DNA from: a virus
Virus record (IMG/VR): IMGVR_UViG_3300010396_000019
Span: 1-45,228 of that record
DNA: 45,228 nucleotides
Direction: 5' to 3' (one strand)
Positions 1-45,228 of the stretch are shown here, piece by piece (positions within the stretch are counted from its first letter, which is position 1; every line of letters begins with the position of its first letter). Below the pieces are notes generated by a model, which worked only from the letters and a program-made list of their open reading frames with translations, was not told the origin of the DNA and searched no databases. A program made the translations under genes and the position numbers.

Positions 1-103
1 AACTGGGGCATTATCCGCGTTTCTTACGTGAACGATCCCGAGTCATTCGACAGTGTAACCGGAATATTGCAGCCCACTAATTCGGACGGCCAAGCGATTC
101 GCT
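1..103. repeat. Left copy of the 103-bp terminal direct repeat
   Basis: This stretch is identical to 45126-45228. It lies inside a coding sequence that is open across the right end, so the repeat is the overlap of a circular assembly or a terminal redundancy. The sequence alone cannot separate a short physical direct terminal repeat from an assembler overlap. A coding, non-structured sequence favours the latter. Confidence 0.95.
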
Positions 104-1089
104 TCATGTCCACGCTGCGCGACAGCGCCTACATTGACTTGGACCGCTCAGGTTATGTGACGAAAGACGTTGCAGGCGTAGAGCCTGCTTTGTGGACCCT
201 GGACTCTGTAACGGCAGCCGTGGGTGTATGCGGCGTGAACGCCGCCGCCAGCGGCGAAGACTGGGAAGTAAAAGTCAACCGCTACGGCCTCTATCTCTAC
301 ATCGGGCGCGAGCCGCAGAAGATTTCACAGGAAGTGCAAAGCCTGTGGAACACGATCAACTGGCAATACGGCTACAAGATATGGGTTGCCGTTGACCTGA
401 ATGCAAAGCGTGTTTACGTGGGCGCTCCTACCGGCGCGTCCATCGAATGCGACAAGATGTTTGTGATGGACTTCAACACGCTCGACAACTCCGAAATGAT
501 CGCGGAATATCCGACGCTGAGGTTCAGCCCTTACACCGGTCGGCGCGTGATTTTAGAGCAGGGGCGCAAGTGGACTACTTGGACGTTCCCGAACAATGTT
601 CCTTGTGGTGCGTTTGTTGAGCAAACGAACGAAACGGCGATTTTTATGTTTGGCGGAGGCGTTGACAGCAACCTCTACTTCATCGATGAAACCAATCGCG
701 GCAACGACAACGGCACGGCGGTCAACAGCTATTACGTGACGCATTTTTTCCCGACGCAGGATGAAGAGCAGCAGTTGCAGCTTCGATCGCACATGCACGG
801 CTTCTCTTTTAGCCGCTGGTACGCGAACGGCACGGGCAAGCTCAATATCTACCTTTACGAAAACACGCTGGACGATACATCGCCCGAAAATCCGCGCCTG
901 TTTGCCAGTCTCGACATGAAAAACCCGGCTCCCATCGATCAAGAAGAGACGCACGACGAAATAAAGGCGGAGCGCTGGGCGATGAAATGGCAATCGAACG
1001 GCGTAGGCGATTGGTGGCAGGTCGAACGCCTCACGCGCGTGCTCGAAATTGACCGCGACGAACTGATCCGCGGGAGCAACATGCAATGA
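1..1089 (+). CDS. Tail tubular/nozzle-like protein, C-terminal part (joins 43155-45228)
   Basis: This is the 3' portion of the gene that begins at 43155. The reading frame is open from base 1 and is the same frame as the copy at 45126, so the joined protein is about 1019 residues. The GTG at 28 is only the first internal start and should not be used. The segment is rich in aromatic and beta-type sequence and has no recognisable catalytic motif. The two-gene set of a 343-residue protein followed by a protein of about 1000 residues after the capsid matches the tail tubular A and B (adaptor and nozzle) pair of short-tailed phages. That assignment is by position and size. It overlaps the next gene by an ATGA. 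Confidence 0.75.
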   Translation, partial: NWGIIRVSYVNDPESFDSVTGILQPTNSDGQAIRFMSTLRDSAYIDLDRSGYVTKDVAGVEPALWTLDSVTAAVGVCGVNAAASGEDWEVKVNRYGLYLYIGREPQKISQEVQSLWNTINWQYGYKIWVAVDLNAKRVYVGAPTGASIECDKMFVMDFNTLDNSEMIAEYPTLRFSPYTGRRVILEQGRKWTTWTFPNNVPCGAFVEQTNETAIFMFGGGVDSNLYFIDETNRGNDNGTAVNSYYVTHFFPTQDEEQQLQLRSHMHGFSFSRWYANGTGKLNIYLYENTLDDTSPENPRLFASLDMKNPAPIDQEETHDEIKAERWAMKWQSNGVGDWWQVERLTRVLEIDRDELIRGSNMQ

Positions 1090-1430
1090 GCCTGAACCTG
1101 TCGGTTCAATTGCGCGTCATGGGCCAGCTGAGCACCGAACTTTACGACTGGGGCAGGCAGATGCGGGACCGGGTAAACCGGATACAGGGTGCGCCGTCAA
1201 GCGCGCTGCCTCCGCTGACTCTCTCCCGGCAGATCGTGAGCTTGCGAGGGATCGATCAGCGTCTCTATGACTTCGCGCGCCTAAGTCGCAATGCTCTCTC
1301 AAACAGGTCCGTGTCTCCGGCGAACTCTCCGTCTTTGAGTTTGGACTACGAACTGGCGGCAATGAAGCAGATCAGCCAAGAGCTTTTTGAGTTTGGGACG
1401 CAATTGCAGGCGGCGATAAACGCGCTATGA
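1086..1430 (+). CDS. Small virion-module protein with three 40-residue repeats
   Basis: This 114-residue protein is made of three copies of one helical unit, with centres near Y20, Y61 and F101. Each has the form LSxQLxxxxxIxxELYDFGxxxxxAIN. The regular 40-41 residue period suggests stacked helical hairpins or a coiled bundle. It starts with an ATGA overlap of the tail gene and ends in an ATGA overlap with the next gene, so it is translationally coupled to the tail and internal-protein operon. I do not recognise the family. A small connector or internal virion component is an inference from position. Confidence 0.7.
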   Translation: MSLNLSVQLRVMGQLSTELYDWGRQMRDRVNRIQGAPSSALPPLTLSRQIVSLRGIDQRLYDFARLSRNALSNRSVSPANSPSLSLDYELAAMKQISQELFEFGTQLQAAINAL

Positions 1431-1843
1431 ATCTTAGGGAATACCAGGCCAAAGACAAGCCATTTCTGGAGCAGATGCACCGCTTTCAGGGTTTCGACTA
1501 CGAATTGCCGGAACTGGACGCTCCGAATCTGTGGGTAACGCGCATGGTGCTGACGGACGCGGAAGACCAGCCGGTAAGCGCGATTTTGGGGCGCATTACG
1601 TCCGAAGCCTATTTCCTCGACTATCCCACCTCACCAAACTTAGAGCGGATGCGTAATTTCGTGGCGCTGCACGAGCTGGCCTGCGAAGTCGGCAGGCGTT
1701 CTGGCATCGACTCGACGCACGTCTGGCTTCCGCCGGAAGTGGAAAAGAGTTTTGGAGAGCAACTGGAAAAGCTCGGATGGGAAAAGTTTATGTGGGCGTC
1801 TTATATGAAGTCTCTGGAGGTAACCAGTGGCACGAGGCGCTAA
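1427..1843 (+). CDS. GNAT-like, T7 Gp13-sized virion-associated protein
   Basis: This protein has 138 residues. It begins with a short strand and a helix containing FLEQMHRF, followed by a V/I-rich hairpin (about 50-60) and a long helix near 80-92. That arrangement resembles the GCN5-acetyltransferase fold seen in phage Gp13-type proteins (DUF2833 family, typically about 140 residues). It lies between the tail tube gene and the internal virion proteins, the place where T7 keeps gene 13. A true acetyl-CoA loop is not clear, so enzymatic activity is doubtful. It overlaps the next gene by 17 bases. Confidence 0.6.
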   Translation: MNLREYQAKDKPFLEQMHRFQGFDYELPELDAPNLWVTRMVLTDAEDQPVSAILGRITSEAYFLDYPTSPNLERMRNFVALHELACEVGRRSGIDSTHVWLPPEVEKSFGEQLEKLGWEKFMWASYMKSLEVTSGTRR

Positions 1844-2342
1844 AAAGACAGGCGAGAATACCGCGCAAGCGGTTGGGCAGAGCGCGGCGGGGCAGCAGTC
1901 AACCGAGCAGGCGCAACAGGGGCAAGCGTATGGCAAGCTCGCTCCGCTGATCCAATCCTATCTGCAACCGGGAGGCAATCCGGCAGTCACGGCGGCAACG
2001 ACGGGCGCCCTGGGCTCGGCCTTTGGCACGGCCAAGCAGCAGGCGGCGGACACGGCGGCGCGCACGCGCAACGCGGCCTCGACCAATGCCACGATCGATT
2101 CACTCGCGCGCGAGCAAGGCGCGCAGGCCGCGCAGACAGCCGCCAAGAACGTAGGAGATCAGCAAAAAGAGGCTTCGGGGCTACTTTCAAACATCTACGG
2201 CATGAGCACGCAGGACATTACGAATCTTCTCAACTCGCGCACCGGAGCTAATAATTCCTACATCGGAGCGGCAAATATCAAGCCCGCTTTTAATCTTGGA
2301 TGGAGCCCAAAGAACGGCCTGAGCGTAGGAGGTAGCGCATAA
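1827..2342 (+). CDS. Ala/Gln-rich internal virion protein
   Basis: The GTG at 1827 opens a 171-residue protein inside the end of the upstream gene (GGAGG lies about seven bases before it). Residues 1-120 are almost entirely Ala, Gln, Thr and Gly in long helices, and the C-terminus becomes Asn/Gly rich. This composition and the position after the Gp13-like gene fit the small internal (core or ejection) proteins of short-tailed phages, which are stored in the capsid and injected with the DNA. The role is inferred; there is no catalytic motif. Confidence 0.65.
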   Translation: MARGAKKTGENTAQAVGQSAAGQQSTEQAQQGQAYGKLAPLIQSYLQPGGNPAVTAATTGALGSAFGTAKQQAADTAARTRNAASTNATIDSLAREQGAQAAQTAAKNVGDQQKEASGLLSNIYGMSTQDITNLLNSRTGANNSYIGAANIKPAFNLGWSPKNGLSVGGSA

Positions 2343-2534
2343 ATGAATCCAATCGCTGGCGGTATCCTGAGCGCAATTTACGGTACGGGCAGCAAACCAA
2401 AGAACCCTTGGGAGGTAGTTGCGGGAACAGGAGACGCATCGCAGGCGCCACCAGACACATCGCAACCCGCTCCCGCCAAAACTCCCGTAGCACGCTGGAC
2501 ACCGCTTTCCATGATCTTCGGGATGGGAAAATAA
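2343..2534 (+). CDS. Small Pro-rich structural protein
   Basis: This is a 63-residue protein directly following the previous stop. The first helix is Gly/Ile rich, the middle is a proline-rich linker (APAKTPVARWTP) and the end is hydrophobic (MIFGMG). No family is recognised. The gene sits between two internal virion protein genes with one base of spacing on the right, so it is likely a virion or ejection accessory. It could also be a short linker peptide that interacts with its neighbours. Confidence 0.6.
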   Translation: MNPIAGGILSAIYGTGSKPKNPWEVVAGTGDASQAPPDTSQPAPAKTPVARWTPLSMIFGMGK

Positions 2535-2535
2535 C

Positions 2536-4137
2536 ATGGCCCTCGGAACGCTTGACGACATCGAAGCCCTGCCAGAAGAACTAAAGCGCCGGATTTACCC
2601 GGTAAGCGCCGGAGTTCATCCTACGCTCGGAACGACGCAGCCGCCCGCACCCGCTCCATCGCCGGAGATTCAGCCGCAGCCACCGCGCGACACGCTGGGA
2701 ACGATCGCGCCAACGCAAACCGGACCGAGCTTTACCGACCGTTTGCAGAATATCGAACTCAGCCAGCCCGCCGCGCCGAATCCTGCCGACTACCACACCT
2801 CAACCGCGCGTAAGGTTCTCGGCACGCTGGCAAGTATTCCCGCCGGAATCTTGGGCGGCGTTCCCGCGGGGGAGCAAACCTATTCGGACGTATCGAATCC
2901 CGCGCTACACAAAGCCGAGCAGCAATATGGCTATGACGAAGGGCAGTACAAGCAACAGCTAGGCACGCTACAGAACGAAGCGGACTTTGCGAACAAGCAG
3001 CAGGAGGCTTCCGATAAATCGGCGCTGACGCAGGCGCAAACAGGTCAAGCACAGGCGAATACGGCTACGGCCCAAGCCAATGCAGACAAGGTAATGGTGA
3101 CATTGCCCGATGGAAGAGTCGCAGAGCTTCCGGTAAAGCTCGCAGAAGACTATATAAAAAGCCAAAACGTAATTGCCAATAAGCCGCCGACCGCCGAACA
3201 GGACAAGACGTGGCAGGCAGCAGCCGAGCAATCTCTTTCGCAAGGAACCATAGGCGATGCAGATCGCACTAAGTTGTCCGGAATGCAGCGCGCGGCAAAG
3301 CTGGCTGGAATTGGACCGGAAATAGCGGCACAAGTGGGGCGTCCGCCCGTTCCCGCAGACTATCCAAAGGGAGAAAACGATCCCGCCTATCAAAAGGCGA
3401 ATCAAGCATGGGGTCAAGCCGCCGAGAAGCTGAAAAATCAGGAAGCGGGCGCGAGCGGCGCCGCGCGTGGCGCGGGCTACAATGCAACACGTCCAGTGCA
3501 GGTTCTCGTGCCGCAGCCTGACGGCTCTATGGCGTCTGTTTATATGACGGCTGCACAAGCTGAAGCTGCCGGCTTCTCTCCATCCGCACAAGGTACAAAG
3601 GCAATTAGTCAGCAGGCGCAATTCAGCGATCTTAACAGCGCTATCGAGAAGGTGAATAGCGCCCTCGATGCTGTAGGCAATTCTGCCTTTACGGCCCCGC
3701 AGGTCGCCAAGCTAACGCTGGCAATGAAGGAATCCGATCCCACTGTGATGCGCAACGAGATCTCGAATCTAGCCGCATCGGGGCTTACTCCCGCACAGCA
3801 AGACCTCATTACTTGGTTGCAGCAGTTGCAGGAGAGAGCACTTTCGCTGCGCAATATTGCCGGAATGGGGCAGGGTTCGGAAACGACGCGTGATGCGATT
3901 CTTAAAGCACTGCCTGATATCACGAGCGGCAACGTCGAGATGGCGCATAAACAGCTCGACGCGCTCAAAAACATGGTCGATAACCTGCATCGCGGTATCC
4001 CTACAGTGAAGGGAAATGAACCAAATCCCTCTAGTCCCACTCCTCCAAAGGCGGGAGACGTCGTAGACGGATTCAGATTCAAAGGCGGAAATCCCGGAGA
4101 CCAAAGCAACTGGGAGAAGGTGAATGCCGCAAGATAA
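2536..4137 (+). CDS. Large internal virion (ejection) protein
   Basis: This protein has 533 residues. It has a Pro-rich disordered N-terminus (about 28-65), a Gly/Ala hydrophobic patch (about 88-110, LASIPAGILGGVPAG) that could insert in a membrane, a Gln/Ala coiled-coil stretch (about 130-180), then a helical body. No lytic or protease motif is evident. By size and position it corresponds to the gp15 or gp16 class of ejection proteins in short-tailed phages, which form a channel through the cell envelope. That is inference from context. It overlaps the next gene by 14 bases. Confidence 0.65.
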   Translation: MALGTLDDIEALPEELKRRIYPVSAGVHPTLGTTQPPAPAPSPEIQPQPPRDTLGTIAPTQTGPSFTDRLQNIELSQPAAPNPADYHTSTARKVLGTLASIPAGILGGVPAGEQTYSDVSNPALHKAEQQYGYDEGQYKQQLGTLQNEADFANKQQEASDKSALTQAQTGQAQANTATAQANADKVMVTLPDGRVAELPVKLAEDYIKSQNVIANKPPTAEQDKTWQAAAEQSLSQGTIGDADRTKLSGMQRAAKLAGIGPEIAAQVGRPPVPADYPKGENDPAYQKANQAWGQAAEKLKNQEAGASGAARGAGYNATRPVQVLVPQPDGSMASVYMTAAQAEAAGFSPSAQGTKAISQQAQFSDLNSAIEKVNSALDAVGNSAFTAPQVAKLTLAMKESDPTVMRNEISNLAASGLTPAQQDLITWLQQLQERALSLRNIAGMGQGSETTRDAILKALPDITSGNVEMAHKQLDALKNMVDNLHRGIPTVKGNEPNPSSPTPPKAGDVVDGFRFKGGNPGDQSNWEKVNAAR

Positions 4138-5212
4138 CGGACCGTGGACGAAATACGCGGCGCAAGGGCCGTGGACGAAGTACGCTCCATCAACGCCCGC
4201 AGGTTCGCCGACTGACGACCTGGAAGCTCTGCGTCAACGCTCCATGCAGCAGGCGCACGACGTTAGCGCGGCTCCAGTTCAGGCTTACGAGAAGTCGCCG
4301 CAATACGTTTACAGTTCCGAAGGGCCTGCGGGACAAGGCCAGTTTCAGCCACACGATCCAGGCGATGCAGTTCTACGTCTTGGGACATTGCCGCAGAAAA
4401 TTCACCGAGCGATTGGGAATGTTGCAGAGAATCTTGCCCCAGTAGCCGCTCCTTTGGCCGTTACCGCTCCCGTTGCACTTGCGACATCGGCGGCCGGAGG
4501 CGAAGCAGGATCACTTGCAGGCAAATATGGCTCTGAAATGTTGGGAGTTCCGTCCGATTGGGCTGACGTAGCTGGCGACGCCGGAGGTTTGGCGGGGAGT
4601 TACGGCGGTTACAGGCTCGGCACAATCGCACCTGAAAATGTGCCGCGATTTATGCGCGATCCCGCAACAGAGGAACAGTCACTGCATGGATTACCAGGAA
4701 CCGTGCGCGCTCCTAAGCTTATAAGAGACTGGGCGATTCCAGACTGGGCCGTTCCGAGGGGAGAATTAGGAACTCCAACAAACCCAGGCCCATTCCGTGA
4801 GTTTTTGGGGAGAAACGCGGACATCCCACAGATACAGTCAGAGTTAGGCTCACCTGAAAATCCGGGTTGGATGGTTAGATTACCAAACAGAATGCCCGTG
4901 CCGAAGCCTCCCGAGTCAGAGTTAGGCTCACCTGAAAATCCGGGTTGGGTCGTGAATCTTCCTAATCGTATGCCGCGTCTCGGCTCTCTCGATAATCCAG
5001 ATTTAGACGTCACGGGTCCATCAGGACAGAGACTTGGTAGGCGTCTCAGTCCTTTGATTTACGAAAATGAAGCGCAAGCAAATCAAGTAGACGCCCTCAA
5101 CGCCCGTCTGGGCGAAGAAGCGAGGAAGGCCGGGATGTACTCAGCGGCGCGGGGTAAGGTCGGTCGACCGCTTGATTATCAGCAAAGAATTGGAAGGAAA
5201 TCGCTTCCGTAG
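4124..5212 (+). CDS. Repeat-containing internal virion protein
   Basis: This is a 362-residue protein. It opens with two tandem GPWTKYA units, a peptide style common at the N-terminus of injected phage proteins. A long Ala/Val/Gly hydrophobic region (about 105-165) may be membrane-interacting. From about 215 to 300 there are four imperfect units of the form LGSPENPGWxVxLPNRMP. The two central units come from a 33-bp exact DNA duplication. The last 24 codons overlap an antisense membrane-protein gene. The function is unknown; an ejection protein is the best guess. Confidence 0.65.
   Translation: MPQDNGPWTKYAAQGPWTKYAPSTPAGSPTDDLEALRQRSMQQAHDVSAAPVQAYEKSPQYVYSSEGPAGQGQFQPHDPGDAVLRLGTLPQKIHRAIGNVAENLAPVAAPLAVTAPVALATSAAGGEAGSLAGKYGSEMLGVPSDWADVAGDAGGLAGSYGGYRLGTIAPENVPRFMRDPATEEQSLHGLPGTVRAPKLIRDWAIPDWAVPRGELGTPTNPGPFREFLGRNADIPQIQSELGSPENPGWMVRLPNRMPVPKPPESELGSPENPGWVVNLPNRMPRLGSLDNPDLDVTGPSGQRLGRRLSPLIYENEAQANQVDALNARLGEEARKAGMYSAARGKVGRPLDYQQRIGRKSLP
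4838..4870 (+). repeat. 33-bp direct repeat, copy 1
   Basis: This is identical to 4916-4948, 78 bases apart. It encodes the LGSPENPGW unit of the internal virion protein. The in-frame 26-codon period shows a recent internal duplication of the coding sequence. Confidence 0.95.
4916..4948 (+). repeat. 33-bp direct repeat, copy 2
   Basis: This is the second exact copy of 4838-4870, in the same frame. After it the protein sequence stays similar (VVNLPNRMP versus MVRLPNRMP), so the duplicated unit extends beyond the DNA identity. Confidence 0.95.
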
Positions 5213-5398
5213 TCTTCGATAGATGGTTACGCACGCAGCGTACAAAATCCCCAAGATCAGAACCAAGATCGAATATGCCGCTATGTCGGTAAGGGAGTTT
5301 TCTTTGCCGGGATTCGCTATGGCGGCTAAAACCCCGATGGTGAATAGGGCTGCGTAACAGGTGAGGATTTTTGCCAGCGATAGCTTCTGGCGAACCAT
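5141..5398 (-). CDS. Antisense two-helix membrane protein
   Basis: An 85-residue reading frame on the minus strand fills the only sizeable gap in this late region. It has two clear membrane segments, about 10-26 (LTCYAALFTIGVLAAIA) and 37-57 (SILVLILGILYAACV), joined by a short polar loop. It ends in a strongly basic tail (RRLRKRF and onward), giving a cytoplasmic C-terminus. The size and layout resemble a class II holin or a superinfection-exclusion protein. The start at 5398 is chosen because a promoter-like pair would place the transcript start next to it; an ATG at 5404 is equally possible. No strong ribosome site is seen. The 3' end runs antiparallel into the end of the neighbouring virion gene. 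Confidence 0.5.
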   Translation of the reverse strand: MVRQKLSLAKILTCYAALFTIGVLAAIANPGKENSLTDIAAYSILVLILGILYAACVTIYRRLRKRFPSNSLLIIKRSTDLTPRR

Positions 5399-5406
5399 AA
5401 CCATGA

Positions 5407-5436
5407 ATCGTAGTACGCCTATCTCTAATTTTTCAA
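5407..5436 (-). promoter_or_regulatory. Candidate minus-strand promoter of the membrane protein
   Basis: Read on the minus strand, TTGAAA (5436-5431) and TACGAT (5412-5407) are separated by 18 bases. They match the sigma-70 consensus at 5 of 6 and 4 of 6 positions. The predicted start of transcription is within a few bases of the ATG at 5398, so the message would be nearly leaderless. Confidence 0.35.
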
Positions 5437-5467
5437 GAGAACAAAAAGCAAAGACAGGGGGAATGCA

Positions 5468-5770
5468 ATGGCCTATCCAATAACGGCGCTCGGAATCGTC
5501 ACGGTAGCTACTTCCGGCACGCCCGTAAATCTGTCTGCAAACCAGCTTTTCGCCCGCAGTTTTTCCGTGCAGGGATACAAGGCGAAAGGAACGGCAAACA
5601 CCGGGATCGTCCATATCGAAGACGAAAATGCCAATCTCGTTCTGGAACTTGCTGCGGGAGCGCAGTTCACGTTCCCGGCCAGCGGGCGCGACAGGGAATA
5701 CGACCTATCGAAATTCCAAGCGGACGCCGTGACGAACGGCGACGGGGTTCTCGTAACCATACTGCCATGA
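5468..5770 (+). CDS. Small beta-rich tail-module protein
   Basis: This is a 100-residue protein with a good ribosome site (GGGGGA) before the ATG. It is predicted to be mostly beta strands (GIVTVATSGTPVNL, IVHIEDENANLVLEL, AQFTFPASG) and looks like a single beta-sandwich domain. It precedes the long spike gene and overlaps it by ATGA. It may be a tail fibre adaptor or chaperone-like capping domain. I do not recognise a named family. It carries no export signal, unlike the genes that follow. Confidence 0.65.
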   Translation: MAYPITALGIVTVATSGTPVNLSANQLFARSFSVQGYKAKGTANTGIVHIEDENANLVLELAAGAQFTFPASGRDREYDLSKFQADAVTNGDGVLVTILP

Positions 5771-8700
5771 GAAAACTGATCCTGCTTTGCGCCGTACTGG
5801 GCGCGGCATTCTCCGCAAGTGCCCAAGGTCTGATCTACAACGGTGAAGTGCGATCTACGCGCGGCCCCGTGCTTCCCGGAGTGCAGGTCAACGTATGCAC
5901 GTCAGGCGCAACGGGCGTTCCGTGCTCGCCGCAGGCTACGGTATACAGCGATCCGGGATTAACCGTACCCATTACGCAGCCCATCATTGTGGACCAGAAC
6001 GGAAAGTTCTCGTTTTACGGAAATCCAGGCACGTCCTACGTCATCAGCGAGAGCGGGCAGGGAATCTCGACCAGCTTTCCGATTCAGCTTCCTTCGGCCG
6101 GCAGCGGTTGTACGGTAGGCGGCTCTCCGGGCGCGCTGCAAAAGAACAACGGTGCTTCCGGCTGCAACGCCGCAGCCATCGTAGACAACGGCTCAACGAT
6201 CACGGCGAGCGAGCCGACTGTCGTTCCATCGCTAAATAAAGTGGTAAAGGCGGATCAGGAAGTGGGTGCTACGGCGGACGTGAAGATTGCGGCAGCGATT
6301 GCGTCCTTGCCGACGGGCGGTACGGTGGATGCACGCGGCTTCGGCGCTACAAGCCAGACCATCGCAGCCACGGTAACTGTGCCGACAGGCATCACCATTC
6401 TCTTCGATCCAAAAACGTACTATGCAGCCGGGTCTGCGGCTCTCAACTTATTCAAGCTGGAGCCGGACGCAGCAGTTGACGGATTCACATTGGATTGCAC
6501 GAGCCAGCCCACTTATTCAGGGAATGTATTTGAGAACGATACGGCGGCTGCGTATGTGGATGGTAACAATACCCGCGCGGACAATATCACGATCCTTTGC
6601 AGCGGAGTAACAACCGGAACGGGTTTGTTCCTTAGCTCCACGGCGTCAGGCACGGCTGTCGTGTGGATTGGCGCTCATCACTGGCGGCAATACGGATTGC
6701 TGAATCAAATCCTCGCTACGGCCTCCGGCAACGGATTTGTGAATGATAACCATTTCGTAGATATGCAGATGAGTGGGGGGGGTGGGACTTCCGTCCAACT
6801 CCACCTAACGCCGAACGGCGGTCAGGTTGACGCTAACCAATGCATTCAATGCTCTTTCCAAAGCCACAGCACTACCGATCTTGGATTCTTGATCGACGGC
6901 ACTTCCGGTGCGAACGACGATGCAAGCAACAATTTGTACGTGGGCGACTGTTGGGACAGCACGGTTGATTGCGCTAATTTTTCAGGAAACTCGAAGGCGA
7001 CTAACAATCAAACAGTAGGATTTTTCAACATTGGCGTTAGCGATGCCAACGGCGCAAACGGTTTGGTTTCCCAGGACAATCTCTCAACGGTAAACAGTCT
7101 TTACATTGGAGGATTCCCGACTGAAAACGTGACGCAGATCACGCACAACAGTAGCTCGACCGTCTCAGGTGTAACTGGCACGAATTATTGCCTCGCGCAA
7201 GCGCATGTGAATTTCCTGCAATGCCTAGACAACAGCGGGAACATGGGGCTGGCAGGGGCCATCAAGAGCGTAGGGGCGACTTTCACCGGCACCGTAGATG
7301 CCAGCGGAGCAACGCAGTTCAAGTTGCCCGTAGCGGCAAGCTACACAAGCGCGGCGAACGGAGAAATCGGCTACAACTCAACCGATCTCAACTGGCACTT
7401 ATTCGGCAACGGCATAGACAATATTAAAGCAATATTTCCAGCCTCGCTCTCCATCACCAACGGTCATTGCGTGAACTGGAGCAAAGTCGGGACGGTCATC
7501 ACGCTAGCCGATGCGGGCAGCGCGTGCGGATCGGGCGGAGGTGGCTCTGGCCTTATCCCATCCGTATTCATCGCTACGACAAATTGCAACAGCCTCTCAA
7601 ATTGCGTGGCGTGGACGGCGGACGATTCCACCGACAACTGCGGGGCAGCCACCACGGCTTGGCTTTCCTCTATCGCATCCTACAGCGGGGCCGGATTGCC
7701 ACAGGTCTACATCGTCGGAGGCAACGCGTCCGCTTATAAGTTCACCTCTTGCGCGCTCACGTTCACGAATCCGAATGGAACACATATCCACAGTTGGGCC
7801 AATATCGACTGCGGACAGGCTTCGGGCAACTGTATTCAATTAGGGCAAACGGGTCTTGTAGCCTACCAGCGCTCGCTGTTCACCTTTGACGGATGGGGAA
7901 CGCTTCTCGGCGGAGCCAGTCTTACAACTGCCGGAATTGAGTGCGAGTCCTTTATCGGCTGGTGCCAGGTCTCACAGACATATTTCTCCAGCTTTGGTCC
8001 GGTAAATGCCACCGGCGGCAGTTGCACGGGATACGCTATTCAGTTTGACTCTCCGGTTGCGGAATCCGACGCGCACGATAATTGGTGGGAATCGCAAACC
8101 GGGGGCCAGTGCGCGATAAACAACACGGATTCAACGTCCGGGGGTGGACAGAACACGGCGAGAATTTACGGAAATCATATCGCTGGAGGAATGGCGGCGG
8201 CTTGCGGCAGCGTGGCAATCGTGGAAGGCGGGGACCATAGCAGCGTCCACGATAATTCGATTTGGGGATTCGACATTCCTATCCGCGTCCAGAATATAAG
8301 TTCAGCTGGCCCTGAGACCGGCACAATGATTACCGAAAACTCGCTCGACAACGCAGGATGTACAGCGCATTCGGTATCGGCGGCAATCAACTTCGGCGGA
8401 ATATCCTCGACCAATGTTGTAGGGCCTGTCGTAATTTCAAATAACAATGTTCCCGGGGGCGCATCGCACGAGACCTATCTAGTGGCCCTCGCTGGCGATA
8501 CTTCATCAACGATCAAAGGCGTGACGCTTACCGGCAATCAGGCGGACGTAACTGGCATCAGTATCATGCCCCCCAGCCTGGCTTGCACAGCCTTCGCGGC
8601 CACGTTTAATCCCTGCTATGAAAGCGGAAACCAGAACCTTAGCGAAGTTACCGGCAATGGGTGGATTTTGCGCAATCAATTCGGCGGAGCGTACCAAGCT

Positions 8701-9036
8701 CTGCAAACGGCCAATATTGCATCTACTCCGACCGGATTAGTTCCTATGGCGATGGGAGCAACAGCCACATGCTACGTGGAAGTGACGCGGGTCGCGACAT
8801 CCTCCAGCACTTTGCCCTCCTGTACCGTTTCATGGACGGATAACGACACCAGCACCGTAGAGACTACGGCAGTTACGACGACGAACACCGGAAACACCGT
8901 CGGCACGCAATCATCCGGCTCTGTAGTGATGTACCCGAAAGTAGGCACCGCAATCAATTACTCAACTTCTGGTTACGCGAGTTCTGGAGCGACCTCAATG
9001 CAATATACGGTGCTTGTCCGATTGGCGGCACAATGA
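5767..9036 (+). CDS. Secreted tail-spike-like protein with signal peptide
   Basis: This is a 1089-residue protein. Residues 1-20 are a textbook Sec signal (MRK, hydrophobic core, ASA|Q cleavage). The next ~90 residues form a beta domain with a CTSG...PCSP cysteine pair. Beyond about 160 the repeated TVDARGF, NNxxxG and DNxI turns suggest a right-handed parallel beta-helix typical of phage spikes that bind or cut surface polysaccharide. A Gly-rich linker near 585 (GSGGGGSG) separates a second, again beta-helical half rich in CS/CN pairs. The C-terminus (about 1000-1089) is a small beta-sandwich. Cysteines are frequent throughout, which is odd for a protein assembled in the cytoplasm but fits a periplasmic or surface protein. 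Catalytic residues cannot be assigned. Confidence 0.75.
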   Translation: MRKLILLCAVLGAAFSASAQGLIYNGEVRSTRGPVLPGVQVNVCTSGATGVPCSPQATVYSDPGLTVPITQPIIVDQNGKFSFYGNPGTSYVISESGQGISTSFPIQLPSAGSGCTVGGSPGALQKNNGASGCNAAAIVDNGSTITASEPTVVPSLNKVVKADQEVGATADVKIAAAIASLPTGGTVDARGFGATSQTIAATVTVPTGITILFDPKTYYAAGSAALNLFKLEPDAAVDGFTLDCTSQPTYSGNVFENDTAAAYVDGNNTRADNITILCSGVTTGTGLFLSSTASGTAVVWIGAHHWRQYGLLNQILATASGNGFVNDNHFVDMQMSGGGGTSVQLHLTPNGGQVDANQCIQCSFQSHSTTDLGFLIDGTSGANDDASNNLYVGDCWDSTVDCANFSGNSKATNNQTVGFFNIGVSDANGANGLVSQDNLSTVNSLYIGGFPTENVTQITHNSSSTVSGVTGTNYCLAQAHVNFLQCLDNSGNMGLAGAIKSVGATFTGTVDASGATQFKLPVAASYTSAANGEIGYNSTDLNWHLFGNGIDNIKAIFPASLSITNGHCVNWSKVGTVITLADAGSACGSGGGGSGLIPSVFIATTNCNSLSNCVAWTADDSTDNCGAATTAWLSSIASYSGAGLPQVYIVGGNASAYKFTSCALTFTNPNGTHIHSWANIDCGQASGNCIQLGQTGLVAYQRSLFTFDGWGTLLGGASLTTAGIECESFIGWCQVSQTYFSSFGPVNATGGSCTGYAIQFDSPVAESDAHDNWWESQTGGQCAINNTDSTSGGGQNTARIYGNHIAGGMAAACGSVAIVEGGDHSSVHDNSIWGFDIPIRVQNISSAGPETGTMITENSLDNAGCTAHSVSAAINFGGISSTNVVGPVVISNNNVPGGASHETYLVALAGDTSSTIKGVTLTGNQADVTGISIMPPSLACTAFAATFNPCYESGNQNLSEVTGNGWILRNQFGGAYQALQTANIASTPTGLVPMAMGATATCYVEVTRVATSSSTLPSCTVSWTDNDTSTVETTAVTTTNTGNTVGTQSSGSVVMYPKVGTAINYSTSGYASSGATSMQYTVLVRLAAQ

Positions 9037-9713
9037 GAAAGAGACTCCCTCTTGTTTTTATAGCACTCACAATCGTTTCTCTTACAGTGGTGTCAACCAT
9101 TTGCTCGCGCGGGCAAGGGATCAATGGCGGCGTATCGCTATCGGCGACATCGCCCATCTCTCTGAGCGGGAATGCAATTACGTGCTCGTCATGCGTGACA
9201 AGTGCCACGGCAGCGGGCGGCGTCCTCAGCGGAACCTATCCCAATCCAGCCATAGCAGCGGGCGCGAATCTAGGGACACCGGGAACGCTTGTGCTCACCA
9301 ATGCAACCGGGCTTCCCGCACCGTCGGTCAACGCGGGCGCTCTTGCCAACGGCATGACCGCCACAACGCAAACAGGCGGATCAAACGATACCAATCTCGC
9401 CACGGACGCTTACGTGGACGCGCATTTCATCGCCAGCGGCACGTTCACGCTCGGTACAAGCGCGATTGCCTCCGGCGCGTGCGCAACGGTGGTAACGGCA
9501 ACGGCGACAGGCACAGCTACCACGGACGTGCTGAGCGTCGGATTCAACTCCGATCCCACGGCTGTAACTGGATACGGTGCGAGCGCGACCGGCGCGGTGC
9601 TTTCGATCTATCCCTACCCGACTGCGAATAACGCCAACGTGAAAGTCTGCAACTCGACCAGCGCGAGCATCACGCCCGGAGCCATGACGCTCAATTGGAA
9701 GGTCACACGATGA
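9033..9713 (+). CDS. Secreted tail-fibre-type protein
   Basis: This is a 226-residue protein with a hydrophobic N-terminal export signal (MRKRLPLVFIALTIVSLTVVS, then CSRGQG). A lipobox-like Cys at 24 makes a lipoprotein signal possible but not typical. Residues 60-72 carry GGVLSGTYPNPAIA, a motif that recurs in phage tail fibres and marks a fibre repeat. The rest is beta rich with two more Cys pairs (CSSC near 49-52). The start overlaps the stop of the spike by ATGA, and the end overlaps the next secreted gene in the same way, so all three are coupled. Confidence 0.7.
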   Translation: MRKRLPLVFIALTIVSLTVVSTICSRGQGINGGVSLSATSPISLSGNAITCSSCVTSATAAGGVLSGTYPNPAIAAGANLGTPGTLVLTNATGLPAPSVNAGALANGMTATTQTGGSNDTNLATDAYVDAHFIASGTFTLGTSAIASGACATVVTATATGTATTDVLSVGFNSDPTAVTGYGASATGAVLSIYPYPTANNANVKVCNSTSASITPGAMTLNWKVTR

Positions 9714-11095
9714 GACGCCTGCTGATTCTTCTCGCGTTGCTGGGCCTTGCGCTTCCGGCAAACGCCACAATCGCTATTGCGCACTCTAATCTTTCCACCA
9801 CGAGCACAACGATTAGCAGCACAACTTCTGGCGATGGCTTCGTCCTAATCGTCGGTTCGGCCAGCGCCGGGACAGCGGCCGCGATTACGGGTGGCGACTC
9901 CATGACGAAGTGGGGATGCCTGCCAACGTCCGTCTCATCGCAGCATCGCTGCCTGTTTTACATCAAGAGCGAGACATCGGGCGGTCACACGGCGTTTAGC
10001 TGTACGGGATGCGGAACAATCAATGCATATACATGGGCGGAAGTGAGCGGACAAGACACGACCACGTTTATCGACAAAGTTCTGCCGTGTTACGAGCCCG
10101 CGACTATTCCGTGGTCCTACGGCACGGACGGCACCCTCTCACAAAAATGCGTTTACAATCCCGGTTTCAGTTCCGAAGCGGTCCTGTTTGGCGCGGATGT
10201 AACTGGGACGTGCGCCAGCGCGGCAGGAACAGGCGCGACGTGGAGCACGAGCGTAGCATCTGGCGGCAATCCCGGTGGCAGCGCTATTTCCAGCGGATTC
10301 GGCCAGCTTACCTTTACTCCCGCTGTCGCTTCTTGCGGCGGCGGTAACGCCATCATGCTCGGCATCATCGGTGCGGGAGCTACGCAGAGTAGTACATGCG
10401 CGTGGGATATAGGTTATCACGACTACGGCGCGCAGATCACGACCGGCGCGAGCATGACGGTTGCTGCCAATTTCGAGCAAGCGAACAATTTGATTCTCAC
10501 AGCCGGATACGTTCTCGCGGGTGCAACGGGTGTTTCCGTGAGCGACGGTACGGATAGCTTCACGCAATCTTTTGCGGGAACGAGCGATGCGAGCACCGGA
10601 GAGGTGTTTCTGCACTACCTGCTTGGAAACACCGTAACAGGAGCACAAACAATAACCGCGACGATCACCGGATCGCACTCCAACGCGCAAATCGGTTACG
10701 CGGAGTTTATCCCGAGCGCCAAATGCACGATGGCGCATGACGCCGATTCGTCGGTTGGAACTGGCTCGGGAGCGACGGCAAACACGCCATCGATTACCGC
10801 GACAGCGGGTGCTTTGGAATGGATGTACACGGCAGCAGGTTCAGGCACGCACGTCAGTTTCACAAATTCGCCTTGGGTCTGCACGCAATTCAGGGGAGCA
10901 AGCGAGACGCTGGATTGCACCTACGTGAGCAGCCGCAACGCTTTCGGCTACGTCCTGAGCGCAAGCGGATCATCGACTGCAAACAATATGACGACGACGA
11001 CTGGACCTTGGCAGGCGGGCGCGAGTTCGTTCACGTTGATGCCGACTGGCGGCGGCAGTTCCATCGTCCCACAGGTATTCGTTCTTCGCCCATGA
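9710..11095 (+). CDS. Secreted beta-rich protein with signal peptide
   Basis: This is a 461-residue protein starting at an ATG that overlaps the previous stop (ATGA). Residues 1-19 form a clean signal peptide (MRRLLILLALLGLALPANA). The body is Ser/Thr/Gly rich with many strands and about fifteen cysteines, some in close pairs such as CTGCG. It looks like two similar jelly-roll domains (about 20-230 and 230-450), each containing a WAEVSG- or YAEFIPS-type strand. This suggests an internal duplication. It resembles adhesin or carbohydrate-binding modules of bacterial secreted proteins. Its role as tail fibre or as a host surface decoy cannot be settled. Confidence 0.65.
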   Translation: MRRLLILLALLGLALPANATIAIAHSNLSTTSTTISSTTSGDGFVLIVGSASAGTAAAITGGDSMTKWGCLPTSVSSQHRCLFYIKSETSGGHTAFSCTGCGTINAYTWAEVSGQDTTTFIDKVLPCYEPATIPWSYGTDGTLSQKCVYNPGFSSEAVLFGADVTGTCASAAGTGATWSTSVASGGNPGGSAISSGFGQLTFTPAVASCGGGNAIMLGIIGAGATQSSTCAWDIGYHDYGAQITTGASMTVAANFEQANNLILTAGYVLAGATGVSVSDGTDSFTQSFAGTSDASTGEVFLHYLLGNTVTGAQTITATITGSHSNAQIGYAEFIPSAKCTMAHDADSSVGTGSGATANTPSITATAGALEWMYTAAGSGTHVSFTNSPWVCTQFRGASETLDCTYVSSRNAFGYVLSASGSSTANNMTTTTGPWQAGASSFTLMPTGGGSSIVPQVFVLRP

Positions 11096-11298
11096 GATTC
11101 GCCCTCATCGCTCTTTTTCTGGCAGGTTGCGCAAAGCACATCGTAGCGACTCCGCCCGATCCTTGCGCGAATGTTCCGCCATGCTCGACACAACAGACGC
11201 CGAACGATCCTTGCTGCGTATGCGGGCCGGGAGCTTGTCAGAACGTACAGGGCGGTATAGGAGGCGGTCGCGTCATTGTCGTACCGGAAACGAATTAG
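11092..11298 (+). CDS. Small Cys/Pro-rich lipoprotein (spanin-like candidate)
   Basis: This 68-residue protein is too short to stand out. It begins with MRFALIALFLAGC, a canonical lipobox (LAGC at 10-13), so the mature protein would be a 56-residue lipoprotein with a Pro-rich start and seven more cysteines, including CCVCGPGAC. Small Pro-rich lipoproteins in lysis regions are often outer-membrane spanin subunits (Rz1 type), and the lysis genes follow. The heavy cysteine content is not typical of Rz1. The start overlaps the previous gene by ATGA. Confidence 0.6.
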   Translation: MRFALIALFLAGCAKHIVATPPDPCANVPPCSTQQTPNDPCCVCGPGACQNVQGGIGGGRVIVVPETN

Positions 11299-11506
11299 TG
11301 AGTGCGAGAAGGCGCGAATCCTCGCACTGCATCGGCAAAGTTTAAGTTACACGCTCATCGCAGAACGATTGAAGCTCAGCCGGGATGCCATTCAGAAATT
11401 CATGCAGAGAGAGAGGAAAAAAGGGAATGCGAAAGCCTATACGATTTTTTGCCCAGCTTATTGCATCGATGGGATTGACAGGTCTGCGTACCGCGCGCGC
11501 GGGTAG
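11276..11506 (+). CDS. Helix-turn-helix DNA-binding protein
   Basis: A 76-residue frame starts with TTG at 11276 inside the end of the lipoprotein gene. Residues 7-48 (from ISECEKARILALH to AIQKFMQRERKK) form a trihelical domain like the DNA-binding part of resolvases and transposases (helix, turn SLSYTLIAERL, recognition helix LSRDAIQKF). The tail after about 52 overlaps the next gene in another frame and looks random. The true protein may therefore be effectively just the domain. Ribosome site is weak. A role in late gene regulation is only a guess. Confidence 0.5.
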   Translation: MSYRKRISECEKARILALHRQSLSYTLIAERLKLSRDAIQKFMQRERKKGNAKAYTIFCPAYCIDGIDRSAYRARG

Positions 11507-11864
11507 GCTGCTTCTATTCGCTGTAATCGCGCTGCTTCTTTTCTGGCCCAGCTTTGGCGTCCACGCGCAAGGCGGGCATTCCATCACGCTTTCATGGACC
11601 AATCCCACAAGCGGCACTCCGGCGACGTCGGTGGACGTCTTTCGCGGCACCGCGGCCGGCGCGGAATCGGCTACGCCAGTCGCCAACGTAGCATCGCCCG
11701 GAACTTCCTACGTGGACACGAACGGCGTTGCGGGCGTGACGTACTTTTATGTGGTGAAAGAGAAAAACCAGTTTGGATCGTCTGCGGCTTCCAATGAGGT
11801 GAGCGCAACGTTTCTCGGGGACCCTCCACAGGCGGCGGCCTCGCTGGGTGCCGTCGCTAAATGA
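11427..11864 (+). CDS. Secreted fibronectin type III domain protein
   Basis: This is a 145-residue protein. An AAAAAAGGGA stretch lies right before the ATG at 11427. Residues 25-48 form a long export signal after a basic stretch (RTARAGRLLLFAVIALLLF...HAQ). The mature part (about 50-135) is one FN3 domain: it has the strand SITLSWTNP, the YVDTNGVAGVTYFYVV core and the closing SNEVSATF strand. Such domains mediate sugar or surface binding in phage tails and secreted enzymes. It is the last of the run of exported products and overlaps the next gene by ATGA. Confidence 0.7.
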   Translation: MRKPIRFFAQLIASMGLTGLRTARAGRLLLFAVIALLLFWPSFGVHAQGGHSITLSWTNPTSGTPATSVDVFRGTAAGAESATPVANVASPGTSYVDTNGVAGVTYFYVVKEKNQFGSSAASNEVSATFLGDPPQAAASLGAVAK

Positions 11865-12034
11865 AGTGCAAGGATTGCGGCGCAGACGCGAACCATGAGG
11901 CAAACGGCGACCCTCTCTGCTGCAAATGCTTTCAGGGCGTAGTCGAGCGCACCGTAAATCTGGTAGCGCGGATGCGGAAGCGTCTGCGGGATGTGGCGGA
12001 ATTAGTGAAGTCGATTCAATCGAGCATTCGCTAG
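11861..12034 (+). CDS. Small zinc-ribbon protein
   Basis: This is a 57-residue protein starting at an ATGA overlap. CKDCG (3-7) and CCKC (20-23) form a four-cysteine zinc knuckle. A basic amphipathic helix follows (RTVNLVARMRKRLRDVAELVKS). The layout suggests a small DNA, RNA or protein-binding adaptor. No family name can be given. It opens the lysis block. Confidence 0.6.
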   Translation: MKCKDCGADANHEANGDPLCCKCFQGVVERTVNLVARMRKRLRDVAELVKSIQSSIR

Positions 12035-12046
12035 GAGAACCTGAAA

Positions 12047-12187
12047 ATGAAAAGCTGGAAAACGACGTTGGCAGGACTGGGCGGCGCGATCGCGGTCGCC
12101 CTGCAAGGCACGGATTGGAAGCACATCCTCGTGGCGGTCGCAGTAGCCGCTTTGGGATTTTTTAGCAAAGACCATAGCGCAGCTTAG
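12047..12187 (+). CDS. Small holin-like membrane protein
   Basis: This is a 46-residue protein preceded by AGGAG nine bases upstream. It begins with a basic MKSWK and has a Gly/Ala helix (TLAGLGGAIAVAL) and a second hydrophobic helix (ILVAVAVAALGFF), ending in KDH. Two short membrane segments with this motif style occur in small phage membrane proteins next to lysis genes. A pore-forming holin is the likely role, from position before the hydrolase. Direct evidence is lacking. Confidence 0.6.
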   Translation: MKSWKTTLAGLGGAIAVALQGTDWKHILVAVAVAALGFFSKDHSAA

Positions 12188-12203
12188 GAAGGGAACCCGG
12201 CCC

Positions 12204-12422
12204 ATGATCGAAGGCTCGCAGATGACCGTTTCGTATGATTCGCTGTTCCATTGCGCGGACCTGCTCGTGCAATCTGCCGTTGCTATCGCGGTCATTCCAG
12301 CCGCCCTCAAAGTCTCGCGCGTCATGAAGTACTTTCCGCCGCACCGGCACACCAACGGGAATATCGAATACTCGCCCGATTTTGAGCCGGGGAAGATGGA
12401 AACGCTGAAGGTCAAACCATGA
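12204..12422 (+). CDS. Single-span membrane protein of the lysis block
   Basis: This is a 72-residue protein with one hydrophobic helix at about 20-37 (LLVQSAVAIAVIPAAL). A basic stop-transfer follows, then a soluble tail with PPHRHTNGNIEYSPDF. The gene lies next to the holin-like gene and overlaps the next by ATGA. It may be a second holin, an antiholin or an inner-membrane spanin. No choice can be made from sequence alone. Confidence 0.6.
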   Translation: MIEGSQMTVSYDSLFHCADLLVQSAVAIAVIPAALKVSRVMKYFPPHRHTNGNIEYSPDFEPGKMETLKVKP

Positions 12423-12640
12423 CCCTTATCGCCCTACCCATCAGTGCAGAGGACCGCGGCCTCGGCTTGGTTGCGCACTACAGGCGGGACGATGCGCCGC
12501 CCGAGAAGCCGGTTAGGCGCTGCGCGGTTTGCGGCACACGATTGGATCAGGATCAGCGCGGAAGGCATTGCACGGCCCATCAGTACCACGCGAGCGGAGA
12601 CGGTTATCAAGTGACGATGGCAAGGATCAAGCCGTGGTGA
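12419..12640 (+). CDS. Small zinc-binding protein
   Basis: This is a 73-residue protein. CAVCG (35-39) and the later HCTAH (49-53) are likely zinc ligands within a short ribbon. The N-terminus is acidic and the C-terminus basic. It is coupled by ATGA upstream and by GTGA to the hydrolase downstream. Function unknown. Confidence 0.55.
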   Translation: MTLIALPISAEDRGLGLVAHYRRDDAPPEKPVRRCAVCGTRLDQDQRGRHCTAHQYHASGDGYQVTMARIKPW

Positions 12641-13044
12641 ATCCATTTTCGCCTGCAGTCCTGCAACTTGCGAAAGCAATCTCTGTCGCCGAGGGCTTCG
12701 GTGTCGAGGGATCCATCCCGACACGTGCCAACAACCCAGGCGACCTCACGGGCGCGGACGGAGGCGGCTTCGTCACGCGCGGCACTGCGAACGCCGAGGG
12801 CGTACTGATCTTTTTGAAGCTCGAGGACGGCTGGCAAGCATTGCATGTGAAAGTCGAGCGCATGCTGGCCGGGAAATCCGCGATCTACCACCTAACCGAC
12901 ACGCTAGAAGACCTCGCACGCAAGTATACAGGCGGGGATAACCCGGACGCCTGGGCCAAGAACGTAGCGACCTATTTGGGAGTCGAGACAAGCACGACTT
13001 TGCAGCAAATCAAAGACGCGGCACAGCCGCAAGGAGAAAAGTGA
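12637..13044 (+). CDS. Endolysin-like, putative peptidoglycan hydrolase
   Basis: This is a 135-residue protein read from GTG at 12637 (GTGA overlap; GTG at 12634 is also possible). The segment with AISVAEGFGVEGSIPTRANN at about 11-30, the DGWQALHVKVERML helix and the YTGGDNPDAWAKNVATYLG ending resemble lysozyme-superfamily or transglycosylase-like phage proteins. E17 in the AEGFG helix is the natural candidate for the catalytic acid. It sits downstream of membrane proteins in the lysis block. Family assignment is from general similarity of motif order, so it is tentative. An alternative is a virion-associated muralytic protein. Confidence 0.6.
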   Translation: MNPFSPAVLQLAKAISVAEGFGVEGSIPTRANNPGDLTGADGGGFVTRGTANAEGVLIFLKLEDGWQALHVKVERMLAGKSAIYHLTDTLEDLARKYTGGDNPDAWAKNVATYLGVETSTTLQQIKDAAQPQGEK

Positions 13045-13045
13045 A

Positions 13046-13288
13046 ATGGATTCAGCACCAGAAACACTAACGGCCAGCCAGGACGTAGAACTCGAAAATT
13101 GGTTCAGCTACCACTCACCGACGCCAGACCAGCTCCCGCTCTATACCGAGTTGCGCGCGGCGGCAAAGAATTTCGCCTACTCAGTCAAGGCGTGCGTTCC
13201 ACCTTGTGCGGACCGTTCCGCTGCGCTGCGAAAAATTCGTGAAGCTGTAATGACCGCAAATGCCGCCATCGCGTGCGGCGGAAAGTAA
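13046..13288 (+). CDS. acb2: Acb2-type anti-CBASS cyclic-nucleotide sponge
   Basis: This is an 80-residue protein. It has the hallmark order of the Acb2/Tad1 hairpin family (DUF7681): NWFSYHSPTPDQLPLYTELR at 18-37, a helix with AAAKNFAYSV, a PPCADRSAAL turn and the ending REAVMTANAAIA. Acb2 proteins bind cyclic di- and trinucleotides made by CBASS enzymes and keep them from activating effectors. The family is established in phages; this assignment rests on motif recognition by eye. The gene is preceded by GGAGAA, sits one base after the hydrolase stop, and lies in a late lysis block rather than in the early region. Confidence 0.8.
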   Translation: MDSAPETLTASQDVELENWFSYHSPTPDQLPLYTELRAAAKNFAYSVKACVPPCADRSAALRKIREAVMTANAAIACGGK

Positions 13289-13302
13289 AAAGGAGAAATA
13301 CA

Positions 13303-13608
13303 ATGGAAGCCATATTCGCAGCAATTCTCAAGTGGGCGCCGGCCATCGTGGAAGCTATTCCGGGCCTCGTAACCAGCATCGAAGGGCTCTGGTCGCCCGT
13401 GCCCAAGTCGGGCAGTCAGAAGTGGATTGCGGTCGAACAGGCGCTTTCGCAGTCGATTTCGCTGGCGTCTTCCGAGATCGCGCAGCTTGCGCCGGCGGGC
13501 ACCAAGGCCGAGACAATCTCTACCGCCCTAGCCGTATTCAGCAAGGACGTGAACGACGCCTTCGTCAAGCTGGCAAACGATGTCGGCCTGTTCACGCATT
13601 CAAGCTAA
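13303..13608 (+). CDS. Hypothetical amphipathic protein of the lysis block
   Basis: This is a 101-residue protein with AAGGAG spaced well before ATG 13303. The first 25 residues form an amphipathic to hydrophobic helix (MEAIFAAILKWAPAIVEAIPGLVTS). The rest is a helical, Ala/Ser-rich domain. The N-terminal helix could be membrane-associated. Its stop overlaps the ATG of the next gene. No known family is recognised. Confidence 0.6.
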   Translation: MEAIFAAILKWAPAIVEAIPGLVTSIEGLWSPVPKSGSQKWIAVEQALSQSISLASSEIAQLAPAGTKAETISTALAVFSKDVNDAFVKLANDVGLFTHSS

Positions 13609-14000
13609 TGGGCGACGGAATCGAGGGATTGGTCGACAAGATCGCAGACTCGAGCCTGCAAAAGAGCATCGACCGCGACAACGCTAGCGACCCTGTAACC
13701 CCTCTCACCCCGCAGCAGACGGCAGAGGCGGAAGCTCGAGCAGCGAAGGAAGGCTACATTCACCGGACATTGGTAGGCTTAGATCAATTTGCCAATGTCC
13801 TCTTTGGCGGCAGTCCAGACATGACGATCAGTAGCCGTCTAGGAATTGCCGCGCTCAAGGGAAAATGGTGGGGGAAAGCTGGCTCGAAGTTCCTAAATCT
13901 CTTCCAAAGACAGCATTCTCCAAAAGCCGCCGCAGGAGATGTGGAGCGGTCAGAATCAGTAAAAGATTCTATTGATCACTCTGGTATAATAAGCCAATAG
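13608..14000 (+). CDS. Conserved phage protein of unknown function
   Basis: This is a 130-residue protein starting at an ATG that overlaps the preceding TAA. Residues 62-112 hold a signature DQFANVLFGGSPDMTISSR followed by GIAALKGKWWGKAG. I associate it with conserved uncharacterised proteins of many Gram-negative phages. The N-terminus is helical and polar. The last codons contain a perfect extended -10 promoter for the next block. The role is unknown; co-location suggests lysis or host takeover. Confidence 0.65.
   Translation: MGDGIEGLVDKIADSSLQKSIDRDNASDPVTPLTPQQTAEAEARAAKEGYIHRTLVGLDQFANVLFGGSPDMTISSRLGIAALKGKWWGKAGSKFLNLFQRQHSPKAAAGDVERSESVKDSIDHSGIISQ
13982..13990 (+). promoter_or_regulatory. 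Extended -10 promoter before the HNH island
   Basis: TGGTATAAT is a perfect extended -10 element (TGnTATAAT). No good -35 is seen, as is usual for this class. The predicted start of transcription near 13997 lies at the end of the upstream gene and just ahead of the small frame at 14005. Confidence 0.5.
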
Positions 14001-14004
14001 GATA

Positions 14005-14175
14005 ATGCGCCACGATCTATCAGGACTTCAATTCGGAAGGCTCCGCGCTGAATGGCCAGCCGAGTTGCGGCTGTCTCCTGAGGAGTCCCGAAATAAAAAG
14101 AAGACCAATGATCAAAAATGGGGAATGCCACATTCCGCTAGGTCGGGGGTTAACGGCAGTCGTAGATGTAGATAG
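14005..14175 (+). CDS. Small frame with HNH-associated N-terminal motif
   Basis: This is a 56-residue frame whose first 12 residues are MRHDLSGLQFGR. That resembles the DLTGQRFGRL opening found at the N-terminus of many phage HNH proteins. AGGA lies just before the ATG, which sits a few bases after a predicted transcription start. The second half overlaps the homing endonuclease start in another frame and looks random after about residue 35. It may be the remains of a gene interrupted by the endonuclease. Confidence 0.35.
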   Translation: MRHDLSGLQFGRLRAEWPAELRLSPEESRNKKKTNDQKWGMPHSARSGVNGSRRCR

Positions 14176-14668
14176 ATTTGAGGAAGTCTCCCGTTGCAAC
14201 TGGACACATGCACGCTGCGGCAAAAATCACATATATGCGATGCGACGTGGACCGGACGGCAAGGGGATATACCTACACCGGCTGATATGCGGAGCTAATA
14301 AGGGGCAAGTCGTAGATCATATAAACGGCGATACCCTTGATAACAGAGCCTCAAATCTCCGCATATGCTCACATGCAGAAAACGCTCGCAATCAGAATAG
14401 ACAGCAGAGAAATAAGAGTGGCTTTAAGGGCGTTAGTTGGATTCACCGGGATCAACGATGGATGGCCTCGATTCGAACGAACGGGAAAACTACCAATCTG
14501 GGAACATTTATGTCGCCACAGGAAGCAGCAGTTGCTTATGACCGCGCGGCATCTGCGCTTTTTGGTGAATTTGCAAACATAAACTTCCGTAGACCTGCCC
14601 AACTCAGCGTATCGCCGCCGGAGGAAGACGCCGAAATGTCCGCCAAGGCAACCGATGGGCCTAATTGA
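14108..14668 (+). CDS. HNH homing endonuclease with AP2 domain
   Basis: This is a 186-residue protein. An N-terminal strand-rich part (IPLGRGLTAVVD) leads to an HNH core with H57, D70-H71 and N73-G-D, and N79 and N83 following. An AP2-type DNA-binding domain occupies about 105-160 (GFKGVSW, RWMASIR, LGTFMSPQEAAVAYDRAA). This domain pair is the standard free-standing homing endonuclease of phages. No intron boundary was found around it. The gene overlaps its neighbours in other frames, as if it had been inserted into a formerly continuous small-gene region. Confidence 0.85.
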   Translation: MIKNGECHIPLGRGLTAVVDVDRFEEVSRCNWTHARCGKNHIYAMRRGPDGKGIYLHRLICGANKGQVVDHINGDTLDNRASNLRICSHAENARNQNRQQRNKSGFKGVSWIHRDQRWMASIRTNGKTTNLGTFMSPQEAAVAYDRAASALFGEFANINFRRPAQLSVSPPEEDAEMSAKATDGPN

Positions 14669-14828
14669 CATCAACCCGCTCACCAAAGAGGAGCGCGCCC
14701 AGATAGGCAGAATCCTCGCGCACACCGACAAGATAGCGGCCAATGTGGAGTGGCTTACGGGCTGCTGGGTGGCTCTGCACCAGAAGATTCTAGGGCGCTG
14801 GCTGAAACTGCCCGCTCCGCCTGCCTAA
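14655..14828 (+). CDS. Small helical hypothetical protein
   Basis: This is a 57-residue protein read from ATG 14655 with AAGG upstream, overlapping the end of the endonuclease gene by 14 bases. The sequence is a convincing amphipathic helix pair (KEERAQIGRILAHTDKIAAN and WVALHQKILGRWLKLP). No family recognised. Confidence 0.5.
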   Translation: MGLIDINPLTKEERAQIGRILAHTDKIAANVEWLTGCWVALHQKILGRWLKLPAPPA

Positions 14829-14945
14829 CACGACTCCGTTCGCGGAGCATCCGCACTGGGGAGGCCTGGTTCTCGAAGGGGGCTGGGCCTCGCGGGTGCC
14901 TGGATTTCCACAGAGTGAAATCTGCTATCCCGAGCTATTTTCCGC
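14829..14945. other. Gap between the late block and the early promoter
   Basis: No convincing gene. It holds an inverted repeat with arms GAGGCC at 14861-14866 and GGCCTC at 14886-14891. The stem extends inward by wobble pairs. No T-run follows, so it is only a weak terminator candidate for the late transcript. Confidence 0.4.
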
Positions 14946-14973
14946 TTGACAGGTAATTATCTTCTGCTATCAT
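14946..14973 (+). promoter_or_regulatory. Strong sigma-70-like early promoter
   Basis: TTGACA at 14946-14951 and TATCAT at 14968-14973 are 16 bases apart. The predicted start is at or next to the GTG at 14981, seven bases past the -10, so the regulator transcript would be leaderless. This is the best promoter in the window. Confidence 0.7.
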
Positions 14974-14980
14974 TTTCTTC

Positions 14981-15160
14981 GTGGCAAGTACCCCTACAAA
15001 CGAAATGAAGATCCGGGAAGCACAGCTAAATATCCGGCTCACCCAAGAAGAAGACCGCAAGTTCAGGAAGCTCGCCGAGTCTAAGCATATGAAACTAAGC
15101 GAGTTCGTGCGGTTAATGCTTCATCGGGAAGCCGACGCAGAGAACGGGAAGGCGGCCTAG
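14981..15160 (+). CDS. Ribbon-helix-helix transcription regulator
   Basis: This is a 59-residue protein with Arc/MetJ-type layout. A short strand (AQLNIRLTQEE) is followed by helix A (DRKFRKLAESKH) and helix B after MKLSEF (VRLMLHREAD). The strand LNIRL would form the DNA-contacting ribbon in a dimer. Start GTG 14981 is favoured because the promoter places the transcript start there; ATG 15005 would give 51 residues and still keep the domain. It stands at the head of the early region and is likely a repressor of its own or nearby promoters. Confidence 0.7.
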   Translation: MASTPTNEMKIREAQLNIRLTQEEDRKFRKLAESKHMKLSEFVRLMLHREADAENGKAA

Positions 15161-15289
15161 CGTGAGCCTGGTCAATGACATGCGATTTGTCGGCCAAAAT
15201 CCACTTCCTCTAATGAATAAAGTGTTATTATTGAGTAAGTTACACACCCCTAGCATCGAGATAAACTCCTCACAAATTCCGCCACCTCT
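15161..15289. other. Convergent intergenic gap
   Basis: This 129-bp gap lies between the regulator (plus) and the minus-strand gene. It is locally AT rich (near 15210-15240). I see no perfect hairpin with a T-run. A short shared termination zone is likely but not visible. Confidence 0.3.
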
Positions 15290-15610
15290 TCAACGCTGCT
15301 TCGATGCGCGACGCAGCGAGCGCCAGTGCGCGAAATACGGCTCCATATCTACGGGGGTGAACGTCTTTGCATTGGAGTTACCTTTCTTTTCTGCGAGCAC
15401 GACCATCTCTTCGCCGTGTTCAAGGAACCATTCCAGTTGTTCTACCGTTGCGCGTGCGTTTATCCAGCGTCCTTGCGTTTCGCGCATCTTGGCTGTGAGG
15501 AGTCGTAAATCCTCATACAAGGCTGCGGAATCGCTCAGTGCTTTGCGGTGCAGATCTTTCAGTGATTCGCGGGATTGCTCAAATAGGAATTGCGGAGATA
15601 GATCGATCAC
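15290..15610 (-). CDS. Minus-strand helical hypothetical protein
   Basis: This is a 106-residue protein from GTG 15610. It is strongly helical with balanced charge (FLFEQSRESLKDLHRKAL, LYEDLRLLTAKMRETQ, WFLEHGEEMVVLAEK), which makes it far more protein-like than the opposing plus frame. No family recognised. It is divergent from the alanine-repeat gene and convergent with the ribbon-helix-helix gene, a layout typical of accessory genes or of a regulatory switch. The ribosome site (AAAAGG) is moderate. Confidence 0.6.
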   Translation of the reverse strand: MIDLSPQFLFEQSRESLKDLHRKALSDSAALYEDLRLLTAKMRETQGRWINARATVEQLEWFLEHGEEMVVLAEKKGNSNAKTFTPVDMEPYFAHWRSLRRASKQR

Positions 15611-15766
15611 GACTGGGCCTTTTACTGCGGGTCAGCCCATAGCACGGAAAACAGGTTTCGCAGTCGGTAATTGTTTTTTGCTCGGCAGTGCAAGCACGTC
15701 GTAAGGAGCCCTAAGGCAAAACTGGTAGTCGGCACACGCGCAGGGAGAACTGCGTCTGGAGGAAAT

Positions 15767-16651
15767 GTGAACGTACAAATTATTGAAGAAAGAATGCGGA
15801 AGATCGATGGGCTCTCTTTGAAATCGGGCGCGCATTCTCCCGATTCTACATTTTGCGTGATGGAGGCAGTCGCTTTCGTCGCGGGCGAAAAGTGGAGCGA
15901 TTCACCGGAGTGCGTATGTCCCGTGATTGCCGCGTTCATGCGTTCGTGGAATGATGCGCTTCCGAGCGATACAGAGCGGGACAGGCTTCTAAAGCCTCTC
16001 ATTTCCAAGATCATCAACACCCGGAGTAAAAAACTAGAGAATCGACGCGCGTTAATGGCGGCTGACTGGCTCGTGCGCGTGAATACACCTGCTTGGCTTC
16101 GCCTCGCTGGCTTGGCGAAGCAGGCCGAATTACTTGCGGCGCTTCCTGAAATTACGAGCATGGAACAAATTCCGTCTATCCGCGAACCGATTGAAGCGGT
16201 TAGGCGCGATGCAAATGCGGCGCGGGCTGCGGCGTGGGCTGCGGCGGGGGATGCGGCGGGGGATGCGGCGCGGGATGCGGCGCGGGCTGCGGCGCGGGCT
16301 GCGGCGTGGGCTGCGGCGCGGGCTGCGGCGTGGGCTGCGGCGCGGGATGCGGCGTGGGATGCGGCGCGGGATGCGGCGCGGGATGCGGCGTGGGCTGCGG
16401 CGCGGGATGCGGCGCGGGATGCGGCGCGGGCTGCGGCGTGGGATGCGGCGCGGGCTGCGGCGTGGGATGCGGCGTGGGATGCGGCGCGGGATGCGGCGGG
16501 GGCTGCGGCGTTGGCTGCGGCGTTGGCTGCGGCGCGGGCTGCGGCGTGGGCTGCGGCGTGGGCTGCGGCGAATAAAAAAATTGCCGCCACAAAGGAAGAA
16601 TTGCAGTTGTCTGCCGTGAAGCTCGTTGAGCGTATGGCCTCATTGGTGTGA
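15767..16651 (+). CDS. Alanine-repeat protein (Imm5-like/phage unknown)
   Basis: This is a 294-residue protein. GTG 15767 is chosen because GGAGG lies four bases upstream and conserved-looking sequence begins there. Residues 25-150 are a globular domain (CVMEAVAFVAGEKWSD, CPVIAAFMRSWND, RLLKPLISKI, ADWLVRVNTPAWLRLAGL) of a kind I have seen as an unannotated family in phages. From about 150 to 268 follows a 29-unit repeat of four residues, (R/W/G/L)(A/D)AA, encoded by a 12-bp DNA repeat. A short tail (KKIAATKEELQLSAVKLVER) ends the protein. Ala-rich stretches of this type occur in proteins annotated as putative immunity (Imm5-like). Function unknown. Confidence 0.65.
   Translation: MNVQIIEERMRKIDGLSLKSGAHSPDSTFCVMEAVAFVAGEKWSDSPECVCPVIAAFMRSWNDALPSDTERDRLLKPLISKIINTRSKKLENRRALMAADWLVRVNTPAWLRLAGLAKQAELLAALPEITSMEQIPSIREPIEAVRRDANAARAAAWAAAGDAAGDAARDAARAAARAAAWAAARAAAWAAARDAAWDAARDAARDAAWAAARDAARDAARAAAWDAARAAAWDAAWDAARDAAGAAALAAALAAARAAAWAAAWAAANKKIAATKEELQLSAVKLVERMASLV
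16216..16570 (+). repeat. 12-bp tandem repeat array (about 29 units)
   Basis: The unit is GCGGCG-NGGG-(A/C)T. Only two positions vary much: the first base of the Arg/Trp/Gly codon and the middle base of the Asp/Ala codon. It keeps every frame open on both strands, so all long frames here other than the gene at 15767 are artefacts. A GGG in nearly every unit gives the plus strand potential for G-quadruplexes. Confidence 0.95.
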
Positions 16652-16657
16652 GGCGGG

Positions 16658-16690
16658 ACGGCCCCGCGCGAACGAGGCCGTATTGTTTGG
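16658..16690 (+). terminator. Candidate terminator after the alanine-repeat gene
   Basis: ACGGCC at 16658-16663 pairs with GGCCGT at 16676-16681 (12-base loop), followed by ATTGTTTGG. The T-tract is short, so the strength is uncertain. Confidence 0.4.
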
Positions 16691-16731
16691 TAGGTAGCTG
16701 AGGGGCCTAAAACTAATTCGGAGGCTCCGCT

Positions 16732-16980
16732 ATGGGAAAGCTGATTCACAGTTTCAGATTTCGCGCGGATGACGAGCTGCACGATTGGATCGAAGAGCAG
16801 AGCATGATCGAGGATTTGCCGTCGCATTTAGTTATCCGCCGCACGATGCGGGAAGCCATGAAACGACAACGAGAATTTAACCGCAAGTGTAACGAGGGGT
16901 TTTTATCGGTCGGCGAGAGCAAGCCGGGACTCAAGAGGTCGCGCGAGGACTCGGAAGGTCACGAAAGGAAAAGGGCATGA
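16732..16980 (+). CDS. Small basic helical protein, possible DNA-binding
   Basis: This is an 82-residue protein with GGAGG before ATG 16732. The opening SFRFRADDELHDWIEEQS and the LPSHLVIRRTMREAMKRQ helix recall a ribbon-helix-helix fold (strand, helix, helix), while the C-terminus is a basic, disordered tail. It may be a second early regulator. It overlaps the next gene by ATGA and starts a run of coupled small genes. Confidence 0.6.
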   Translation: MGKLIHSFRFRADDELHDWIEEQSMIEDLPSHLVIRRTMREAMKRQREFNRKCNEGFLSVGESKPGLKRSREDSEGHERKRA

Positions 16981-17156
16981 AGCAAGCCAGCTCGCACGTT
17001 GTTCTGCAAGGTGGAGGGACGGAAGGCGGAGCGAAGTGCTTACGCTGCGGCGCAACGCTCATCGTGCAACTTCCTTGCCGCGTAGACGATTGGTGCGATG
17101 CGATGCGCAAGTTCGAGGCGCGTCACAGCGATTGCCCGGAACTGGATAGGCCATGA
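16977..17156 (+). CDS. Small zinc-finger-like protein
   Basis: This is a 59-residue protein between two ATGA overlaps. CLRC (21-24), C34, C40 and the HSDC ending are plausible zinc ligands. No family recognised. Confidence 0.55.
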   Translation: MKQASSHVVLQGGGTEGGAKCLRCGATLIVQLPCRVDDWCDAMRKFEARHSDCPELDRP

Positions 17157-17362
17157 CCGCAACCCAGGTCTTTTTCTATGCGGTCGTGGTTCTGTTTCTA
17201 ACCGGAATTGCTTACGGAGTCGGCTACAGATTCGGCAGGAAAGATTCTTGGGAATTAGTGCAGAAGTCAGCAGCCGAATTACTGGAAGCCGCTTTGCAAA
17301 TTTTGGAACAGGTCGATCCAGAACGGGCGGCAAAATTGCGCGCTCAAGCCGAGAAATCATGA
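17153..17362 (+). CDS. Small membrane-anchored protein
   Basis: This is a 69-residue protein with one N-terminal membrane helix (6-24, VFFYAVVVLFLTGIAYGVG). A basic RFGRK follows, then a cytoplasmic helical tail (ELLEAALQILEQVD, ERAAKLRAQAEK) that looks like a coiled coil. It is the first of two consecutive small membrane genes. An early role such as superinfection exclusion is conceivable. Confidence 0.6.
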   Translation: MTATQVFFYAVVVLFLTGIAYGVGYRFGRKDSWELVQKSAAELLEAALQILEQVDPERAAKLRAQAEKS

Positions 17363-17538
17363 CCTCATGGGCGTTTGCGCATCCGTGGATGACGTTCTTT
17401 TTGGCCATCAGCTTAATTTGGGCGATAGATCACATCGTCACTTCGTTCAGCCCACCGGAGAGGACAAGGAGCCATGACCACAACCCAACTAACCTTCGCC
17501 GACATTCCGGTGCCGAAGCCGAAAAGGTACGAGTTTGA
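17359..17538 (+). CDS. Small single-span membrane protein
   Basis: This is a 59-residue protein read from ATG 17359 (ATGA overlap). One hydrophobic helix is visible at 8-28 (HPWMTFFLAISLIWAIDHIVT). The polar tail overlaps the next gene by 65 bases. The last 25 residues may be meaningless sequence dictated by that overlap. Confidence 0.5.
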   Translation: MTSWAFAHPWMTFFLAISLIWAIDHIVTSFSPPERTRSHDHNPTNLRRHSGAEAEKVRV

Positions 17539-17767
17539 AAAGCAGGCGCGTGCAATTTGCGAGGCGGTAGGGGATGGCGAGTATCGCTCGCTGGCACAGA
17601 TCGAAACCGCTCTCAATTATCGCTACGGGCAAAGCGGGATATCGGCACGTATCAGGGAACTGCATCGCGGATTACTTCCGGGCTGGGACTCGCAGCACAA
17701 GACCGAGCGGGCCAACGGAGCGTTTACGGTGCATCACTTCTATCGAATTTGGAAGGTGACGCCATGA
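17474..17767 (+). CDS. Winged-helix-like DNA-binding protein
   Basis: This is a 97-residue protein with GGAG upstream. Residues 25-64 have the layout of a winged helix: ARAICEAVGDGEYRSLAQIE, then SGISARIRELHRG as recognition helix. A beta wing follows (FTVHHFYRIWKV). It resembles small phage proteins with an alternative helicase- or regulator-type wHTH domain. The role could be transcriptional control or replication accessory. It overlaps the next gene by ATGA. Confidence 0.6.
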   Translation: MTTTQLTFADIPVPKPKRYEFEKQARAICEAVGDGEYRSLAQIETALNYRYGQSGISARIRELHRGLLPGWDSQHKTERANGAFTVHHFYRIWKVTP

Positions 17768-18009
17768 ATCGCAGGCTTTCACTGATCGAGACGCGAAAAG
17801 AAATCGATCTTTGCACATCGTTCGTTTATCCGCCGATTCCGATCCGTAATTACGACTGGTCGGCAATCGACGCCAATACTTACGAAGTTAGCTACGAAGG
17901 CGAAGACGAAACCGGCTCGCTTTACACCGTTGGCGGAGCAAGCGGAAACGGAAGCACAGAGCAGGAAGCTATTGACTCTTTGATTGACGAAATTCTGGAG
18001 GCCGCATGA
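17764..18009 (+). CDS. Small acidic hypothetical protein
   Basis: This is an 81-residue protein between two ATGA overlaps. The middle has an antiparallel beta hairpin (DANTYEVSYEGEDETGSLYTVGG), which is followed by a closing acidic helix (TEQEAIDSLIDEILEAA). The strongly acidic, compact character is reminiscent of DNA-mimic or inhibitor proteins. No family recognised. Confidence 0.55.
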   Translation: MNRRLSLIETRKEIDLCTSFVYPPIPIRNYDWSAIDANTYEVSYEGEDETGSLYTVGGASGNGSTEQEAIDSLIDEILEAA

Positions 18010-18413
18010 ACCGCATAGACCATTTCATCGAACACGCGCTGCCGCAACTGCTGGAGAGGCAAGCGCAGCTTACAAAAGTTTCCCACTCGTCTGGCGAGCG
18101 GGAGCCGGGAGCCGTGGCTCAGGGAGGGGCGCGGCTCTCGGAAGTTATCTGCAAGAACTGCGGGCTACCCATCGAAAAGATCATCGATCCTTGGGGCGGC
18201 GAGCATGGCTGGCATCACCCGACAATCGAGCGCGAAGTCACGGACGAAAACGGCTACGACGTGAGAGTACATGCGACATTTTGCCAGAACGATCAGGGCG
18301 AAGCAGAGCCGGAAACCTTCCGCAATCCCGGCCAATCGCTCAGCGACCAAGAGCACGCACGCATCGATGCACGGCGGATGGACAGCCTGGAACGCAGGGC
18401 AGGAGGGGAGTGA
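18006..18413 (+). CDS. Hypothetical protein with cysteine/histidine cluster
   Basis: This is a 135-residue protein with a helical N-terminus. CKNCG (49-53), HGWHH (66-70) and C93 form a likely zinc site that resembles degenerate treble-clef folds. A polar C-terminal helix follows. It is coupled upstream by ATGA. Function unknown. Confidence 0.55.
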   Translation: MNRIDHFIEHALPQLLERQAQLTKVSHSSGEREPGAVAQGGARLSEVICKNCGLPIEKIIDPWGGEHGWHHPTIEREVTDENGYDVRVHATFCQNDQGEAEPETFRNPGQSLSDQEHARIDARRMDSLERRAGGE

Positions 18414-18416
18414 GCC

Positions 18417-18725
18417 ATGACCACGACCACACCAAGCCGCCGCTGGTACGACGAGCAGTTAGACGCAGAGTACGAGCGCAAATACGCAGCCTTGCAAGCG
18501 CGGCAGGACATTGCCGAGCGGCGCGAGCAGCACGCCGAGATTATCCGGCTGCGGCCTTTGGTGCAGGCAGCGGAAGTCGCGCGGGGCAAGAAAAAGTCGC
18601 TCGCGGATCATTTGTGGACCGCAGTCTCTGCCGTGATCGTGCTGGGCGGAGTCATGTGGGGCGCGTGGTACCTGCTGGCGCCCGTGATCATGTACTGGAT
18701 GCTGATGGCGGGGTTTGGGAGATAG
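18417..18725 (+). CDS. C-terminally membrane-anchored coiled-coil protein
   Basis: This is a 102-residue protein. Residues 10-60 form a charged helix (DEQLDAEYERKYAALQARQDIAE... region) and 64-99 are one or two membrane segments (LWTAVSAVIVLGGVMWGAW and LLAPVIMYWMLMAGF). This gives a cytoplasmic coiled coil tethered to the inner membrane. A host-takeover or exclusion role is possible. It is the third small membrane protein in 1.6 kb. Confidence 0.6.
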   Translation: MTTTTPSRRWYDEQLDAEYERKYAALQARQDIAERREQHAEIIRLRPLVQAAEVARGKKKSLADHLWTAVSAVIVLGGVMWGAWYLLAPVIMYWMLMAGFGR

Positions 18726-18734
18726 GAGAAAACG

Positions 18735-19334
18735 TTGAGAGAAGAAAAGCCTTTGAAATGGAACGACTGGCCACGGACTCTGCCTGAAAAGCAGATTAAG
18801 CATTCAGGGTGGAAAAAGCCGTGGACCTACTACAGCGATGCCCTCGCAAAGGAATTTTCGCGCATGGGCGTCACCGCATCTGTTATCACGGTGAACGATT
18901 CGTACAGCCGCGATGCCGGTGTGTGCGTTTGGTTCTCGCGTCAGAAGAAAAATGAGGACTTCACGTGGCGCGACATCCTCGAACTAAAAAAGCCCTACCC
19001 GTCCGTCGAGGAAATCCATGCGGCCTATAAGGCTCAGGCCCGCAAGCATCACCCGGATACCGGCGGCGACATTGAGATTTTCAGGCTGGTCGATCAGGCG
19101 AAGAGAAACGCCATCGCATGGGTGGACCGAGCAGAAGGGCGTCACTTCGACTACGCGATTGCAGCCGATTCCTTTGCGGAGCGCCGCTTAAACCTAGCCG
19201 CGATTGTTGGCACTATTCAGGCCATTCGCAAAATCGAGCGCTGCGGCACATCCGCTCTCATGGAGCGCACGTTCCAAGCCTTCGCGGCTTTGAATGCAGG
19301 GGAGGCGATACATGGCACAACCGTTTCTTCTTAA
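18735..19334 (+). CDS. J-domain (DnaJ-like) protein
   Basis: This is a 199-residue protein read from TTG 18735 with AGGAGA upstream. Residues 89-122 contain a short J domain: an IHAAYKAQARKHHPDTGG helix-HPD (106-108)-turn, then the next helix. HPD is the element that stimulates Hsp70 ATPase. The N-terminal 85 residues form a separate unknown alpha/beta domain, and a helical C-terminus follows. The protein probably recruits host DnaK to a phage process such as replication initiation or virion assembly. Confidence 0.7.
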   Translation: MREEKPLKWNDWPRTLPEKQIKHSGWKKPWTYYSDALAKEFSRMGVTASVITVNDSYSRDAGVCVWFSRQKKNEDFTWRDILELKKPYPSVEEIHAAYKAQARKHHPDTGGDIEIFRLVDQAKRNAIAWVDRAEGRHFDYAIAADSFAERRLNLAAIVGTIQAIRKIERCGTSALMERTFQAFAALNAGEAIHGTTVSS

Positions 19335-19746
19335 CGGGGAAGTGGACGGAGCCGCAGAGCTTAAAGAATTGCGCTCTCGCGTTGAAGAGTTGGAGAGAAA
19401 TGCCGAGAGGATCAGAGAACAGTCGGAGGAAGCGGCACAGCGAACGGTTGAGGCCATCTTGCGAAAGATGTTCTCTCAGTTGCATCAGGCGACTTCGGTG
19501 CTAATTGGCGAAAAAGAAGCGCCGAGTACCGGAAGTTCTACCGTTTGGCCGGACCGCATCGCTAAGGCACGCCCGACTCACGCCCGCATCCTTCAGGCCC
19601 TTTTGGACGGCGGCGGCGAAATGACGCTCCAGCAGATACGGACCGTCACAAAATATGGCGGCAACACTTCGACTTATCTAAACGAGTTGGCAGCCAAGAA
19701 CTGGGTGCAAAAAATCGCTTCGGGTATATGGGCCTTGAAAGGGTAG
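19312..19746 (+). CDS. Coiled-coil plus winged-helix protein
   Basis: This is a 144-residue protein. ATG 19312 has GGGGAGG six bases upstream; an in-frame ATG at 19294 lacks one. Residues 10-50 are a strong coiled coil (ELKELRSRVEELERNAERI). The C-terminal 60 residues form a winged helix (ARILQALLDGGGEMTLQQI, NTSTYLNELAAKNWVQ, ASGIWAL). A dimeric DNA-binding regulator is the likely class. Confidence 0.6.
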   Translation: MAQPFLLNGEVDGAAELKELRSRVEELERNAERIREQSEEAAQRTVEAILRKMFSQLHQATSVLIGEKEAPSTGSSTVWPDRIAKARPTHARILQALLDGGGEMTLQQIRTVTKYGGNTSTYLNELAAKNWVQKIASGIWALKG

Positions 19747-19748
19747 CC

Positions 19749-19940
19749 ATGATCGCACTGCATCTGGAATGCACCTTGAGCGACCTGGCCCGCGCAGGCG
19801 AGTTAGGCCCTGCGATAGAGGAGCTTGCGCGAATCGAGCACTTCACCGCGCAGGAACTTTTGGACTGCATGTCGAGCGAGAAGATAGCGGTACTGGTGGA
19901 ACGGGATGCGGAACGGAATCCGGCGGTAGAGGAGTTGTGA
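19749..19940 (+). CDS. Small acidic helical protein
   Basis: This is a 63-residue protein. ATG 19749 follows GAAAGG at the right spacing; an in-frame ATG at 19728 lies within the upstream gene. It is all helical with many acidic residues and a single cysteine. No family recognised. Confidence 0.5.
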   Translation: MIALHLECTLSDLARAGELGPAIEELARIEHFTAQELLDCMSSEKIAVLVERDAERNPAVEEL

Positions 19941-19942
19941 CG

Positions 19943-20239
19943 ATGGCACGGAAACGCAAGCTGAAGGCGATTGACTACATCCGCGAGGGCTGGTGCAGAT
20001 ATTACGCAGCACTCGATAAAAATAAGCGTCCGATAGGTGTAAGGGATTCCAGGGCTGCGGAATGGTGCTCAAACGGGGCGATCTTCGCAGCATATCCGGA
20101 AATCGACTCCATTATTGCGGCTCAGAACAAACTGGCATCGGTAATAGGCGTAAGAGTTTCCGGCATCCCCGAATGGAACAACGATCCCAGCCGCACCAAG
20201 CGCCAAGTGCTCGCAGCGTTCAGGAAGGCAGGCATCTAG
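19943..20239 (+). CDS. DUF6197-like conserved phage protein
   Basis: This is a 98-residue protein from ATG 19943 (GGAG upstream). The stretch EGWCRYYAALDKNKRPIGV followed by AAEWCSNGAIFAA matches the style of DUF6197, a family of unknown function found in phages and plasmids. In that family the two W-C motifs are conserved. The last part is helical and polar. It may act with host nucleic acid metabolism but nothing is established. Confidence 0.6.
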   Translation: MARKRKLKAIDYIREGWCRYYAALDKNKRPIGVRDSRAAEWCSNGAIFAAYPEIDSIIAAQNKLASVIGVRVSGIPEWNNDPSRTKRQVLAAFRKAGI

Positions 20240-20243
20240 TCCC

Positions 20244-20654
20244 ATGCCGCGCGGACACAAAATAGATCTGGAGCGCACGGCCTGGATGGTCGCAATCGGC
20301 TGGCACACCGACCCGGCCAGCTTTGTCTCCCGCGAAGGCAAGCTGCTTTTGCACGGCGACGATTGGGAGCGCATGAAGCAGCGCGTGTGGCTGCGCGATA
20401 AGGGCAAGTGCAAGCTGTGCAAAAAGTCCTGCTGGGACGGCGAATCGGCCATTGCCGACCCGGACCATATCGTGAAGCGCAGCGATGGCGGTGGAGACGA
20501 ACTATCTAACCTGCGCGTTTTGTGCCGGGCTTGCCACAACGCGCGCCATCCCGAGAAACAGGTGCGCTTCGGAAAGTACTGCGAGCAGGCGGTCAAGGAC
20601 TTCGAAGCAATTTACGCAAAAGGAGAAACAAATGTTGAAGATCACCAAGAGTAG
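20244..20654 (+). CDS. HNH endonuclease
   Basis: This is a 136-residue protein. The zinc-ribbon HNH motif is complete: CKLC (56-59), DPDHIVKRSDGG with D74-H75, N89 and CRACHNARH (94-102). Such stand-alone HNH enzymes are found near recombination or packaging genes and nick or cut DNA. It directly precedes the Sak4-type ATPase, which suggests a role in recombination or replication. It overlaps the next gene by 23 bases. Confidence 0.8.
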   Translation: MPRGHKIDLERTAWMVAIGWHTDPASFVSREGKLLLHGDDWERMKQRVWLRDKGKCKLCKKSCWDGESAIADPDHIVKRSDGGGDELSNLRVLCRACHNARHPEKQVRFGKYCEQAVKDFEAIYAKGETNVEDHQE

Positions 20655-21528
20655 CGACCCTCTCCCGGTAGAGAGAATCAATCTGTGCATCTACGGAGCA
20701 CCCGGTCTTGGCAAAACGACTCTGGCGTTTACGGCGGAAAGCCCGTTGCTCCTCGATTGCGACGGCGGCGCGCACCGAGCAAAGAACCGCAAAGATACCG
20801 TGCGCGTTTCTTCGTGGGCCGATATTGCCGCAATCGAGCAGGGCGACTTAGCGCCTTACAAGACCGTAATTCTCGACACAGCCGGCAGGGCGCTCGATTT
20901 TCTGACGGGCGACATTATCGCCAAGAATCCGAAACTGGGACGCGGCGGAGCGTTGACACTTCAGGGCTTCGGGGAACTAAAAACTAGGTTTTCCTCCTAT
21001 CTAAAGATGCTGCGCACATTCGGCAAGGATGTAGTGCTGATTGCCCACATGGACGAACAGCGCAGCGGCGACGATGTAATCGAACGTCTTGATGTTCAGG
21101 GCGGATCAAAGGGAGAGATTTACAAGTCGGTGGACGCGATGGGGCGTATCTACATGCAGGGCAATGAATGGAAGCTCGACTTCAACCCGCGCGAAAACTC
21201 ATTCGGTAAGAACCCCTGCAATCTCCCGGTTATGCCTGTGCTTCTGTCCAGCACGAATCTACTCGGCGAAGTGAACGCGACGATAAAAGACCGCCTCAAC
21301 CAAGAATCGGAAAAGAGCAAAGAGGCCAACGCGGAAATGGAAAAGTGGGCAAAGTGGGTTTCCGATTGCACGCGGGCCGAGGAGATCAATCAGCTTTTGC
21401 CAAAGGCGAAGGATGCGACTCAGGCAATCCGTTCGCTGGTAGCGAGCCGTGCCAAGACCCTCAAACTGGTCTGGAATGGTACTTCTCTGCGCTACGAAAG
21501 CCAGAAGGAAACCGCCAATGCAGCTTGA
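20632..21528 (+). CDS. Sak4-like RecA-fold recombination ATPase
   Basis: This is a 298-residue protein with AGGAG six bases before ATG 20632. It has a Walker A GAPGLGKTT (22-30), Walker B VILDTAG (79-85), and a RecA-like core with the VVLIAHMDE strand near 142-150. The layout matches the AAA_24/Sak4 group of phage proteins that bind single-stranded DNA and promote annealing or strand exchange. The exonuclease gene follows with an 11-base overlap, the usual recombinase-nuclease pair. Confidence 0.75.
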   Translation: MLKITKSSDPLPVERINLCIYGAPGLGKTTLAFTAESPLLLDCDGGAHRAKNRKDTVRVSSWADIAAIEQGDLAPYKTVILDTAGRALDFLTGDIIAKNPKLGRGGALTLQGFGELKTRFSSYLKMLRTFGKDVVLIAHMDEQRSGDDVIERLDVQGGSKGEIYKSVDAMGRIYMQGNEWKLDFNPRENSFGKNPCNLPVMPVLLSSTNLLGEVNATIKDRLNQESEKSKEANAEMEKWAKWVSDCTRAEEINQLLPKAKDATQAIRSLVASRAKTLKLVWNGTSLRYESQKETANAA

Positions 21529-22171
21529 CCGCATCAGCGTATCGAACCTGGATTACTTCCGGGAATGGCGCAAGGACGAGGAGTCCGAAGTTGAATCGCT
21601 ATTGCGCCGCATTCGGGGTGAGGAGCCGCCCAGTCCGCAAATGGAGGCTGGCACGGCGCTCCATGCTGTGCTCGAAAACGCCAAAGAGGGAGAGTTCGAT
21701 TACCTTGAGTCCGACCGTTACCGATTTTACTTCTCCAGCGACATATCGATCTATCTTCCTCCGATCCGCGAAATGAGAATCAGCAAGCAATATGCTGGCT
21801 TGGAAGTGCGCGGCCGGGTTGACGGAGTTTTGGGGCATAACACGGTGCTCGATTACAAGAGCACTGGGCAATTCGACCCGGAGCGGCTATTGAGCGGCTT
21901 TCAATGGCGCTTTTACCTCGACATGCTGGGAATGGAGCACTTCGCTTGGAAGGTGTTGGTGATTCGCGAGACGGAAACTCCGTTTCACTTCGATGTAATC
22001 GATGCGCACGATCTAACCCAGCACCGCTATGAAGGAATCGAGAGGGAGTGCGCGGCTCTGGCGGAAGACTTCTCTGCGTTCATTCAGCAGTTTCCCGAGC
22101 TCGTAATCGAACTTCCGAAGGCGGAACTACCAAATCTCGATGCTTGGATCAAAGGAGCGGCACATGCCTGA
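21518..22171 (+). CDS. RecB/Cas4-like PD-(D/E)XK exonuclease
   Basis: This is a 217-residue protein read from ATG 21518, which lies inside the end of the upstream gene. GTALH (45-49) supplies the first conserved His, and VDGVL and LDYKS give catalytic D102, D112 and K114. These are the motifs of the PDDEXK_1 nuclease superfamily. With the Sak4-like partner it would resect double-strand ends and load the annealing protein, as in phage recombination modules. Confidence 0.75.
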   Translation: MQLDRISVSNLDYFREWRKDEESEVESLLRRIRGEEPPSPQMEAGTALHAVLENAKEGEFDYLESDRYRFYFSSDISIYLPPIREMRISKQYAGLEVRGRVDGVLGHNTVLDYKSTGQFDPERLLSGFQWRFYLDMLGMEHFAWKVLVIRETETPFHFDVIDAHDLTQHRYEGIERECAALAEDFSAFIQQFPELVIELPKAELPNLDAWIKGAAHA

Positions 22172-22340
22172 CCCTAACGAGCTAGGCGCCCTGTGGCTCA
22201 AGAAGTCTCATAAAGGCGTCGTGTACATGTCGGGAACCATTGACGGCAAGTCCGTGGTCGTGTTCAAAAACAAGAATAAGAATAACGACAAACAGCCGGA
22301 CTACCGCGTGCTTCTGTCTACGCCGCGCGAAGGAAACTGA
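22164..22340 (+). CDS. Small beta-rich phage protein
   Basis: This is a 58-residue protein with AAAGGAG before ATG 22164. It is nearly all strand (GALWLKKSHKGVVYMSGTI, KSVVVFKNKNKN, PDYRVLLSTP). The layout resembles small phage proteins related to DUF736. Some members sit next to recombination genes and may bind single-stranded DNA. The start lies inside the exonuclease gene end. Confidence 0.55.
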   Translation: MPDPNELGALWLKKSHKGVVYMSGTIDGKSVVVFKNKNKNNDKQPDYRVLLSTPREGN

Positions 22341-22660
22341 TGCCTAGTAAGCGCGCTGCTATCGACTGGCTGAAGTTTGAATGCGACAACGGGCGCGGAG
22401 ACGAACCTTGCCATGTGATCGACATCAAAAAAGAGCAGAAGGCTCGCATCAATAACGATGGCCCGCAACCAAAGACGAAATTCGCAATCGAGACAGATTC
22501 ACCAGACGTGTACTCGCGCATGAATAGAGAGAAGGACCGGGTAATCAAGCGTGTAGGGAACAAAGCGGTAGCTGTGGACTTGCTCGCCCGCGCATGGGAA
22601 ACGCTGACGGATCAAGTGCTTGACCGGATTCTAGCGAGCGAGGAAATGCAATCGTATTGA
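22340..22660 (+). CDS. Hypothetical basic protein
   Basis: This is a 106-residue protein. A helical N-terminus (KRAAIDWLKFECD) is followed by a polar loop and two helices (SRMNREKDRVIKRVGNKA, LLARAWETLTDQVLDRILA). There is no recognised family. It closes the recombination cluster and is followed by a structured non-coding stretch. Confidence 0.5.
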   Translation: MPSKRAAIDWLKFECDNGRGDEPCHVIDIKKEQKARINNDGPQPKTKFAIETDSPDVYSRMNREKDRVIKRVGNKAVAVDLLARAWETLTDQVLDRILASEEMQSY

Positions 22661-22904
22661 CTTTCGCGGTCGGCGTGTATGGACACGCGATCACTAGTAG
22701 CAAAGCCGGGAGCGGGGTCGCGGTGCGCTCTTGAAACGCAAAGCACCTGTGAAAAATTATCCGACCGGACAGAGAGCACGTAGGTCGGCCCGGAGTTAAT
22801 TGCTAGAGCGGGTATCAAGCCCCGCACCGCGAGACGTGGGCACAGAGCTAGGCGTAGCTCAGTCTGGTAGAGCATAGGGCTAGAAACCCTAGGTAGGGGA
22901 GCGA
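22661..22904 (+). ncRNA. Structured non-coding stretch with tRNA-like end
   Basis: A 244-bp gap without genes is dense with short perfect stems: GCGTGT-atgg-ACACGC (22673-22688), GGTGC/GCACC (22722-22747), CCGACC/GGTCGG (22761-22788) and GCGGG/CCCGC (22808-22825), then the tRNA-like half. It is the longest non-coding stretch of the early region. I read it as a structured RNA or a decayed tRNA cluster; no intact cloverleaf is visible. Confidence 0.4.
22848..22904 (+). tRNA. tRNA 5' half remnant ending in next start codon
   Basis: The order is canonical for a tRNA: seven-base acceptor strand CTAGGCG, T-A, D-stem GCTC/GAGC with AGTCTGGTA loop, A, anticodon stem TAGGG/CCCTA with loop CTAGAAA. 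The variable region GGTAG follows. The expected T-stem is not complementary. Taken literally the anticodon is AGA, which is unusual in bacteria. Where the T-loop core CGAAT should be, the sequence gives GCGAATG, and the ATG is the start of the next gene. It is therefore a remnant, not a working tRNA. Confidence 0.5.
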
Positions 22905-23738
22905 ATGGGCGACAAGTCGACAATCGAGTGGACGGACGCGACGTGGAATCCGGCGACGGGATGCACGAAGGTATCGCCTGGGTGCGCGCATTGCTACATC
23001 GAGCGCACGCCGCCGTTTCGGGTGAACCATCGGCAGTTCGACGCCAAAGGAAGCATCCCCATTCAGCTGCATCCTGAGCGGTTGACGCAGCCGTTGCACT
23101 GGAAGCGACCTCGCCGCGTCTTTGTGAACTCGCTGAGCGATTTATTCCATGAGGATATTCCATTTGATTTTATCGACCGCGTGTTCGCCGTGATGGCGCT
23201 GACGCCGCAGCATACGTATCAGATTTTGACGAAACGGCCGGGTAGGATGCGGGAGTTCGTTCTGCGTTTATGGAAGGACATTTCTTTGATACAGAGAGTT
23301 GCTCGCGAAATGGGTCATACCTTCATGTTTGAGGGATTGTCGCTCTTGGCTTGGCCACTATCCAATGTTTGGCTAGGTGTGACGGCAGAGAATCAGCATT
23401 TCGCGGATGAACGGATTCCGTTGCTTTTGCAGACGCCGGCGGCGGTTAGGTTTGTGAGCTACGAGCCAGCATTGTCCGAACTTAAATTGCGCTGGGATTG
23501 GGTAAGCGGGGGTAAGCCAAAGCCGAAGCTCGACTGGATCATAGCGGGCGGCGAGTCGGGACCTGGCGCCAGACCAATGCATCCCGAGTGGGCGCGGAGC
23601 GTGCTGGAACAATGTCAAGCGGCCGGCGTGCCTTTTTTCATGAAGCAGGGCTCGCAAGCCAACTGGGAAGACTTTAAGAATCTCAAATCGTTCACGCCCG
23701 ATTTGCAGGTGCGCGAATACCCGGAGGCAACCAAGTGA
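22905..23738 (+). CDS. Phage Gp37/Gp68 family protein (DUF5131)
   Basis: This is a 277-residue protein. The opening TIEWTDATWNPATGC leads to the C-x5-C-x2-C motif (CTKVSPGCAHCY, Cys 22, 28 and 31 region), the hallmark of the Gp37/Gp68 family. The three-cysteine pattern suggests a radical-SAM-like iron-sulphur site. The middle has VFVNSLSDLFHEDIP, the end has GGESGPGARPMHPEWARS, both family-typical. The physiological substrate is unknown. The ribosome site (AGGGGAG) lies inside the tRNA-like remnant. It overlaps the next gene by GTGA. Confidence 0.85.
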   Translation: MGDKSTIEWTDATWNPATGCTKVSPGCAHCYIERTPPFRVNHRQFDAKGSIPIQLHPERLTQPLHWKRPRRVFVNSLSDLFHEDIPFDFIDRVFAVMALTPQHTYQILTKRPGRMREFVLRLWKDISLIQRVAREMGHTFMFEGLSLLAWPLSNVWLGVTAENQHFADERIPLLLQTPAAVRFVSYEPALSELKLRWDWVSGGKPKPKLDWIIAGGESGPGARPMHPEWARSVLEQCQAAGVPFFMKQGSQANWEDFKNLKSFTPDLQVREYPEATK

Positions 23739-23869
23739 CCGTGAAGCGCAAGGGGAAGTCGCATCCAAAGTTCCGCGTGGGGCAGGTGGTTGCGGTGGAA
23801 CAGGAAGGATCATTATCCAATGACCGAGCAAGCGAAGGTAACGCCGCTGGCAGACTGGCTTATAAGTGA
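23735..23869 (+). CDS. Small basic protein
   Basis: This is a 44-residue frame opening at a GTGA overlap. The start KRKGKSHPKFRVGQVVAVEQEG looks like a small SH3-like or KOW-like beta protein of the sort often found between phage early genes. The last 15 residues overlap the next gene and look random. Confidence 0.4.
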   Translation: MTVKRKGKSHPKFRVGQVVAVEQEGSLSNDRASEGNAAGRLAYK

Positions 23870-24776
23870 AGCAGAACGCCGGATGAAAGAATCTATTGAC
23901 AGAAGGCCCAGCGATGAACTGCGGAACGCTACTGAGTACGATCTTAAACAGGCGCACCGAATGGCCGAGACGATGGCGGGAAGGAAGCTTCCGAAATCCA
24001 CCATGAAGGATCATAGAGACGGTTGCGATATGCAGGATCGCATCGCCGATAAATTGGAAAGGGAGGCACGTCAAATTCATGGTTACGCCGACCAGTTCGC
24101 CGCCCTCGAAGCCTCGCTAGCGAGTGCCACACTGGAAATTGCGCTGCTACGCGATCAGGTTGCGGAGTTAAAACGCGAGCGAGATGAGGCGCTAAAACTA
24201 GCAGCCGTAGAGCAAAAATCGCATGACGAAAATGACAAGCAAGAGTATCGGCTCACTGTCTCGCAAGGTGTCGGTCTTTCGATAGAGAGGTATAACCAAT
24301 TAATTGAAAGAGAAAATTCTTGGTTAGACTTGGAGGAATTTGTTCAAAAGATTCTAAACGACCTTCCTAAAGTTGAGTGTGGTCAGAAAGACAGAGATGC
24401 GCGGCTGCTTGAGATTTGCACGGACAATCAGTTCATCTATTACGGCCCGTATCCGTGTACCAACTGCCGGCAGCCGATCTGCAAACTGGCAGAAGAACAG
24501 GGTGGAGAGACTTTTGACTATCCCCAGGGTCCGATATACCCAAATACGAATTGGACCATCCATACATGTACTTCGCAAATGGTGACAGATAGCTTGACAT
24601 GTCCGTTCTGCGGGCATGCTGCACATCTTTCTACTGACTGGACGATAAACTCAGTTCGTATCGACAAGGATACGTGCGAGTGGGGCAGTGGAAATGTGAC
24701 CTGCAACTGCCCGCACCAAATGCCGCGCATTCCAATGGCAGACCTGCCGCAAGCCGTGAAAGGAGCGGGAAAGTGA
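23820..24776 (+). CDS. Coiled-coil protein with C-terminal zinc ribbons
   Basis: This is a 318-residue protein. ATG 23820 follows AGGA; the frame extends upstream but without a better site. Residues 70-145 are a strong coiled coil (LEREARQIHGYADQFAALEAS, LRDQVAELKRERDEALKLA). Residues 205-300 hold several Cys pairs (CTNC, CPFCGHA, CEW, CNCPH), suggesting two zinc ribbons. No family recognised. It could scaffold a nucleic-acid complex in the early region. Confidence 0.6.
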   Translation: MTEQAKVTPLADWLISEAERRMKESIDRRPSDELRNATEYDLKQAHRMAETMAGRKLPKSTMKDHRDGCDMQDRIADKLEREARQIHGYADQFAALEASLASATLEIALLRDQVAELKRERDEALKLAAVEQKSHDENDKQEYRLTVSQGVGLSIERYNQLIERENSWLDLEEFVQKILNDLPKVECGQKDRDARLLEICTDNQFIYYGPYPCTNCRQPICKLAEEQGGETFDYPQGPIYPNTNWTIHTCTSQMVTDSLTCPFCGHAAHLSTDWTINSVRIDKDTCEWGSGNVTCNCPHQMPRIPMADLPQAVKGAGK

Positions 24777-24904
24777 ATCTTTTTTGCCATCACCTCTGCG
24801 GGATCGATGCTATCGCTAGGCGGTCGCGCGCAAGTCACGGATGGTGGCGAATCCTTTACTGTTTACGCTGTGCGAAACCAATTATCGGACTTTGCAACTG
24901 GTGA
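24773..24904 (+). CDS. Tiny zinc-ribbon protein
   Basis: This is a 43-residue protein at a GTGA overlap with AAGGAG upstream. CHHLC and CLRC pairs at about 5-9 and 30-33 suggest a minimal zinc ribbon. The Trp/Ile-rich C-terminus is hydrophobic. Function unknown. Confidence 0.5.
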   Translation: MNLFCHHLCGIDAIARRSRASHGWWRILYCLRCAKPIIGLCNW

Positions 24905-24916
24905 AAGGAGCCAGCG

Positions 24917-25267
24917 ATGCCCGTTGATGCAGAACCGAAGCGAAGCTGCAATCGCCACGATGATTGCGATGAAGCTGAGCGGTTTCTTTTAGAGCGTCAT
25001 CCCGGAAAAACAAAAGCCGATATTCATCTGGATTTCCACTGTCACAGGGAAGATTGTGAGGACATCGTTCCCATAGACCCCATGCTGAATGACGCGGAAG
25101 TTTTGCGCTTGTGGAAGCTGGCTGGCCTGCCCACGGTCGGCAAATATCGACGGCAGTATAAGCGCATTTGGTCGCGAGCGGTGGCGATGCGCGAAGGAAG
25201 CTGGAAGTTCACATATCTCCGCAGATGGGCGCGCAGCCAAAAAAAATTGTCTACAAGAGCTGCCTGA
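24917..25267 (+). CDS. Cys/His-rich hypothetical protein
   Basis: This is a 116-residue protein with AAAGGAG before ATG 24917. The N-terminal half has C11, C17, a HLDFHCHREDC cluster and several acidic residues, compatible with zinc binding. The C-terminal half is basic and helical (KYRRQYKRIWSRAVAMREGSW), which suggests nucleic-acid contact. No family recognised. Confidence 0.55.
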   Translation: MPVDAEPKRSCNRHDDCDEAERFLLERHPGKTKADIHLDFHCHREDCEDIVPIDPMLNDAEVLRLWKLAGLPTVGKYRRQYKRIWSRAVAMREGSWKFTYLRRWARSQKKLSTRAA

Positions 25268-25306
25268 TGCGGACTTACGGGTTGGCTACAAGGAAGCACT
25301 GAGCGA

Positions 25307-25945
25307 ATGAAGCCATATTACGAGGAAGAGGGAATTAAGATTTACCTGGGTGACTGCAGGGAAATCGTTCCATCTCTAGACTTTGATGTGATCGTCTGCG
25401 ATCCCCCATATGGCCTAGGTATAGAGTTTGGGCGGCGAAACGAGCGCGTTATAGGAGACGAGGCAGTATCTCTGCGCAACTGGATCAGCGCGCTTCCCCG
25501 TCCGCAATTGTGCTTTGGCTCCCCTCGTGTCGACCGTCCTGTTGGCATTCGCGCGACCCTCATCTGGGATAAGAGCGAGCTGACAGGAATGGGTGATTTG
25601 GATTTCCCATGGAAGATCACGCACGAAGAAATTTATGTGATTGGCGAAGGTTTCTCCGCTAGGCGTCGCAAAGGATCAGTTCTGCGTCATCCACTCCGTC
25701 CGGTCTGGTCTAATCATGCTGATGCGGTTACAGGCACGCACCCGACGGAAAAACCTGTCTCGTTAATGATTGATCTGCTTGATTGCTGCCCGTGGGAGAA
25801 AGTCTTGGATCCAACTTGTGGGACAGGTACTACGCTCATTGCGGCGCGAAGGCTCGGCAAAAATGCTATAGGAATAGAAATAGAGGAGTGTCATGCGGAG
25901 ATCGCTGCCAAGCGTCTAGCGCAGCGCGTATTGCAGTTCGACTGA
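25307..25945 (+). CDS. DNA N4-cytosine/N6-adenine methyltransferase
   Basis: This is a 212-residue protein. The catalytic motif DPPY (32-35) precedes the SAM-binding motif DPTCGTGTT (168-176), with HPTEKP (145-150) in between. This is the beta-class order. The short central region limits the target-recognition part, as in many phage methylases. The enzyme would modify phage DNA to escape host restriction. It is separated from the C5 methyltransferase by seven bases. Confidence 0.85.
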   Translation: MKPYYEEEGIKIYLGDCREIVPSLDFDVIVCDPPYGLGIEFGRRNERVIGDEAVSLRNWISALPRPQLCFGSPRVDRPVGIRATLIWDKSELTGMGDLDFPWKITHEEIYVIGEGFSARRRKGSVLRHPLRPVWSNHADAVTGTHPTEKPVSLMIDLLDCCPWEKVLDPTCGTGTTLIAARRLGKNAIGIEIEECHAEIAAKRLAQRVLQFD

Positions 25946-25952
25946 GGAGAGC

Positions 25953-26663
25953 ATGGGGCAGTTGACACACGGATCGCTGTTCGATGGCTTTGGCGGATTA
26001 CGCCGCGGGCTAGAGGATGCAGGCATTGAGACTATCTGGAGATTGGAGCTGATGGATGGGACGGACATCGAAAAATCGGACCCAAGAAGATACGCAAGGC
26101 CAGATGTTTTGTCCGGCGGTCCGCCCTGTAAGAGAACGTCTCAAGCGTCAGCCTGGAACAGATCGAGAACTCTCGCAACCTTGTGGCCTGAGATGTTGCG
26201 GTTCATCAAAACGCTGCGTCCCTGCTGGGTACTCGTGGAGCAGCCACTTGGTGGACGCAGTATCATCATTGAGGCCGCGCAAGAGCTTCAATTCCTTGGT
26301 TACGGGTGCGCCGGGAGAGTTATTAACAGCGAACACTGGGTGCCTCAACGGCGTGAGCGTTGGTTTCTTGTCGGAAGATTGGGCTGGCATGGGATGGCCG
26401 TATGGAATCACATTTACGCTAACCGCGAGCGAAACGACAGGATCGAACGAGGGTCATCTCAAGAGGAAAGACGGGCGGATGTACAACCACAAAGCCAGGT
26501 GTTCTATGGGAACTGTTCCCACTGTGTGCGAGATGGAATTTTTGCAAGGATTTCGGCGCGGAGAATTGCATGCGTGGGCGCGGGAAATGCAGTTACGCAG
26601 CCGGTCGCAGAATGGATCGGGCGCCGAATCGTCGCAGCAGAGGAGCTGAGGGGCCAAGAGTGA
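25953..26663 (+). CDS. DNA C5-cytosine methyltransferase, frame-disturbed
   Basis: This is a 236-residue protein with GGAG before ATG 25953. Motif I (FDGFGG, 10-15), the catalytic PPC (57-59), VEQP (95-98, the ENV motif variant) and QRRER (132-136) are all in order, and motif X GNAV (211-214) closes the domain. Motif IX is missing from this frame. The expected string LQGF is encoded at 26542-26553 in the +1 frame, with good context before it (TVCEMEF). Two compensating frame changes, natural or from sequencing, would therefore garble about 45-60 residues of the target-recognition region. Catalytic residues are intact. It overlaps the next gene by GTGA. Confidence 0.8.
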   Translation: MGQLTHGSLFDGFGGLRRGLEDAGIETIWRLELMDGTDIEKSDPRRYARPDVLSGGPPCKRTSQASAWNRSRTLATLWPEMLRFIKTLRPCWVLVEQPLGGRSIIIEAAQELQFLGYGCAGRVINSEHWVPQRRERWFLVGRLGWHGMAVWNHIYANRERNDRIERGSSQEERRADVQPQSQVFYGNCSHCVRDGIFARISARRIACVGAGNAVTQPVAEWIGRRIVAAEELRGQE

Positions 26664-27523
26664 ACTATTACAGAAGATTCCCAGGGGATTATCTACGCAA
26701 GACCTTACATCTGGACTTTATCGAGGACGGAGCCTACACGCGCCTTTTGGACCTCGCCTATACCGAAGAAAAAGCCCTCAGTTTGAACCACGAGATTCTG
26801 TACAAAAAAACGCGCGCAAATTCGCCGGAAGAAAGGGCGGCAATCGACAAAATTCTCTCTGAATTTTTCACTGCGGGCGCTAACGGCTATACCAATAAAA
26901 GAGTCAGAGAGGAGATAAGAGACGGAAAACAAAGGATTTCAGCTTCACAGAAGAATGGTTCCAAGGGCGGCAGACCAATAACCCGGCAGGTTACGTCTAG
27001 GTTAGCTAAAAATAACCTAGAGGCTAACCTAGATGAAAGCTCTCCAGCACCAGCACCAGCACCAGCACCAGCAAATACAAATTCAAATACAAAGTCAAAA
27101 GCTATTGCTCACTCGAATTTCGATCTGTTTTGGGACGCGTACCCGAGAAAAGTTGCCAAATCCTCTGCGATGAGGGTGTGGGCGAAGACTCAGGGTGCTG
27201 AGGAGAACGTTCTGGAATTGGTCGCATCCCTCGAGCGTTGGAAGTTAACCGAGCAGTGGCAGGACTCGCAGTACATCCCCTATCCGGCAACGTTTTTGAA
27301 CCGGCGGCAGTGGCAAGACGAAGTTACGATTGAGGCAAGCAATGGAAAACCGACTGATAAAAAACAGCGAGACACCGAGGCCGCAATCTCCCAAGTCTTC
27401 GGAGTTACTCGGAATGTGGCTTCTCACGATCAGCAAAATGTATCCCGCAGTGCGGCTGGACGATCCGGCGGTGGCGCTGCTTTGGAAGGAAACCCTAAGC
27501 TGCTACTCAGCCGAACAAATTGA
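26660..27523 (+). CDS. Replication initiator (DUF1376/lambda O-like)
   Basis: This is a 287-residue protein from GTG 26660 (GTGA overlap). Residues 1-90 are a DUF1376-type domain (FPGDYLRKTLHLDFIEDGAYTRLLDL), found at the N-terminus of phage initiators and related to winged helices. A Gly/Arg and Pro-Ala linker (about 115-145) follows. The domain at 153-215 (FDLFWDAYPRKVAKSSAMRVW) is typical of phage replication proteins. The linker DNA carries inverted repeats and an AT-rich tract, as in the origin within lambda gene O. Its C-terminus overlaps the loader gene by 182 bases. Confidence 0.7.
   Translation: MNYYRRFPGDYLRKTLHLDFIEDGAYTRLLDLAYTEEKALSLNHEILYKKTRANSPEERAAIDKILSEFFTAGANGYTNKRVREEIRDGKQRISASQKNGSKGGRPITRQVTSRLAKNNLEANLDESSPAPAPAPAPANTNSNTKSKAIAHSNFDLFWDAYPRKVAKSSAMRVWAKTQGAEENVLELVASLERWKLTEQWQDSQYIPYPATFLNRRQWQDEVTIEASNGKPTDKKQRDTEAAISQVFGVTRNVASHDQQNVSRSAAGRSGGGAALEGNPKLLLSRTN
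26997..27103 (+). other. Candidate replication origin inside the initiator gene
   Basis: CTAGGTTAGC at 26997-27006 is an exact inverted repeat of GCTAACCTAG at 27023-27032. A further TAACCTAG copy lies at 27013-27020. Next come a short CCAGCA tandem array (27044-27073) and an AT-rich stretch with repeated CAAATACAAA (27072-27103). Iterons plus an adjacent AT-rich, easily melted tract in the linker of an initiator gene is the plan of the lambda origin. Confidence 0.5.
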
Positions 27524-27803
27524 GGCGGCGTTTCGGAGGCTCATTCGGGAGTACAAGTACCCGACTCCGATTCCGGCTTTGATTTGCGAGTACATCCGCG
27601 AAGCTAACGCGCAAATTGGCGATTACGCTCCGCTGGTGCGCGGATTATTGCCGGAACCGCCGCTGAGCGACGAACTAAGGCAAGAAATGCTGGCGGAAGT
27701 GCGCGGCAAGCTCAAGCGAATGCCCAAAGTTAGCCGCGTGGTGGTGGTCACGGAAGAAATGCGCGCGAAGATCGAAGAGCAGAAACGGAAACTGGGCGCA
27801 TGA
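27342..27803 (+). CDS. Replicative helicase loader-like protein
   Basis: This is a 153-residue protein. ATG 27342 has GAGG six bases upstream. The core (LLGMWLLTISKMYPAVRL, then PAVALLWKETLSCYSAEQI, AFRRLIREYKYPTPIPALI) has the all-helical layout of SPP1 G39P-type helicase loaders or inhibitors, where conserved aromatic residues pack the bundle. The C-terminus is basic and flexible. Its place directly after the initiator supports the role of delivering host DnaB to the origin. Confidence 0.6.
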   Translation: MENRLIKNSETPRPQSPKSSELLGMWLLTISKMYPAVRLDDPAVALLWKETLSCYSAEQIEAAFRRLIREYKYPTPIPALICEYIREANAQIGDYAPLVRGLLPEPPLSDELRQEMLAEVRGKLKRMPKVSRVVVVTEEMRAKIEEQKRKLGA

Positions 27804-27838
27804 CGCACGAATTTTCTACAACCGAGAAAGGCTAATTC

Positions 27839-28027
27839 ATGAAAAACCAAATGGACGAAAAGCTCTACGCGATCCTCGCCAAACACGGCTTGGATTATGC
27901 GCACGGACGCATGCGCGAGGCGGTGGAAGAAGCGTATGAGCTGGGCATCGAAGAGGGTCGCAAGCTGCCAGCAAAATGCTGCAACGATCCAAGTTGTTGC
28001 TCTGACGCCGAGGAGGACAAGCCATGA
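27839..28027 (+). CDS. Small helical protein with Cys-rich tail
   Basis: This is a 62-residue protein with GAGAAAGG before ATG 27839. An amphipathic helical body (DEKLYAILAKHGLDYA, MREAVEEAYELGIEEG) is followed by CCNDPSCC near 47-54. The clustered cysteines could bind metal. No family recognised. It overlaps the next tiny frame by ATGA. Confidence 0.55.
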   Translation: MKNQMDEKLYAILAKHGLDYAHGRMREAVEEAYELGIEEGRKLPAKCCNDPSCCSDAEEDKP

Positions 28028-28098
28028 AGACATTCGCGGAAGTGCGTAGGGTCGCTGCCAGGCGGCGCAGCGCGGCGGGAAAGGATAAGGCGGAATGA
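28024..28098 (+). CDS. Tiny basic peptide frame
   Basis: This 24-residue frame sits between two ATGA overlaps, which is the only support for it. The sequence is Arg/Ala rich (EVRRVAARRRSAAGK). It may serve for translational coupling rather than as a functional peptide. Confidence 0.25.
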   Translation: MKTFAEVRRVAARRRSAAGKDKAE

Positions 28099-28274
28099 GG
28101 GAAGGGTTAGTTAATTGTCACATAAATTTGGAGAATCAAGCGAAGGGGCTTTGCATCCAGTGCGGTCAAGATGCAATGAATAAATGCCGCACGGAGGAGG
28201 GTCGGCGGGAGTTTCATATAAGCGGGTACTGCGAAGAATGTTTCGACGCGCTATTTGAGGACGAAGACGCATGA
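28095..28274 (+). CDS. Small zinc-finger-like protein
   Basis: This is a 59-residue protein coupled by ATGA on both sides. CHI (8), CIQC (20-23), C31 and CEEC (47-50) can form a zinc site. The acidic C-terminus (FDALFEDEDA) is notable. No family recognised. Confidence 0.55.
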   Translation: MREGLVNCHINLENQAKGLCIQCGQDAMNKCRTEEGRREFHISGYCEECFDALFEDEDA

Positions 28275-28597
28275 CCCTCCGCGAACGCGATGTACGCAGC
28301 CAAATTACCGATTGGCTCTCGCGCTACGGCTATTTCTGGGAACCGCTGCACTCGGGCGCCGCACGCATGGCCAGCGGTAACTTCACGCGCTTTGGCACGC
28401 CGGGCCGCGCGGATCTGCTGGTAGTCTTCGGCGGGCACGCGGTATTCGTGGAGATCAAGGCGCCGGACGGCCGGCAATCGGACAAGCAAAAAGTCTTCGA
28501 GCAGCGCGTAAACGCCGCGGGAGCGGTCTACGTGCTCGCACGCTCGCTGGAAGATGTAATCGAGCAGGTGAGGCCGCTACAAAGTGAGGCGAGATGA
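28271..28597 (+). CDS. VRR-NUC domain nuclease
   Basis: This is a 108-residue protein. GTPGRADLLVVFGG with D48, then VFVEIKAP with E61 and K63, and SDKQ with Q73 are the signatures of the VRR-NUC branch of PD-(D/E)XK nucleases. Phage members are stand-alone junction- or flap-cutting enzymes that help resolve recombination intermediates before packaging. The domain takes the whole protein. It overlaps neighbours by ATGA. Confidence 0.85.
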   Translation: MTLRERDVRSQITDWLSRYGYFWEPLHSGAARMASGNFTRFGTPGRADLLVVFGGHAVFVEIKAPDGRQSDKQKVFEQRVNAAGAVYVLARSLEDVIEQVRPLQSEAR

Positions 28598-28947
28598 GAC
28601 GGCATTTTAAGAGCATGAAAGTCTTGTATCGCTCGATAAAGTACGGGTGTCGCAATTTATTTGTATATGCTCCGTTGATATGGAGAGACAGGGATTGGGA
28701 CAACTCTTTTTTGCTAGAAATGATGGAATTTAAACTGCGCAGGATGGCTGGCTATATAGGCCGCTGTCACCATGATGGTGCAAAAAGAGAGTCTTTTAAC
28801 ATCAGCAAGGCCGCGATGCTTTGTAGGCGCATGGGCAGCGAAGACTACAACGCTATGGACTGCAAAAAGGAAGATTATTTATACAATCAGGACCTGGAAC
28901 TTTTGGGAAAAATATTCAGGAAGCACTTGCGCTGTTGGTGGGATTGA
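28594..28947 (+). CDS. Conserved phage protein of unknown function
   Basis: This is a 117-residue protein. The pattern IKYGCRNLFVYAPLIWRDRD followed by a helix with FLLEMMEFKLRRMAGYI is typical of an uncharacterised phage family in which a W-x-D-R-D-x-D segment is conserved. The rest has several Cys and basic residues. Codon usage is more AT-rich than its neighbours, hinting at later acquisition. Function unknown. Confidence 0.6.
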   Translation: MRRHFKSMKVLYRSIKYGCRNLFVYAPLIWRDRDWDNSFLLEMMEFKLRRMAGYIGRCHHDGAKRESFNISKAAMLCRRMGSEDYNAMDCKKEDYLYNQDLELLGKIFRKHLRCWWD

Positions 28948-28979
28948 TCTGTGAGGCCGTTGCAGGTGAGGGAGGGGAG

Positions 28980-29130
28980 ATGAATTGGAGCTGCAAGCTG
29001 CCTTGGAATCATGTGTGGGGCGAGTGGAAGGTATCGGAAGTGGGAACGCGATATGCACGACAGGACGCTCTTGGTCTGCTTGCAGTGCGCTGAGGACCGC
29101 TGGGCGAAGTGGAAGGCTACGCGCGCGTGA
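28980..29130 (+). pseudogene. DUF1660-like small protein split by a frameshift
   Basis: From ATG 28980 (GGAGGGGAG upstream) the frame starts MNWSCKLPWNHVWGEW and stops at 29091-29093. That opening is typical of small phage zinc proteins that should continue into a CxxC. A matching continuation with LLVCLQCAEDRW lies in the +1 frame and stops at 29128-29130. A single-base change near 29040-29060 would join them. It may be a recent frameshift, a sequencing error or programmed. Confidence 0.4.
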
Positions 29131-29293
29131 ATCCGCACGGGCAGCGGTCGGCAACGAAGCGATGAGCTTTATAGCGCGCGCATTGCGGATACCGTCGCTT
29201 GCGGCCGCCATTGCGCGGGACAAGTGCGCCACGTTCGGCTTTGGGAATCTTGTTCCAGCGTTTGCGGGCGAGAGATTGGGCGGCTTTATTCAT
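29117..29293 (-). CDS. Small basic minus-strand protein
   Basis: This is a 58-residue protein from ATG 29293, one base after the stop of the upstream minus gene. The opening NKAAQSLARKRWNKIPKAERG followed by CARYKAHRFVADRCPCGFTR has Lys/Arg-rich helices and a short CxC ending, possibly nucleic-acid binding. It resembles small phage proteins with a disordered basic N-terminus and a degenerate zinc ribbon. Confidence 0.6.
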   Translation of the reverse strand: MNKAAQSLARKRWNKIPKAERGALVPRNGGRKRRYPQCARYKAHRFVADRCPCGFTRA

Positions 29294-29294
29294 G

Positions 29295-29588
29295 CTATTG
29301 GAACCGAACTTCTGACCAAGCTGTGCGCCCGAGAGCGAGACGGTCGAGTGCGCGAGCGAACTCCATTGTGGCAATATGTCCAGCGCGTTGGGCGGCAAAA
29401 TCAAATCCGGGCTTCGCATAGACCGTCTTCAGGGCGGGGAATGGCCCTCCTTTGCCCTTGCACAATAGGCCTCGATTCACCGCATTGCGAAGATCGCAGC
29501 GTTCCGTATCGGAGAGTTGACCGATATCAGTCACGGATTCAAGAAGCGCGCGTTTAACGATCAGGGAAAACTTGATTACCTTTGCCAT
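29295..29588 (-). CDS. Minus-strand helical protein
   Basis: This is a 97-residue protein with GAGGAAA before ATG 29588. The N-terminus is a helix with many hydrophobic residues (VIKFSLIVKRALLESVTDI). The middle has CDLRNAVNRGLLCKGKGG with two Cys, then a beta hairpin and helix. No family recognised. It is the middle gene of a three-gene minus operon. Confidence 0.6.
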   Translation of the reverse strand: MAKVIKFSLIVKRALLESVTDIGQLSDTERCDLRNAVNRGLLCKGKGGPFPALKTVYAKPGFDFAAQRAGHIATMEFARALDRLALGRTAWSEVRFQ

Positions 29589-29683
29589 ATACGTTTCCTC
29601 TTTCCGAGATGGCTGGCTTGCGTACCAGCCGGACGGTTACGAGCCGCACGCTCCGCAAGTCGCGGAGAAGCGCACTGCGGAGA

Positions 29684-29905
29684 TCAGAGCGCCTCTACGG
29701 CAGCGGTCTCCTCATCAGTGAGAGGCAGTTCGTCCGAGTAGTCACTATAGCGGTTCGTAAATTTGCGCAGTCCGATGCCTTGCAGGTCGCCACCATTGCG
29801 GGCAGCTCTAATCGAGGACCGCAAGTCTTTAATCGCCGCGTCAAACGATCCCCGCACCTCACCCGCGCCGCCCAACTCGAAAGTTACTTGGTAGTAGGTT
29901 TTCAT
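29684..29905 (-). CDS. Minus-strand small alpha/beta protein
   Basis: This is a 73-residue protein with AGGAG before ATG 29905 and a good promoter 50 bases upstream. The first strand (MKTYYQVTFELGG) is followed by a helix (SFDAAIKDLRSSIRAARNGG) and a beta strand, then an acidic tail (LPLTDEETAAVEAL). The ferredoxin-like alternation recalls small anti-defence or regulator proteins, but no family is recognised. Confidence 0.65.
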   Translation of the reverse strand: MKTYYQVTFELGGAGEVRGSFDAAIKDLRSSIRAARNGGDLQGIGLRKFTNRYSDYSDELPLTDEETAAVEAL

Positions 29906-30153
29906 TGTTTTTCTCCTGCCGACTCGTTTTGGGGTTGGTCCCCATCGGCAAAGACAGAATACCAAACATCCGCAAGATTTGTCAAGAGTTTATTTTGGAT
30001 TATTTTTGTGGGACTGGAATAACCGGCCAGTCCCGCGCGGTTGATTAGTCCGCTCCGGCCCGACCTGGCGCGCAAGACCACATGATGCGCGGGGCTGCAC
30101 AATGAGCGAGTGGCCTGACGAATTTCCTTGACATCCTCGCCAGCGTAGTGCAT
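29902..30153 (-). CDS. Doubtful minus-strand frame upstream of the cluster
   Basis: This is an 83-residue frame whose stop overlaps the next start by ATGA, the spacing used by real genes here. Against it, the last third spans the promoter-like sequence and the inverted repeat and reads as low-complexity. I keep it as a low-confidence candidate. Confidence 0.25.
   Translation of the reverse strand: MHYAGEDVKEIRQATRSLCSPAHHVVLRARSGRSGLINRAGLAGYSSPTKIIQNKLLTNLADVWYSVFADGDQPQNESAGEKQ
29956..29985 (-). promoter_or_regulatory. Minus-strand promoter of the small operon
   Basis: Read on the minus strand, TTGACA (29985-29980) and TATTCT (29961-29956) are 18 bases apart. The start of transcription would be about 44 bases before the ATG at 29905. 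The -35 box is perfect. Confidence 0.55.
30010..30034. repeat. 8-bp perfect inverted repeat near the minus promoter
   Basis: GGGACTGG (30010-30017) and CCAGTCCC (30027-30034) flank a nine-base loop. There is no T-run on the correct side for a terminator in either direction. It lies about 25 bases upstream of the minus-strand -35 box, so an operator is a possible role. Confidence 0.5.
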
Positions 30154-30180
30154 TAAAGTACTGACCACGACTTAAGGCTT

Positions 30181-30255
30181 TTACCTGCGCGGCGCTGCCA
30201 CCTTCCAGCGTTCGCCCCACTCCTCGCCGGGATAGAGCGGGGAATAACGAGCCAT
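30181..30255 (-). CDS. Tiny minus-strand frame
   Basis: This 24-residue frame (MARYSPLYPGEEWGERWKVA, then PRR) reads like real protein, with aromatic and charged residues well mixed. It faces the start of the plus-strand gene at 30261. A short conserved peptide gene is possible, but coding potential cannot be judged at this length. The ribosome site is weak. Confidence 0.35.
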   Translation of the reverse strand: MARYSPLYPGEEWGERWKVAAPRR

Positions 30256-30260
30256 GGGAC

Positions 30261-30587
30261 ATTTCCGCTAAAAATCACGTAATCGTACCGCGCAGTTTCG
30301 AGCCGCCCGCAGAACTCCATAAGTCTTTTCTCGACCGCTACGACCATCTAACCGCGAAAGAGGCACGCAAGCTCTTTGCCGATGGACTGCTCGAGCCAGT
30401 GGACGCCGAGAGAAGGCTTTGGAAGCGCACCGCACAGCCATTAACGCATCGCAGCCGCAAATATAGCGCTGGCGAAGGCCGCAGCGGGCATATCTCGCTC
30501 GAAATACCGCGCAGCATTCAGTCGCTGATTGAAGCTGAGATTTCCCGAATGCCGACTCATGGCGAGCGTGTAAACGTAGCCGCGTGA
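30261..30587 (+). CDS. Hypothetical protein with no normal start codon
   Basis: The frame is open from 30165 and gives convincing protein from about 30261 (IVPRSFEPPAELHKSFLDRY, HLTAKEARKLFADGLLEPVD, LEIPRSIQSLIEAEI). There is no ATG, GTG or TTG before the GTG at 30399. Either an ATT or other rare start is used, or the first part has lost its start to a frameshift. The ending LEIPRSIQSLIEAEISRMP looks like a helical DNA-binding tail. It overlaps the next gene by GTGA. Confidence 0.5.
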   Translation: MSAKNHVIVPRSFEPPAELHKSFLDRYDHLTAKEARKLFADGLLEPVDAERRLWKRTAQPLTHRSRKYSAGEGRSGHISLEIPRSIQSLIEAEISRMPTHGERVNVAA

Positions 30588-30793
30588 ACCTCTCCCCTGC
30601 GAACCTCAACGTACTGGCAAGCCTGAAAGAGCGTTTGATCACCGGTGCCGTGCAAAACACTGAATCTGCGCAAGTTAAAGCAAGCATGCGTGCCGAATCT
30701 CCTCGCCGCTCCCATGTGATGCGTGCTGCGCGTAATCGAGGTGCGTCGTGGCAGCGTTTCAACCGCTCGATGAATGAGAGGGTAGCGCGATGA
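30584..30793 (+). CDS. Small basic protein before the terminase
   Basis: This is a 69-residue protein from GTG 30584 (GTGA overlap), overlapping the terminase small subunit by ATGA. It is basic (SPRRSHVMRAARNRG...NRSMNERVAR) and probably helical, compatible with nucleic-acid binding. Its location suggests a packaging accessory. No family recognised. Confidence 0.5.
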   Translation: MNLSPANLNVLASLKERLITGAVQNTESAQVKASMRAESPRRSHVMRAARNRGASWQRFNRSMNERVAR

Positions 30794-31143
30794 GCGGGAA
30801 ACCACTCGGAAGGCCACGAAAAGTCCTCGATGCGGAACTAATTGCCAGATTCATCGGTAAGGGCTTTACGATTCAGTACGTTGCAGATTATTTCGGAGTC
30901 GGCGAAACCACTCTCCGCGACAACTATTCGGACGCCTTGCGAAAGGGCCGTGTATTCCGCGACGGTTGCCTGCAAGCCAAGCAGTTCCATAAGGCCATGA
31001 AGGGCGATACGACGCTGCTGATCTGGCTGGGTAAGCAGTGGCTAGGGCAGAGCGATAAGGTAGTCGCGGCAGTGCCGAACGAATTGAGTCTCGATGGTCT
31101 CAGCGTCCCAAGCCAAGGGCAAAAGCCTGCGGCAGTTAATTGA
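30790..31143 (+). CDS. terS: Terminase small subunit
   Basis: This is a 117-residue protein. Residues 14-48 form a helix-turn-helix (AELIARFIGKGFTIQYVADYF, then GETTLRDNY). The following helices (RVFRDGCLQAKQFHKAMKGD, TLLIWLGKQWLGQ) have the DTTLLIWLGKQWLG-type signature of small terminase subunits. It recognises the packaging site on phage DNA and hands it to the large subunit. The two genes overlap by 50 bases. Confidence 0.85.
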   Translation: MSGKPLGRPRKVLDAELIARFIGKGFTIQYVADYFGVGETTLRDNYSDALRKGRVFRDGCLQAKQFHKAMKGDTTLLIWLGKQWLGQSDKVVAAVPNELSLDGLSVPSQGQKPAAVN

Positions 31144-32668
31144 CCCGACGGTTAAGCAAGATGATTTCCTTCGCGCGATCGCGGAACACGATTACGTGCT
31201 TTACGGTGGCGCGGCCGGCGGAGGCAAGTCGTACATCCTGCGTTGGTGGCTGGTTCTATTCCTTGTCTGGCTGCACCAAGAGCATAAATTGCGCAATGTA
31301 CAAGTTGGCCTTTTTTGCGAGGATTATCCGAGTCTGTACGATAGACAAATCAGCAAAATCATGTTCGAGTTTCCGGCGGAACTGGGAGAACTCAAGCAGG
31401 GCGTGGTCAAGAATTTCCAGTTGCGCGCAGAGCATGGCGGCGGCGTGATTGCCCTGCGTAACTTGGACGATCCATCGAAATACCAATCGGCGGAATTTGC
31501 CGCCATTGCTGTGGATGAGCTGACCAAGAACGAGAAGCCGACGTTTGACTTTCTGCGCAGCCGGTTGCGTTGGTCAGGCGTGGCGCATCCGAAGTTTGCC
31601 GCAGGCGCGAATCCAGGCGGCATCGGTCATGAGTGGGTTAAGGCGCTGTGGATCGATAAACACTTCCCGGACGAACTGAAGCCGCTCGCCAAGCAGTTTG
31701 CGTTCGTGCAGTCGAAGGCTTCCGATAATCCGCATTTGACGGATTCCTACTACCAATCGCTGCTTACGCTTCCGCCCGACATGGCGAAAATGTTTGCGGA
31801 AGGCTCGTGGGACGTATTTGCCGGGCAGTACTTTTCCAATTTCAGTCCGGAGGCGATGGTCGAACGCCCCGAAATGTGGAATCTACGGCCTTGGCATACG
31901 CGCTGGCTCTCGGTCGATTGGGGACGCAAGCATCCTGCAGCGGTCTATTGGCACTGCCTTACCGATGACGGCGTGGCGCGGACTTACCGCGAACATATCC
32001 GCAACGGACATACGCCCAAAGATTTGGCGCGAACCATCGGGCAGCTTACCGAACGCTGGAATGCGAGCGCAGGAACGGGCGAGCAGATCAAGGCGGTTTA
32101 CCTGTCGCCGGATGCCTTCGCCAAGCGGACAGACGAGAACACGATTGCCGACCAAATGGGCGATGAGCTCGTGACATTTGGCTTGCCGCGACCCGTGCGC
32201 GCTGACGATGACCGTATTGGTGGCTGGATGCAGATGTACCAGATGCTCGATGCTGGCATGTGGAGGATTGGCTCGAATTGCATTGGCCTGATTCGCACGC
32301 TGCCCACGCTGGTGCGTGACGACCTCAAGTACGAGGACATTGCCAAGAAGGACGACTCGCGTGCCAACACAGAAGAGCACATTACCGCCCTGAATTGTTC
32401 TGGCGATGACCCAGCGGATGCCGCGCGCTACGGTCTCAAATGTGACCAGATTCTCGGCCGCAAGCCGTTTCCCGTGCGCGTCAACGATTCAATCGAAAGA
32501 ATGCAGAATCTTCGCCCGGATGGGCCGACCAACGATCCTAACGCGGTGGCGATGATGGCCCGCAAAGCCATTGCCGACCAGCGCAAGACAGCGCAGCCGG
32601 TGCGCCTGATTACCAGCAGCAGATTTCAGCCAAAGCGTTTTCGTCAGAACAATCCACGCTTCAGTTAG
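31094..32668 (+). CDS. terL: Terminase large subunit
   Basis: This is a 524-residue protein. The ATPase half has Walker A GGAAGGGKS (38-46), Walker B IAVDEL with D141 and E142, and GANPGG (171-176) as the coupling motif. The C-terminal nuclease half begins at WLSVDWGRKHPA with catalytic D275. The packaging motor docks on the portal and cuts the concatemer. The length is typical. The absence of phage-specific cohesive-end signals leaves headful packaging possible, which would agree with a circular map. Confidence 0.95.
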   Translation: MVSASQAKGKSLRQLIDPTVKQDDFLRAIAEHDYVLYGGAAGGGKSYILRWWLVLFLVWLHQEHKLRNVQVGLFCEDYPSLYDRQISKIMFEFPAELGELKQGVVKNFQLRAEHGGGVIALRNLDDPSKYQSAEFAAIAVDELTKNEKPTFDFLRSRLRWSGVAHPKFAAGANPGGIGHEWVKALWIDKHFPDELKPLAKQFAFVQSKASDNPHLTDSYYQSLLTLPPDMAKMFAEGSWDVFAGQYFSNFSPEAMVERPEMWNLRPWHTRWLSVDWGRKHPAAVYWHCLTDDGVARTYREHIRNGHTPKDLARTIGQLTERWNASAGTGEQIKAVYLSPDAFAKRTDENTIADQMGDELVTFGLPRPVRADDDRIGGWMQMYQMLDAGMWRIGSNCIGLIRTLPTLVRDDLKYEDIAKKDDSRANTEEHITALNCSGDDPADAARYGLKCDQILGRKPFPVRVNDSIERMQNLRPDGPTNDPNAVAMMARKAIADQRKTAQPVRLITSSRFQPKRFRQNNPRFS

Positions 32669-32677
32669 GGAGGAAAA

Positions 32678-32980
32678 ATGGCAGACGTCAAGGCAAGGTT
32701 AACCATCGATCCGCTAAAAGGGGTGGCTGCGGTAACGCTGGAAATGGCGGGCCACACCGAGCTTGAGCACGACCTGATTCTGGAGTTCTTTGGGCGCCCG
32801 CGTTCCGTATCCCTTGTGCCGTTCCGCAAAGGCGATGAGATCGAGGCGCGATTCACGATTTCAGATCCCGCAGCACCCGAAGCTGCGCAGGAATCGGTCG
32901 AGAATCGGCAGCGCGTGCGCGAAGGGCGCGAAGTTCCGGCGCTGAAACAATCCGTGGAAGTGGAAGGCGAAGAAGCCTAA
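32678..32980 (+). CDS. Hypothetical beta-rich protein
   Basis: This is a 100-residue protein with GGGAGG before ATG 32678. It has strands alternating with short helices (KARLTIDPLKGVAAVTLEMAG, EHDLILEFFGRP, EARFTISD) and an acidic, disordered C-terminus. It may be a head decoration or assembly factor. No family recognised. Confidence 0.6.
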   Translation: MADVKARLTIDPLKGVAAVTLEMAGHTELEHDLILEFFGRPRSVSLVPFRKGDEIEARFTISDPAAPEAAQESVENRQRVREGREVPALKQSVEVEGEEA

Positions 32981-33015
32981 TGAATCTCTCAAACTCTTTT
33001 CGAGGAGGCAACACC

Positions 33016-33861
33016 ATGAAGAAGGCATTTGCGGTAATTCTTTCGGTCCTGTTCGCTTGCGCCGTTCCGCTTTCCGCGCAGGCTCCGGGCACGGCTCTGC
33101 ATTATGCGGCCGGCACCTATGTCGCTTCGGCATACAACACCTGGCATGCGACGGTCGAGACGGCTCCGAGCGGCACAGGTTCGGGCACTATCGTTGTCGG
33201 ACCCGCGTTCGTGACGTTGCAGGACGGCTACACATTTAACCCATTCTCGACGGCCAATCCCGTCATCGTCGGGCAGGGCACGGCCAATCAGGAAACGGTT
33301 ACGCCTTCCGCGGTGAGCGTGCAGGCTTGCCCTCCTGGATTCGGTGCGACTACGCCATGCGAGGCGATTACCGCGACGTTCTCCAATACGCACGGTCAAG
33401 GCGATCTGGTCGTAAGCGGCAGTTCTGGCGTTGACGAAGCGCTGTTCGACGCCGGCAACTACGGCGGCGGTCAAGTCTATTGGTCTGCTGACGGCGGCGA
33501 TGTCACATTGGGCACCGGTGCTACCACGACCACGCTTTGCACGAGTTGCATTCCCATCAATGCCATCGTGCTCGGCGTGACGGCCCGCGTGACCACGACC
33601 ATTACCGGTACTTGCACTGGTTGGGAATTGGGTGACGGCACAACGGCTGGCCGCTTCACGGCGAATAACACGGGCCTGACGGCTGGCACCGTCTCTGCGG
33701 CCGATATTCAAACGACCAGCGGTGTTGCCTCAACCACGACCGGTATGCTCAACATCACGACCGCCAAAAACATCGTGAGTACGTGTGCCACCGGCAACCC
33801 GTCGGCTGGAGCGATCCACGCTCACGCCTGGGGTTACGTGCTGGCGACACCGAACAACTAG
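33016..33861 (+). CDS. Secreted beta-rich protein in packaging block
   Basis: This is a 281-residue protein. ATG 33016 has GAGGAGG ten bases upstream; the earlier ATG at 32980 lacks a site. Residues 1-22 are a Sec signal (MKKAFAVILSVLFACAVPLSAQA). The mature part is Gly/Thr/Ser rich with beta strands and six or more cysteines (ACPPGFGATTPC, CTSC, CTGWEL, TCATG). It looks like a surface or fibre protein placed oddly between terminase and portal. It is the sixth exported product of this phage. Confidence 0.7.
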   Translation: MKKAFAVILSVLFACAVPLSAQAPGTALHYAAGTYVASAYNTWHATVETAPSGTGSGTIVVGPAFVTLQDGYTFNPFSTANPVIVGQGTANQETVTPSAVSVQACPPGFGATTPCEAITATFSNTHGQGDLVVSGSSGVDEALFDAGNYGGGQVYWSADGGDVTLGTGATTTTLCTSCIPINAIVLGVTARVTTTITGTCTGWELGDGTTAGRFTANNTGLTAGTVSAADIQTTSGVASTTTGMLNITTAKNIVSTCATGNPSAGAIHAHAWGYVLATPNN

Positions 33862-33862
33862 C

Positions 33863-34138
33863 GTGTTCTGGAAGACGGCCAAAGATAGGCTGATTGAAAC
33901 GTTGGAGCGGGAGAACGCCCGCCTGCTGGCACAGAACGAGCAATATGTGCTGATGCTGGCTAAGCTGGCGGAGAATAAGGCTCCCGAAGCGGAAAAGGCG
34001 CGCCCGCGCGCGACTAACATGCCGCAATACCTGAAAAGCATGTCTGCGGCGTCGTGGGATCGTGCGCGGGTAAAAGGCAAGAATCCGCTGGCGCAAGGCA
34101 TTCCTTCCGGCGCAGAGGTTCCTGTTGCAAATTCATGA
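33863..34138 (+). CDS. Coiled-coil head accessory protein
   Basis: This is a 91-residue protein from GTG 33863. Residues 8-42 form a coiled coil (LIETLERENARLLAQNEQYVLMLAKLAENK) and the rest is basic and flexible (ARPRATNMPQYLKSM, WDRARVKGKNPLAQG). A small head or scaffold accessory is plausible. The end overlaps the phosphatase start by 14 bases. Confidence 0.55.
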   Translation: MFWKTAKDRLIETLERENARLLAQNEQYVLMLAKLAENKAPEAEKARPRATNMPQYLKSMSAASWDRARVKGKNPLAQGIPSGAEVPVANS

Positions 34139-34745
34139 GCCGACCGTCTTCCTCGTGCGTCACGGCAAGACGGAGTTCAACAACGGCGACAACTCGCGTC
34201 TCAAGGGCACCGAATATGATCTCCCGCTCACAGATGAAGGCCATGATGAAGCTGGACGTGCGGCAGAGTACTTATCGGACTATCCCATTTCCTCGATTCA
34301 CTCGTCCGACATGCGGCGCGCCACCGAAACAGCGGGACATATCAGCCGTTCAACTGGCGTCCCTGTATCGAAAGACTCGCGCTTTGATCCTTGGGACGTT
34401 GGCTATCTGGCCGGTCATAAACGAACCGACGCCCAAGACCGCATCGAGTACTACATCAAGCATCCCGACAAAACGGTTCCGGAAGGCGAGCCCTACCAGG
34501 ACTGGCACGACCGCTACGAAGGCGGATTGCTCTCGGAGATGAAGGCGGCCGAGAAGGAACCGGATAAGGCGCGCGTCGTGGTTTCTCATTCCTGCAACGC
34601 AATGGCGGCGCGAGCGATCGTCAAGGGCGACGATCCGGAGTTCTACGGCGAGCATTCGGAGAATCCGGGCGGGGTGATTCGCATTCGCAAGACAGGAGGA
34701 CAGTGGCGCATGACGGATGTTGACCTTCCGGGAAGTGGACATTAG
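34125..34745 (+). CDS. Histidine phosphatase superfamily protein
   Basis: This is a 206-residue protein from TTG 34125 with GAGG upstream. The signature LVRHGKTEFN puts catalytic H13 with R12, and RR at 64-65 and VVSHSCN with H155 complete the active site. The family contains phosphoglycerate mutases and small-molecule or protein phosphatases. It lies among head genes, where a metabolic enzyme is unexpected. It may hydrolyse a signalling or nucleotide phosphate, but the substrate cannot be read from sequence. Confidence 0.85.
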   Translation: MQIHEPTVFLVRHGKTEFNNGDNSRLKGTEYDLPLTDEGHDEAGRAAEYLSDYPISSIHSSDMRRATETAGHISRSTGVPVSKDSRFDPWDVGYLAGHKRTDAQDRIEYYIKHPDKTVPEGEPYQDWHDRYEGGLLSEMKAAEKEPDKARVVVSHSCNAMAARAIVKGDDPEFYGEHSENPGGVIRIRKTGGQWRMTDVDLPGSGH

Positions 34746-34747
34746 GT

Positions 34748-35005
34748 GTGTTCCATGCTCCGAAGCGCAATCGCAAGCGCGGGCCATATAAAGACGGAAC
34801 GGAGAAATCCGGATTCGTCACGGCGACAATCAACAAGCCGCCGCGTGAGTGCGGGAACTGCCGTTGGGAACGGCACGACGTGTGCCTCAATCCGCTAACC
34901 GACAAAGACGAGCAGGTAGGCAAGATGTTCGGGCTGAAACGAACGGCAGACGGTCACTGGCCGGTAAAGGATTCGTGGTGCTGCGACAACTTCCAAAACA
35001 GGTGA
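34748..35005 (+). CDS. Cys-rich protein with HAPKR motif
   Basis: This is an 85-residue protein from GTG 34748. The N-terminus is a basic HAPKRNRKRG (3-12). Cys pairs CGNC (36-39) with C47 and C79-C80 suggest a zinc site. The HAPKR motif recurs at the C-terminus of both following proteins. Function unknown. Confidence 0.55.
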   Translation: MFHAPKRNRKRGPYKDGTEKSGFVTATINKPPRECGNCRWERHDVCLNPLTDKDEQVGKMFGLKRTADGHWPVKDSWCCDNFQNR

Positions 35006-35008
35006 AAC

Positions 35009-35224
35009 ATGGCTAACTGGATTTCTGGAGCGGTAAGGCATCCCGGCGCTTTGACCCGCGCAGCCGCACGGCACGGCGTAAGCAAGCGCCAAGAGGCTGA
35101 GCACGAGAGCCATTCGAGCGACCCGTCCGAGCGCGCCCGCGGCAATCTTGGGCTGCGCTTCATGAAGGGCGGAGATTTGCACAAGTCGCACGCACCGAAG
35201 CGTAAGAGGGCGGGACGTGCCTAG
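35009..35224 (+). CDS. Small protein with C-terminal HAPKRKR tag
   Basis: This is a 71-residue protein with AGGTG before ATG 35009. It is a basic helical body rich in His/Arg/Glu (SKRQEAEHESHSSD) ending in HKSHAPKRKRAGRA. A nearly identical end closes the next protein. No family recognised. It overlaps the next gene by eight bases. Confidence 0.55.
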   Translation: MANWISGAVRHPGALTRAAARHGVSKRQEAEHESHSSDPSERARGNLGLRFMKGGDLHKSHAPKRKRAGRA

Positions 35225-35399
35225 CGTTTCAAAGAAAGAACGCCGACTCATGGCAATCGCCGAGCATCATCCCGAGGAAGTCTCGGACAAGAACAAAGGC
35301 GTGCTCGCCATGACGCACGAACAGCTACACGACTTCGCAGCCACACCGGAAAAAGGATTGCCCACGCGGGCGCACGCACCAAAACGCAAACGCAAATAG
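35217..35399 (+). CDS. Small DUF3008-like protein with HAPKRKRK end
   Basis: This is a 60-residue protein from GTG 35217. The body (SKKERRLMAIAEHHPEEVS, MTHEQLHDFAATPEKGL) resembles the DUF3008-like small phage proteins that sit before the portal gene. It ends with HAPKRKRK. The stop TAG touches the ATG of the portal. It may bind DNA or the portal ring. Confidence 0.6.
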   Translation: MPSVSKKERRLMAIAEHHPEEVSDKNKGVLAMTHEQLHDFAATPEKGLPTRAHAPKRKRK

Positions 35400-37757
35400 A
35401 TGGCCTCCGTTCCCGCTGTACAAGATCAGCAGCAGCCGCAACAGAATGACGGCACGATTGTCCCCAAGGAATCGCCCGTCCACAGCGATCAGCCTTACGG
35501 CCCGAATAACGTCAATCTTCCGCAGGACATGCAGGACGCGCTGCGCTCTATGTGCCAAGAGTTCGCTAAGGAAGGGCTCGTATCGCGGCGCCATGAAATT
35601 CTTCGCTGCCGGCGCGCGCGCTTCTACTGGCAAGGCCAGCAATATCTTTGGTTCGACTGGGACAACTTCGACTGGCAAGTGCCGTACCAGGGCGGCTTCA
35701 CGATCAGCGACGACAAAGACGCACAAGAGCAGCCGCGGTATGCCTACGTGATGAACGTCTATCAGCCGTTCGGATTGGCGTTTATCGCCGTCTTTGCCTC
35801 GCAGGTTCCCACTGTGCATTTCTACCCGCAGTCGCTTAACCGCTCCGAAGACGTGACGGCTGCGAAGGCCGCATCGAACGCTTCCGACCTAATCGAAGAG
35901 AACAACCAGATTCAGCGCAAAATGATCGACGTCGCCCGGTTTTTGTGGACGGATGGCAAGGTAGGTGCGCACGTCGATTACGTTGCCGACGCGGAGAGAT
36001 TTGGCTACGCGGACGCCTCGACGATCGATCAGGGCTTCGCGCCGATGGGCGAAGATTCGTTTGTCTGTCCGCAGTGCCAAGCGGTCAATCCGGTAAGTTC
36101 CTACGCCTCGATGGATGCCCAGGGCAACGCTTCGATGCAGGAGCAGCCTACGTGCCTTAGTTGCGGTACGGGGCTAGACGAAACGAATTTCAAGGCCGCT
36201 CCTCGCGTTCCCGTGCCGATCAGCAATCCGGACAAAGTTCCCGCCGGGCAGGAAGTGATTAACTTCTACGGTGGACTCGAGCTGCACACTCCGCCGTGGT
36301 GTAACGACTTCTGGGAATACCCGTGGCTGCGCCTCTCGTTTGAGGTCGATAAAGCCAAGCCGAAAGCGGCCTATCCGCAAGTGGCGGACAAGATCGATGC
36401 GGACATTCCGATGGCGGCCGATGACGTATACTCGCGCGCTTCGCGGCTTGCCGTAGCTCAGGGCTTGCCCATGCTGCATCCGGGCGATGTGCTCTACAAC
36501 CTCGTGACGTTCAGCCGTACGTGGATCAGGCCGTGGCGCTTCGCCTCGGTCAAAGATGCAGAAATGCGGCAAAAGCTCTCGCAGGCGTTCCCCGACGGCT
36601 GCTACGTGGCATTCGCAGGGGATACGTACTGTGAATCGCGCAACGAGAGGATGTCGGATCACTGGCGCGTGATGCACGCGATGCCGGGAGACGGCCAGAG
36701 CCGTCCGGGAATTGGCGAAGCATCTCTCGATGCACAGGACCAGGTCAATACGCTGTCGAACATGGCGATTGAGATGTTTGAATACGGCATCCCGCCGATC
36801 TATGCCGACAGCGAAGTAGTGGACTTCGAGGCACTACAGCAGAGAACGATTGAGCCGGGCGTCCACGTTCCAGGAAAAGCCAAAGCGGGGCAGACGCTCG
36901 CCGCAGCGTTCTTTCAGCCGGCTCCAGCCACCGTTCCGCAGCCGATGTTCGATTACCTTCAGGAATTGCAAGGTCCGGTCTTTCAGCTTCTCACGGGCGT
37001 GACTGCCGCTGTTTTCGGCGGCTCGATGGAGGACATGAAGACCGCGAAAGCGTATCAGCAGGCGCGGGATATGAGCCTTGGACGCCTTGCTACTCCGTGG
37101 TCTGCGTTCAAACAGATGTATGCCGAAGTAATGAATCTTGCCGTCCGCTGCTTCCGCGATAACCGACCGGGAGACGTGGAGCGGGTGCTACCGGGCGAGA
37201 ACTCCGAATACCAGGCGCAGGAGATTCGCGTCATGGATCTGCGCGGAAATATCATGGCGCGCCCCGAGGCGGACGAAACCTATCCGCAGATGCGCTCTCA
37301 AAAAATGGGAGTGCTGCAACAGCTTCTCGCGCTGCAAGACCCGGAAATCACGGCCATGCTGTCCGAGCCCCATAACCTCTCGATCGTCAAATCTATTTTG
37401 GGCCTGAACGACTTCGACATACCGGGCGACGATGCGCGGATTCACCAGCTACGCGAAATCGAAGCGTTGCTCAAAGACCCGATGTCTCCAGTTGCCGCCG
37501 TGCATATATTTCAGAACCACGAGGCGCACATCGCGGAATGTATGCGCTGGATCGAATCGGACGATGGGCAGCAAGCGCAGATCAATAACCCCGCGGGGTA
37601 TGCGGCGATCGAGAGCCATATTCGCGCGCATCAGCAGGCCAAGGCTTTGCAGGAAATTATGTCGGCGGCTCCGCCAATGGGAGCGCCGGCGGGCGCGCCA
37701 GCAGGACCAGCGCCAGAGCCAAACGCTACGCCGACTCCGCAGGTGGCTGCGGTTTGA
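35400..37757 (+). CDS. Portal protein with zinc-ribbon insertion
   Basis: This is a 785-residue protein. Its size, the position between terminase and scaffold, and the tunnel-type ending (GRLATPWSAFKQMYAEVMNLAVRC region, then a Pro/Ala-rich C-terminus) identify the dodecameric portal of a short-tailed phage. Residues 221-260 insert a compact element with C223, C226, C252 and C255, a typical zinc ribbon. The portal forms the DNA channel, seeds capsid assembly and binds the terminase motor. The Ala/Pro tail (GAPAGAPAGPAPEPNA) is probably disordered. Confidence 0.85.
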   Translation: MASVPAVQDQQQPQQNDGTIVPKESPVHSDQPYGPNNVNLPQDMQDALRSMCQEFAKEGLVSRRHEILRCRRARFYWQGQQYLWFDWDNFDWQVPYQGGFTISDDKDAQEQPRYAYVMNVYQPFGLAFIAVFASQVPTVHFYPQSLNRSEDVTAAKAASNASDLIEENNQIQRKMIDVARFLWTDGKVGAHVDYVADAERFGYADASTIDQGFAPMGEDSFVCPQCQAVNPVSSYASMDAQGNASMQEQPTCLSCGTGLDETNFKAAPRVPVPISNPDKVPAGQEVINFYGGLELHTPPWCNDFWEYPWLRLSFEVDKAKPKAAYPQVADKIDADIPMAADDVYSRASRLAVAQGLPMLHPGDVLYNLVTFSRTWIRPWRFASVKDAEMRQKLSQAFPDGCYVAFAGDTYCESRNERMSDHWRVMHAMPGDGQSRPGIGEASLDAQDQVNTLSNMAIEMFEYGIPPIYADSEVVDFEALQQRTIEPGVHVPGKAKAGQTLAAAFFQPAPATVPQPMFDYLQELQGPVFQLLTGVTAAVFGGSMEDMKTAKAYQQARDMSLGRLATPWSAFKQMYAEVMNLAVRCFRDNRPGDVERVLPGENSEYQAQEIRVMDLRGNIMARPEADETYPQMRSQKMGVLQQLLALQDPEITAMLSEPHNLSIVKSILGLNDFDIPGDDARIHQLREIEALLKDPMSPVAAVHIFQNHEAHIAECMRWIESDDGQQAQINNPAGYAAIESHIRAHQQAKALQEIMSAAPPMGAPAGAPAGPAPEPNATPTPQVAAV

Positions 37758-37768
37758 AAGGGAATTTT

Positions 37769-37921
37769 ATGACGATCACATGCTCGGAATGCGGGAACGT
37801 AATTGACCTTTTCAAAAAGACGGTCGAAGCGGCTGTTCGTGCGTTCGGTAATAAGGCGCACCCCTTTGATGGCAATGGCGGCGACCTCGGTAGAGGCGTC
37901 AAGCTGCACGAAATTCTATAA
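37769..37921 (+). CDS. Small CxxC protein after the portal
   Basis: This is a 50-residue protein with AAGGGA before ATG 37769. CSEC (5-8) and a helix (LFKKTVEAAVRAFGNK) are visible. It is followed by a small imperfect hairpin before the scaffold gene. Function unknown. Confidence 0.45.
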   Translation: MTITCSECGNVIDLFKKTVEAAVRAFGNKAHPFDGNGGDLGRGVKLHEIL

Positions 37922-37965
37922 GAGCTTCCCCTTCTAAATGGAGGGGATGAAGTGAAAGGAAGCAA

Positions 37966-39288
37966 ATGGCATCAGCAACGGTAACTCCAGACGCCTCGGT
38001 AGGCGCGGGCGGCGCGGCTTCTTCGTCTGCCGTATCCAGTACTCCATCTGCGGGTGGAGCGGGTGCGGCAACCGGATCAGAAACGGCCCTGCTGACGGAC
38101 GATCAAATCCTTGGCATCGAACAAGGAGGAAACGAATCCAGCACGGCTGCGGCGATAACCGCAGAGACCACAACTGCCGCTCCGGCGGCTCCTGAAGTTC
38201 TATCGATCGATGATTTCAAAGCACTCTTTCCAAATAATCCAAAAGTGCAGTCCCTTTGGGACAAGTACTCCAGTTCCCAGGCTCTTGTAGGGAAGTTCGG
38301 CACAGCAGCGGAAGCGCACAAGATCGCCGACACGGTGCGGATGCTGGGAGGCCCGGAAAAACTGGCCTCTATCGCCCAGACCGTCGCCGACATTGACCAG
38401 ACGGACGCGCGGTTTTTCAACGGTTCCCCGGAAGACCGCAAATCTCTGGTAAGCGAGTGGTACGAGGGAGAAGGTCCGCAGGATTTAGCCGTCACATCGA
38501 AGGCTGTACACGGAATGGTGGAAGCGGCGCTCGACGTGATGGCACAGCGCGACCAGAACGGCTTTCTCTCTCTCCGCGACGATCTTGCCGTCCAATGCCT
38601 GCGTTCGGCTCCTTCGTTCCAGAAATTACTTGCCGACGCCGCGCAATCGCAAGACCCGGCTGCTAAAGCGTTTGTCCAGTGGGCACAGCATTTCGGCATG
38701 GACGCCGGCCAGAACGGGCGGCAGTTAAGCCCGGAAGCGCAACGGCTCGCGAAGGAGAGGGAATCGTTCGGCAAAGAGCGGACGGACTTCTTTCAGTCGC
38801 AGATCAGCCAGCGCGTATCGGCGGCGGACACCAAAGTGCAATCCGGCCTGAAGGACAAAATCTCCACGAGCCTAAAGGAACTGAAAATAGGCGACCGCTC
38901 CGTATTCGGCGCAAACAGCGGACGGATCCAGGGCATCATCGCCGACAGGATTCTGTCTTCGGTCAACGAAAAACTCATGTCCAATCCTGTGTTTCTCGCT
39001 CAGGTGCAGAGCGCGAAGGCGCGCGGCATGAACGTGGGCGAACAGGAACTCATCGATCTTACGAACCGATTTATCGAACTTGTTCTGCCGGAAACCATCT
39101 CGCAGGAGATGTCCGAGTGGACCAAGGGCATTCAGGAGCAGCAAAACGGAGCGGCGCATCGGGCGCGAGCGGCGGCAACACGTGTTGACGTTGGATCAGG
39201 AGCATCGTCAGGCAGCGGCGGCCGTAGACCTGGATTGACCAGGGAAAAGGCCAGCCAGATGTCCGACATGGAAATCCTGAACAGCTAG
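37966..39288 (+). CDS. Scaffolding protein
   Basis: This is a 440-residue protein. The N-terminal 80 residues are Ala/Ser/Thr/Gly disordered. The middle is helical (DDFKALFPNNPKVQSLW, EAHKIADTVRMLGGPEKLASIAQTV). The C-terminus is basic (HRARAAATRVDV, GRRPGLTREKASQ). Placement between portal and capsid, and a helical low-complexity makeup, fit the internal scaffold that guides capsid assembly and then leaves. Confidence 0.75.
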   Translation: MASATVTPDASVGAGGAASSSAVSSTPSAGGAGAATGSETALLTDDQILGIEQGGNESSTAAAITAETTTAAPAAPEVLSIDDFKALFPNNPKVQSLWDKYSSSQALVGKFGTAAEAHKIADTVRMLGGPEKLASIAQTVADIDQTDARFFNGSPEDRKSLVSEWYEGEGPQDLAVTSKAVHGMVEAALDVMAQRDQNGFLSLRDDLAVQCLRSAPSFQKLLADAAQSQDPAAKAFVQWAQHFGMDAGQNGRQLSPEAQRLAKERESFGKERTDFFQSQISQRVSAADTKVQSGLKDKISTSLKELKIGDRSVFGANSGRIQGIIADRILSSVNEKLMSNPVFLAQVQSAKARGMNVGEQELIDLTNRFIELVLPETISQEMSEWTKGIQEQQNGAAHRARAAATRVDVGSGASSGSGGRRPGLTREKASQMSDMEILNS

Positions 39289-39318
39289 ACCCATCCGCGT
39301 CGCGCGGAGAACTAACAC

Positions 39319-40599
39319 ATGCCACAGATGCAAAATGCGCAGTCGGTCGCGTTACAGCTTGAAAAGGTGCGCGACAAACTTCCCCTGCTATACGAACGCG
39401 ACGACATACTGCTTACCATGATCCAGTCGCGCGGCGATGTCGATAAGGTTTCAACCCGCAACATGCGCATCCCCCTGCAAATCCGCCCCGGCGGCAAAGC
39501 AGGACTGGTTAACATGGACGGCGGCGACCTCGGGCGCGGCTCAGGAACCACCTACGAGTATGCTTCGGTGACTCCGATCTTCTTCAAGAACGCGGTCGAA
39601 ATCACCAAGCTCGTGGAATACGCCACCAATTCAAACGACAAGGCTATCGAAAACGCCGCCAAGAAGGAAGTGGCGAACGGCATGGCCCAGTTCCGCACGT
39701 TCCTTGACATGGTGTTGCAGGGCGCTGGAAACGGTGTCATCGGCACCGTCAGCGGCGTGGCGGGCAATACGATTACCTGTTCGGTTCCGTTCGGCGTGGC
39801 GCTGATGTATTACAACCTGCCGATCCAGTTCTACGATTCGACGCTCACCATCAATCGTAACCAGGTTGCGGGCATCGGCGACAGCAACATCACCAACACG
39901 CCCAATACGACCGCCAATACGTTCACCGTGGATAACGTTCCGGCGGGCGTTGTGGCGACGGACGTCGTCGTTCACTCCGGCCTGTCTGGAGCGAGTCCGA
40001 CCAGCTTGTACGGTCTGCGCTACCAGCAGAACAACGCTACAACCGGAATCTGGCTGAACCTGAATCGTGCGACGTATGCGACCGAATTGCAGACGCCTTC
40101 GGTCAATGCGGGCAGCACGGCTCTGTCTTTGGCGCAGATCCGCACGGCCTATAACCTCATCCGCAAAGCCTTGGGCGCGAACATGAAGCAGTCCAAGCTC
40201 GTTGCCCACACCTACGTAGGCCAGCAGCAAGCCTACGAAGCCTTGGCGATCGCGGTGCAGTCGATCATCAAGGAAGGTTTTGGCAACGGGACAACCAAAT
40301 ACGACGGCCTCTATGACAACGACAGTCTGACGATGGCCGGCGTCAAGATGAAGGCCGCGATTCACGCCGACCAGACGAAGGTCGATTTCCTCGATCTCTC
40401 GCACTGGGGACGCGCGGTGATGCAGGACATCGACTACTACGAGGTTGGTGACGGCCAGATCATGTTTCCGATCTACGGAGCGTCGGGCGGCATCGCTTCG
40501 GCGTATGTCTTCTACTTCGTGACAGGCTTCCAAGTCTGGACAGACTCGCCGCGGAGTGGCGCGTATATCTACGGCCTTACGGTTCCTTCTGGAATCTAG
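39319..40599 (+). CDS. Major capsid protein
   Basis: This is a 426-residue protein with GGAG before ATG 39319. It follows portal and scaffold genes, which is the clearest evidence. The N-arm (LPLLYERDDILLTMIQSRGD), the beta-rich middle and the C-terminal segment (GAKM-like TMAGVKMKAAIHADQTKVD, then AYVFYFVTGFQVWTDSPRS) suggest an HK97-type fold. It is the shell subunit of the icosahedral head. An 11-bp inverted repeat follows the stop. Confidence 0.8.
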   Translation: MPQMQNAQSVALQLEKVRDKLPLLYERDDILLTMIQSRGDVDKVSTRNMRIPLQIRPGGKAGLVNMDGGDLGRGSGTTYEYASVTPIFFKNAVEITKLVEYATNSNDKAIENAAKKEVANGMAQFRTFLDMVLQGAGNGVIGTVSGVAGNTITCSVPFGVALMYYNLPIQFYDSTLTINRNQVAGIGDSNITNTPNTTANTFTVDNVPAGVVATDVVVHSGLSGASPTSLYGLRYQQNNATTGIWLNLNRATYATELQTPSVNAGSTALSLAQIRTAYNLIRKALGANMKQSKLVAHTYVGQQQAYEALAIAVQSIIKEGFGNGTTKYDGLYDNDSLTMAGVKMKAAIHADQTKVDFLDLSHWGRAVMQDIDYYEVGDGQIMFPIYGASGGIASAYVFYFVTGFQVWTDSPRSGAYIYGLTVPSGI

Positions 40600-40622
40600 T
40601 TGTCTGACGTAATTTACATTCC

Positions 40623-40664
40623 CGAAGGGCCTCTGTTCGCACCAAAGGCGGCGGAGGCCCTTCG
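40623..40664 (+). terminator. 11-bp inverted repeat after the capsid gene
   Basis: CGAAGGGCCTC (40623-40633) pairs with GAGGCCCTTCG (40654-40664) around a 20-base loop. No T-run follows, so it may be a processing or attenuation hairpin rather than a full terminator. In T7 a terminator sits in the same place, after the capsid gene. Confidence 0.55.
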
Positions 40665-40682
40665 CCTTAAAAGAGAGAAAAA

Positions 40683-41372
40683 GTGGCAAACGATCAGCAA
40701 GCCGGAAGCTGGGAGTCCAGAGAATGCCCCACTTCTGTCCGAACCAGACTCATTGCAGCCGGTGGACTGAACCGCTTCGGTGAGCCGAATTATCGCGTGG
40801 TGTGGGGACAAAGCCGCCTCACGTGGATTGGCGGCGAGTGGACCGAGACCGACGCACACGGCAACGAAAACGGACGCGTTATCGAGGAGCGCCAAGTCCC
40901 GAAATACTGGCCCTACGACCGCTGGTATCTGGAAAAGTGGCTTCCGCCCGAGCACTACGGATCGCCCGATTATTGGGACGAGACGTTTGTCGAGATGATC
41001 GACGGCATCCGCATTCCGTCCCTTGGACCTTATCCGCATCGCGGAGAGTATGAACTTTGCCAGCGTCTTGAAACTAAAGCCGGTGATTATGCGCCGCTCG
41101 TGGAAGAGCGTGTCGCGGACATCGTGCGCATGATCCGGGCGGGAGAGACGTATTCAGACGCAGAAAACGCCGCCGCCATCTGGCGCAACGAGGAAAAGAA
41201 ACAGAAAGATTACGAAAATTACGCCCTCGACATCTTGAACGACGAAAACGCCTTTGAAAACAAGGCACACATCTACATGCCGAAAGCATTGCCGAAATTG
41301 TCCAAGCGCGAGCTCAGGGCGATTCGTTATCTCGACATTGGCGCAAAGCCACAGATCGGAGCAACAGTATGA
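40683..41372 (+). CDS. Hypothetical protein after capsid
   Basis: This is a 229-residue protein from GTG 40683 (GAGAG upstream). The motifs LTWIGGEWTETDAHGNENG and VPKYWPYDRWYLEKWLPPEHYG are rich in Trp and Tyr; the C-terminal half is helical and acidic. It resembles unassigned head or connector proteins found between capsid and tail tube genes of short-tailed phages. It overlaps the next gene by ATGA. Confidence 0.6.
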   Translation: MANDQQAGSWESRECPTSVRTRLIAAGGLNRFGEPNYRVVWGQSRLTWIGGEWTETDAHGNENGRVIEERQVPKYWPYDRWYLEKWLPPEHYGSPDYWDETFVEMIDGIRIPSLGPYPHRGEYELCQRLETKAGDYAPLVEERVADIVRMIRAGETYSDAENAAAIWRNEEKKQKDYENYALDILNDENAFENKAHIYMPKALPKLSKRELRAIRYLDIGAKPQIGATV

Positions 41373-42124
41373 GCACGACCGTAATTCCTTCGGCGGTATT
41401 GGACGGATACCTCGATAATCTTCCGCCGGAGTTCAAGCACTTCGCGCCGCGCGCGGTGATCTGCAACATCCTGCCCGAGCCGGTGATGCCGATCATTCAG
41501 ACCTACGGTGTCTATCACATCAATTATCCCAAACCGGGCGAGCGTTGCGCGCTTACGGAAATCAAATGGGTCGCACTGTACATGGATAAGGGCGATTCGG
41601 CGTTCAACATCGCCACCGGACGCGGAGCCAAGGGCGACTTGGTTCAGGACAATCGCTTGCGCTCGATTCAGGGTGCGCACGAAATCGCAGAAGACCTCTG
41701 CCAGCAGATGAACCGCAGCGACAGCGAGAGCGGCTATTGGGGAAAGTTCGTTTGCGCTGGCAGCGAACCTACAGAACAGGAGCTTGTCGAAGCGGAACGC
41801 AAGTTGGCGGAATACTTCGACCGGATTGTCTCCATTGCCGACGGTGTGTGGAGCGAGACGCCGCGCCACAACATGATCGATGGCCGTTGCCGCAAGGCAG
41901 CGAAGTATCGCGGACTGTCAGATAAGCCTTGGATGTCGCAGGTGCGCCCGACAACCGAATGCCCCGCATGCCGAGAAACCATACGCGAAGGCGCTTTGAT
42001 CTGCCGCCACTGCCACACGCAGCTTGACGGAAACGGAGGCATTTTCGTCGCGGAAGCCGCCGAGCCGGAAACTGAGACGCCGCGCCGAACGCGCCGTAAG
42101 CCAGCGGGAGAAGAGCAAATCTAG
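41369..42124 (+). CDS. Hypothetical protein with C-terminal zinc ribbon
   Basis: This is a 251-residue protein. Residues 1-180 are an alpha/beta domain of unknown fold (VICNILPEPVMPIIQTYGVYHI, VALYMDKGDSAFNI). At about 195-218, CPACRETIREGALICRHCHT is a complete zinc ribbon, and a basic disordered tail (PRRTRRKPAGEEQ) ends the protein. It may stabilise the portal or the head-tail junction. Together with the portal it is the second structural-region protein with a zinc ribbon. Confidence 0.6.
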   Translation: MSTTVIPSAVLDGYLDNLPPEFKHFAPRAVICNILPEPVMPIIQTYGVYHINYPKPGERCALTEIKWVALYMDKGDSAFNIATGRGAKGDLVQDNRLRSIQGAHEIAEDLCQQMNRSDSESGYWGKFVCAGSEPTEQELVEAERKLAEYFDRIVSIADGVWSETPRHNMIDGRCRKAAKYRGLSDKPWMSQVRPTTECPACRETIREGALICRHCHTQLDGNGGIFVAEAAEPETETPRRTRRKPAGEEQI

Positions 42125-43155
42125 TGCCGCTCACTCCCGGCAATTTTCCTTTAGTCCGCACGATCACGCAAATGGTGCGCGGACTGTTGGCGGATGAACT
42201 GGTAGCGCCGGGATTCCCGTTTGTTCCTCTTTCCGTTCAGGCGGCCAGCGTGGGAGGCCATGTAATCTGCACGGCCAATTTCCCCACCAATCCCGGCTTT
42301 GTTCCGAACGACACGCTTCTGGTCGCTGGAATGACGCCAAGCAACTTCAACGGCACGTTCTCAGTAACCACTTCCGGTACGCAAGTTTCCTGGCAGAACG
42401 ATGCGGCGACGGTGGGAACGGCCAGCGTGCTGGGAACGATTCAGGGATACGGCACGGGCAAGAAATACACCGACACACTGCTGATGACCTACGTCAACAG
42501 CGCGTACCGGGCTTTGCAGAGAGCGCTCAAGGCAGCGGGCTCGGTTGAATTAAGAGTCGGTACGGCCTTCGTGACGATACCCGGACTTACGGAAACCGAC
42601 CCTTCCGCCACCGTCTATCTGAGCTTTGAGGGATTGAGCATCGAATCGGACGCCAATCCTCCTCCGGAGTTCGACATTGCTAATCCCGTAGGCCAGCTTC
42701 CATCTGATCTGATTATGCCGCGTCTTGTGAAAGAGCGGCGCACCGGATCCTCGGACATTTTTATCGAGGTAGTCGATCAGACCAACACTGGGAATTTCCA
42801 GCTTAGGAATCAGGGTTTCAATCTCGCGCAGTGGAAGTGGGAAGACGATTCAATCGTACTCATCGGCGCACAGCAGGATAACGACATCGCCATTGAATAC
42901 GACCGCGGACTACCGGCTCTAGCGGATGGAACGTCGCAAATTCAGATTTTGAACTGCGAAGACTATCTCGCCTTCGAGACATCGGCGTTGGTTTCACCTG
43001 GGCGTGGCGGCGCGAATGGCGCCACGTGGCAGGCGAAGTCGGACGACGCCAAAGACAAGCTGATCGCGGCAACGGTTCGGCAGCAGCAATTCGTATCGCG
43101 GCGTCCGCGTCCATTCAGCAGCAGACGCGGCTATAGCAGGAGAGCCTTGTTCTAA
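42124..43155 (+). CDS. Head-to-tail adaptor / tail tubular A-like protein
   Basis: This is a 343-residue protein from GTG 42124 that follows the previous stop. The N-terminus is a helix (VRTITQMVRGLLADELVAPG); a beta-hairpin-rich insertion (about 40-110, ICTANFPTNPGF, TFSVTTSGTQVSW) follows; the second half has helix YTDTLLMTYVNSAYRALQRAL, typical of adaptor rings. The tail is basic (SRRPRPFSSRRGYSRR). It precedes the nozzle-like gene, whose ATG overlaps its stop. Function from position and layout. Confidence 0.65.
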   Translation: MPLTPGNFPLVRTITQMVRGLLADELVAPGFPFVPLSVQAASVGGHVICTANFPTNPGFVPNDTLLVAGMTPSNFNGTFSVTTSGTQVSWQNDAATVGTASVLGTIQGYGTGKKYTDTLLMTYVNSAYRALQRALKAAGSVELRVGTAFVTIPGLTETDPSATVYLSFEGLSIESDANPPPEFDIANPVGQLPSDLIMPRLVKERRTGSSDIFIEVVDQTNTGNFQLRNQGFNLAQWKWEDDSIVLIGAQQDNDIAIEYDRGLPALADGTSQIQILNCEDYLAFETSALVSPGRGGANGATWQAKSDDAKDKLIAATVRQQQFVSRRPRPFSSRRGYSRRALF

Positions 43156-45228
43156 TGTCGGTCGCAACCGGCCAAGACGTTCCGCACGATACATTCGGCG
43201 GGACGCTAACCGAAGTCGGGCAGAGCAACATGCCTTCGGGAGGCTCGCCCGATAACCTCAACGTGGAATTTCTGCCGGGATTGGTGCGCACGCGCGGCGG
43301 CGCGCAGGTGGCAAAGAATTACACGCTGGCCGGTGGCCCGTACCAGGTGCGCTATACCAAAAGCTACGAAATATTCCCCGAGGCGCCGTCGCAGCTTTCT
43401 CTATTGTCGAAGCCTTCCTCGAATCAGTACGGCTATCTAGTCGATCCGCTATCGGACGAAATCGGGGTTGTGGTATCGAGCACGCAAAGGCCGTGGAGTC
43501 CCTATGCAGCCGATCCGGGATGGTCCGGTCCTCTCGCAAGGTCAATTACCCAATTCGGCAGGGAGTATTTCGCGTTCTCGGGCGGTCCCTACGGATCTGA
43601 CATGCCACGTCAATGGGACGGAACGCACTTTGACCGTGTGAGCCAATGCGGTCCCGGCGCGCCACCGACAGCCGCCGATTACGATCTCACGACTCCGATT
43701 ACGGCTCTCAGCGAAACCGATGGCACCGGCATCTCGATAGTTGAAATCCTGCCGGTAACAAGCACCGTGGCCGACGTGATCGTTTCCACCTCTCTGCCGG
43801 TGGATTCGCACGGAAACATCCTTGTGCAAGCGGGAGACCTTGTAAAGATCGCCGGAAACACCGTGGGCGGCTACAACGGCAACGTTACCGTTATAAATAT
43901 TCTCGGTCCTGGTGGATTCCAGATTTCGACGCCGAATCTTGGCACGGGAACGGGCGGCACGGTCGAGTTCAGCATGATAACCGTGTCATTCTCCGCGCAG
44001 CCGCTGAGCTTCAATCCCGCCAGCGTGACGATCTCGGGTTCAAGCGTTGCCGGTTATGACGTCTCTTGGGACGTAAGGGAACGGATCATATCCGGCGGAA
44101 CGGTTACAGGATTTTACCTCTACAGTTCCACGGGAATTTTCGGGCTTGGATCTGCTACCGGAGCGAGTTTCACTATCACGGGCAGCATTGCGGCCGGGCG
44201 TCACGATATCACCGTCGCCTTCATTACTCGGCAGGGATACATCTCCAAGCCAGCGCCTCCCGGATTCTGGACCGCTGGAGGCTCAAAGCAGGTATCCGTC
44301 AGTAACATTCCCACCGGGCCGTCGAATATCGTTGCTCGACTGGTTCTGTTTACTCCCGTTCTTACGCCTCCCGCGACTCTTGGCACTTTCTACAGCGTGC
44401 GCAGGACGACTTCGACGACTACCACCGTGATGCAGATCAACGACAACACAACTACTTCGGCCATTTTCGACTTTTCGGATTCGGATTTAACGACTGCGTT
44501 CAACGGTCAGTACCTATTTGGACTGCACGAATTGGGAGAATGCTCTGGCGTTTTCGCCTATGCGAATCGCCTGTTTTGGTGGGGCGAACTTAGCAATCTG
44601 AACGATCAGCTTCTCAACATGGAGTTCAATGGCGGCTGGAGCATAGGCACCGGACTGAGCAGTTCGGACGTGCCGCTTGGATGGACGAACGATCCTACGG
44701 ACGGAGCGGGCGGAAGGCGCGCTGCCGGAAGCGGGGTGTTCGGCGATGCCTACGAAATCATAGGCAACGGCTCGACGCCTGCCGGCATGATCTCGCAGGG
44801 AATTTACGAAGATTACCTCGGAACCGACATCCTCGCGGCGCTCACGAACTATGGTGTTCGCATTACGGCGCAAGCGACATCTAACACAGATACGCTCACG
44901 GTTGATATTTACAGTCCGACGCAGGGCGGAGTACTTGGTTCGGTTTCTCTGAGCGGATGGGGAACCACGCAATACACTACGCAAATTGCGGACTTTTCTC
45001 CATCGCCGATGCCCGCAACGATCCCGAGTGACACCGTGATCCGCGTCTATGGGGCGAGTTCTATTACGAACCTGCATACGATACTTGTGGACCGCATCGA
45101 GCCTTTCACATCCGCCACGCCTGTGAACTGGGGCATTATCCGCGTTTCTTACGTGAACGATCCCGAGTCATTCGACAGTGTAACCGGAATATTGCAGCCC
45201 ACTAATTCGGACGGCCAAGCGATTCGCT
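43155..45228 (+). CDS. Tail tubular/nozzle-like protein, N-terminal part (continues at 1)
   Basis: This is the first 691 codons of a gene that continues at base 1 and ends at 1089, for 1019 residues in all. ATG 43155 overlaps the preceding TAA. The sequence is beta rich with repeated Ser/Thr/Gly strands, typical of a nozzle or tail tube B protein with inserted beta-sandwich domains. No stop is met up to the window end, and frame 1 is kept through the terminal repeat. Confidence 0.75.
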   Translation, partial: MSVATGQDVPHDTFGGTLTEVGQSNMPSGGSPDNLNVEFLPGLVRTRGGAQVAKNYTLAGGPYQVRYTKSYEIFPEAPSQLSLLSKPSSNQYGYLVDPLSDEIGVVVSSTQRPWSPYAADPGWSGPLARSITQFGREYFAFSGGPYGSDMPRQWDGTHFDRVSQCGPGAPPTAADYDLTTPITALSETDGTGISIVEILPVTSTVADVIVSTSLPVDSHGNILVQAGDLVKIAGNTVGGYNGNVTVINILGPGGFQISTPNLGTGTGGTVEFSMITVSFSAQPLSFNPASVTISGSSVAGYDVSWDVRERIISGGTVTGFYLYSSTGIFGLGSATGASFTITGSIAAGRHDITVAFITRQGYISKPAPPGFWTAGGSKQVSVSNIPTGPSNIVARLVLFTPVLTPPATLGTFYSVRRTTSTTTTVMQINDNTTTSAIFDFSDSDLTTAFNGQYLFGLHELGECSGVFAYANRLFWWGELSNLNDQLLNMEFNGGWSIGTGLSSSDVPLGWTNDPTDGAGGRRAAGSGVFGDAYEIIGNGSTPAGMISQGIYEDYLGTDILAALTNYGVRITAQATSNTDTLTVDIYSPTQGGVLGSVSLSGWGTTQYTTQIADFSPSPMPATIPSDTVIRVYGASSITNLHTILVDRIEPFTSATPVNWGIIRVSYVNDPESFDSVTGILQPTNSDGQAIR
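45126..45228. repeat. Right copy of the 103-bp terminal direct repeat
   Basis: Exact copy of 1-103, in the same reading frame of the tail gene. When merged, the genome is 45,125 bp. Confidence 0.95.

Follow-up and report, generated by a model that had tools for sequence, protein, structure and literature searches.

In textbook accounts the assembly of tailed phages is cytoplasmic, and to our knowledge their virion proteins carry no export signals. Late phage proteins that use the host Sec pathway before lysis are nevertheless known among endolysins, e.g. Lys44 of the Oenococcus phage fOg44 and the SAR endolysins (PMC6116005).

The locus described here lies in the IMG/VR record IMGVR_UViG_3300010396_000019, the whole of which (45,228 bases) was analysed and is referred to as the window. 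The first and last 103 bases of the record are identical, so that the unit is 45,125 bp long and complete as a circle; a structural gene (43155 to 1089) spans the genome ends. The window is the complete podovirus-like genome of a phage that presumably infects a soil bacterium, in which the terminase, the capsid gene, a weak SU10-type adaptor and Cys-free, Ala/Gln-rich internal proteins give the layout of a short-tailed phage. The features that define this layout are:

1827..5212, + strand: ejection-type (internal virion) proteins, rich in Ala and Gln and without Cys, directly upstream of the signal-bearing run; neighbours conserved in related phages
31094..32668, + strand: terminase large subunit (phrog_2, E 1e-27)
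35400..37757, + strand: putative portal protein, assigned from position and size; 48% identical to a prophage gene of a Terriglobia bin
39319..40599, + strand: major capsid protein (phrog_14242); 60% identical in the Terriglobia prophage
42124..43155, + strand: tail adaptor, SU10_adaptor-like by a weak Pfam match; homologue in the Terriglobia prophage

The genome also contains a gene resembling HNH + AP2 homing endonucleases (14108-14668), with relatives in the Tunturi phages and in locus L031, and a DUF5131 gene (22905-23738; Pfam E 3e-86), whose relatives occur in many bacterial phyla. No close relative of this phage was found in the isolate-phage collection; among the matches listed, isolate-phage terminases were at most about 31% identical to that of the window.

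In order to localize export signals, we applied a rule-based test to the 51 called genes, which looked for a positive n-region, an uncharged 9-residue core and either the −3/−1 cleavage rule or a lipobox. Six genes passed and the other 45 failed. The six are given below, with a hyphen marking the predicted cleavage site:

5767..9036, + strand: gene A, signal at residues 1-19/20 (...FSASA-QG), predicted tailspike virion-anchor domain at about 20-118, large body, C-terminal fibre module at about 960-1086
9033..9713, + strand: gene B, signal peptide or signal anchor, SGTYPNPAIA fibre motif, C-terminal module
9710..11095, + strand: gene C, signal (ALPANA-T), 12 Cys, repeated beta-sandwich-like protein
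11092..11298, + strand: gene D, 68-aa Cys/Pro-rich lipoprotein (lipobox LAG-C), possible o-spanin or surface lipoprotein
11427..11864, + strand: gene E, hydrophobic N-terminal signal (start 11427 or 11469), then one FN3 domain; no Cys
33016..33861, + strand: gene F, sixth signal gene (PLSAQ-AP), 7 Cys, fibre-like, clear Shine-Dalgarno sequence

Five of the six are consecutive (5767-11864); given six signal genes among 51, a run of at least five has a probability of 9e-5. In control tests none of 148 internal methionines passed, and only 31 of 2550 whole-protein shuffles did so. When only the first 40 residues were shuffled, 2-30% of trials still passed, since much of the signal lies in the composition, and the test is a heuristic that made at least one evident false call elsewhere (a Tunturi acetyltransferase). 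By the same heuristic, the n-, h- and c-regions and the cleavage motif were clear in A, C and F and weaker in B and E. Gene D has the Cys lipobox of a lipoprotein behind a short signal (MRFALIALFLAG-C).

In A, B, C and D the start codon overlaps the preceding stop codon (ATGA), which supports these starts and a single operon. The signal of E, which passed the test from the 11469 start, is the least certain, since the better ribosome site lies at the start first proposed (11427), from which the n-region would be unusually long. A helix-turn-helix-like ORF (11276-11506) overlaps the start of E. Gene F follows the terminase gene, before the portal gene, far from the main run and outside the region first singled out.

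The original prediction had assigned N-terminal signal peptides to at least five neighbouring genes, one of them encoding a lipoprotein. The five that it named were all flagged by our test, the lipoprotein being D, and F was added as a sixth. The abundance of cysteines it described was found in A, B, C and D (and in F, outside the run); E has none. As for the proposed tail-fibre features, SGTYPNPAIA is present in B and one FN3 domain in E, while the beta-helix repeats suggested for A were not confirmed by Pfam. The SGTYPNPA motif was rejected as a marker of export, as a signal accompanied it in only one of about 20 other viral carriers.

Residues 20-118 of gene A, which start right behind the predicted cleavage site and contain Cys44 and Cys53, were combined with four relatives in a profile (A7) and searched against the Protein Data Bank. 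This profile matched (hmmsearch) two structures solved within tail machines, namely the cyanophage Pan3 tail spike (E 2e-6) and the "tailspike head-binding domain" of Pam1 (E 3e-4). When the stretch was modelled (pLDDT 76), the best Foldseek matches were the Pam1 and Pan3 tails, with the P22 head-binding domain ranking lower; among predicted viral proteins the matches included named tail spikes and depolymerases. Alignment of the anchor profile with eight unexported podoviral anchors by hhalign gave E 1.5e-5 and a probability of 79. Each of these lines of evidence is modest alone, but all agree when combined, and the identification of A as a real tailspike is well supported at the sequence level.

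Over its last 127 residues, A matches a signal-less fibre in phage contig L046, where the two Cys found in this part of A are missing; a genome scan with this fibre module (A3) gave no matches. The body of A had no Pfam or PDB sequence match. Two other readings of the N-terminus were discarded: (i) a carboxypeptidase-regulatory-like identity, derived from genome G234, was outranked by the stronger tailspike-anchor match, and (ii) a second internal start yielding an unexported A is unsupported, since near the cleavage point there are only GTG codons without a ribosome site.

Genes B and C have no identifiable anchor and therefore need another mode of attachment or another role. The weak cleavage site of B makes a signal anchor possible; its C-terminal 104 residues share 35% identity with the C-terminal end of a protein of 1214 aa that also bears a signal, encoded in an acidobacterial phage-type locus (L142). 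Gene C resembles signal-bearing third or fourth genes of other phages, and structure prediction (pLDDT 33) gave no fold. Recurrent odd C-terminal tails (TRHKGQIL or KIPWDxRxHRLE) were seen in C-type genes of L012 and L029-L033, on otherwise divergent exported proteins. Neither these two genes nor A and F had a match in isolate phages, and single-sequence IMG/VR queries with A, C or the terminase found no relatives.

Cysteines account for 31 of 1089 residues in A, 5 of 226 in B, 12 of 461 in C, 7 of 68 in D and 7 of 281 in F, i.e. 10% in D and 2.2-2.9% in the other four, versus 0-0.6% in the ejection proteins, scaffold, capsid, adaptor and nozzle. Signal-bearing genes were richer in Cys than their neighbours in a set of nine genomes or loci, some of them related to each other (28 versus 58 genes; Mann-Whitney p 4e-8). 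A matched contrast is provided by the syntenic podoviruses L198 and L230, whose spikes likewise follow the internal proteins; these carry no signal and contain only 0.3-0.6% Cys. The disulphide-bonded periplasmic folding put forward in the original prediction is supported by the Cys content and by Cys pairs that are missing from unexported relatives.

A prophage related to the window was found in a 48-kb contig (C44) of the Terriglobia (Acidobacteriota) bin SRVP_15 (G001), with 60% identity in the capsid protein, 48% in the portal, 38% in the terminase, 35% in the adaptor and 36% in the nozzle. Its homologue of A has a signal, a matching anchor and Cys pair and 22 Cys, and lies within the virion operon of late genes. 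The prophage differs from the window in having one signal-bearing spike, not five, located between the homologues of 41369 and 42124. The window capsid protein matched two of 386 Acidobacteriota genomes and none of 219 from Pseudomonadota, which suggests an Acidobacteriota host; binning errors are possible for SRVP_15, but the cultured Tunturi phages agree with this assignment.

Tunturi 1 and 2 are podoviruses isolated on Tunturiibacter psychrotolerans (PMC11924767); the paper describing them makes no mention of signal peptides, mass spectrometry or structural-protein analysis. In both genomes (PP887698, PP885685), with starts as annotated by the authors, gp12, gp13, gp14, gp16 and gp17 carry signals, i.e. 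five export-tagged, Cys-rich genes within six consecutive late genes. In Tunturi 2 the signal genes have 2.1% Cys versus 0.5% in other structural genes. The N-terminal domain of gp12 is of the same class as that of A; gp14 and gp17 have pectate-lyase or beta-helix and hexosaminidase-associated domains. These phages resemble the window in their Acidobacteriota host and in that gp12-gp17 are annotated as tail spike or virion structural proteins, but they belong to another capsid/terminase lineage and have another gene order. Tunturi 3 and 4, acidobacterial phages of the same collection, had no such signals in the structural regions tested. The generalization that all acidobacterial phages share the trait was therefore rejected; it is confined to some of them.

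Fusions of a signal with an anchor were seen repeatedly among phages and prophages with links to Acidobacteriota. In L030, residues 1-19 form a signal and the canonical anchor follows immediately; this anchor is 54-58% identical to those of Xanthomonas PBR31, Rhodoferax P26218 and other tail spikes, which open with Met at this point. Fusions of the same type, with the signal directly before a canonical anchor, occur in L163, L158 and L159. The signals vary in sequence between phages, but their form is kept. Among the best 80 IMG/VR anchors, 77 open the protein at or near the anchor without a signal and three carry one; no signal was present on any of the six anchors found in 299 Pseudomonadota genomes, whereas two of the three found in 386 Acidobacteriota genomes had one. 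In a further set, six of eight anchors have a signal (window A, the SRVP_15 prophage, L141, Tunturi 2 gp12, L158 and L159, but not L142 and L160), versus 3 of 80 in IMG/VR; as the two sets were collected by differing routes, the Fisher p of 4e-6 is only indicative. The comparison with related phages that the original prediction proposed thus revealed the same signal-and-anchor spikes in the Terriglobia prophage, Tunturi 1/2 and locus L162.

The exported anchor of L163 (5944-7122) has acquired two Cys (GRPCTGCKLFTY) where its relatives have PL..GG, which suggests a disulphide within the anchor itself. L162 (10693-16680), on an acidobacterial chromosome (G246), has three consecutive signal-bearing tail-type genes and, behind them, a phage lysozyme; the first of the three carries a canonical spike anchor. 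No capsid genes were recognised in its neighbourhood, and it is possibly a domesticated spike-and-lysis cassette.

Taken together, the signals, the Cys enrichment, the anchor right behind the signal, the virion-operon position and the recurrence of this arrangement are all evident from the sequences, and export is well supported on that basis. We consider it an even chance that the run at 5767-11864 encodes the receptor-binding spikes and fibres of an Acidobacteriota podovirus in the form of Sec precursors. The process would have several steps: (i) heads and the tail hub would be assembled in the cytoplasm, as usual, (ii) A, B, C and F would be translocated and their signals cleaved after ...A-Q or ...A-T, (iii) in the oxidising periplasm, disulphides would form and these proteins fold to stable spikes, the cleavage of A leaving its anchor domain as the new N-terminus, and (iv) the putative lysis genes directly downstream would open the cell, and the mixing of the compartments would let the spikes dock to the tail. 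D, and perhaps E, would be envelope proteins of the same late operon, and D may be an outer-membrane spanin.

Among the possibilities raised in the original prediction (decoration of the host envelope, addition of fibres after lysis, or capture of host genes), the second is favoured, as the virion anchor of A sits exactly where the predicted cleavage would free it. In vitro, P22 tailspikes can be attached to particles that lack nothing else, which makes docking at a late stage physically plausible. What speaks against docking is that an extracytoplasmic virion protein could meet the particle no earlier than lysis. For a whole group of Acidobacteriota tailed phages, a two-compartment virion, with a cytoplasmic head and hub, Sec-dependent periplasmic spikes and completion at lysis, has in our estimate even chances at best.

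A reading compatible with this explanation of A-C is that D, and perhaps E, belong to a lysis/spanin module that merely adjoins the spikes. D is a 68-aa Pro/Cys-rich lipoprotein, and downstream of it lie a small holin-like ORF (12047-12187) and a putative endolysin (12637-13044), which by size and hydrophobicity look like a lysis cassette. A family search of these candidate lysis genes gave no spanin or endolysin match, and no i-spanin-like partner was recognised among the ORFs overlapping or adjoining D, which leaves this assignment somewhat doubtful.

The exported spikes might instead act off the virion, coating or enzymatically trimming the host surface or exopolysaccharide and thereby blocking superinfection or the sticking of progeny to debris; the anchor domain would then be a relic or would tether the spikes to something else. 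The export signals and the lipoprotein occurring together in the run, B and C having no known anchor, and the enzymatic-type domains of Tunturi gp14 and gp17 all fit such a role. This reading must nevertheless accommodate an anchor retained at the mature N-terminus across several divergent phages. It would also leave the virion without such a tailspike, since the window was found to contain no other one that has this anchor but lacks a signal. Delivery of the spikes to the virion appears the better interpretation, and action on the host surface is its main, less probable rival.

It is more improbable that the N-terminal segments are unused for export, being poor or late signals or uncleaved hydrophobic arms, with the spikes assembled in the cytoplasm as in other phages. 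The weak c-region of B and the ambiguous start of E would agree with this, but the six signals look like textbook examples and mostly have AxA-Q/T sites, Cys enrichment tracks the signal, and signal sequences diverge between phages while keeping their form, all of which argues for export.

Finally, capture of host secreted proteins (morons) unrelated to the tail is very improbable and was unsupported here: Acidobacteriota secrete many Cys-rich, Ig-like proteins, gene 10447 of L030 has HYDIN/Cep192-type Ig domains and the N-terminus of A is weakly like a carboxypeptidase-regulatory-like start in one genome, but A and its relatives have phage anchors and belong to virion operons, where they are flanked by adaptor or ejection genes on one side and by lysis genes on the other, and 297 Acidobacteriota genomes contained no cellular full-length relative of A, the only matches being the prophage tailspike and a weak one to that 957-residue carboxypeptidase-regulatory-like protein.

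If spikes do use the Sec pathway, an extracytoplasmic, oxidising step would be added to tailed-phage assembly, which would account for fibres unusually rich in Cys and link the completion of virions to lysis. Host prediction and the annotation of receptor-binding proteins would be affected too, as would the rule by which signal peptides are taken to mark morons or lysis genes. As far as we found, export-tagged tail spikes have not been described before: open-access titles and abstracts contained no report of signal peptides on tailed-phage spikes, which is weak evidence of absence, as subscription journals lay largely outside this scope. What is apparently new is the export route, added to known tailspike anchors.

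Sec-exported endolysins resemble the window spikes in being late phage proteins that use host Sec before lysis, but they are lysis enzymes, not virion parts. Compared with podoviral tailspikes that have a head-binding domain of the Pam1/Pan3/P22 type, A shares the anchor (in profile and fold), the place after the ejection proteins, the large body and the fibre-type C-terminus; it differs in the preceding Sec signal, in its Cys richness and in the Cys pairs inside the anchor.
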